From Sandarakinorhabdus cyanobacteriorum (GTDB lineage: Bacteria; Pseudomonadota; Alphaproteobacteria; Sphingomonadales; Sphingomonadaceae): a DNA stretch of 34,319 nt. Below are positions 1-34,319 of the stretch, in pieces. The stretch spans positions 1-34,319 of the forward strand of contig NZ_NOXT01000098.1 in assembly GCF_002251755.1 (NCBI RefSeq), given 5' to 3'. The notes under the pieces are model-generated. The model did not search any database, had not been told where the DNA came from, and saw only the letters and a program-made list of their open reading frames with translations. Position numbers and translations under genes: made by a program. The stretch's first letter is position 1. Every line of letters starts with the position of its first letter.

Positions 1-2
1 CC

Positions 3-38
3 AACCCGAAATCACCCGGCCGGTGAATAATCCGGGTT
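3..38. other. Nested inverted repeat at window edge
   Basis: Outer arms AACCCG (3-8) and CGGGTT (33-38) enclose inner arms TCACC (12-16) and GGTGA (22-26). It could be the tail of a terminator for a gene left of the window. The stems are short and asymmetric, so this is weak. Confidence 0.25.
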
Positions 39-70
39 AGGGTCGATTGCGCCGGGATTGAATAGCAATC

Positions 71-140
71 CCGCTCATGCCGAGCTTGTCGAGGCACGCT
101 TCGAGGGCGGTCGGTGCCTCGACAAGCTCGGCATGAGCGG
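71..140. repeat. Perfect 27-bp inverted repeat (sphingomonad-type palindromic element)
   Basis: Positions 71-97 and 114-140 are exact reverse complements of each other over 27 bp, with a 16-base loop (98-113). The arms carry the core GCTCATGCCGAGCTTGTCGA. I recognise this type of element as recurring between genes in sphingomonad genomes; that is recollection, not a search. It lies just past the stop codon of the leftward decarboxylase gene and could fold as its terminator, although no T-run follows on that strand. Confidence 0.8.
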
Positions 141-172
141 TTCAATCAAATTGCAATCGAGGCGGAAGGGCT

Positions 173-1564
173 TCAGCGCAAGCCCGCCAGCGCCCGTTCC
201 GCCGCCGCCACGGTGCGGCGCACGTCGTCTGCGTTGGTCTGCCAGTTGCACACGCTGATCCGCATGGTGCGTTCGCTGGCCCAGGTCGTGCCGCTGAAGA
301 ACGCTTCGCCGCTGGCGTTGATGGCGGCGATCACCGCGTCGCTGATGTTGGCGCCGGCGCGGTCGTGGAAGCGGATCATGCCCTGATTCATGATCGGCCG
401 GGCGATGCTGGTTGCGCCATCGAGCGCAACAATGCCATCATGGATGGCCAACGCATGGGCGCAGCAGCGCGCGATCAGATCGGCCAGGCCATCGCGGCCA
501 AGTTCGAGCAGCGCGGCCAGCGTGGGCAGGGCGCGGGCGCGGCGCGACCATTCAGGCGTGTAATCCATCGGGTCGCGGGTTTCGCCGCCTTCGGTCAGAT
601 AACTCGCCGTCATCCGCATCGATGCCTTCAACGCGGCATCATGGCGGGTGATGGCCATACCGGCGTTATAGGGCGTGTTCAGCCATTTGTGGCCATCGGT
701 GGCCCATGAGTCGCACAGTTCGATGCCGGCCACCTGGTGGCGCAGGCTGGGGCAGGCGTTCAGCCACAGACCGAAGGCGCCATCGACATGCACCCAGGCT
801 CCGGCGGCTTGCGCGATCGGCACCAGCCGGGCGAAATCATCGCTGGCGCCCAGGTTGAGATCGCCGGCGTTGAGGATGACGATGGTCGGCGCGCCCTGCG
901 CCGCGGCCAGCGCGGCGACCAGTTCGTCGACGCCGACTTTCCCGGGCCCGCCGCCGCCCAGCGGCACGATGCAGCCAGTGCCGAGGCCGAGCAGGCGCAG
1001 GGCGCGGTCAACGCTGGAATGGCGGTGGGCGTTGGCCAGCACCATGAGGGGCGGCGCGCCGATCAGCCCGTCCACCTCCACATCCCAGCCGGCCTTGGCC
1101 AGCACATGGTTGCGAGCGGCGGCGAGCGCGGTGGCGTGGCTCATCTGGCAGCCGGTGGTGAAGCTGTAGGCGCAGGTTTCCGGCAGGTGCAGCGCATCGA
1201 GCAGCAGGCGGCCCGCCACCTCCTCCAGCACGGCGCTGGCCGGGCTGGTGGCGGCGAGCACGGCATTCTGATCCCACAGGCTGGCCATCACGTCGGTGGC
1301 ATGGGCCGCCGGCAGCGCGCCGCCCTTCACCCAGGCAAAGAACCGGCCCGAAAGATTGCCCATCAGGCCGGGTTCGGCGGCCCGGGCGATCAGATCAACC
1401 ACGGCGGCGGGGTCCATGCCGGTGGCAGGCAGGGCGGCGGGCATCGGCGCCAATATGTCCGCCCGGGTGCCGGTGGGGGCGACGCTGCGGGTTGATTGTT
1501 CGGCGACAAAGCGGCGACCGTGGGCGATGGCCAAATCCAGTGGGGTGCGATCAAGTGGGCTCAT
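173..1564 (-). CDS. PLP-dependent group II decarboxylase
   Basis: The 463-residue product matches the fold-type I PLP enzymes of the aromatic-L-amino-acid/glutamate decarboxylase family. Visible landmarks are a TTG phosphate-binding stretch near residues 136-138, HVDGA (259-263, the aspartate that contacts the pyridine nitrogen) and DGHKWLN, whose lysine 293 would form the Schiff base. The reading frame stays open another 47 codons upstream, but family alignment favours the ATG at 1564 (MSPLDRTPLDLA). No good Shine-Dalgarno precedes it. The substrate cannot be told from sequence; aromatic amino acids are the usual guess. The gene diverges from scoA across about 130 bases that must hold both promoters. 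The perfect inverted repeat at 71-140 lies beyond its stop. Confidence 0.85.
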   Translation of the reverse strand: MSPLDRTPLDLAIAHGRRFVAEQSTRSVAPTGTRADILAPMPAALPATGMDPAAVVDLIARAAEPGLMGNLSGRFFAWVKGGALPAAHATDVMASLWDQNAVLAATSPASAVLEEVAGRLLLDALHLPETCAYSFTTGCQMSHATALAAARNHVLAKAGWDVEVDGLIGAPPLMVLANAHRHSSVDRALRLLGLGTGCIVPLGGGGPGKVGVDELVAALAAAQGAPTIVILNAGDLNLGASDDFARLVPIAQAAGAWVHVDGAFGLWLNACPSLRHQVAGIELCDSWATDGHKWLNTPYNAGMAITRHDAALKASMRMTASYLTEGGETRDPMDYTPEWSRRARALPTLAALLELGRDGLADLIARCCAHALAIHDGIVALDGATSIARPIMNQGMIRFHDRAGANISDAVIAAINASGEAFFSGTTWASERTMRISVCNWQTNADDVRRTVAAAERALAGLR

Positions 1565-1694
1565 GGCCGGCGCTGTAATCCATCGGGCGGCGGGTGTCTT
1601 GCGGAAATGAGACAGCGGATTGCCAGAATCCGGCTGGCGCGGCTGCGACAATCTGGCTATTTCGCATGTGCAACATGGGAACAGGAGGCTCGTC

Positions 1695-2405
1695 GTGGCC
1701 AACAAGCTCTACCCCGATGCCGCTACCGCGCTGGATGGTCTGCTGTTTGATGGCATGACCATCATGTCGGGCGGTTTTGGCCTGTGCGGCATTCCGGAAA
1801 ATCTGATCGCCGCCCTGCGCGACAGCGGTGTGAAGGGCATCACCGCCATTTCCAACAATGCCGGCGTGGATGGGTTTGGCCTCGGCCTGCTGCTGGAAAC
1901 AAGGCAGATCGCCAAGATGATTTCCTCCTATGTGGGGGAGAACAAGGAGTTCGAGCGGCAATATCTGGCCGGCGAGCTGCAACTGGAGTTCAACCCGCAA
2001 GGCACGCTGGCCGAGCGCATCCGCGCCGGCGGGGCCGGCATTCCGGGCTTTTACACGAAAACCGGTGTGGGCACGCTGGTGGCCGAGGGCAAGGAACACA
2101 AGGAGTTCGGCGGCGAAACCTATATCCTGGAAACCGGGCTGGTCGCCGATGTGTCAATCGTGAAGGCGTGGAAGGCGGACCCCCATGGCAACCTGATCTT
2201 CCGCAAGACGGCGCGCAACTTCAACCCGATGATGGCCACCGCCGGCAAGGTGACGGTGGCCGAAGTTGAGGAGCTGGTGCCGGCCGGCAGCCTGGACCCG
2301 GACCAGATCCACACGCCGGGCATCTTCGTGCAGCGGCTGTTCGTGGGCCGCGATTATGAAAAGCGCATCGAGCAGCGCACGGTGCGCCAGAGGGAGACGG
2401 CCTGA
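1695..2405 (+). CDS. scoA: Succinyl-CoA:3-ketoacid CoA transferase subunit A
   Basis: A 236-residue subunit A of 3-oxoacid CoA transferase, which moves CoA from succinyl-CoA to acetoacetate (ketone body and short-chain acid use). The family signature around [13 protein letters not shown] lies at residues 25-37. The start is GTG at 1695: AGGAGG at 1683-1688 lies six bases upstream, and the family begins NKLYPDA. The ATG at 1620 would add 25 unrelated residues and has no comparable ribosome site. Its TGA shares a base with the ATG of scoB (TGATG), so the two subunits are translationally coupled. Other CoA-transferase substrates are possible, but the split A/B arrangement is typical of SCOT. Confidence 0.93.
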
Positions 2406-3037
2406 TGTGGACGCGTGACAGCCAAGCCGCCCGTGCCGCGCGGGAATTGCAGGACGGGTTTTATGTGAATCTCGGCATCGGCATGCCGACGCTGGTGGCC
2501 AATTTCATTCCCGAGGGCGTGGATGTCACGCTGCAAAGCGAGAATGGCATGCTGGGCATGGGGCCGTTCCCGTTCGCCGGCGAGGAGGATGCCGATCTGA
2601 TCAACGCCGGCAAGCAGACCATCACCGAACTGGACCGCACCAGCTATTTCAGCAGTGCCGACAGTTTCGCCATGATCCGCGGCGGCCATGTCGACCTGTC
2701 GATCCTGGGCGCGATGGAAGTGGCCGACAATGGCGACATCGCCAACTGGATGATCCCCGGCAAGATGGTCAAGGGCATGGGCGGCGCCATGGATCTGGTG
2801 GCCGGCGTCAAGAAGATCATCGTGCTGATGGAGCACAACGCCAAGGATAGCAGCGCCAAGTTCAAGCGCGCCTGCACCCTGCCGCTGACCGGCAAGGGCG
2901 TGGTGGACATGGTGATTTCCGATCTTGCCGTGCTGGCGCGGCCGGCCAAGGGCGCGCCGTTCCGGTTGATCGAACTGGCGCCGGGCGTTGATCTCGACAC
3001 GCTGCGGATGCGCACCGAAGGCCATTTCGAGGCCTGA
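2405..3037 (+). CDS. scoB: Succinyl-CoA:3-ketoacid CoA transferase subunit B
   Basis: A 210-residue subunit B, full length for the family. Residues 45-49 read SENGM; glutamate 46 is the expected catalytic residue that forms the glutamyl-CoA thioester. The GIGMP stretch (24-28) is also typical. It overlaps the scoA stop by one base and should be made in equal amounts with it. The downstream DUF1203 gene starts 73 bases later with its own ribosome site, so joint transcription is possible but not needed. Confidence 0.94.
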   Translation: MWTRDSQAARAARELQDGFYVNLGIGMPTLVANFIPEGVDVTLQSENGMLGMGPFPFAGEEDADLINAGKQTITELDRTSYFSSADSFAMIRGGHVDLSILGAMEVADNGDIANWMIPGKMVKGMGGAMDLVAGVKKIIVLMEHNAKDSSAKFKRACTLPLTGKGVVDMVISDLAVLARPAKGAPFRLIELAPGVDLDTLRMRTEGHFEA

Positions 3038-3110
3038 AATCAGCGTCTGATAGCCGCCAGACCGGGCGGGGTGCGCGGGATTAGGACGGGGTCCTGACCA
3101 GGAGCCCGCC

Positions 3111-3572
3111 ATGACCCAGTTTCGCGCCATCGGCATGGATGCCGCCACCGCCGCCCGTCTGCGCGCCGCCGTGCGCGATGATGCCGGCAATGCCATCGCT
3201 GTGCGCGACAGCGGCGGGCCGTGCCGGTTCACCCTGACCGATCATCCTGCCGGCAGTGCCATGCGGCTGTTCAGCTGGGCGGTGCCGCAACCGGCCGGCG
3301 TTTATGGCCTGTGGTCGCCGATTTTCCTCAGCGCAGACGGCGGCGAGGCCTGGGATGCGCCCGGCGTGGTGCCGCCGGTGGTGGCGGCGCGACCGGTGGC
3401 CTTGCGGGCCTATGATGCGGCCGGCCAGATGGTCTATCCGGCCAACCGGCTGGTGCTGGATGGCGGCCACGAAGCGGTGATCCGCGATCTGCTTGCCCGG
3501 CCGGAGGTGGCGTTTCTCAACTGCCACACCGCGCTTGCCGGCTGTTATCTCTGCCGGTTCGAACCGGCATGA
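3111..3572 (+). CDS. DUF1203 family protein
   Basis: A 153-residue soluble protein with no signal peptide or membrane helix. It resembles DUF1203 proteins: an N-terminal segment beginning FRAIGMD, a central FSWAVPQPAGVYG-type stretch, and a cysteine-containing C-terminus (NCHTALAGCYLCRFEP). The family has no established function that I know. AGGAG at 3100-3104 sits at good distance from the ATG. A strong hairpin follows its stop. Confidence 0.75.
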   Translation: MTQFRAIGMDAATAARLRAAVRDDAGNAIAVRDSGGPCRFTLTDHPAGSAMRLFSWAVPQPAGVYGLWSPIFLSADGGEAWDAPGVVPPVVAARPVALRAYDAAGQMVYPANRLVLDGGHEAVIRDLLARPEVAFLNCHTALAGCYLCRFEPA

Positions 3573-3575
3573 CAA

Positions 3576-3604
3576 GGGGGCCGGCAGACTGGCTGCCGGC
3601 CCCC
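3576..3604. terminator. Bidirectional hairpin terminator between convergent genes
   Basis: A perfect 12-bp stem (3576-3587 with 3593-3604) closes a 5-base loop. It lies between the stop of the rightward DUF1203 gene and the stop of the leftward outer-membrane protein gene. It lacks a clear T-run, so efficiency is uncertain, but position and stem strength fit a shared terminator. Confidence 0.7.
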
Positions 3605-3625
3605 GCCGTGTCCTGATCGCAAGGA

Positions 3626-4243
3626 TCAGAAGCGGAAGTTGACGCCGGTCATCACCGCGTGGCGGTGATAGTTGAGCGTCGCCGGGCCGCCGACGCCGAC
3701 CAGCTGGTCGTTGCCATAGTCGGCGTAGTTATACTCGATGCGGGCCGAGACATTGCGGCCGAGCCGATGTTCATAGCCGACGCCGACCAGATAGCCGTCG
3801 CGGTTTTCCGACACGTCGGCCACGCGCAGCACATTGTTGGCGATGGTGTAGCGCGCGTTGGAATAACCGCCGCGGGCATAGAGCAGGCCTTCCGGCGTGA
3901 TCAGCCAGCCGGCGCGGCCGGTGACGTTGATGGTGCGGCCCTGTTCGACATCAAAGCCGGTGAAGCGGGTCTCGCCGGTGCGGCCGGTGATGGCGGTTTC
4001 CAGGCCCAGCACGGCCGAACCGATCTGGAAATCATAGCCGATCTGGCCGCCATAGGCGAAGCCATCGCCCTTGGCGCGCGCCGTGGTGGGGGGCACGGTG
4101 CTGGTGGTCAGCGACTGGCGATCCTGCTGCCAGCCCAGCTGCACACCGATGAACGGGCCCTGGAACGGCTTGTCACCATCGGCGGCCAAGGCAGGGGCGG
4201 CAAGGGTGGCGGCGGCAAGCGCGGCGAAGATGAAACGCGACAT
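3626..4243 (-). CDS. Outer-membrane beta-barrel protein (OmpA-like/OMP_b-brl type)
   Basis: A 205-residue exported protein. The first 20 residues are a clear Sec signal peptide (MSRFIFAALAAATLAAPALA, then ADGDKP). The mature part has alternating hydrophobic strands, a FAYGGQIGYDFQIG segment typical of small 8-stranded barrels, and ends in an aromatic residue (VNFRF), the usual C-terminal barrel signal. The start at 4243 is preceded by AAGGAT; upstream in-frame codons to 4324 would mask the signal peptide. It resembles Omp25/Omp31-type surface proteins of alphaproteobacteria. Specific function is unknown. It converges on the DUF1203 gene and diverges from the DUF2975 gene. Confidence 0.83.
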   Translation of the reverse strand: MSRFIFAALAAATLAAPALAADGDKPFQGPFIGVQLGWQQDRQSLTTSTVPPTTARAKGDGFAYGGQIGYDFQIGSAVLGLETAITGRTGETRFTGFDVEQGRTINVTGRAGWLITPEGLLYARGGYSNARYTIANNVLRVADVSENRDGYLVGVGYEHRLGRNVSARIEYNYADYGNDQLVGVGGPATLNYHRHAVMTGVNFRF

Positions 4244-4393
4244 GGATTTTGATCCTTTTTGTTGGGCCGGCCATGGGGGCGACCGGCTGCGGCTCTTTTG
4301 ACGCAGGCACGCTGGCCCCGGCATGAATGGATTTGGGCAAGTGCCTGAATTGTTGCCATTTTCTGTTCAGCGGGGCTTCAGCTTCGTGGGGAC

Positions 4394-4441
4394 TTGACGT
4401 GATCCGCATAGAATTTTATATAACACGTAAAGTTCATTACG
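4394..4441 (+). promoter_or_regulatory. Sigma70-type promoter overlapped by inverted repeat (likely autoregulatory operator)
   Basis: TTGACG at 4394-4399 and TATATA at 4417-4422 are separated by 17 bases, a near-consensus housekeeping promoter. Just after it, CGTAA (4426-4430) and TTACG (4437-4441) form an inverted repeat with a 6-base spacer at the expected transcription start. The regulator encoded second in this operon is the obvious candidate to bind it. The promoter match is seen directly; the binding is inference. Confidence 0.65.
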
Positions 4442-4452
4442 GGAGAAGTGAT

Positions 4453-4941
4453 GTGAGCCGCCAAGTCCCCAACCTCAACCGCTTGCGGGAAGATTTCGCC
4501 AGCCTGTCGCGGTTCCTGAAATTCCTGTTTGGCTTTGCCGCGCTGTCGCTGTTTGCCGAAGCCTATGTGCCGCTCAAGCATCTGGGGGCCGGGCTGGCTG
4601 ACGGGGCGCAGGGCGACTGGATGGCGATGTCAGAGCGTCTGTTTGCGCTGGTGCCGGCCGCGCTGTTGCTGGGCGCCCTGTGGCAGGGATTGCAGCTGTT
4701 CAGTCATCTTGAACGCGGGGCGTTGCTCTCCCCGCCCACCGGCCGCCTGGTCAAACGTGCCGGGGAATGGATGGTGGCGGCGGCCGTCTCGGGGTTGGTG
4801 ATCGGCGAAATTCAGAATGGCACCGCGCGTGGGCTGGCCCTGCTGGTCGGTCTGGCCGCCGTTGGTCTTGCCCTGCGCAGCCTGGCGGGCGTGCTCGATC
4901 ACGCAGCGGCCATGCAGGCCGATCTGGATCAGATTGTCTGA
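4453..4941 (+). CDS. DUF2975 family membrane protein
   Basis: A 162-residue integral membrane protein with about four hydrophobic segments (roughly residues 17-37, 58-80, 97-117 and 120-142), matching DUF2975 proteins such as Bacillus YoaS. The start is GTG at 4453 with GGGAGAAG just upstream. The ATG two bases before is followed at once by a stop, and the longer in-frame ORF from 4327 runs through the promoter. The next gene, a small helix-turn-helix regulator, begins three bases after the stop. This DUF2975 plus YozG-like pairing is widespread; its function is not established. Confidence 0.78.
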   Translation: MSRQVPNLNRLREDFASLSRFLKFLFGFAALSLFAEAYVPLKHLGAGLADGAQGDWMAMSERLFALVPAALLLGALWQGLQLFSHLERGALLSPPTGRLVKRAGEWMVAAAVSGLVIGEIQNGTARGLALLVGLAAVGLALRSLAGVLDHAAAMQADLDQIV

Positions 4942-4944
4942 GCC

Positions 4945-5169
4945 ATGGCGATCATCGTTACCCTGGATGTGATGCTGGCGCGGCGCAAGCTGAAGGCGCG
5001 CGATGTGGCCGCGGCCATCGGCATGGCCGAAACCAACCTGTCGCTGCTGAAATCCGGCAAGGTGAAGGGTGTGCGCTTCGACACGCTGGCCAAATTGTGC
5101 CGCGTGCTCGATTGCCAGCCGGGTGATCTGCTGGAATTTGATGCCAGCGGGCCGGACGAGACGGATTGA
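4945..5169 (+). CDS. YozG-like XRE/Cro-CI family regulator
   Basis: A 74-residue single-domain helix-turn-helix protein. Residues 7-62 form the HTH_3/HTH_26 fold: VMLARRKLKARDVAAAIG, the recognition segment METNLSLLKSGKVKG, then FDTLAKLCRVLDCQPGDLLE. It is the standard partner of DUF2975 proteins and is co-transcribed with one here. It probably represses its own operon through the inverted repeat at 4426-4441. No sensor domain is present, so the signal may come through the membrane partner. The palindromic repeat at 5181-5228 follows its stop. Confidence 0.85.
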   Translation: MAIIVTLDVMLARRKLKARDVAAAIGMAETNLSLLKSGKVKGVRFDTLAKLCRVLDCQPGDLLEFDASGPDETD

Positions 5170-5180
5170 GCCAAGGCCGC

Positions 5181-5228
5181 GCGCCCCCTCCGTCGCCTGC
5201 GGCGCCACCTCCCCCAGAGGGGGAGGAT
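5181..5228. repeat. Palindromic extragenic repeat, copy 1
   Basis: The element contains a hairpin CCTCCCCC-AGA-GGGGGAGG (5208-5226) preceded by a smaller one, CGCC-TGC-GGCG (5194-5204). Near-identical copies occur at 24969-25011 (opposite orientation) and 25031-25077. Here it fills the gap between the convergent regulator and asd genes and may end transcription from both sides. Its structure is REP-like. Confidence 0.85.
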
Positions 5229-5232
5229 GGTT

Positions 5233-6273
5233 TCAGCCTTTCTTGAGGTGGCGGCGGCCGAGGAGTTCGGCGATCTGCACGGCGTTCAACGCGGCGCCCT
5301 TGCGCAGATTGTCGGACACGCACCACAGGGCGAGGCCGTTTTCCACCGTCGGGTCCTTGCGGACGCGGGAGACGAAGGTGGCATAATCGCCAACGCATTC
5401 GACCGGGGTGACGTAGCCACCGTCCTCACGCTTGTCGATCAGCATGACGCCCGGCGCCTCGCGCAGCAGGCCTTGCGCCTTGGCGACGCTGATTGGCATT
5501 TCGAATTCGACGTTGATGGCCTCCGAATGGCCGACAAACACCGGCACGCGCACGCACGTCGCCGTCACCTCGATCTCGGGATCGAGGATCTTGCGGGTCT
5601 CCGCCGTCATCTTCCATTCTTCCTTGGTGTAGCCATCCATGCCGCTGTCCGGCCCCAGGAAACTGTCGATGTGCGGGATGACGTTGAAGGCGATGCGCTT
5701 GGTGAACTTGGACTGTTCGGGTTCGTCGCCGACGAAGATGGCGCGGGTCTGGTTGAACAGCTCGTCCATCCCGGCCTTGCCGGCGCCGGAGACGGATTGA
5801 TAGGTGCTCACCACCACGCGCTTGATGATGGCGGCTTCGTGCAGCGGCTTCAGCGCCACCACCATCTGGGCAGTGGAGCAGTTGGGGTTGGCTATGATGT
5901 TGCGCTTCTTGTAGCCGTCGATGGCGTCCGGGTTCACCTCCGGCACGATGAGCGGCACATCCGGTTCCATGCGATAGAGCGACGAATTGTCGATCACCAC
6001 GCAGCCCTGCGCTGCTGCCTTGGGGGCATAGATCTTGGTGGGGCCGGAACCGGCGGCGAACAGGGCGATATCCCAGCCGGTGAAATCGAAATGCTCGATA
6101 TTGTGGACCTTGAGCGTGCGGCCATCCTCACCGAAATCGATGATGTCGCCGGTGGAGCGCGGGCTGGCCACCGCGGCAATCTCATCCAGCGGGAACTGGC
6201 GTTCCGCCAGGATGTTCAGCATTTCGCGCCCGACATTGCCGGTGGCGCCGACGACAACAACCTTGTAGCCCAT
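5233..6273 (-). CDS. asd: Aspartate-semialdehyde dehydrogenase
   Basis: A 346-residue NADPH-dependent enzyme that reduces aspartyl phosphate to aspartate semialdehyde, the branch point to lysine/diaminopimelate, threonine and methionine. Residues 8-15 are the Rossmann motif GATGNVGR. Cysteine 132 in NPNCSTAQ is the acyl-enzyme nucleophile and histidine 249 in GHSEAIN the general base. AAGGAG precedes the ATG at 6273. It is the last gene of a leftward run, 74 bases after the symporter gene. Cytoplasmic and expected to be essential. Confidence 0.96.
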   Translation of the reverse strand: MGYKVVVVGATGNVGREMLNILAERQFPLDEIAAVASPRSTGDIIDFGEDGRTLKVHNIEHFDFTGWDIALFAAGSGPTKIYAPKAAAQGCVVIDNSSLYRMEPDVPLIVPEVNPDAIDGYKKRNIIANPNCSTAQMVVALKPLHEAAIIKRVVVSTYQSVSGAGKAGMDELFNQTRAIFVGDEPEQSKFTKRIAFNVIPHIDSFLGPDSGMDGYTKEEWKMTAETRKILDPEIEVTATCVRVPVFVGHSEAINVEFEMPISVAKAQGLLREAPGVMLIDKREDGGYVTPVECVGDYATFVSRVRKDPTVENGLALWCVSDNLRKGAALNAVQIAELLGRRHLKKG

Positions 6274-6347
6274 GATCCACTCCTTGGGCCGAGGCTGTTA
6301 GCGCATTGGTGCGCAGAGTCCAGACTGTGAATATTGCATTGCAGCAA

Positions 6348-7568
6348 TCAGCGTGAGCGATCGCGGCTCAGGATGGCGGTGACGGCCAGATCGGCGGTGA
6401 CATTGCCCAGGGTGCGGAACACGTCGGGCACCAGCTCGACGGCCAGCAGCACCGGCAGCACGGCAATTGGCACGCCCATGGCATTGGCGATCGGCACGCA
6501 GGCGGCGAGGAAGGTGATGGACCCCGGCAGCCCGCCGGTGGAGACGGCCGCCACCAGCGCCGCCAGCAGCGCGCCGAGATAGGCCAGCGCCGAATGCTCC
6601 ATGCCGTAAAGATGCCCGCAATAGAGGACAACGGCCACGTTGGCGCACGGGGAGGTGATGCGGAAGATGCTGACCGCCAGCGGCAGCACCACCTGCGCGG
6701 TGGCGCGGGGGAGGCCCAGGCGTTCCGCCCCGTCGAAGATGGCGGGCAGGCTCGCGATGCTGGACTGGGTGGAGACGGCCACCGTCTGCGCCGGCAGCAC
6801 GGCGCGGGCAAAGGCCAGCGGGCCAACGCGGCCGAGCAGCACGGCGAGCGGATAGACGAGGATGATGAGGCCGACCTGAACCGCGACGAGCACGGCGATA
6901 TAATGGCCGAGCAGGCCAAAGGCGCCGAGCCCGGCCTTGATGCCGACACTGACGGCCAGCGCGAACACGCCGAGCGGCGCGATCACGAAGATCCAGCCGA
7001 CCAGCACCAGCATCGCTTCCTTCACGGCATCGAACAGGCTGACCAATTGGCGGCGGCGATCATCATCGAGCCGGCTGGCGGCGAGCGCGAACAGGCTGAT
7101 GAAGGTGACGACGGGCAGCATGTCGCCCTTGGCGAGCGAATCGAAGATGTTGGCCGGCACCATCGACAGCAGCCATTTGCCGAGATCGACCTTGATCTCG
7201 CCCACCGGCTGGGCGCCGGCGCTGGTGGCGACAATGGCGGCGGCCGCCGCCGGCGGCGCCGGCCACCAATCGAGCAGCAGCGGCACGAAGATCATCGACC
7301 AGCCGGCCGAAAACACCAGCAGCAGGAAGAAGGCCAGCAGCGCCCGGCCGGCGGTGCGGCCGCCGCCGGCTTGGCCGACCGATTGGGCAATGCCGCTGAA
7401 CAACAGGCCGGCGATCAGCGGAATGATGGTCATCTGCAGGGCCTGCAGCCAGAGATTGCCGATGGCATCGCTGACCGGCAGCAGCGGTTTGCCGATATCG
7501 GCCGGCAGCAGGGCGCCCACCACCAGCCCGGCCAGCAGCGCCAGGAAAATGCGCATCGTCAGATTCAC
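6348..7568 (-). CDS. Dicarboxylate/amino acid:cation symporter (DAACS family)
   Basis: A 406-residue polytopic inner-membrane transporter of the GltP/DctA (SDF) family. The hairpin-loop motifs are visible: a serine-rich STQSSIASLPAI before a FDGAERLGLP segment, and the second hairpin with GGLPGSITFLAACVP. Substrate could be glutamate, aspartate or C4-dicarboxylates. I place the start at GTG 7568: it overlaps the stop of the DUF502 gene (GTGA) and has GGGGAG eight bases upstream. An in-frame ATG at 7556 (MRIFLALLAG) is possible but lacks a good ribosome site. Confidence 0.87.
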   Translation of the reverse strand: MNLTMRIFLALLAGLVVGALLPADIGKPLLPVSDAIGNLWLQALQMTIIPLIAGLLFSGIAQSVGQAGGGRTAGRALLAFFLLLVFSAGWSMIFVPLLLDWWPAPPAAAAAIVATSAGAQPVGEIKVDLGKWLLSMVPANIFDSLAKGDMLPVVTFISLFALAASRLDDDRRRQLVSLFDAVKEAMLVLVGWIFVIAPLGVFALAVSVGIKAGLGAFGLLGHYIAVLVAVQVGLIILVYPLAVLLGRVGPLAFARAVLPAQTVAVSTQSSIASLPAIFDGAERLGLPRATAQVVLPLAVSIFRITSPCANVAVVLYCGHLYGMEHSALAYLGALLAALVAAVSTGGLPGSITFLAACVPIANAMGVPIAVLPVLLAVELVPDVFRTLGNVTADLAVTAILSRDRSR

Positions 7569-8194
7569 TGGCCTGTCTCCCCGGCCGTCAGCGTGCCCAT
7601 GGTGACATACAGCTTGGCCAGATCGTCAACCCCCATGCCCGGCACCGGTTTGACCCGGCTGGCTTCCACAAACAACATGCCGCCGCCCACCGGCACCGGC
7701 GCGGTGGGGATGAGGATCAGGTAGCGCGGGCCCTGGCCGAAATCATGCAGCTTGGGGCTGGTCAGCAGCGCCAATGCCTCGACATGATCGCCAAGGCTGA
7801 CCGACACTACCGACATGCCGCTCATTTCCCCGCCGGCGGACGGGCCCATCATCCGCACGAACTGTGCCAGCGGGCGATAGAGCGCGCCCAGCCCCGGAAT
7901 CCGGCTGATCAGGCCATCGAGCCCGCCTTCAAGCTGCGGGCGAAAGCGCGTCTGCACCGCAAGGCCCACCACCCAGACCAGCACGGCCGCCATGCCAAGG
8001 CCGGCCCAGAAGGCGGCCAGCGGCGACGGCGTGAAGAACATGCCGGCCTGGCCCAGCAGCCCGCCCAGCGGCGTGTCGGGCCCCAGCGCGGCGATCAGAT
8101 AGCCGGACAGCCAGTTGAGGATGATGATGGTGACCAGCACCGGCGCCAGGAACAGCAGGCCGGTGGCAAAGGGGGCGAGGACCCTGCGGATCAA
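7565..8194 (-). CDS. DUF502 family membrane protein
   Basis: A 209-residue protein with two hydrophobic segments (about residues 8-32 and 60-82), followed by the family hallmark IPGLGALYRPLAQFV and a beta-rich C-terminal domain containing PRYLILIPTAPVPVGGG. DUF502 proteins are inner-membrane proteins without a proven role. The start is TTG at 8194, overlapping the leuB stop (TTGA); no ATG or GTG is available before the first membrane segment. It is coupled to leuB upstream and to the symporter gene downstream. Confidence 0.82.
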   Translation of the reverse strand: MIRRVLAPFATGLLFLAPVLVTIIILNWLSGYLIAALGPDTPLGGLLGQAGMFFTPSPLAAFWAGLGMAAVLVWVVGLAVQTRFRPQLEGGLDGLISRIPGLGALYRPLAQFVRMMGPSAGGEMSGMSVVSVSLGDHVEALALLTSPKLHDFGQGPRYLILIPTAPVPVGGGMLFVEASRVKPVPGMGVDDLAKLYVTMGTLTAGETGQ

Positions 8195-9255
8195 AGGCCC
8201 GCCAATATGGCGTCACCCATGGCCGCCGTCGTCATGGTGCCGCCCAGGTCCGGCGTACGGGCGCCCTTGTCGAGCGCGGCTTCGACGGCGGCCTCCACCG
8301 TGTCGGCCAGTGCCGGCGCACCCAGGCTGTAGCGCAGCGCCATCGCGAGGCTGATCACCGCGGCGCAGGGATTGGCGACGCCGCGGCCGGCAATGTCAGG
8401 GGCAGAGCCGTGGATGGGCTCATACAGGCCGGGCGTGCCGGGATCGCCGATCGCGGCCGAGGGCAGCATGCCGAGCGAGCCGGTGAGCATGCCGGCTTCA
8501 TCCGACAATATGTCGCCAAACAGATTGTCGGTGAGGATCACATCGAACTGCTTGGGATTCTTCACCAGCTGCATGGCCATGTTGTCGGCCAGCATGTGAG
8601 ACAGCTTGATGTCGGGATATTCGGCGTCGCGCAACGCCTGCACATCCTCGCGCCACATCAGGCCGGCTTCCATCACATTGCCCTTTTCCGCCGAGCAGAC
8701 CTCGCCTTTGCGGCCGCGCGCCAGTTCAAAGGCGATGCGGGCGACACGGTGGATCTCGCTGGTGGTATAGACATGGGTGTTGACGCCGCGGCGCTGGCCA
8801 TCGGCGAGGGTTTCCACACCGCGCGGCTCCCCGAAATAGACACCGCCGGTCAATTCGCGCACGAACAATATGTCGAGCCCGTCGACAAACACCCGCTTCA
8901 GACTGGAAGCATCGGCCAACGCCGAGAAGCAGCGCGCCGGGCGCAGATTGGCATAGACATTCATGCCGGCGCGCAGGGCGAGCAGACCGGCCTCGGGCCG
9001 CTTGTCATAGGGCTGGCCGGCCCATTTCGGCCCGCCCACCGCGCCCATCAGCACGGCATCGGCCGCCTTGGCCTGGGCCAGCACCTCTGGCGTCAGGGGC
9101 AGCTGGCAAGCATCGATGCTGGCGCCGCCGAACAGCGCCTCCTCCACCTGGAGGGCGAGGCCCTGGCTGATCAGCCGGCCGGCGACGCGGCGCGCCACGG
9201 CAGACACTTCGGGGCCGATGCCATCACCGGGGAGAAGGAGCAGGGTCTTGGTCAT
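8191..9255 (-). CDS. leuB: 3-isopropylmalate dehydrogenase
   Basis: A 354-residue NAD-dependent enzyme that oxidises and decarboxylates 3-isopropylmalate in leucine synthesis. It begins TLLLLPGDGIGPEV, and has GGPKWAG, RELTGGVYFGEPRG, the metal/substrate loop DNLFGDILSDEAGMLTGSLG, and the NAD-binding segment EPIHGSAPDIAG. The segment usually SVDKANVLE reads SAEKGNVME here, with the lysine retained. The ATG at 9255 has no strong ribosome site. It heads the run leuB-DUF502-symporter-asd; leuC and leuD are not in this window. Confidence 0.95.
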   Translation of the reverse strand: MTKTLLLLPGDGIGPEVSAVARRVAGRLISQGLALQVEEALFGGASIDACQLPLTPEVLAQAKAADAVLMGAVGGPKWAGQPYDKRPEAGLLALRAGMNVYANLRPARCFSALADASSLKRVFVDGLDILFVRELTGGVYFGEPRGVETLADGQRRGVNTHVYTTSEIHRVARIAFELARGRKGEVCSAEKGNVMEAGLMWREDVQALRDAEYPDIKLSHMLADNMAMQLVKNPKQFDVILTDNLFGDILSDEAGMLTGSLGMLPSAAIGDPGTPGLYEPIHGSAPDIAGRGVANPCAAVISLAMALRYSLGAPALADTVEAAVEAALDKGARTPDLGGTMTTAAMGDAILAGL

Positions 9256-9331
9256 GCCTGCGACTTAGCGGCTGAAACCCCGCCTGCCAACATTGGTAAA
9301 AGCGCGCAGCCGTGCCGGCGCCGGGGGAAAC

Positions 9332-9370
9332 CCGGCCCGCGCGGCTCACCATCAGGGGCGCGCGGGCCGG
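9332..9370 (-). terminator. Hairpin downstream of UrcA gene 1
   Basis: A perfect 12-bp GC stem (9332-9343 with 9359-9370) closes a 15-base loop, 22 bases past the UrcA stop on the minus strand and before leuB. A smaller competing stem GCCGGG/CCCGGC lies at 9320-9336. No T-run follows, so this may be a Rho-assisted or stability hairpin. Confidence 0.55.
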
Positions 9371-9392
9371 ATGCCCTCTCCCCTCGGGCAAT

Positions 9393-9677
9393 TCAATCGG
9401 CGATGATGGCCGGGCGCTGTTCGCGGGCGCGGGCCAGCGTCTCGGCGCGGCAGCGATCGGCCAGGCGGGATTCGGCCAGGTCGCGCAAATGGGTGAAGGT
9501 GCAGACCTGGGTGGCGGCGCGGCGCAACCGGCCATCGAGCCGCTGCTGGCCGGCCGGGGTGGCCAGATCAAGATCGTGGGTGGCCACCTGCACCGATGGC
9601 CCGGCGGCAACGGTGATTGTGGGGGTCGCGGCAGCCGGTGCGGCCAGCACCAGCGCGACAAACAGGAAATGGCGCAT
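9393..9677 (-). CDS. UrcA family secreted protein (copy 1)
   Basis: A 94-residue protein with a Sec signal peptide (MRHFLFVALVLAAPAAA) and a UrcA-type body: a VATHDLDLATPAGQQRLDGRL segment (written in two parts by the family as strand then helix) and two conserved cysteines, one in TQVC and one in ADRC, probably a disulfide. UrcA proteins are common in Sphingomonadales and Caulobacterales; their role is not known. GGGAGAG precedes the start at 9677; the ten extra in-frame codons upstream contain this ribosome site. A second family member lies at 18257-18613. Confidence 0.78.
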   Translation of the reverse strand: MRHFLFVALVLAAPAAATPTITVAAGPSVQVATHDLDLATPAGQQRLDGRLRRAATQVCTFTHLRDLAESRLADRCRAETLARAREQRPAIIAD

Positions 9678-9771
9678 GTCTCTCTCCCGGCCGGGGCGGC
9701 CTCTCACCGGGCCATTTCCAGCCTGGCTGCCCGCAAAAGTGCGGCAGCCTGTCGCAGCTTAGCGCCAATCA

Positions 9772-9799
9772 GCGGCCTACGTCAAATGACGTAGGCCGC
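9772..9799. terminator. Perfect 28-base palindrome downstream of acyl-CoA dehydrogenase
   Basis: Arms 9772-9784 and 9787-9799 are exact reverse complements (13 bp) around two bases. It sits 12 bases past the stop of the leftward acyl-CoA dehydrogenase gene and about 95 bases upstream of UrcA gene 1. The simplest reading is a terminator hairpin, but there is no T-run. The near-continuous palindrome with a TGACGT core could also be a protein-binding site controlling UrcA. Confidence 0.5.
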
Positions 9800-9810
9800 C
9801 GCAATGTGCC

Positions 9811-11009
<1,199 letters not shown>

Positions 11010-11013
<4 letters not shown>

Positions 11014-12023
11014 AGGGCACCTTTCTGATACTGCGCCAGCGCGTGGGCGATGATCGCCTGCGCCAAGGGTTCGAAGCCTTGATAGCGGCTGCCATCCATC
11101 TCGCCGCGCTGCCATTTTCGGTAAAGCTGCATCCAGGCCACCGCCAGCCGCAGCCGCGCCAGCGCCACCGGCCAGACGAGATCGCCGGGATCATGCCCGC
11201 TGATCGCCTTATAGCGCGCCGCCACCGCCGCCCGGCCGGGCCAGCCGGGGGTGAGCGAGGGCACCGCCTGCAGGGGCTTCACATCGTCCGGATCGCCCGG
11301 CTCGATCCAGTAGGAGAGGAGGATGGCCAGATCAAAGCCCCGGGGCCCGCGCGTCGCCATGTCCCAATCGATCATGGCCGTTGGTTGCATCGTCACCGGA
11401 TCGACGAGCAGATTGTCGGGCTTCAAGTCCATGTGCAGCAGGACCGGTGCGCCGGTTTCGGCCGGCACGGCGAGGCCAAGCGCTGCGATCAGCGCTGCGA
11501 CGGCAGCGGGCAGGCCATCGGGCCATACCGCCTCGGCCCGCGCCGTCCAGCCCTTCAACTGGCGGGCGTGGAAGCCTTCGGGCTTGCCGAGATCGCCAAG
11601 GCCAACCGCCGCTGGGTCAAGCGCGTGCAGCGCTGCCATGGCCTGCAACGTGGTTTCCACCAGCGCCAGGCCATCGCCGGCGGTGGCGGGCAGCGTGCCG
11701 GCAATCGCCACGCCAGGGCGCCATTCGATCAGCTGGAATTTGGTGCCCAGCACCGCATCGTCATCGCAAAAGGCGATCAGGCGCGGCGCCAGCGGGAAAA
11801 CGGTTGCGAGCGCGGCCAGCACCCGGGCTTCGCGCGCCATGTCGCTGGCCCCGGCGGCGAGCTGGCCCGGCGGCGGCCGCCGCAGCACGGCCGGGCCGCT
11901 TTCGAGGTGCAGGCGCTCGTTGCGGTTGGCGATGCCGCCGCCCAGCCGCTGCAGCCTGGCGCCGGGGGCCAGCGCCAGTTGCTGGCCGGCCAGCCAGGCG
12001 GCAAGGCGATCAATCTCGGTCAT
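11010..12023 (-). CDS. Phosphotransferase, APH/LvaA-like (hydroxyacyl-CoA kinase candidate)
   Basis: A 337-residue aminoglycoside-phosphotransferase-fold kinase. The N-lobe has GGGIANRNERL and VLRRPPPG, the latter typical of the acyl-CoA-linked branch. The catalytic loop is HMDLKPDN (H197, D199, N204) and the metal-binding DWD motif is at 219-221. Its stop overlaps the acyl-CoA dehydrogenase start, and its ATG overlaps the stop of the GNAT gene (ATGA). In ACAD10/11 the same two domains are fused in one chain. Drug resistance is unlikely given the partner. A role phosphorylating 4-hydroxyacyl-CoA is inference from that pairing. Confidence 0.82.
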
Positions 12024-12526
12024 GTGCTGCGCACCATGATGCAGCGGCGCGCCGGATCAAGCCCGCTGGCGGCCTCCCGCCCAGGCATGGCGGCCAGCCA
12101 ATCGGGCAGGGCGGGATCATCGGCAGACCGCTCGACAAAGCCATGCCGGGCATAGAAGGGCGCATTCCAGGCCAGCCAGCGATCCGTGGTGAGCGACAGC
12201 TGGGCACGGCCCAGGGCCGGCGCGCCCAGGATGGCGGCGTTCAGCAGCGCCGCGCCCAGGCCGCGCCCCTGGGCCGCCCGCGCCACCGAAAGCTCGAGGA
12301 TATGCAGCCAGCCCGTTTCGACTGCAGCCAGCAGGAAGCCGCAGGGCCCGGCCGTGTCGGCAACCCAGAGACATTGATCGGCCAGGCCCTGCTCCAGCGC
12401 GTCGCGTGGCGTTGTTGGGCCGCCAACCACATGGGCCATGGCGGTGCCGGCAAACAGCGTCGCAGCCGAAGCTTCGATCGCCGGCAGCAACGGCAGGTCC
12501 GCAAGGCAGGCAAGCCGGATCATCAT
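12020..12526 (-). CDS. GNAT family N-acetyltransferase (1)
   Basis: A 168-residue acetyltransferase. The acetyl-CoA loop is ARAAQGRGLGAALLNAA (about residues 81-97), preceded by the strand LHILELSVA and followed by a late NAPFYARHGF segment. The substrate is not predictable. Two tandem ATG codons open the frame at 12526. No strong ribosome site is seen. It is the first gene of the leftward run with the kinase and acyl-CoA dehydrogenase, joined by an ATGA overlap, so it may act in the same pathway or be along for the ride. Confidence 0.82.
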   Translation of the reverse strand: MMIRLACLADLPLLPAIEASAATLFAGTAMAHVVGGPTTPRDALEQGLADQCLWVADTAGPCGFLLAAVETGWLHILELSVARAAQGRGLGAALLNAAILGAPALGRAQLSLTTDRWLAWNAPFYARHGFVERSADDPALPDWLAAMPGREAASGLDPARRCIMVRST

Positions 12527-12613
12527 GGCATGGCTAGCACGGCGGTGCGGGGCGGCAAGCCTGTCAGAAACCCGTCACTGGAAATTGGCGCGGGGGCTGC
12601 CTATGCTTTGCCC

Positions 12614-13138
12614 ATGTCCGCGTTTCCCGTCCTCACCTCCGACCGGCTCGTGCTGCGTCCGCATCGGCTGGATGATTTTGACCGGCTGGCCGCCATGTGG
12701 GCGCACCCGGTGGTGGTGACGCATTTCGGCGGCAAGCCGTTCAACCGGGAGGACAGCTGGAACCGCCTGCTGCGCTATGCCGGGCATTGGCCGTTGATGG
12801 GCTATGGCATGTGGGCCGTCACCCTGCGGCAAGAGGATGTGCATCTGGGTGATGTCGGCTTCCTGCATGGGGAGCGCACCGGGGTGGACCCGTTTGGCTG
12901 CCCGGAAGCGGCCTGGGCCTTTCATCCGGAAGCGCAGGGCCAGGGCTATGCCAGTGAAGCGGTGGCCTGCGCGCTCAATTGGGCCGACACGCGCTTTGAC
13001 CGCACGGTGGCGATGATCAACCCCGGCAACGCCGCCAGCATCGCGGTGGCCCGCCGCTGCGGCTTTGGCATCTATGCCGAGGCGACCTATCGCGAAGAGC
13101 CGGTCGGCCTGTGGGAGCGGCTCAGAACGACGTCCTGA
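12614..13138 (+). CDS. GNAT family N-acetyltransferase (2, RimJ/RimL-like)
   Basis: A 174-residue acetyltransferase of the Acetyltransf_3 type: it opens LTSDRLVLRPHRLDDFDRLAAMW, has the acetyl-CoA loop EAQGQGYASEAV (about residues 110-121) and the late motif NPGNAASIAVARRCGF. Such proteins acetylate ribosomal-protein N-termini, small molecules or antibiotics; no choice can be made here. The frame is open far upstream, but the ATG at 12614 fits the family start. Its 3' end overlaps that of the convergent TonB receptor gene by 17 bases. Confidence 0.85.
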   Translation: MSAFPVLTSDRLVLRPHRLDDFDRLAAMWAHPVVVTHFGGKPFNREDSWNRLLRYAGHWPLMGYGMWAVTLRQEDVHLGDVGFLHGERTGVDPFGCPEAAWAFHPEAQGQGYASEAVACALNWADTRFDRTVAMINPGNAASIAVARRCGFGIYAEATYREEPVGLWERLRTTS

Positions 13139-15209
13139 TCGTCAGCCGCGCGGTGCGGGGCGTGCCGGTGCTGATGTTGTTGTCGGTGTGGGCGGTCGGG
13201 AAATAGGCGGTGTTGAACAGATTTTCGACGTTCAGCTGGCCCGAAATGCCCTTGGCCAGCTTGAAGAAGACCGCGCCATCCACCCGCGTGTAGGCCGGCA
13301 GTTCGACCATGTTGCTGATGCCGGTGAAGCTCTTGCCCTGGTGCAGGATGCCAAGGCCGACGCCCACCGGCTCGGCAATCTGGAAGCGCTGCCACAGGCT
13401 GGCCTGGAACTCCGGCACCAGCGGCACATGGCGGCCGGCCGGCGCGGCGCTGGTGGTGGACACGGTGCGGGCGCTCTGCACGGCAAGGCCGGCCTGCACC
13501 TGCCACCATGGCCGGATCTGGCCATCCAGGCCCAGTTCGATGCCGCGGCTGCGCTGGCGGCCGGTCAATTCCACCGTGCCGGCCACGGCGCCGGGGGCGC
13601 GGGTGTTGGTGCGGTCCAGCACATAGGCGGCGATGTTGAGGTTGAGCGTGGGCGTGATGTCCCACTTGGCGCCGATCTCGCGGTTGAGGAAGCCTTCCGG
13701 CTCCAGCGCGGCCAGGCTGGCATCCAGGCTGGTGAACTGGTCACCCGATTGCGGCAGGTAGCTGCGGCTGAAGCTGGCATAGAGGGACGCGTTCTTTGCC
13801 GGCTTCACCACCAGGCCGGCGCGCGGCGACCAGAGATGATCGGTGCGGGCAAAGCGGGTGCCGGCGAGCAGATTGTCGACGCCAAGGCTGAACCGGTCAT
13901 AGCGCAGGCCGCCGACCAGTTCGACCATCTCGCCGATCTTCACCTGATCCTGCACGAACAGCGCGGCCACGTCGGCCACGGCGCAGATGGAGCGGTTGCC
14001 GGCGCCGGCGCGGACGTTGAAGGTCGGTGGCGTGAACGGATCGGTGAGCGCCACGGTCACCCGGGTCGGCCCGCCGGCAAAGCCGTCGAAAAACCCGTTG
14101 ATGCGCTGGTTGCGGCTGACCTGGCGGCCCAGTTCGAACCCGGCCAGCAGCGTGTGGTCCATGCCGGCCAGATCGGTTTTCCAGGCAAGGTCGGTCTGGC
14201 TGAACAGGTTGCGGCGGCGGGTGGGGTCGCGATAGGCCTCGATGCCCAGGGTGCCGGCGGTGCTCAGCGGCGTTGCGGCATAGAGATTCACATATTCCTT
14301 GTCATAATCGGCCCAGCGCGTGGCGTTGTGCAGGGTGAGGCCATCGGCCAGTTCATAATTGGCGGCCAGGGTGAGGGCATCGACATTGACCGTGCTGCGG
14401 TTCTGCGCGGCATCGCCCACGAACAGGCTGCGCGCCACCGGTGCCGGCCGGCCGTTCTGCGAGGGGATGCCGCGGTCGGCCACCCGGTCATCGCTGGCAT
14501 GTTCATAGCCCAGCACCAGCCGGCCGCGCCCGCCAAGATCAAAGCCCAGCGTGGGGTTCACCGCCCAGCGGGTCAGGCCATAAGAATCGCGGTGGTTGCT
14601 GGCCTGTTCGACAAAGCCATTCAGCCGCGCCGCGACATGATCGGCCACCGGCAGATTGACATCGCCGCCCAGCCGCCAACTCCCCCACGTGTCGGCCGCG
14701 GCATCGGCGCTCAGCAGCCGTTCGCCGATGATCGGGGTCTTGGTCACCCGGTTGATCACGCCGCCGCCGCCGCCACGGCCGAAGATCATGGCGTTGGAAC
14801 CTTTCAGGATTTCCAGCCGGTCGAGATTGTAGAAATCGCGGAAATATTGAACATCGTCGCGCACGCCATCGACGAAGAAATCCGCCGTGCTGTTGTTGCC
14901 GCGGAGCACGATCTGGTCGCGATTGCCTTCGCCCTGCGCGCCCACAGCGCCGGGCACGAAGCGCAGCGCCTCCTGCACCGACAATATGGCCTGATCATCC
15001 AGCCGCTGCTTGGTCAGCACCGTGACGGCCTGCGGCACGTCGAGCAGCGGCGTGTCGGTGCGGGTGGCCGAGGTGATGCTGCCGGCGCGATAGGGTTGGT
15101 CGCGCTGGCCGGTCACCACGATGGTGCCGGCGTCATCCTCCATCCCATCGGCCGCGACGGCGGGGGCCGACAGCAGCAGGGCGGTGGAGAGGAGCAGCAC
15201 GCGACGCAT
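13122..15209 (-). CDS. TonB-dependent siderophore receptor (Fiu-like)
   Basis: A 695-residue outer-membrane receptor. Residues 1-19 are a signal peptide (MRRVLLLSTALLLSAPAVA). The TonB box region (TIVVTGQ) follows, then the plug with DVPQAVTVLTKQRL, QIVLRGNN, FVDGVRDD and RLEILKGSNAMIFGRG, and a 22-strand barrel ending in phenylalanine (TIRTSF). The plug resembles receptors for monomeric catechol siderophores, but ligand choice is uncertain. The start at 15209 gives the signal peptide; in-frame codons up to 15341 do not. A Fur-type palindrome lies directly upstream, so iron repression is likely. Confidence 0.92.
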   Translation of the reverse strand: MRRVLLLSTALLLSAPAVAADGMEDDAGTIVVTGQRDQPYRAGSITSATRTDTPLLDVPQAVTVLTKQRLDDQAILSVQEALRFVPGAVGAQGEGNRDQIVLRGNNSTADFFVDGVRDDVQYFRDFYNLDRLEILKGSNAMIFGRGGGGGVINRVTKTPIIGERLLSADAAADTWGSWRLGGDVNLPVADHVAARLNGFVEQASNHRDSYGLTRWAVNPTLGFDLGGRGRLVLGYEHASDDRVADRGIPSQNGRPAPVARSLFVGDAAQNRSTVNVDALTLAANYELADGLTLHNATRWADYDKEYVNLYAATPLSTAGTLGIEAYRDPTRRRNLFSQTDLAWKTDLAGMDHTLLAGFELGRQVSRNQRINGFFDGFAGGPTRVTVALTDPFTPPTFNVRAGAGNRSICAVADVAALFVQDQVKIGEMVELVGGLRYDRFSLGVDNLLAGTRFARTDHLWSPRAGLVVKPAKNASLYASFSRSYLPQSGDQFTSLDASLAALEPEGFLNREIGAKWDITPTLNLNIAAYVLDRTNTRAPGAVAGTVELTGRQRSRGIELGLDGQIRPWWQVQAGLAVQSARTVSTTSAAPAGRHVPLVPEFQASLWQRFQIAEPVGVGLGILHQGKSFTGISNMVELPAYTRVDGAVFFKLAKGISGQLNVENLFNTAYFPTAHTDNNISTGTPRTARLTIRTSF

Positions 15210-15219
15210 CGGAACAACC

Positions 15220-15240
15220 TGCGAATGATTATCAGACGCA
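15220..15240 (-). promoter_or_regulatory. Fur-box-like palindrome upstream of TonB receptor
   Basis: Read on the minus strand, TGCG-TC-TGATAATCA-TT-CGCA is an imperfect palindrome with the core TGATAATCATT, which matches the centre of the Fur consensus. It lies 10-30 bases before the receptor start codon, where bound Fur would block transcription or initiation. Fur is expected; other alphaproteobacterial iron regulators are possible. Confidence 0.65.
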
Positions 15241-15298
15241 GCCTTATTGCGACCGATTCTCAGATGGGCAAGCTGTAACTGCGAATCTTTCGCAAATT

Positions 15299-16192
15299 TC
15301 AGGTGGCGCCGATCCGGCACAGGGCCAGGCTGTCGTCCCACAGGGCGGTGCAGGCCGCCTCATCCCGCGCCAGTTCCGATGGCGCCGGCCAGGTGAGCCG
15401 GCCCTTGCGCAGCGACGCATAGACGCTGCCCGGCGGCGGCCGCACGCTGGTGGCCAGCAGCGCCAGATGGCGGCCGGCATCGGCGAGGCTGTTCATCGTC
15501 TTCCCGAACGGCAGCAGCAAGGGCAGCAACGGCCACACCAAGGTACGCACCACCCACATCTGCTGGCGCACCAGCCCGGTGCCCGGGGTGAGGCCGGGAT
15601 CATAGGCGACGATGCTGATGCCGCGGCTGGCCAGGGCCGCGTCGCGCGCCAGCACCCGCGCCACCATCAGGTTGCACAATTTGGACGCGGAATAGGCCCG
15701 CATGCCGGCGGTGATGGGGTTGCGGTCCAGTTCAGGATCCTGCGTGGGATCGGCCAGCCGCCGGGCATCGGCGTGGCGGGGCGGCGGCACGCCGGTGGCT
15801 TCAGCGGGATCATGGGTGCCGCTGCTGGTGATCACCACGCGCGCGCCATCGGCCAGATGCGGCAGCAGCCGCAGCACCAGCAGGAAATGGCCAAGATGAT
15901 TGGCCGCAAAGGTCAATTCATGGCCGTCGGCGGAGCGTTCCGCCACGGTCGGCCGCTGGCCGCCGGCGTTGAGCACGAGCGCATCGATGCGGGCACCGGC
16001 AAGCGCCGCAATCACCGCATCGGCAAAGCGGTGGACGCTGGCCAGGCTGGCCAGATCGAGGGGCAATCCCTCCACCCCTGCCGGTGCCGCGTCGCGCACA
16101 CCCAGCAGGATGCGCGCGCCCGGCTCGCGCAGCAGATGGCGCAGCGCTTCTGCGCCAATCCCCCGGCTGCCCCCGGTCATCACGATCTGCAT
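15299..16192 (-). CDS. Short-chain dehydrogenase/reductase
   Basis: A 297-residue NAD(P)-dependent oxidoreductase. TGGSRGIG (6-13) binds the cofactor, LNAGG (about 75-79) is the structural motif, serines near 123-124 and Y167/K171 of YSASK form the active site. Length and the NHLGHFLL segment resemble retinol-dehydrogenase-like SDRs. Start choice: ATG at 16192 with AAGGA six bases upstream, rather than the in-frame TTG at 16198. It diverges from a TetR regulator; a consensus-like promoter overlapped by two operator-like repeats lies between, so induction by that regulator's ligand is likely. Confidence 0.88.
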   Translation of the reverse strand: MQIVMTGGSRGIGAEALRHLLREPGARILLGVRDAAPAGVEGLPLDLASLASVHRFADAVIAALAGARIDALVLNAGGQRPTVAERSADGHELTFAANHLGHFLLVLRLLPHLADGARVVITSSGTHDPAEATGVPPPRHADARRLADPTQDPELDRNPITAGMRAYSASKLCNLMVARVLARDAALASRGISIVAYDPGLTPGTGLVRQQMWVVRTLVWPLLPLLLPFGKTMNSLADAGRHLALLATSVRPPPGSVYASLRKGRLTWPAPSELARDEAACTALWDDSLALCRIGAT

Positions 16193-16200
16193 GGTCAATC

Positions 16201-16250
16201 CTTACGTTGTAAACTTTACGCTGTATAAATTGCGCCTGACGGCCGGTCAA
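16201..16250 (-). promoter_or_regulatory. SDR promoter with tandem TetR-type operators
   Basis: On the minus strand, TTGACC (16250-16245) and TATACA (16227-16222) are 17 bases apart, a strong housekeeping-type promoter for the dehydrogenase. Two related half-symmetric sites follow: TATACAGCGTAAA (16227-16215) and TTTACAACGTAAG (16213-16201), centres 14 bases apart, overlapping the -10 element and the expected start of transcription. They fit the TTTAC-N3-GTAAA pattern common among TetR operators. Confidence 0.68.
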
Positions 16251-16264
16251 GTTAGGGATGCGGC

Positions 16265-16861
16265 GTGAAACCCGAATCGGCCTGGCATTTCGACGGCGAT
16301 CTGAAAGCCGCGCTCACCGCCGCGGCCCGCACCATCGTGGAGCGCGATGGGGTGGAGGCGCTGACCCTGCGTGCCGTTGCTGCCGCCACCGGCGTTTCGG
16401 CCATGGCGCCCTATCATCATTTTCGTGACCGGTCGGCGCTGGTCGCGGCGGTGGCGGCGCAGGGCTTCGACCAGCTTTACGCGGAAAAGATGGCAGCGCT
16501 GGCCACGGCGTCCGGCGATCCGGCCCAGCGCATCGTTGCCGGCAGCATCGCCTATGTCCGCTTTGTTGCCGAACATCCGACGCTCTATCGCCTGATGAAA
16601 AGCCCGGCACTGGCCAACTGCGCCGCCCACCCCGACCTCGCCGCCGCCGCCGCCCGGCCGGGACAGAGCCTGGCCGCCATGCTGGGCGAGCTCGCCGCTG
16701 CCGGCCGTCTGCGCGGCATCGGGCCCGAACAGGCCGGCGCCATCATCTGGGCGCTGGTCCACGGCATCGCCACCCTGGCCAATGATGCCTATCTGGCCGA
16801 TGCCGAAACCCTCGCCGCCGATGGCGCTGCCGCGCTGCTTGCCGGCTGGGGCGCGCTGTGA
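16265..16861 (+). CDS. TetR family regulator with WHG-type C-terminal domain
   Basis: A 198-residue repressor. The N-terminal helix-turn-helix spans about residues 28-60, with LTLRAVAAATGVSAMAPYHH. The C-terminal domain carries WALVHGIATLAND, the signature of the WHG (TetR_C_33) group. The start is GTG at 16265; the ATG at 16258 is in another frame. It diverges from the SDR gene and probably represses both through the two operator sites between them. Its ligand is unknown, perhaps a substrate of the dehydrogenase. It converges with the peptidase gene, 12 bases stop to stop. Confidence 0.87.
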   Translation: MKPESAWHFDGDLKAALTAAARTIVERDGVEALTLRAVAAATGVSAMAPYHHFRDRSALVAAVAAQGFDQLYAEKMAALATASGDPAQRIVAGSIAYVRFVAEHPTLYRLMKSPALANCAAHPDLAAAAARPGQSLAAMLGELAAAGRLRGIGPEQAGAIIWALVHGIATLANDAYLADAETLAADGAAALLAGWGAL

Positions 16862-16873
16862 CCCGCGTTCTGA

Positions 16874-17980
16874 TCAGCGTGCCTGCAACCGTTGCCTGAC
16901 CAGGTCCGCCGGCAGCGCCGGCACGCGGCGGGTCTGGCCGGTGGCGGGGTCGCGGCTTTCGACAGCCGTGGCCATCAACAGGCTGTTCGCAATCGCTTCC
17001 TCCGTGGCATCCGCGACGGCGACGAATAGCGGCGACATCGCCTCGTTGCCCAGTTCCGGATAGGCGGTGATGGCGGCGCGGCGGGCCGGGGTGCGGCGCA
17101 CATCGGGGTGCACGGACACCGCAATGGCATAATCGCCCGAGCCGTTGGAAAAGGCCGAGCCGGTGCGTGACAGGCCGACCATGGCGCGCGCCGCGAGCCG
17201 TTTCAGGTTGCGGTCGCTCAAGGGCGCGTCCGTCGCGACCACGATCATGATCGACCCATCGGCTCCTGCCGGCTTTTCGGCCGGGGGCGGCGGAACGGCC
17301 GCGCCGGCCAGGATCAGCCGGCCGCCATAATTGCTCTGCACCAGCACACCCACCGTGAAACCATCGGGCGTGCGCCGCGATGATGTGCCGATCCCGCCCT
17401 TCCACCCGAACGCGATCGTGCCGCGCCCGGCGCCCACCGCGCCTTCGGCGACCGGGCCGGTGTTGGCGCTGGTGATTGCACGCAGTGCATCGGCCGGGGT
17501 GACGGCGCGGGCGCGAATGTCGTTCAGCCCGCCATCATTGGTCTCGCCAACCACGGCGTTGACCGATCGCACGGCTTCGTTGCCTGGCTGCGCCAACGTG
17601 TGGGTGATGATGGCGCTGGCGGCTTCGGCGACGTTCAGCGTGTTGGTGAGCAGGATCGGGGTTTCGATCTCCCCCAGTTCCTGCACCTGCGACAGGCCCA
17701 TCAGCTTGCCAAAGCCGTTGGCGACGACGATGGCCGCCGGCACCTTGTCGGCAAAAAGATTGCCGCCGTGGGGCAGGATGGCGGTGACGCCGGTGCGGAT
17801 CGTGTCGCCGCGATCGATCGTCACCTGGCCCACCAGCACGCCGGGCACATCGGTGATGGCGTTCAAGGGCCCGGTGGGCAGCGGGCCGGGCGCGATGCCC
17901 AGATCGCGGGCGCGCATCGCGCTGGCGGGGGCGGTGGCGGGGGAGATCATCATCAGCAGGGTGGCCATCAGGATGCGCAT
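16874..17980 (-). CDS. P1 family peptidase (DmpA-like aminopeptidase), exported
   Basis: A 368-residue N-terminal-nucleophile hydrolase related to DmpA/BapA D- or beta-aminopeptidases, which cut themselves into two chains. A signal peptide occupies about residues 1-21 (MRILMATLLMMISPATAPASA). N217 in SNYGG matches the DmpA oxyanion asparagine. Self-cleavage is expected between G242 and S243 (DGSIMIVVATDAP), leaving S243 as nucleophile; FSNGSGD near 278-284 is another conserved site. The start at 17980 gives the signal peptide but has no ribosome site. A terminator-like hairpin with a T-run ends only 25 bases before it. Substrate unknown. Confidence 0.86.
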   Translation of the reverse strand: MRILMATLLMMISPATAPASAMRARDLGIAPGPLPTGPLNAITDVPGVLVGQVTIDRGDTIRTGVTAILPHGGNLFADKVPAAIVVANGFGKLMGLSQVQELGEIETPILLTNTLNVAEAASAIITHTLAQPGNEAVRSVNAVVGETNDGGLNDIRARAVTPADALRAITSANTGPVAEGAVGAGRGTIAFGWKGGIGTSSRRTPDGFTVGVLVQSNYGGRLILAGAAVPPPPAEKPAGADGSIMIVVATDAPLSDRNLKRLAARAMVGLSRTGSAFSNGSGDYAIAVSVHPDVRRTPARRAAITAYPELGNEAMSPLFVAVADATEEAIANSLLMATAVESRDPATGQTRRVPALPADLVRQRLQAR

Positions 17981-18005
17981 GGCGCCATCATGGCGGGCCC
18001 GGCCC

Positions 18006-18054
18006 AAAAGAAAAGTGCCGCCCGGCGTTCGAGGGTGAAAACGCCGGGCGGCAC
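18006..18054 (-). terminator. Strong intrinsic terminator (or attenuator) just upstream of P1 peptidase
   Basis: A perfect 15-bp stem (18015-18029 with 18040-18054) closes a 10-base loop. Reading leftward it is followed by TTTTCTTTT (18014-18006), the complete signature of an intrinsic terminator. It could end the UrcA transcript, whose stop is about 200 bases upstream. Only 25 bases separate it from the peptidase ATG, too few for a normal promoter, so it may act as an attenuator in the peptidase leader. Confidence 0.8.
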
Positions 18055-18208
18055 CGGATGGGTGCGATCCCGAGGGGGCGGGAGGGACGCGCACCAAAGC
18101 AATTTCGGGGGCCTGTGGCCACAGTCACCACCGGGGGCGGGCGGTGCCGGGCGTGATTGGGGCGGGTGGGGTGCCAGAGGGGGCGTCTGGCATCACCACC
18201 GGCCGCTT

Positions 18209-18243
18209 CGGCAGGCAGGGACGGCCCCTGCCTCTGCCTGCCG
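18209..18243 (-). terminator. Hairpin after UrcA gene 2
   Basis: CGGCAGGCAG (18209-18218) pairs with CTGCCTGCCG (18234-18243), a 10-bp stem with a 15-base loop, 13 bases past the UrcA stop on the minus strand. There is no T-run. It may protect the UrcA mRNA end or help terminate it. Confidence 0.5.
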
Positions 18244-18256
18244 GTGCGTCAATCGA

Positions 18257-18613
18257 TCAGCCGCCGACCTTTTCGGCTTCGATCGCGGCCATGGTGACCG
18301 TGCGGGTGGCCTTCAGGGTTTCGCTGAAGCACTGATATTCCGCGGCAGCGGCCCAGGGGTTGCCAGACTGGCCCTGGCAGACTTCGCGGGCGGCGGTGCG
18401 CAGGCGATATTCCAGGCTGGCCCGGCCGGCCTTGCTGGCCAGATCCAGATCGGCATAGGAGACATGGGCAACGCGGTGGCCATCGGCGTTCACGCTGTAG
18501 GCGATCTGGGCATTGGCCGGGGCGGTGGCACCGGCGATGCACAGGCCGGCGAACAACAGGGTGCCGGCAGCGCCGACAACGTTGCGGGAGAAATTCTTGG
18601 CAGAAGCAAACAT
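18257..18613 (-). CDS. UrcA family secreted protein (copy 2)
   Basis: A 118-residue UrcA protein. Residues 1-35 form a long signal peptide (hydrophobic core GTLLFAGLCIAGATAPANA). The mature part has the hallmark VSYADLDLASKAGRASLEYRL and the two conserved cysteines (REVC and EYQC). GAGG seven bases before the ATG at 18613 supports this start over the longer frame to 18724. It is closer to the family consensus than copy 1 at 9393-9677. It diverges from the Rrf2 gene. Function unknown. Confidence 0.82.
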   Translation of the reverse strand: MFASAKNFSRNVVGAAGTLLFAGLCIAGATAPANAQIAYSVNADGHRVAHVSYADLDLASKAGRASLEYRLRTAAREVCQGQSGNPWAAAAEYQCFSETLKATRTVTMAAIEAEKVGG

Positions 18614-18795
18614 GGGGGACCTCTTCGCTTTGGTTCGGCTGCCGGACCATCCGGCGGCCGATGCCAACAGCTTTGCAACGGCCGTGCCAAGTGCCTGCAA
18701 ATTTCGACCATTCTGAAATATCAATGACTTGGCTGAACTTGCGTATTACAGACACATGACGAGGCTATTCATAGCTTCCCGAAATATGGGATTTT

Positions 18796-18845
18796 GCACC
18801 AATTAATGGCAGACGTCTGCACTGCCATTACCGCTTGGCACCAAT
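18796..18845. promoter_or_regulatory. Palindrome flanked by direct repeats upstream of Rrf2 regulator
   Basis: GCAGACGTCTGC (18809-18820) is a perfect 12-bp palindrome inside a wider inverted repeat AATGGCAG (18805-18812) and CTGCCATT (18822-18829). GCACCAAT occurs on either side, at 18796-18803 and 18838-18845, 42 bases apart. The cluster lies 32-81 bases before the Rrf2 start, between it and the divergent UrcA gene. It looks like a regulator binding region, possibly for Rrf2 itself. Confidence 0.5.
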
Positions 18846-18876
18846 CCCTTGCTGGTGCATAGGATAAGCGCCCATC

Positions 18877-19302
18877 ATGCTCACCCAGCGATCCCGCTAT
18901 GCGCTGCGCGCGCTCATCTTCATTGCCCGTTCGGGCGGGGTGGAGCCTGTGCCGATTTCCGCCATCGCCGCCGACCAGAAACTGCCGCGCAAATTCCTCG
19001 AAGCCATCCTGCTCGACCTGAAGAATGGCGGGCTGGTCAACAGCTTCCGCGGCAAGATGGGCGGTTATCGCCTGGCGCGGCCGGCCAGCCAGATCAGCTT
19101 TGGCGAGATCATCCGATTGATCGAAGGGCCGCTGGCGCTGGTGCCCTGCGTGTCGGTCACCGCCTACCAGCGCTGCACCGATTGTTTCGAGGAAACCACC
19201 TGCGTCATCCGCAAGGTGATGCTGGTCGTGCGCGAACAGACGGCCAATATCCTCGACACCACCAGCCTCGCTGATCTGTCGCTGGATCGCCTCGCGGCCT
19301 GA
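18877..19302 (+). CDS. Rrf2 family regulator with four cysteines
   Basis: A 141-residue winged-helix regulator of the IscR/NsrR/CymR group. It opens MLTQRSRYALRALIFIA, has the recognition segment KLPRKFLEAILLDLKNGGLV and the wing GKMGGYRLARP. Cysteines 91, 100, 103 and 109 (C-X8-C-X2-C-X5-C) fall where IscR and NsrR hold an iron-sulfur cluster, so it probably senses cluster status, nitric oxide or redox state. No isc or suf genes adjoin it, so it is an orphan. Its start has AGGA 12 bases upstream. It converges with the META lipoprotein gene, 8 bases apart. Confidence 0.88.
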   Translation: MLTQRSRYALRALIFIARSGGVEPVPISAIAADQKLPRKFLEAILLDLKNGGLVNSFRGKMGGYRLARPASQISFGEIIRLIEGPLALVPCVSVTAYQRCTDCFEETTCVIRKVMLVVREQTANILDTTSLADLSLDRLAA

Positions 19303-19310
19303 TCCTAGAG

Positions 19311-19760
19311 CTATCGCACCGGAACGTCGGGCAGCGCCGGGATCAACCGCAGCCGCTGGCCATCATCGCTGATCAGCGTGGCACCGCCGCGCGCATCAAA
19401 CTCCACCCGTTTGGCGGCGTTGAGCAGCGCGATCACCCGGGCCTCCACCGCCATGACGGCGGGCGGGCAGGCCATTCGGGTGACGGCCACTGGCCCGATG
19501 CCGATCGTGGCGCCAGCCTGCTGCCAGCCGCCAGCCAGCCGGTTGCAGCCCGCCGTGCCGGCCACGCTGTCGGCGATGAAGGCCAGTTCGCCGCGCGCCA
19601 CCGGCCCGCCGCCGTTCAGATCGGCCATGGTCCAGCGGCCAACCAGGCTGCCCGTTGCCACCGGCGGCTTGCCCGACAGCGCCTGGCCCAGCTGCCGCCG
19701 CTCCGCTTGGCAGCCCGCCAGGCTGGCCAGCGCCAGCAGCGTGATCAGTGCCCGCCTCAT
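19311..19760 (-). CDS. META-domain (HslJ-like) lipoprotein
   Basis: A 149-residue lipoprotein. The signal ends in the lipobox LAGC (cysteine 17). The META/HslJ domain follows: GRWTMADLNGG, GCNRLAGGW, TRMACPP and EARVIALLNAAKRVEF. HslJ-type proteins are linked to heat and novobiocin tolerance in enterobacteria; the role here is unknown. The ATG at 19760 overlaps the stop of the upstream DUF4239 gene (ATGA). It is last in the run mscL-DUF4239-META, which looks like a cell-envelope operon. Confidence 0.85.
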   Translation of the reverse strand: MRRALITLLALASLAGCQAERRQLGQALSGKPPVATGSLVGRWTMADLNGGGPVARGELAFIADSVAGTAGCNRLAGGWQQAGATIGIGPVAVTRMACPPAVMAVEARVIALLNAAKRVEFDARGGATLISDDGQRLRLIPALPDVPVR

Positions 19761-20545
19761 GGCACCACCGCCAGGCTGGCGACCAGCGCCTGCATGGCCG
19801 ATTGATCCACCAGGATGGCGCCATCGACCGGCCTGTCGAGATCGAGGATCAGCATGATCGTCAGCCCCATCAACAGGAACAATATGCCCGATGCCAGCCG
19901 GTGCCGCTGGCCATGTGCATCGAGCACATAGCCGAGCAGGAAGCAGGTGACCGCCGCAAACAGCACCAGGAGCAGCATCACCTCGCCGGGCACGCGGGCC
20001 GCCACCGCCTTTTCGCGCTGGGTGCCGGTGTCGAGCACGGCGTTGACGGCGCTGGTCAGGCTGACGGCCCGCGGGCCATCCAGTGTGGCCTGGGCGGCCG
20101 TGGTCAGCTGCCACACACGGTTGCGCTGGTCGGCCGCGCGGGCGAGCTTGGCCGTTTCGTGCGGCAGCGGGCTGGATTGGCGCAGCCCGGCATAATCGCG
20201 CAGGGCGTTTTGCAACGCCGGCCCGTGCGGGGCCGGCACCAGCCCGGCGCGCAGCCAGGCGGTGCCGATGTCATTGGCTTCCTGCACCACCAGCTGCCGC
20301 CGCTCGTCATAGCGGTCGAGCGCCATCGAAAAGGTGAAGCCGAGCAGCAGCGCCAGCACGAGCAGGGCGGTGGAGAGGACCTGGGTTTCATCCTCGCCGC
20401 CGCCCCCCAATCCACTTTTGCTGCCGCCATAGCGGCGGTGGCAGGCAAAGCCCAGTTCGGCCGCCAGCAGGAAGATGGCCAGCAGCACCGCCGGAATGGC
20501 GGGCAGCGGCACCTGATCGAGCAGGGCAGCCAGCGCGTTGATCAA
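19757..20545 (-). CDS. DUF4239 (bestrophin-like) membrane protein
   Basis: A 262-residue membrane protein with four hydrophobic helices, about residues 13-33, 58-77, 186-206 and 214-234, and a central soluble helical region. The pattern fits DUF4239, sometimes called bestrophin-like; no channel activity is established. The start is TTG at 20545, overlapping the mscL stop (TTGA), with GGAAGGG just upstream. Being between mscL and an envelope lipoprotein suggests a role in membrane or osmotic stress, but this is inference. Confidence 0.76.
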   Translation of the reverse strand: MINALAALLDQVPLPAIPAVLLAIFLLAAELGFACHRRYGGSKSGLGGGGEDETQVLSTALLVLALLLGFTFSMALDRYDERRQLVVQEANDIGTAWLRAGLVPAPHGPALQNALRDYAGLRQSSPLPHETAKLARAADQRNRVWQLTTAAQATLDGPRAVSLTSAVNAVLDTGTQREKAVAARVPGEVMLLLVLFAAVTCFLLGYVLDAHGQRHRLASGILFLLMGLTIMLILDLDRPVDGAILVDQSAMQALVASLAVVP

Positions 20546-20988
20546 CCGCGACCCTTCCGCAGTTCATCACGAATTTCGGCCAGCAGCGCTTCGCTTGGCG
20601 TCGGGCCGGGCGGTTCGGCCGGGGCGGCCGGTGCCGGCGCCATCGCCTTGTTGGCGGCCTTGACCATCAGGAAAATGACAAAGGCAACGATGAGGAAATT
20701 GATCAGCGCGGTGATGAACTTGCCATAGCCGAACAGCGCAACGCCGGCCTTTTTCAGCGCCTCGTAATCGCTGGGGCTGCCCTTGTAGTCCGCGGGAATG
20801 TCACCCAGCACCACGAACAGGCTGGTGAAATCGATACCGCCAGTGAACAGGCTGACGATCGGCATCACCAGATCCTCGGTAAAGGCCGAGACGATGGTGC
20901 CAAAGGCGCCGCCGATGATCACACCCACCGCCAGATCCAGCACATTGCCACGTGCGATGAACGCCTTGAATTCCTGCAGCATCCCCAT
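20542..20988 (-). CDS. mscL: Large-conductance mechanosensitive channel
   Basis: A 148-residue MscL, slightly longer than the usual 130-140. It opens MLQEFKAFIARGNVLDLAVG, has the pore helix VGVIIGGAFGTIVSAF (TM1, about residues 21-42), TM2 around 92-112 (ITALINFLIVAFVIFLMV) and the cytoplasmic bundle EALLAEIRDELRKG. It opens under membrane tension to release solutes during osmotic downshock. AAGAGGGG precedes the ATG. It heads the leftward operon and diverges from lemA. Confidence 0.96.
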   Translation of the reverse strand: MGMLQEFKAFIARGNVLDLAVGVIIGGAFGTIVSAFTEDLVMPIVSLFTGGIDFTSLFVVLGDIPADYKGSPSDYEALKKAGVALFGYGKFITALINFLIVAFVIFLMVKAANKAMAPAPAAPAEPPGPTPSEALLAEIRDELRKGRG

Positions 20989-21093
20989 GCCCCCTCTTGA
21001 AATTCCTGCAACCGCATTATCTTAAGTGACGTGTTGCGCGATCAATTTGCCACAATTGCGGCCACGCGCAAGCCGCCCGGACTGGAGACCGCA

Positions 21094-21693
21094 ATGACCA
21101 TTGCCAACCGTCGTTCTGCCACGCTGGCCGCTGTTGCGGCGGCCGGGCTGTTGCTGTCGGGCTGCGGCGTCAACAGCATTCCCGCCAAGGAAGAGGCGGT
21201 GAAGGCCAAATGGGCCGATGTGGAAAACCAGTATCAGCGCCGGGCCGATCTGATCCCCAATCTGGTCGCCACGGTGAAGGGCTATGCCGCCCAGGAAAAG
21301 GATGTGCTGGAAGGCGTGACCAAGGCCCGCGCCAGCGCCACCCAGGTGACGGTGGACCCGACCAAGCTGTCGGACCCGGCGCAGCTGGCGCAGTTTGAAC
21401 AGGCGCAGGGCGCGCTTGGCCAATCGCTCGGCCGGCTGCTGATGACGGTGGAAAAATATCCCGAGCTGAAATCCAACGAGCAGTTCATGGCGCTGCAGAG
21501 CCAGCTGGAAGGCACCGAGAACCGCATTGCGGTGGCCCGGCGCGATTACAATCTGGCCGTGCAGGACTATAACACCGAAATCCGCACCTTCCCGACACTG
21601 ATCACCGCCAAGGTGGTCTATGGCGCCCAGCCGATCGCGCCGTTCAAGGCCACCACGGTGAATGCCGACAAGGCGCCGGAAGTGAAGTTCTAG
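21094..21693 (+). CDS. lemA: LemA family lipoprotein
   Basis: A 199-residue LemA-type protein. A lipobox (LLSGC) within the first 25 residues indicates lipidation. The coiled helical body shows the family motifs VENQYQRRADLIPNLVATVKGYA, QSLGRLLMTVEKYPELKSN and RRDYNLAVQDYN. The function of LemA is unclear; it is regularly encoded with TPM-domain proteins, as here. The start at 21094 has GGAG six bases upstream; in-frame codons from 21031 would bury the signal. Confidence 0.92.
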   Translation: MTIANRRSATLAAVAAAGLLLSGCGVNSIPAKEEAVKAKWADVENQYQRRADLIPNLVATVKGYAAQEKDVLEGVTKARASATQVTVDPTKLSDPAQLAQFEQAQGALGQSLGRLLMTVEKYPELKSNEQFMALQSQLEGTENRIAVARRDYNLAVQDYNTEIRTFPTLITAKVVYGAQPIAPFKATTVNADKAPEVKF

Positions 21694-21723
21694 TCTGTTT
21701 CCTCTGGCCGCGAAGGGCGCGCC

Positions 21724-22557
21724 ATGAACATGCCCCCTGATGTCCGCCGGCTGGCCAGTCTGGCCTTCTGGCTGTCGGCGCTGCTGCTGATCCTCCAGCT
21801 GGCAGCGCCGGCGTTCGCCGATCCGGTGTTTCCCAAGCTCAGCGGCCGGGTGACCGATGCGGCTGGCGTGCTGCCGGCCGATGTCGTCGCCCGGCTGGAT
21901 GGCAAGCTGAAGACGCTGGAAGACACCACCGGCACCCAGTTGGTGGTGGCGACCGTGCCCGATCTCGGCGGCTATGAGATCGAGGAATATGGTTATCAGC
22001 TCGGCCGCGCCTGGGGCATCGGCCAGAAGGGCCAGAACAACGGCGCCATCCTGATCATCGCCCCGGCGCAGCGCAAGCTGCGCATCGAGGTGGGCTATGG
22101 CCTGGAAGGCACGCTGACCGATGCCGTCTCCAGCCGGATCATCCGTGGCAGCATCGTGCCGCGCTTCAAGGCCGGCGATCTCGCTGGCGGGGTGGAGGCT
22201 GGCACCGACGAGCTGATCGCCCTGCTCCAATTGCCGCCCGATCAGCAGCAGGCGGCGGTGAAGCAGCTGAGCCAGCGCGCCGACAGCGCCGACGATGGCC
22301 CCGGCATTGGCGCGCTGGTGTGGCTGGTAATCATCATCATCTGGATCATCATCGCCACCCGGCGCGGCGAGCGCGGGCGCCGCAGTGGCCCGGTGATCAT
22401 CTGGGGCCCCGATCTGGGCGGCAGCTGGTCCAACCGCCGCGACAGCGGTTGGGGCGGGGGCTGGGGTGGCGGCAGCGGCGGCGGTGGCGGCGGCTTTGGC
22501 GGCTTTTCGGGCGGCGGCGGCAGCTTCGGCGGCGGCGGCGCGTCTGGAGACTGGTGA
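21724..22557 (+). CDS. TPM-domain protein (YgcG-like) with glycine-rich tail
   Basis: A 277-residue protein: signal peptide (about residues 1-33, ending APAFA), TPM_phosphatase domain (about 36-160; GRVTDAAGVLP, TQLVVATVPDL, NNGAILIIAP, RIEVGYGLEGTLTD), a membrane helix (198-214) and a low-complexity Gly/Ser/Phe tail (about 235-274) typical of YgcG proteins. The domain faces the periplasm. Related TPM proteins show phosphatase activity or help photosystem repair; the role in bacteria is open. It follows lemA by 30 bases and overlaps the next gene (TGATG). Confidence 0.9.
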   Translation: MNMPPDVRRLASLAFWLSALLLILQLAAPAFADPVFPKLSGRVTDAAGVLPADVVARLDGKLKTLEDTTGTQLVVATVPDLGGYEIEEYGYQLGRAWGIGQKGQNNGAILIIAPAQRKLRIEVGYGLEGTLTDAVSSRIIRGSIVPRFKAGDLAGGVEAGTDELIALLQLPPDQQQAAVKQLSQRADSADDGPGIGALVWLVIIIIWIIIATRRGERGRRSGPVIIWGPDLGGSWSNRRDSGWGGGWGGGSGGGGGGFGGFSGGGGSFGGGGASGDW

Positions 22558-23225
22558 TGCTGTTCAACGACACTGATCGCGCCCGCATCGCTGCGGCCAT
22601 TGCCACCGCCGAAGCCACCACGGCCGGCGAGATCGTGGTGATCGTCAACACAAGGCCGCACCGCTATGCCGCCACCATGCTGGCCGCGGCCGCGCTGGCG
22701 GCCTTCACGCTGCCGTTCGCCGCCGTGCTGCTGGGCTGGACGCCGTCGCTACTGTTTCCGGATTGGGATTCGCTCGATGCCGCCACCCGCGAAGCCCATG
22801 GCATCGAAGGCTTTGCCGCCGTGCAGGCGCTGTGCTTCCTCGCCATGCTGGCGCTGGTCGCACTGGCCCGGCTGGACCGTGCCCTCACCCCGCGCGGCCT
22901 GCGGCGGGACCGCGTGCACGCCGCCGCGCTGACCCAGTTCCGCGCCCGCGGCCTCACCCGCACCGCCGGCCGCACCGGCGTGCTGCTTTATCTGGACGAG
23001 GCAGAGCGGGTGGCCGAGGTGATCGCCGATGATGGCGTGTTCGCCTGTGTCGCGCCCGAAGACTGGGCCGAAACCATCGCGGCCTTGACCGGCGGCATCA
23101 AGGCCGGCCGCGCCGCCGATGGCCTGGTCACCGCCATCGCCCGCGCCGGCGCCGTCCTCGCCCGCCACCTGCCGCGCTGCGACGATGACGTGAACGAACT
23201 GCCCGACGCGCTGATCGAGTTATAG
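22557..23225 (+). CDS. Second TPM-domain membrane protein
   Basis: A 222-residue TPM-family protein. The N-terminal part (AAIATAEATTAGEIVVIVN) and the C-terminal part (RTGVLLYLDEAERVAEVIADDGV) form the divided TPM domain, with two membrane segments inserted (about 39-61 and 90-107). The ATG overlaps the stop of the first TPM gene and has GGAG seven bases upstream. lemA-TPM-TPM is a common operon. Its stop overlaps that of the convergent ccmI by 6 bases. Confidence 0.86.
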   Translation: MLFNDTDRARIAAAIATAEATTAGEIVVIVNTRPHRYAATMLAAAALAAFTLPFAAVLLGWTPSLLFPDWDSLDAATREAHGIEGFAAVQALCFLAMLALVALARLDRALTPRGLRRDRVHAAALTQFRARGLTRTAGRTGVLLYLDEAERVAEVIADDGVFACVAPEDWAETIAALTGGIKAGRAADGLVTAIARAGAVLARHLPRCDDDVNELPDALIEL

Positions 23226-24479
23226 GCCCATTTCGGCCGCTGCAGCCCTGATCCGGCCCTGGGCGGCGGCGTCACCGGCAAAGGCGGCCAGGGCCTGATC
23301 CCGGGCGGTGCGGGCGGCGGCAGCATCGCCCAGCACCTGGCGGGCGCGCATCAGGCGCAGCCAGCCGGCCTCGTCCTTCGGATTGGTCTTCAGCTTTTCA
23401 GCCAGGCCATCGACCATGCCCCGGATCATCGCCTGCCGGTCGGCCGGGTTCATCGCCTGGGCGGCTTGCACCTGCTCGCGGCTGGGGCTGGGCATCACGC
23501 CGGCGGGCGCACCGGCCGGCGCGGCGGTGGCAGCGGTGGTGGCGGCGGCGGCGGCCGGATCGGGCTGGCCGGGCACGCTGGCGTTGCCCACCGGGCGGGT
23601 GGCAGCCAGACGGGCGGCAATGTCGATCTTCGCCTGCTGCGCAGTCTGCTCGATTACGCTGCGCAATTGCGGCAGCCAGGGGGCATCGGCCGGGGAATCG
23701 GCCAACAGCTTCAGCCAATCCTCGATGGCGCCCTTGCGGTCCCCGGTTTCGGCCATGCGCACGGCCAGGAAATAGCGGGCGCGGGCATCGGCGCCATCCT
23801 GGGCGGCAGCCTTTTCAAAGGCGGCGGCGGCGGCTGGGGTCACCTGCCCGCCGGCTTCCTGCACCAGTGCCTCGCCATAGGCGCTATTGTAGCCAACACC
23901 ATCGGGTTTCAGCGCGATGGCGCGGGCATAGGCCTTGGCGGCATCGCCATAGCGGCCGGTCTGGAAATAGCTCCAGCCCAGCATGCGCCAGCCTTCCGGA
24001 TCCTGCGGGTTGGCCTGCATCTTCTGTTCAAGGCCAGTGATCAGCTGCGCCACTTCGCCCTGGGCTTGGGGTGCGGCCGGCGCGGCGGGCGGCGGCGCAG
24101 CAGCAGGGGCGGCCGGGCTGCCGGCCAGCTCGGGCTGGCCCATGTTGGTGTAGAGCGCGCCGGCGGCCAGCGCCACCATGGCGGCCATGCCCAGTGCCAG
24201 GCCGGACAGCGCCTTCTGACCCATGGTGCGGTCCAGTTCGGCCGGGATATGGCCGGCGGCGAGCAGGCGGCGGCGGATTTCGTTGCGCAGGCCTTCGGCT
24301 TCACCGGGCTGGATGCTGCCGGCCGCCAGCTGCACGTCGACATCGGCCAGCTGATCCTTCAACACGGCGATGGTGGCGGCGCGGGCGTCCACCCGGGCTT
24401 CGTGCCGGCGCACCAGCGGGATGGTGAGCCAGGCGGCAGCAAGGGCTGCCATCGCGGTGAGGATGATCCAGAGGGTCAT
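23220..24479 (-). CDS. ccmI: Cytochrome c maturation protein CcmI (CycH)
   Basis: A 419-residue apocytochrome c chaperone of the system I haem-attachment machine. The N-terminal domain has two membrane helices (about 3-21 and 92-112) around a soluble loop with a coiled-coil (ATIAVLKDQLADVD). The periplasmic part carries tetratricopeptide-like repeats (about 140-265; GWRMLGWSYFQTGRYGDAAKAYARA is split over two helices), an Ala/Pro linker, and a conserved C-terminal block LKTNPKDEAGWLRLMRARQVLG. It binds the C-terminal helix of apocytochromes and hands them to CcmF/H. It starts 13 bases after ccmH and ends the ccm run. Confidence 0.92.
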   Translation of the reverse strand: MTLWIILTAMAALAAAWLTIPLVRRHEARVDARAATIAVLKDQLADVDVQLAAGSIQPGEAEGLRNEIRRRLLAAGHIPAELDRTMGQKALSGLALGMAAMVALAAGALYTNMGQPELAGSPAAPAAAPPPAAPAAPQAQGEVAQLITGLEQKMQANPQDPEGWRMLGWSYFQTGRYGDAAKAYARAIALKPDGVGYNSAYGEALVQEAGGQVTPAAAAAFEKAAAQDGADARARYFLAVRMAETGDRKGAIEDWLKLLADSPADAPWLPQLRSVIEQTAQQAKIDIAARLAATRPVGNASVPGQPDPAAAAATTAATAAPAGAPAGVMPSPSREQVQAAQAMNPADRQAMIRGMVDGLAEKLKTNPKDEAGWLRLMRARQVLGDAAAARTARDQALAAFAGDAAAQGRIRAAAAEMGL

Positions 24480-24492
24480 GATGGGTCCGGTT

Positions 24493-25095
24493 TCAGCTCA
24501 GCCGATCCAGCTCGGCGCGTTCGGCATCGGAAAGGGGGGCGTCAGTCGTGGCGGCGGGCCGCCGGCGCTGCCACAGGGCAACCCCAACGCCGCCCAGGAT
24601 CAGCACAGCGAACGGGCCGGCCCACAGCAGCAGCGTGTCGCCTTCAACGGGCGGTTTCAGCAGCACGAAATTGCCATAGCGCGCCACCACATAATCCCGC
24701 ACCTCGGCATCAGATTTGCCCTTGGCGATCTGTTCGCGCACCAACAGGCGCAGATCGCGGGCCAGCGGGGCGTCGCTGTCGTCGATGGACTGGTTCTGGC
24801 AGACAACGCAGCGCAGATCCTTGCTGATGGTGCGTGCCCGTTGTTCCTGCGCCGGATCGGGCAGCATCTCATCGGGCATCACCGCCGCCGCCGGGGCGGC
24901 GAGAATGAGGGTGAGCAGGAGCCAGGCGACGCCATTGCCCTTGCGGGCGGAACCATGGCTGGCCAGAAATCCTCCCCCTCTGGGGGAGGTGCCCAAAGGG
25001 CGGAGGGGGCTTTCAGAGCGGAGCGCGCCGCCCCCTCCGCCGCCCTGCGGTCGGCACCTCCCCCAGAGGGGGAGGATTGACATCCAGGCCCTCAT
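24493..25095 (-). CDS. ccmH: Cytochrome c maturation protein CcmH, N-terminally extended by a repeat insertion
   Basis: A 200-residue ORF encoding the haem-lyase thioredoxin-like subunit CcmH/CycL. The family core is intact: LRCVVCQNQSIDDSDAPLARDLR with redox cysteines 96 and 99, and a C-terminal anchor (about 153-172). The ATG at 25095 overlaps the ccmG stop (ATGA), fixing it as the ancestral start. Codons 5-58 come from a 162-bp insertion containing two inverted palindromic repeats. Removing it leaves MRAW then LLLTLILAAPAAA, an ideal signal peptide, and a normal 146-residue CcmH. With it, the signal core starts near residue 59. No ATG or GTG lies nearer in frame; TTG (codon 34) is the only plausible alternative. 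Activity may be reduced. Confidence 0.88.
   Translation of the reverse strand: MRAWMSILPLWGRCRPQGGGGGGALRSESPLRPLGTSPRGGGFLASHGSARKGNGVAWLLLTLILAAPAAAVMPDEMLPDPAQEQRARTISKDLRCVVCQNQSIDDSDAPLARDLRLLVREQIAKGKSDAEVRDYVVARYGNFVLLKPPVEGDTLLLWAGPFAVLILGGVGVALWQRRRPAATTDAPLSDAERAELDRLS
24969..25011 (-). repeat. Palindromic extragenic repeat, copy 2 (inverted)
   Basis: This is the same element as at 5181-5228 but in reverse orientation, with the hairpin CCTCCCCC-TCT-GGGGGAGG and a shorter, variable side stem (GCCC-AAA-GGGC). It pairs with copy 3 to form a larger inverted repeat, like the paired REP arrangement called BIME. Confidence 0.85.
25031..25077 (+). repeat. Palindromic extragenic repeat, copy 3
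   Basis: This copy has the same orientation as copy 1, with hairpin CCTCCCCC-AGA-GGGGGAGG at its right end. It matches copy 1 except in the side-stem region (CCGCCCTGCGGTCGG against CGTCGCCTGCGGCG). About 19 bases separate it from inverted copy 2. Confidence 0.85.
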
Positions 25096-25619
25096 GCCTC
25101 TGCCCTCAGCTGCTGCATAAGCGGCTTGATTTCGCCTTCCCATTGTTCCGGGCTGATCGGGCCGACAATCTTGAACCGAACGCGGCCCTTCTTGTCGACG
25201 ACAAAGGTTTCCGGCGCGCCGGTGACGCCCAGATCGATGGCGGTGCGGCCGGACTGGTCCATGCCGAGGCCGGAATAGGGATTGCCAAAGCGGGCGAGGA
25301 AGGCGCGGCTGTCGTCTGGCTTGTCCTTCCAGGCGATGCCGTAAACCGGGAAGCCTTCCTGCGCGATGCGTTCCAGCACCGGATGCTCCTGCGGGCAGGC
25401 GGCACACCAGCTCGCCCACACGTTCAAAAGGCGCGGTTCGCCCCGGAAGCTGGCGCTGGCCAGATCGGGGCCATCGATGCCGGGCAGCGCGAATTCGGGC
25501 AGCGGCCGGTCGATCAGCTGGCTGGGCAGTTCCTTGGGGTCTTGCGTCAGGCCATAGCCCAGAAAGCCGGCGAGGCCGACAAAGGCGATGATCGGCAGGA
25601 TGAAGAGCAGGCGCTTCAT
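25092..25619 (-). CDS. ccmG: Thiol:disulfide interchange protein CcmG/DsbE
   Basis: A 175-residue membrane-anchored periplasmic thioredoxin that keeps apocytochrome haem-binding cysteines reduced. An N-terminal anchor (about 4-23) precedes a thioredoxin fold with the active site WCAAC (C72, C75), then PQEHPVLERIAQEGFPVYGI and the cis-proline loop GVTGAPETFVVD. The CAAC dipeptide is less common than CxPC. The ATG at 25619 lies 7 bases after the ccmF stop, without a clear ribosome site. Its stop overlaps the ccmH start. Confidence 0.94.
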   Translation of the reverse strand: MKRLLFILPIIAFVGLAGFLGYGLTQDPKELPSQLIDRPLPEFALPGIDGPDLASASFRGEPRLLNVWASWCAACPQEHPVLERIAQEGFPVYGIAWKDKPDDSRAFLARFGNPYSGLGMDQSGRTAIDLGVTGAPETFVVDKKGRVRFKIVGPISPEQWEGEIKPLMQQLRAEA

Positions 25620-25626
25620 GGCGGGC

Positions 25627-27612
25627 TTATTCGGCCGGAACCAGATTGGGCGCAAGAGGGGCACGGCTTTGCGGTGCGCCGATGCGGAAACGGCGATCCG
25701 ACAGGCTGGCCGCGCCGCCCATCGCCATCAACAGGCCGCCAAACCAGATCCAGCCGACCAGCGGATGCCAATAAAGCCGCACAACCAGGCCTTGGCCCTT
25801 GGCGTCGGACTGGACATCGCCGATGGCGACATATTGGTTGCCCAGCACGGAAACGCCGATGCCGGCTTCGGTCGTCTGGTTGCGGCTGTTGTCGTAGAAG
25901 CGGCGTTCGGAGACGAGGATGCGCTCGCTGCCGTTCTGGCGCACGGCAAAGCGGGCGCGCAGCGCACGGTAGTTGGCGCCGTCCACCTCTTCGGCGCCCA
26001 GCATGGTCAGGCTCAGCGGCCCGGCCGTGGTGGTCTCGCCGGGGCGAATGACCAGGATATGCTCGGCGGCAAAGCTGCTCATCGCCGCGATGCCGGCGGT
26101 GGTGAAGCCGATGCCGGCATGGGCGAGCGCCAGGCCGATGGTGGCGGCCGGCGTGGTGCGCACCAGCCGCAGCGAAAAGCCGCCGGCCCCCCACCAGCGC
26201 CGGGCCAGCACCAGGCCGGCGCCCAGCACCAGCCAGGCCCCGAGCGCCAGGCCGAGCGCGGCCGAGGCCTGGGCCAGACCGGTCCACAGGCTCAACCCGG
26301 CGAGCAGCGCCGCGGTGAGCGCGGCCGGCACCAGCAGCTTCCGGCCCACCACCGCCAGATCATCGCGCTTCCACGCCAGCATCGGGCCGGCGGTGACCAG
26401 CAGCAGCAACGGCACCGACAGCGGCACGAAGACCAGATTATAATAGGGCGGGCCGACCGAAATCTTGTTGGCCGGGGCCACCGCTTCCATGATCACCGGA
26501 TAGAAGGTGCCGAGGAAGACAACGGCGGTGAGCGCCATCAGCAGCAGATTGTTGAGCGTGAGGCCGGCTTCGCGGCTGACGCTGCCGAACAGCGCGCCGG
26601 ATTTCATCTGCGGCGCGCGCAGGGCAAACAGGCCCAGCGCTGTGCCGGTGGCGCCAATGATCATGGCCAGGATGAACACGCCGCGTTCGGGATCGACCGC
26701 AAAGGCATGGACCGAGGTGAGGATGCCGGAGCGGACGAGGAAGGTGCCGATCAGCGACAGGGAGAAGGCGAGGATGGCGAGCAGGATGGTCCAGCCAGCG
26801 AGAGACCCGCGTTTTTCGGTGACGATGGCCGAATGCAGCAGCGCGGTGCCGAGCAGCCACGGCATGAAGCTGGCGTTTTCCACCGGATCCCAGAACCACC
26901 AGCCGCCCCAGCCCAGTTCATAATAGGCCCAGAAGCTGCCCAGCGTGATCCCGCAGGTGAGCGGCACCCAGGCGGCGAGCACCCAGGGCCGCATCCAGCG
27001 CGCCCAGGCCGGATCGGCGCGGCCTTCGAGAAGGGCGGCGACCGCAAAGCTGAAGGTGACGGAAAAGCCGACATAGCCAAGATAGAGCAAGGGCGGATGG
27101 AAGACGAGGCCCGGATCCTGCAGCAGCGGGTTCAGTTCCGCCCCGTCCAGCGGTGCTGGCGACAGGCGCGCGAAGGGGTTGGAGGTGAACAGGGCAAAGG
27201 CCAGGAAGGCGACGGAGATCATCGCCTGCACGCTGAGCACCCGGGCCTGCAGGGTGGTTCTGAGATTGTCACCAAAGCGGGCGATGCCGGCGCCATAGAG
27301 CGCAAGCACCAGCACCCATAGCAGCATCGAGCCTTCGTGATTGCCCCAGGTGGCCGCCAGACGATAGGGCAGCGGCTGCGACAGGGCGCTGTGGTTGGCG
27401 ACCAGCGCGACGGAAAAATCGGCCTGGCCAAACAGGGTCATCAAGCAGCCAAAGGCGAGGGCGATCAGTACGGCCTGGCACGCTGCCGCGCTGCGCCCGA
27501 ACGCCATCAGTGCCGCATCCCCGCGCATCGCGCCCAGCATCGGCAGCACCGCCTGGGCGGCCGCGACCAACAGGGCGAGGATCAAGGCGAAATGGCCGAC
27601 TTCGGCAAGCAT
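25627..27612 (-). CDS. ccmF: Cytochrome c haem lyase subunit CcmF
   Basis: A 661-residue polytopic inner-membrane protein, full length. It opens MLAEVGHFALILALL, typical for CcmF. The tryptophan-rich haem-handling loop WGGWWFWDPVEN is at 235-246, followed by ASFMPWLLGTALLHS; ATWGNHEGSMLLWVL lies at 87-101 and FHPPLLYLGYVG near 171-182. With CcmH it ligates haem to CxxCH motifs. The start at 27612 fits the family; the in-frame ATG at 27663 would add 17 unlikely residues. It heads ccmF-ccmG-ccmH-ccmI; ccmA-E are not upstream and must lie elsewhere. Confidence 0.96.
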   Translation of the reverse strand: MLAEVGHFALILALLVAAAQAVLPMLGAMRGDAALMAFGRSAAACQAVLIALAFGCLMTLFGQADFSVALVANHSALSQPLPYRLAATWGNHEGSMLLWVLVLALYGAGIARFGDNLRTTLQARVLSVQAMISVAFLAFALFTSNPFARLSPAPLDGAELNPLLQDPGLVFHPPLLYLGYVGFSVTFSFAVAALLEGRADPAWARWMRPWVLAAWVPLTCGITLGSFWAYYELGWGGWWFWDPVENASFMPWLLGTALLHSAIVTEKRGSLAGWTILLAILAFSLSLIGTFLVRSGILTSVHAFAVDPERGVFILAMIIGATGTALGLFALRAPQMKSGALFGSVSREAGLTLNNLLLMALTAVVFLGTFYPVIMEAVAPANKISVGPPYYNLVFVPLSVPLLLLVTAGPMLAWKRDDLAVVGRKLLVPAALTAALLAGLSLWTGLAQASAALGLALGAWLVLGAGLVLARRWWGAGGFSLRLVRTTPAATIGLALAHAGIGFTTAGIAAMSSFAAEHILVIRPGETTTAGPLSLTMLGAEEVDGANYRALRARFAVRQNGSERILVSERRFYDNSRNQTTEAGIGVSVLGNQYVAIGDVQSDAKGQGLVVRLYWHPLVGWIWFGGLLMAMGGAASLSDRRFRIGAPQSRAPLAPNLVPAE

Positions 27613-27674
27613 GGCAGCTGGGGCTCCGGTGCGCGGGCAGCGAAAAAAGCGACGGCCCGTCATTCTTGGTCTAG

Positions 27675-27688
27675 CCGATGCGTATCAA
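27675..27688. promoter_or_regulatory. Imperfect FNR/FixK-like site between ccmF and the electron-transfer module
   Basis: On the minus strand the sequence reads TTGAT-ACGC-ATCGG, matching 8 of the 10 defined bases of TTGAT-N4-ATCAA. It lies 63 bases upstream of ccmF and about 110 bases before the divergent flavoprotein gene. An oxygen-responsive regulator would make sense for both operons, but a match of this quality can arise by chance. Confidence 0.28.
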
Positions 27689-27797
27689 GATGCTAGGATT
27701 TATCGCAACAGGTTCATTGCTGGCCGTGGGGTGTGCGACGGCGTGAACCAGCTTCAGGGCCTGGGGCCAGGGCTAGAACCGGGGGGGAACAGCCAGC

Positions 27798-30329
27798 GTG
27801 ACGGCTTATCGCATCGCCATCGTGGGATCGGGCCCGGCCGGCCTGTCGGCGGCGGCGCATGCGGCGCGTTTGGGCCTGTCCCATGTGTTGCTGGAAAAGA
27901 CCTACCATCTGTCGGACACGATCTACAAATATCAGAAGGGCAAGCATGTGATGGCGACGCCGTCACAGCTGGTGCTGCGATCCCCGCTGGATTTCGAGGC
28001 GGGCAAGCGCGAGGTGGTGCTGGGCACCTGGAATGACCAGACCGCCGCAGCCCAGGTGAATGTTCGCTATCATGCCGAGGTGAAGTCCATCGCGGGCACC
28101 GGGCCGGCCATCGAAGGCTCGGTGATGAAGATCGTGACACGCAAGCGGGACGGCACCAGCGAGACCCGCGAGCTGCAGCGGCATGCGCCGCCCTATCGCC
28201 TGACCCTGACCAATGGCGAGGAGATCATTGCCGAAACGGTGATTCTGGCCATCGGTACCCAGGGCAACCCCAATCTGATGACGTGCCCTGGCGGCAACCT
28301 GCCCCATGTGCAGTATCAGCTGGATGATCCGACCGAATATACCGACGAGCATATTTTCGTGATCGGTGGCGGCGATGCCGGGATCGAGAATGCGCTCGGC
28401 CTGTGTGCCGATCCGGCCCAGAACAATATGGTGACACTGGTCAACCGATCGGCCGATTTCGCCACCGCCAAGGATGCCAATGTGAAGGCGTTGCTGGCTG
28501 CCCGCGATTCGGGCCGGATCAGCCTGATGACCGAAACCACCACCCGCCAGATCGAGCCGGGTTACATCACGCTGGACACGCGCGACGGCGAAGTGCGAGC
28601 CCGTTGCGACCGGATCATCGCCCGCATGGGTTCGGCGCCGCCGCGCGGCTTTGTCGAAGGCTGTGGCATCGAATTTGCCTCGAACGACCGGCTGGCGTTC
28701 CCGAAATTGTCGGCCACCTTCGAATCGACAGCGCCCGGCATCTATGTGGTGGGCGCGCTGGCCGGCTATCCGCTGATCAAGCATTGCATGAACCAGGGCC
28801 ACGATGTGGTGGAGGTCATCAACGGCAACCTTGATCTGAAACCGGCGGACGAGCCGATCCTGGAAGCCAAGTTCACCGGCCTTCCCGGCGGACGCAGCGT
28901 GGCGGACTGGCTGGAATATCTGCGCAGCCGCGTTTCCATCCTGTCGGGCATGTCCAGCTTGCAGATGCGCGAGTTCATGCTGGATTCGAGCGTGAAGCTG
29001 TATCGCGCCGGCGATGTGGTGTTCGAACGCAATGCGCCCGGCTCCTCGCTGTTCGGCATCGCCGATGGCCAGGTGCTGGTGGAGGTGAACCCCAGCGATC
29101 CCAGCATCACCGTGCCGATCAATGCCGGCACCATCTTTGGCGAGGTTGGCCTGATTTCCGGGCGGCGGCGCGGGGCGACCATCCGCGCCGGCAGCGATTG
29201 CATCCTGGTGGAGATCAGCCGCAACGCCGCCCTGAAGCTGATGAGCCAGGTGCCATCGGCCGCGCGCGAGATCACCCGCATCACCACCGAGCGCAGCCTG
29301 CTGCAGATCTTCAAATCCGGCCTGGCGCCCGCCGATCTGGTGGATGTGATCGCCGGCGCCAAGGTGGAAAGCATCCGCGCCGGCCAGGCCATCATCAAGG
29401 AAGGCGAGGCGGGCGACGATATCTTCATCATCCGGTCGGGATCGATGGTGGTGGAAAAGAGCATCGGCGGCAAACCGGTGTTCTTGTCCTATGTGCCGGC
29501 GGGCAGCTTTGTCGGCGAAATGGCGGTGATCGATGGCTCCCCGCGCAGCGCCACCGTGCGCGCCGCGGTGAAGAGCGACGTGATCCGCCTGGCCGGCGAA
29601 CCCTTCCGCGCACTGTTGGCCGCCAAGCCGCAGCTGCTCGACAAATTGCGCGGCGAGATGGCCAACCGCACGCGGCTCAACAATTATATCGAATCCAAGA
29701 AGGACAGTTTTTCCAGCGTTGTCGACATGTACACCGGGGTGGCCAATTTCCTGGTGGATCAGGGCGTGGGTGAAGCCACCGATGTGCTGCTGATCGACGA
29801 GAAATTGTGCGTTGGCTGCGACAATTGCGAGAAGGCCTGTGCCGATACCCACGACGGCCTGTCGCGGCTCGACCGGGAGGCCGGGCGCACCTATGCCCAT
29901 TTGCACGTGCCGACCAGCTGCCGCCACTGCGAGCATCCCCATTGCATGGCCGATTGCCCGCCCAACGCCATCCACCGCGGGCCGACGGGCGAAGTCTATA
30001 TCGACGATACGTGCATCGGCTGCGGCAATTGCCAGCGCAACTGCCCCTATGGCGTGATCCGCATGGACAAGGTGCCGCCGAAGAAACCTTGGCTGCTCAG
30101 CTGGTTCCTGTTCGGCAGCGGCCCCGGCCCGGGCGAACCCAGCCACAAATGGGCGAAGAAGGCCGATCCCGCCTATGCCGAAAAGGCCAAGAAGGCGATC
30201 AAGTGCGACATGTGTTCGGGCCAGGAAGGCGGCCCGGCCTGCGTGCGCGCCTGCCCCACTGGCGCCGCCATCCGGGTGTCGCCGGAACAATTCCTGTCGG
30301 TCGCCCTCATGGGCCGGGAGGGCAAGTGA
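27798..30329 (+). CDS. Flavoprotein-(cNMP-binding)2-4Fe-4S ferredoxin fusion
   Basis: An 843-residue cytoplasmic multi-domain protein. Residues 1-345: FAD/NAD(P) oxidoreductase with GSGPAG (10-15), a second Rossmann motif GGGDAG (190-195) and the FAD-closing GIYVVGALAG; it lacks a thioredoxin-reductase CxxC. Residues 390-500 and 510-640: two cyclic-nucleotide-binding domains, each with the phosphate-cassette pair Glu and Arg (E449/R458; E574/R583). Residues 670-820: ferredoxin domain with 16 cysteines in four groups (CVGCDNCEKAC, CRHCEHPHCMADC, CIGCGNCQRNC, CDMC...CVRAC), as in DmsB/NrfC-type subunits with four 4Fe-4S clusters. It would pass NAD(P)H electrons through flavin and clusters to the membrane partner, gated by cAMP or cGMP. 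The start is GTG at 27798. Its stop overlaps the next gene (TGATG). Confidence 0.9.
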   Translation: MTAYRIAIVGSGPAGLSAAAHAARLGLSHVLLEKTYHLSDTIYKYQKGKHVMATPSQLVLRSPLDFEAGKREVVLGTWNDQTAAAQVNVRYHAEVKSIAGTGPAIEGSVMKIVTRKRDGTSETRELQRHAPPYRLTLTNGEEIIAETVILAIGTQGNPNLMTCPGGNLPHVQYQLDDPTEYTDEHIFVIGGGDAGIENALGLCADPAQNNMVTLVNRSADFATAKDANVKALLAARDSGRISLMTETTTRQIEPGYITLDTRDGEVRARCDRIIARMGSAPPRGFVEGCGIEFASNDRLAFPKLSATFESTAPGIYVVGALAGYPLIKHCMNQGHDVVEVINGNLDLKPADEPILEAKFTGLPGGRSVADWLEYLRSRVSILSGMSSLQMREFMLDSSVKLYRAGDVVFERNAPGSSLFGIADGQVLVEVNPSDPSITVPINAGTIFGEVGLISGRRRGATIRAGSDCILVEISRNAALKLMSQVPSAAREITRITTERSLLQIFKSGLAPADLVDVIAGAKVESIRAGQAIIKEGEAGDDIFIIRSGSMVVEKSIGGKPVFLSYVPAGSFVGEMAVIDGSPRSATVRAAVKSDVIRLAGEPFRALLAAKPQLLDKLRGEMANRTRLNNYIESKKDSFSSVVDMYTGVANFLVDQGVGEATDVLLIDEKLCVGCDNCEKACADTHDGLSRLDREAGRTYAHLHVPTSCRHCEHPHCMADCPPNAIHRGPTGEVYIDDTCIGCGNCQRNCPYGVIRMDKVPPKKPWLLSWFLFGSGPGPGEPSHKWAKKADPAYAEKAKKAIKCDMCSGQEGGPACVRACPTGAAIRVSPEQFLSVALMGREGK

Positions 30330-31234
30330 TGGCGAGCACCGCGCCCACACGCAAGGCGATGACCGGCAAGGCCGTTGCCCGCGCCCCGCGCGACACAGCG
30401 CACGAAGGCTTTCTCAACCACAAGCGGGCGCGCTGGGCCAAGGTGGCGGGCACGTTGAGCCTTGTCGCGCTACTGAGCTACATGCTAACCGATCCAACCC
30501 CGCGCCACAATGGCGGCACCTGGCTGGGCTATACGCTGGGCAGCATCGGCGCCGGTCTGATCGTCTGGCTGTCCTTGCTGGGCGTGCGCAAGCGGGTGAT
30601 CGGATCAAAGCCGTTCAGCCTGAAGGGCTGGACCAGTGCCCATGTCTATCTGGGTCTGTCGCTGATCGTCATCGGCACGCTGCACACCGGCTTCCAGCTC
30701 GGCTGGAATGTCCACACCCTGGCCTGGGCGCTGATGATGATCGTCATCCTGTCGGGCCTGTGGGGCATCAGCCTTTATGCCACGCTGCCCGAAAAACTCT
30801 CGGCCAACCGCGGAGAGGTGACGCAGCAGCAGATGCTGGAGGCGATCCGCACGCTTGACCGGCAGCTGGATCTGGCCGCCCAGCCTCTGGGCGCCGATGA
30901 TGCCGCGCTGGTGCGGATGAGCCTGGAGGAATGCCGCATCGCAGGGTCGCTGGGCCAGCGCCTGTCGGGCAATTATGCCAGCGACGGCAACGCTCGCGCG
31001 CTGGCGGCCATCGGCGAGAAGGTGATGGCCGGGCTGCGCAGCGGCCGGGCAGATGAGCGCTTGCAGCAGATCCAGTTCCTGCTGGAACGCAAGGAGGCGG
31101 CGCTGGCCCAGGCCCGCCGCCACATCGCCATGAAGGCCCGGCTGGAGCTGTGGCTTTACATCCATGTGCCGGTGACCATCGCGCTGCTGGCGGCGCTGTT
31201 CGCCCACATTCTTTCCGTGTTCCTCTATTGGTGA
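30329..31234 (+). CDS. Predicted diheme cytochrome b membrane protein
   Basis: A 301-residue integral membrane protein with five predicted helices (about 38-54, 65-87, 105-124, 130-151, 274-300). Helix 3 has H105 and H119, helix 5 has H279 and H293: two His-X13-His pairs, the classic spacing for two stacked b hemes. By the positive-inside rule the N-terminus and a roughly 110-residue helical segment between helices 4 and 5 are cytoplasmic, where the latter could dock the flavin/iron-sulfur partner; the C-terminus is periplasmic. The ATG overlaps the upstream stop and has GGGAGG about 8 bases before. Seven bases separate it from the decaheme gene. I do not recognise a named family. Confidence 0.85.
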   Translation: MASTAPTRKAMTGKAVARAPRDTAHEGFLNHKRARWAKVAGTLSLVALLSYMLTDPTPRHNGGTWLGYTLGSIGAGLIVWLSLLGVRKRVIGSKPFSLKGWTSAHVYLGLSLIVIGTLHTGFQLGWNVHTLAWALMMIVILSGLWGISLYATLPEKLSANRGEVTQQQMLEAIRTLDRQLDLAAQPLGADDAALVRMSLEECRIAGSLGQRLSGNYASDGNARALAAIGEKVMAGLRSGRADERLQQIQFLLERKEAALAQARRHIAMKARLELWLYIHVPVTIALLAALFAHILSVFLYW

Positions 31235-31241
31235 GGCGGGC

Positions 31242-33203
31242 ATGAGCTTCATCATCCGCCAATTGACCAAGCGGGCCGACGGCGGCGACATCATCCGCAC
31301 GCGCACCCTGGTGCAGGCCGAAATCAGCATCGGGCGCGGCACCGATTGCGACATCCAGTTGCCCGATCTGGCCGTGATGCTGCGCCACGCCCGGCTGGTG
31401 CGCATTGCCGCCAGCCGGGTGAGCATCGAGACCACGGGCGGCGTGCCGGTGGAGGTGGGTGGCAAGTTCGTCACCCGCGCCGATGTTGATCTTGCCGATG
31501 CCCCGGCGGTGGACATTGGGCCGTTCCGCCTGTCGTTGAGCGAAGGTGAGGATGGCGCGGTGGCCATCACCGCCGAACGGGTGATCCCGCCGATCGATAC
31601 GGCCGATGCCACTCAGGAGGTTTCGATCTTCTCGCTGCAGGGCGCCATGCCCACGCGGCGGCGATTGGCCTGGGTGGGCGCGCTGGTCGTTCTGGTTGGT
31701 CTGCTCCTGATCCCGCTGGTGCATTTCCTGGGCGAAGGCCGCGCCACGTTGCCGAAGGACATGCTGGCCGACGCGGCGCGCCCGGTCGCGCCCGGCCAGG
31801 CCTTTGGTGACGGCAAGCTGCGGGTGCCGACGGCGCGGCCGGCGGCGACTGGCGGCTTTGCGCCCGACGAAGTTTGGTCATCGGGTCCGTTGTCGAACGC
31901 CCATGCCAGCCTGTCCAACAATTGCGGCGCCTGCCACACGCAGGCGTTTGTGAGCGTGACCGACAGCGCCTGCCAGGCCTGTCACACCAAGGCGGCCCTG
32001 CCCGATCATGCTGCGCCGGCGCGCCTGGCCAATGGGCGGATGCCGGAAACCGGCGTGATGGCGGCGGCGCACAGCGCCTTCAACCTGCCGCAGGGCCGCT
32101 GCACCAGCTGCCACAAGGAGCATGAGGGCGAAGCCACGGTGATGACGGTGGCCGAGCAGTTCTGCACCGATTGCCACGCCGGGTTGAAAGGCCGGCTGCC
32201 CGATACGGCGGTGGCCAATGTGCCGGGCTGGGCAAAGCATCCCGATTTCCGCGCCACGCTGGTGGCCAGCCCGTCGCTCACCCAGCCGGTGTTTGCCCGC
32301 ACCGCGCTTGCTGGCGCGCGCGAACGCTCCGGCCTGATCTACCCACACGACATTCACCAATCCGCCACCAACGCGGTGGCCAACATGGCGCGCAAGCAAG
32401 GGTTCAGGCTGGCCAGCGACGGCAGCCTGCCCTGCAGCAGCTGCCATGTGCCCGATGCCGATCAGCTGCGCTTCAAACCGATCGACATGGAGGCCAATTG
32501 CGGCGACTGCCATGATCTGGCCTTCGCCCGCGATGGCGGCACGCTGCGCACGCTGCCGCACGGCAAGCCGGCGCAGGTGGCCGGGATCATCCGCGATTTC
32601 TACCTGTCGCAGGCGGTCGCCCCGCGCGCTGGCGTGCAGCGCATCACCTTTGATCGCCGCCCGCCCGGCCGCATGGCCGAGGTGGAAGCCGCGCAACTGC
32701 GCCTTGCCTCCATCGGTGATGCGCAAGCCCGCGCCCGCGCCGCGGTGGCCGACATCTTCACGGGCAAGGGATTGTGCACCGATTGCCATGTGGTGACCGT
32801 TACCGGCGCGGCGGACATCACCCGCCGCTTTGCCATCGCCCCGGTGACGATCAACGATCATTATCTGCCGCAGGGCCGCTTCCCGCACGGCAAGCACAAG
32901 AGCTATGACGGCAAGACCGGCGATGCTGCCTGTGTCGCCTGCCACACCGGCATCACCCGATCAAAGGCCGCCACCGATGTGAACATCCCTGGCGTGACCA
33001 ATTGCCGGGAATGCCATGGCGCGCCGGCCAAGACCCTGCTGGCCAACACCGCCAAGGCCGGCGACAGTTGCGACACCTGCCATGGCTATCACGATGGCGT
33101 GGCACCGGCGGGCGTGCTGCCGGCTGGTCATGGCGGTGGCGCCCGGGTGGCCGCGGCGGGCCACCGCGCGTCCGTTGCACGGGCGGCGGGATTCGGCTCC
33201 TGA
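31242..33203 (+). CDS. Membrane-anchored decaheme cytochrome c with N-terminal FHA-like domain
   Basis: A 653-residue protein. Residues 1-105 resemble a forkhead-associated domain (SIGRGTDCDIQLPD, RHARL), but the serine that normally contacts phosphothreonine is methionine (M46). A single membrane helix lies at about 143-163. The rest (228-614) is periplasmic and has ten CxxCH motifs: CGACH, CQACH, CTSCH, CTDCH, CSSCH, CGDCH, CTDCH, CVACH, CRECH, CDTCH. The tail is Gly/Ala/His-rich. The FHA part would face the cytoplasm and the hemes the periplasm. It should accept electrons from the diheme cytochrome b and needs the adjacent Ccm system. The final acceptor is unknown; a soluble oxidant or an outer-membrane conduit are options. 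Confidence 0.92.
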   Translation: MSFIIRQLTKRADGGDIIRTRTLVQAEISIGRGTDCDIQLPDLAVMLRHARLVRIAASRVSIETTGGVPVEVGGKFVTRADVDLADAPAVDIGPFRLSLSEGEDGAVAITAERVIPPIDTADATQEVSIFSLQGAMPTRRRLAWVGALVVLVGLLLIPLVHFLGEGRATLPKDMLADAARPVAPGQAFGDGKLRVPTARPAATGGFAPDEVWSSGPLSNAHASLSNNCGACHTQAFVSVTDSACQACHTKAALPDHAAPARLANGRMPETGVMAAAHSAFNLPQGRCTSCHKEHEGEATVMTVAEQFCTDCHAGLKGRLPDTAVANVPGWAKHPDFRATLVASPSLTQPVFARTALAGARERSGLIYPHDIHQSATNAVANMARKQGFRLASDGSLPCSSCHVPDADQLRFKPIDMEANCGDCHDLAFARDGGTLRTLPHGKPAQVAGIIRDFYLSQAVAPRAGVQRITFDRRPPGRMAEVEAAQLRLASIGDAQARARAAVADIFTGKGLCTDCHVVTVTGAADITRRFAIAPVTINDHYLPQGRFPHGKHKSYDGKTGDAACVACHTGITRSKAATDVNIPGVTNCRECHGAPAKTLLANTAKAGDSCDTCHGYHDGVAPAGVLPAGHGGGARVAAAGHRASVARAAGFGS

Positions 33204-33314
33204 CCGGCGGTCGCTCTTGTGCGCGGGCGCAGCTTGCGTCAGCATGGGCCGTTACTGCGTATCTGGATGGGGACGGGCTGACGCCATCGTGGCGCGGCAG
33301 GCGAGGGCTGTAAC

Positions 33315-34169
33315 ATGCTGGTTGCCCAGGTGACCGATATTCATCTCGGCTTTCAGCCGGACGATCCGGCCGAGATGAACCGCAAGCGGTTCGACGAGGT
33401 GATCGCCACGCTGCTGGCGATGAACCCGCAACCGGCGCTGCTGCTCGCCACCGGCGACCTGACCGAGCATGGCGCCATCGCATCCTATCAAACGCTGAAA
33501 TCCATCACCGACCGGCTGCCGTTCCCGGTCTATTTCGCGCTCGGCAACCATGATGTGCGCGTCAATTTCCGCAGTGTTTTCCCCGAAGTGCCGGTCTCCG
33601 CCAGTGGCCATGTGCAATATGATTTCGTGCACGGGCCCTTGCGCTTCGTCGTGCTCGACACGCTGCTGGAAGGCCAGCACGGCGGTGCACTTTCGCCCGA
33701 ACAGGCGCAGTGGCTGGACGAAACACTGGCCCGCGATGGCCGCCCCACCGTGCTGGTGCTGCACCACCCGCCAATCGAAACCGGCAATGGCTGGATGACC
33801 GAGGATCTTGATGCCCCGTGGGTGCAGCGCCTGGCGGACGTGGTGCGCCGCCACCCCCAGGTGATCCGCATGATCACCGGCCATCTGCACCGCGCCATCG
33901 TGACGGGCTGGCACGGCACCACATTGGCGGTGTGTCCATCGGCTGCGCCGCAGGTTGCCATTGATTTCCGCAGCATCGACCCCGAGGATCCCGACGGGCG
34001 CGACATGATCGTTGCTGAAACCCCCGGCTTTGCCGTCCATTGGTGGACCGGGCAGGATCTGATCACCCATTATGGCAGCGGCGGCGACCACCCGGTGCTG
34101 GCGCGCTACAACGCCCGCATGCAGCCCACCGTGCAGCATATCGTGGCGGAACGAGCCGGCGGGCATTGA
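33315..34169 (+). CDS. cpdA: CpdA-like 3',5'-cyclic-nucleotide phosphodiesterase
   Basis: A 284-residue class III metallophosphoesterase. All five metal-site motifs are present: DIH (D8, H10), GD (D48), GNHD (N78, H79), H150 in HHPP and GHLH (H190, H192), in the CpdA order and spacing. It probably hydrolyses cAMP (possibly cGMP). GAGGG lies seven bases before the ATG. It follows the decaheme gene by 111 bases on the same strand, next to a protein with two cyclic-nucleotide-binding domains, which suggests a regulatory link; it could still be a general housekeeping enzyme. Confidence 0.86.
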   Translation: MLVAQVTDIHLGFQPDDPAEMNRKRFDEVIATLLAMNPQPALLLATGDLTEHGAIASYQTLKSITDRLPFPVYFALGNHDVRVNFRSVFPEVPVSASGHVQYDFVHGPLRFVVLDTLLEGQHGGALSPEQAQWLDETLARDGRPTVLVLHHPPIETGNGWMTEDLDAPWVQRLADVVRRHPQVIRMITGHLHRAIVTGWHGTTLAVCPSAAPQVAIDFRSIDPEDPDGRDMIVAETPGFAVHWWTGQDLITHYGSGGDHPVLARYNARMQPTVQHIVAERAGGH

Positions 34170-34178
34170 GGGGTGGGG

Positions 34179-34319
34179 TCAGGCCAGTTGCGGCACGCCG
34201 CACATGGCCAGCCACTGGGCGAGGGCGTCATAGGCCGCAGGCGGCCGGGTGGCATCGGCGGCATCGCCCCGCGGCACGAAGATGGGCACCTCCAAAAACC
34301 CCTCGCCAATAGCGGCCTG
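34179..34319 (-). CDS. Partial CDS, C-terminal end of unidentified protein
   Basis: The reading frame is open from the window edge to a TGA at 34181-34179, giving the last 46 residues of a protein (ending AQWLAMCGVPQLA). Codon choice (third-position G/C) fits a real gene, and the stop lies nine bases from the convergent phosphodiesterase stop, matching the tight packing here. The piece is too short to name. The antisense frame of a gene beyond the edge is the alternative. Confidence 0.55.
   Translation of the reverse strand, partial: QAAIGEGFLEVPIFVPRGDAADATRPPAAYDALAQWLAMCGVPQLA

Follow-up and report, generated by a model that had tools for sequence, protein, structure and literature searches.

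A conserved three-gene unit of sphingomonads as the probable inner-membrane half of a trans-envelope electron conduit

We show herein that three adjacent genes of Sandarakinorhabdus cyanobacteriorum, encoding a flavin/iron-sulfur protein with two putative cyclic-nucleotide-binding domains, a five-helix b-type inner-membrane protein and a membrane-anchored decahaem cytochrome c, constitute a fixed unit. Together with the phosphodiesterase-like gene that follows, the trio probably makes up the inner-membrane half of a conduit across the envelope, linked to NAD(P)H, regulated by cyclic nucleotides and most likely exporting electrons; we hold this reading with some reserve. The window, i.e. the whole stretch of DNA analysed, is 34,319 nucleotides long (contig NZ_NOXT01000098.1).

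Results

Layout and conservation of the trio

A sequence-only reading of this DNA had placed three genes at 27798-33203, and their coordinates and reading frames were borne out (Table 1). The TGA of gene 1 and the ATG of gene 2 overlap by one base, and genes 2 and 3 are separated by a 7-base gap. All the parts named in that reading are present; its domain set lacked the two cyclic-nucleotide-binding (cNMP) domains, the FHA fold and the phosphodiesterase-like gene.

Table 1. Coordinates of the genes and domains discussed in the text
Feature	Position	Strand	Basis or remark
Gene 1, flavin/NAD(P), two putative cNMP domains and four [4Fe-4S]	27798..30329	+	843 aa, GTG start
Gene 1, FAD/NAD(P)-binding domain, YpdA/thioredoxin-reductase-like, residues 4-334	27807..28799	+	Pfam Pyr_redox_2/3
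Gene 1, first putative cNMP domain, residues ~400-500, phosphate cassette 447-464	28995..29297	+	
Gene 1, second putative cNMP domain, residues 524-608, cassette 572-589	29367..29621	+	Pfam cNMP_binding
Gene 1, HycB/DmsB-like domain, four [4Fe-4S] motifs, residues 664-828	29787..30281	+	
Gene 2, five-helix, probably dihaem, b-type inner-membrane protein	30329..31234	+	301 aa
Gene 2, WX3HX13H of helix 3 (W101, H105, H119)	30629..30685	+	
Gene 2, WX3HX13H of helix 5 (W275, H279, H293)	31151..31207	+	
Gene 3, membrane-anchored decahaem cytochrome c, predicted N-terminal FHA-fold domain	31242..33203	+	653 aa
Gene 3, predicted FHA-fold domain, residues 1-115	31242..31586	+	pLDDT ~90; Foldseek
Gene 3, single transmembrane helix, residues 140-164	31659..31733	+	
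Gene 3, periplasmic region, ten CxxCH, residues 228-614	31923..33083	+	
Gene 4, metallophosphoesterase, nearest SpdA and CpdA cyclic-nucleotide phosphodiesterases	33315..34169	+	284 aa; Pfam Metallophos
ccmF, cytochrome c maturation, divergently adjacent	25627..27663	-	Pfam CcmF_C, E 1.6e-92
ccmG/dsbE-like redoxin	25092..25664	-	Pfam Redoxin
CcmH/CycH-type TPR cytochrome c biogenesis protein	23220..24479	-	

The possibility that homologues of the three genes rarely co-occur, raised by the same reading, was not realized: the trio was intact, and the b gene lay next to a decahaem gene with ten CxxCH, in 70 of the 70 named loci counted. Of 556 confirmed loci the best 80 were taken, and 10 of these with under 5 kb of downstream sequence were set aside, so that counts from the remainder describe close relatives. 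A search of 398 Pseudomonadota genomes gave 15 strong matches, all with the trio in the same order and two with genes 1 and 2 fused into one open frame. The hosts among the named loci (best 80 of 556) are largely sphingomonads, which are aerobic, and include the heterotrophic genera Sphingobium and Novosphingobium. No trio relatives were found on viral contigs.

Photosynthetic reaction-centre genes occur in the own genome, in 20 of the 23 trio genomes among 60 relatives and in 7 of the 37 non-trio genomes; in seven of the 23 trio genomes, a distance of about 14-19 kb separates them from the trio. A reaction centre is missing from G025 (completeness 100) and G035 (completeness 91), both of which have the trio. 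The trio and the reaction-centre genes are not co-inherited, and a link to photosynthesis was rejected.

The sets of 85 and 79 sequences used below were selected by the iron-sulfur cysteine motifs, by ten CxxCH (protein 3) and by WX3HX13H (b protein), and were supplemented manually with four outliers for the iron-sulfur protein and six for protein 3. Counts of cysteines, proximal histidines and the b motif in these sets are therefore partly by construction, and those of cNMP residues and distal histidines are not.

Protein 1

The FAD domain proposed earlier was recovered with a Pfam Pyr_redox_2 match (E 3e-22), which points to an FAD/NAD(P) fold. Identity with YpdA, a bacillithiol disulfide reductase, was rejected, the score against NCBIfam TIGR04018 being 120.3 bits versus a cut-off of 339.9. 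The four predicted 4Fe-4S clusters also held, since all 11 of the diverse proteins aligned have the 16 cysteines of the four motifs.

Both cNMP domains (Pfam E 6e-34) lie between the flavin and the iron-sulfur domains. Gly448, Glu449 and Arg458 of the first, and Gly573, Glu574 and Arg583 of the second, are kept in 85 of 85 sequences; judged by these residues, each domain possesses the Gly-Glu/Arg phosphate-binding cassette. A strict cassette pattern, in loosened form, was matched only once in 20 of the 85 and not at all in two. The own genome contains two class III cyclase-domain matches.

Protein 2

The AlphaFold model of protein 2 (mean pLDDT 82) has five predicted membrane helices (35-53, 65-87, 98-120, 128-158 and the end of 243-300). 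The five-helix protein with two HX13H pairs described in the earlier reading was therefore confirmed, and the pairs (105/119 and 279/293) could be assigned to helices 3 and 5. According to positive-inside counts, H105 and H279 are near the cytoplasm, and H119 and H293 near the periplasm. Both WX3HX13H motifs are invariant in 19 proteins, including PCC3-like and PCC4-like ones, and the four motif histidines are also invariant in 41 proteins (the window plus 40 of 77 loci with a b-gene match, from the best 80 of 556); the rows of neither set were motif-selected. A third HX13H match, starting from residue 265, looks incidental. Helix 4 carries an SGXXG motif (S142-G143-x-x-G146), the glycines of which are invariant and the serine at least 90% conserved.

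These features can be compared with PCC3 and PCC4, two putative porin-cytochrome clusters that are themselves only predicted (He et al. 2017, PMC5566968). The published signature of their inner-membrane proteins (IMPs) comprises five helices, WX3HX13H on helices 3 and 5, and SGXXG on helix 4 (PMC5566968), and protein 2 fits all three parts. Protein 2 is presumed to bind haem. No solved structure resembled its model at an E below 0.1 (Foldseek, best E 0.17).

Protein 3

The decahaem claim was well founded: protein 3 contains ten CxxCH motifs, whereas 5000 shuffles of the protein gave two at most. Its periplasmic part has ten further histidines, nine present in 79 of 79 sequences and one in 74 of 79, so the haems look bis-histidine-ligated, which argues for electron transfer and not catalysis. 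The decahaem part was poorly modelled (mean pLDDT 57), and interpretation of the model is therefore limited to residues 1-115 and the membrane helix.

At the N-terminus, the top Foldseek matches were mostly FHA domains (best E 2.7e-5), and Pfam FHA scored 20.2 bits, slightly under its cut-off of 20.7; the domain, as modelled, has an FHA fold. The phosphothreonine-site motif of FHA domains usually includes Ser/Arg. G31-R32 and H49 are invariant in 34 sequences, and the Ser/Arg positions of phosphothreonine sites vary (34 of 44 rows were aligned, two being dropped for a stop codon and eight more as a precaution).

Neighbouring genes

The best curated model for the product of gene 4 is SpdA, a 2',3'-cNMP enzyme, at 119.9 bits and thus under its NCBIfam cut-off of 400. 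Assignment as the 3',5'-cAMP phosphodiesterase CpdA was rejected (PRK11148, 97.7 bits versus a cut-off of 225). The phosphodiesterase-like gene adjoins the trio in 61 of the 70 named loci, from the best 80 of 556, and does not in the remaining nine. Upstream lie cytochrome c maturation genes, among them a redoxin gene that we take to be ccmG/dsbE. Cytochrome c maturation was rejected as the main purpose of the locus, ccmF being matched in just 10 of the 70 named loci (from the best 80 of 556).

An outer module outside the window

A partner module consists of a C554-type cytochrome, an HbpS-like protein of a haem-binding family, a porin-like barrel and an LVIVD decahaem cytochrome. It forms one seven-gene run with the trio in G424 and is on a different contig from the trio in the own genome. 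In Sphingobium herbicidovorans MH the two modules fit into about 16 kb. Of the 60 relatives, 23 have both the trio and the LVIVD gene, and the other 37 have neither. Among the 398 Pseudomonadota genomes, a strong porin match was found in 12 of the 15 trio genomes versus 0 of the 383 others, and a further weak one (E 1e-4) in G327. The most divergent of the 15 (G212, G093 and G060) had neither a porin nor an LVIVD match, and trio genome G213 has the porin and HbpS-like genes with no LVIVD match. In 38 of the 70 named loci (best 80 of 556), no LVIVD gene lay within the fetched stretch of up to 10 kb on each side, so the trio and the outer module are often not close neighbours. The porin-like protein had no Pfam, NCBIfam or PDB sequence match. 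Membership of the LVIVD cytochrome in the selenite/tellurite ExtM family (PMC5877670) was rejected, since the similarity was local, covering about 50 residues and scoring 68 of 800 bits.

Discussion

Relation to known systems

The earlier statement that no characterised system has this domain set requires qualification, since predicted relatives exist in the PCC3/PCC4 inner-membrane proteins, which He et al. model as quinone-linked and inward (PMC5566968). The PCC4 cluster comprises a porin, the IMP and periplasmic cytochromes that carry 4, 5 and 10 haems, and the PCC3 cluster a porin with periplasmic and extracellular cytochromes (haem medians of 21 and 34); five-helix b proteins beside unassigned multihaem cytochromes are also mentioned (PMC5566968), and these may include the present trio.

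PCC4 shares with the trio a five-helix IMP with two WX3HX13H and SGXXG, a decahaem cytochrome and, in its Subgroup II, an Fe-S (pfam13247) gene upstream of the IMP. Locus L071, labelled PCC4-like by layout only, as is L109, has a b protein homologous to protein 2 (hhalign 97.7%) and an Fe-S protein also with cNMP domains. In contrast to PCC4, the trio has an NAD(P)H-type flavin domain fused in protein 1, an FHA-fold decahaem protein and a phosphodiesterase-like gene following, and its outer module has an LVIVD decahaem cytochrome and an HbpS-like protein; the porin of L109 is unrelated to that of the outer module (hhalign 0.4%). Membership in PCC4 was rejected: there is no porin in the window, the cytochromes of the outer module are one of C554 type and a large decahaem protein of LVIVD type, and the porin of that module is not related to the one in the PCC4-like locus. 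PCC3-like locus L021 likewise has a b protein homologous to protein 2 (hhalign 97.6%), and a ferredoxin-flavoprotein similar to the start of protein 1 is near the b gene in four of five PCC3-like loci. However, the cytochromes of these loci carry 21-33 haems where complete, versus ten each in protein 3 and the LVIVD protein, and membership in PCC3 was rejected on that ground; none of the five loci matched the cNMP/Fe-S part of protein 1.

MtrAB and PioAB belong to the same job class, moving electrons across the envelope. Membership was rejected because, of the 25 trio genomes searched, none exceeded the cut-off of the MtrB/PioB model and one, G213, gave a sub-threshold match. NADPH oxidases and ferric reductases resemble the trio in having a cytoplasmic NAD(P)H flavin donor, two transmembrane b haems and HX13H pairs (He et al., PMC5566968), and differ from it in that the trio has an Fe-S relay and a decahaem periplasmic acceptor. 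In the open-access literature searched, we recognised no description of the trio or of the LVIVD/porin module.

Proposed mechanism and alternatives

The fixed gene order, the two natural gene 1-gene 2 fusions and the spacing of cofactors from cytoplasm to periplasm give good support to the wire between these compartments that the sequence-only reading had envisaged. NAD(P)H would reduce the FAD of protein 1, although this domain could accept another donor, and electrons would pass through the four [4Fe-4S] clusters to protein 2, whose two stacked b haems would take them across the membrane, and then to protein 3 with its ten bis-histidine haems. The latter, anchored in the inner membrane and reaching into the periplasm, would hand them to the outer module, which is encoded separately (C554-type cytochrome, HbpS-like lipoprotein, porin-like barrel and LVIVD-repeat decahaem cytochrome) and from there to an extracellular acceptor. 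Of the periplasmic or extracellular acceptor suggested earlier, the co-inheritance of the porin-like/cytochrome module supports the extracellular one as end point, and the specific acceptor is conjectural; nothing was found in favour of a detoxification device. The probable role of the FHA-fold domain is to dock protein 3 to either protein 1 or protein 2. Since the cNMP domains lie between the flavin and the iron-sulfur domain, cyclic-nucleotide gating is probable, in which bound nucleotide would open or close the electron path in protein 1 and the phosphodiesterase-like enzyme of gene 4 would reset the gate. The fuller proposal, that nucleotide binding to the tandem domains switches export post-translationally and a phosphodiesterase of the same run ends the signal, is tentative, and we place it a little short of an even chance.

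The same parts might instead take up electrons from an extracellular donor, such as Fe(II) or Mn(II), and bring them to the quinone pool or NAD(P)+, which we think unlikely. He et al. modelled the homologous PCC3/PCC4 inner-membrane proteins in this way (PMC5566968), reaction-centre genes accompany the trio in its own genome and in most trio relatives, and a 10-CXXCH "Forkhead-associated protein" of Gallionellaceae (cluster 403), present in 27 of 87 iron-oxidizer genomes and given no function, gene neighbours or mechanism in the available part of PMC10734462, fits protein 3 by name and haem number alone. However, RuBisCO was unmatched in all 23 trio relatives, the hosts include Sphingobium and Novosphingobium, and some trio genomes lack a reaction centre that some non-trio genomes possess. 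Moreover, flow from NAD(P)H to the outside is downhill and with the membrane potential, and uptake to NAD(P)+ would be uphill and against it. The lack of a RuBisCO match and the downhill direction make export most likely. A quinol-linked or mixed scheme, in which the b protein oxidises quinol and the flavin/Fe-S protein is a side input or regulator, follows the suggestion of He et al. that the IMP family is a quinone-active cytochrome b (PMC5566968); it appears improbable, since the fusions and the fixed order point to the Fe-S protein as the direct partner, and flavoproteins are also near the b gene in related loci. Of 16 weaker b-protein matches in the 398 genomes, the loci of five were examined. 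L071 has an FNR-type reductase in the same run as its b gene, L069 a 423-aa gene with no more than a similar-looking start, and the stretch of L070 no flavoprotein near the b gene.

Export need not serve respiration, and in aerobic cells it might make extracellular superoxide or Fe(II), the trio then being part of a cell-surface oxygen or ferric reductase. The named hosts (best 80 of 556) being largely sphingomonads, the haem-binding family of the HbpS-like protein and the HX13H layout, which He et al. argue resembles that of ferric reductase/NOX (PMC5566968), are in line with such a role, but NOX and FRE structures were absent among the 50 Foldseek matches listed for the protein 2 model, and we give it little weight. 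It is more doubtful still that the haem chain acts as a redox sensor, signalling the outer redox state inward to the cNMP/FHA domains and the phosphodiesterase to change a second messenger. Two cNMP domains, an FHA fold and a phosphodiesterase-like enzyme do share one four-gene unit, but the roughly 32 redox centres of both modules are far beyond the needs of a sensor, and no kinase or cyclase domain was detected in the trio proteins (for protein 1, among the best 25 families listed).

Implications

Together, the trio and the outer module supply the components of a proposed trans-envelope conduit all the way from NAD(P)H to the cell surface, which a RefSeq plasmid record labels in part "hypothetical", "cyclic nucleotide-binding domain-containing" and "cytochrome c3 family". 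The occurrence of a flavin/NAD(P)H-type protein near the b gene in most related loci examined puts pressure on the quinone-pool model of PCC3/PCC4. The trio is widespread in sphingomonads, which to our knowledge are not known as electron exporters. If the gating is true, bacteria would have a new means of controlling electron outflow, and we are aware of no earlier electron export system that is controlled in the manner of an ion channel or of protein kinase A. Cultured bacteria such as Sphingobium herbicidovorans also make second-messenger control of electron export directly testable.

Gene organization and domain architecture

The sequence-only reading had described three adjacent genes for a flavin/4Fe-4S protein, a dihaem cytochrome b and a decahaem cytochrome c. 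This trio is real, and its coordinates and order on the + strand stand. The window is an entire contig of a 3.5-Mb genome in 130 contigs, and ends 150 bases past gene 4. Elsewhere in it, an APH-family phosphotransferase adjoining an acyl-CoA dehydrogenase (9811-12023) looks like ordinary fatty-acid metabolism, and a TonB-dependent receptor (13122-15341) is also ordinary.

Features of the trio and its surroundings (nucleotides of the window; residues of protein 1)
Feature	Position	Strand	Remark
ccmF	upstream of trio	-	cytochrome c maturation
CcmG-like redoxin	upstream of trio	-	cytochrome c maturation
CcmH/CycH-type protein	upstream of trio	-	cytochrome c maturation
Gene 1	27798-30329	+	one-base overlap with gene 2
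Protein 1, FAD/NAD(P) domain	residues 4-334	+	YpdA/thioredoxin-reductase-like
Protein 1, first cyclic-nucleotide-binding domain	residues about 400-500	+	domain match
Protein 1, second cyclic-nucleotide-binding domain	residues 524-608	+	domain match
Protein 1, HycB/DmsB-like region	residues 664-828	+	domain match; four [4Fe-4S] motifs
Gene 2	30329-31234	+	seven-base gap to gene 3
Gene 3	31242-33203	+	third of trio
Gene 4, metallophosphoesterase	33315-34169	+	111 bases after gene 3

Protein 1 carries the flavin domain and four clusters assigned to it earlier, but the pair of cyclic-nucleotide-binding (cNMP) domains in its middle had been overlooked. An alignment of 11 diverse homologues shows no variation in the 16 cluster cysteines, in the glycines of the FAD site or in Gly-Glu...Arg at either cyclic-nucleotide site, and Gly-Glu and Arg are present at both sites in 85/85 sequences of a wider set. 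A stricter cassette pattern, relaxed at two of its positions, gave two matches in 63 of these sequences, one in 20 and none in 2; thus, the outer positions of the cassette vary.

Protein 2 had no family match above cut-off in Pfam and NCBIfam profile searches. The five helices and two His pairs claimed for it are borne out: the structure model, at a mean pLDDT of 82, shows five helices in the membrane and a helical insert between helices 4 and 5, and W101-H105-H119 (helix 3), G143/G146 (helix 4) and W275-H279-H293 (helix 5) are invariant in 19 aligned proteins, distant PCC3-like and PCC4-like members (putative porin-cytochrome clusters) included. Because the positive charges per loop are 7, 1, 3, 0 and 16, the N terminus and the insert are predicted to be cytoplasmic, with H105/H279 toward the cytoplasm and H119/H293 toward the periplasm. 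Two predicted haems would be stacked across the membrane.

The first ~115 residues of protein 3 are predicted to adopt an FHA fold (pLDDT about 90). Foldseek returned 52 matches to this domain with E up to 1e-3, and most of the best 50 are named as FHA domains or as proteins containing one. A single membrane helix follows, and then ten CxxCH. Beyond the ten proximal His, the periplasmic part has ten further conserved His, nine of them in 79/79 sequences and H552 in 74/79, and two homologues with nine CxxCH have CX4CH at the tenth site. On these grounds protein 3 is read as ten putative bis-His haems, a relay rather than an enzyme.

Gene 4 appears phosphodiesterase-like. Its two best curated models, both cyclic-nucleotide phosphodiesterases, are SpdA, for 2',3'-cyclic nucleotides, at 119.9 bits (cut-off 400) and CpdA, for 3',5'-cAMP, at 97.7 bits (cut-off 225); neither score reaches its cut-off. 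The same genome has two matches over cut-off to the class III cyclase domain.

Conservation of the trio

The trio proved to be conserved as a unit. In the 70 named loci with at least 5 kb downstream (from the best 80 of 556 confirmed loci in GTDB species genomes), the b gene adjoins the FeS gene and the decahaem gene is adjacent with exactly ten CxxCH, as first counted, in 70/70; the phosphodiesterase-like gene is adjacent in 61/70 and within the stretch in 65/70. Hosts among these best 80 include Sphingobium, Novosphingobium, Erythrobacter, Blastomonas, Sphingorhabdus and Phenylobacterium. Among 398 Pseudomonadota genomes, 31 had a b-protein match of any strength, and all 15 with a strong one (over 100 bits) have the FeS, b and decahaem genes in order. 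Five loci examined of the 16 weaker matches all resemble PCC3 or PCC4 relatives.

About 0.8 kb separates the b and decahaem genes at locus L067. In genomes G212 and G093, genes 1 and 2 are fused in one open frame (1123 and 1118 aa, no ambiguous base) that keeps both WX3HX13H motifs and the 16 cysteines; helix 4 of the G212 fusion has TG in place of SG. The FeS gene is also present in twelve plasmid records from Sphingobium (L199 and 11 more; 0.88-1.28 Mb), one typed conjugative and eleven non-mobilizable. Photosynthetic reaction-centre genes are found some 14-19 kb away from the trio in seven of 23 trio genomes among relatives (genome:contig G001:C8, G003:C198, G007:C8, G008:C23, G010:C7, G011:C10 and G017:C101); overall, the two are not co-inherited in the relatives' genomes.

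A separately encoded outer module

Homologous cytochromes of 1245-1424 aa occur near the trio in five loci, with LVIVD repeats in the one scanned and in this genome's own copy. Tracing the LVIVD cytochrome revealed an outer module of a C554-type cytochrome, an HbpS-like protein, a porin-like protein and the LVIVD decahaem cytochrome. The first (L101:15147-16697) is probably pentahaem, because it has four CxxCH and a CX4CH (residues 109-115) conserved in 11/11 copies. The N termini of the inspected HbpS-like proteins resemble lipoproteins. The porin-like protein had no family match in a profile search, and its putative label rests on gene neighbours and on C-terminal ends, Y or F in all eight inspected copies.

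Trio and outer module form one run of seven genes on one strand in genome G424, and lie within about 16 kb on Sphingobium herbicidovorans plasmid pMSHV, where they were recognised by gene order and haem counts, the existing annotation being in general terms only. In the genome studied here, the outer module is on a separate contig, C71. Of 60 relatives, 23 have both a strong b gene and the LVIVD gene and the other 37 have neither, although two of these 37 have weak, PCC3-like b matches; within the genus both are found in 20/24, and the same four have neither. Strong porin matches occur in 12/398 genomes, all within the 15 trio genomes; a thirteenth match (G327) is weak. Hypergeometric p values for co-inheritance are 4e-17 and 2e-20, which ignore kinship and are not literal. 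Several results count against strict coupling: the three most divergent trio genomes (G212, G093, G060) gave neither porin nor LVIVD match, genome G213 gave no LVIVD match, and 38/70 named loci (from the best 80 of 556) show no LVIVD gene within the fetched stretch. Upstream of the fusion lies a gene for a small protein of about 150 aa with a single CxxCH (L066:2348-2806, L067:4299-4754); this protein may be an alternative partner in the fusion genomes.

Relation to known systems

He et al. 2017 (PMC5566968) described PCC3 and PCC4 as putative clusters, with quinone linkage and electron uptake proposed; the term 'cyclic nucleotide' is absent from its main text. Protein 2 has exactly the features given there for the inner-membrane protein (IMP) of PCC3/PCC4, and belongs to that family. 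By layout, rather than by the original published sequences, five loci fit PCC3 (L021, L022, L026, L072, L073) and others PCC4 (L069, L070, L071/L109); for L021 and L071, the b protein is a homologue of protein 2. As in the trio, a flavin/NAD(P)H-type protein is close by in 4/5 PCC3-like loci and in PCC4-like L071 (and, by its look, L069); none was found in the examined stretch of L070. L071 also encodes an FeS protein with cNMP domains, as in protein 1. This PCC4-like locus (noted under L071, L109 and L069) also has a separate FNR-type reductase. A 10-CXXCH 'Forkhead-associated protein' cluster in Gallionellaceae, in 27/87 iron oxidizers and given no function in the table of PMC10734462, probably resembles protein 3, as likened by description. 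Protein 2 is of the IMP family; the whole system falls under none of the PCC3, PCC4 or Mtr definitions, and looks like a sister class. What is new is a variant among predicted porin-cytochrome conduits.

Proposed electron path

Electrons would pass from NAD(P)H to FAD and the four FeS clusters of protein 1, then to the two b haems of protein 2, the ten c haems of protein 3 and the outer module, a total of 32 redox centres if all motifs are filled (1 FAD, 4 FeS, 2 b and 10 + 5 + 10 c). We favour outward flow, since it would run downhill from NAD(P)H and along the membrane potential, since no RuBisCO match was found in the 23 trio genomes among relatives, and since the hosts include what we take to be ordinary heterotrophs. 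The tandem cyclic-nucleotide domains sit between flavin and clusters, which suggests that a cyclic nucleotide may gate the path through protein 1. The whole would be an unusual conduit, spread through sphingomonads and beyond, that is predicted to export electrons and has cyclic-nucleotide domains built into it, and its putative gating is the boldest element of this reading.
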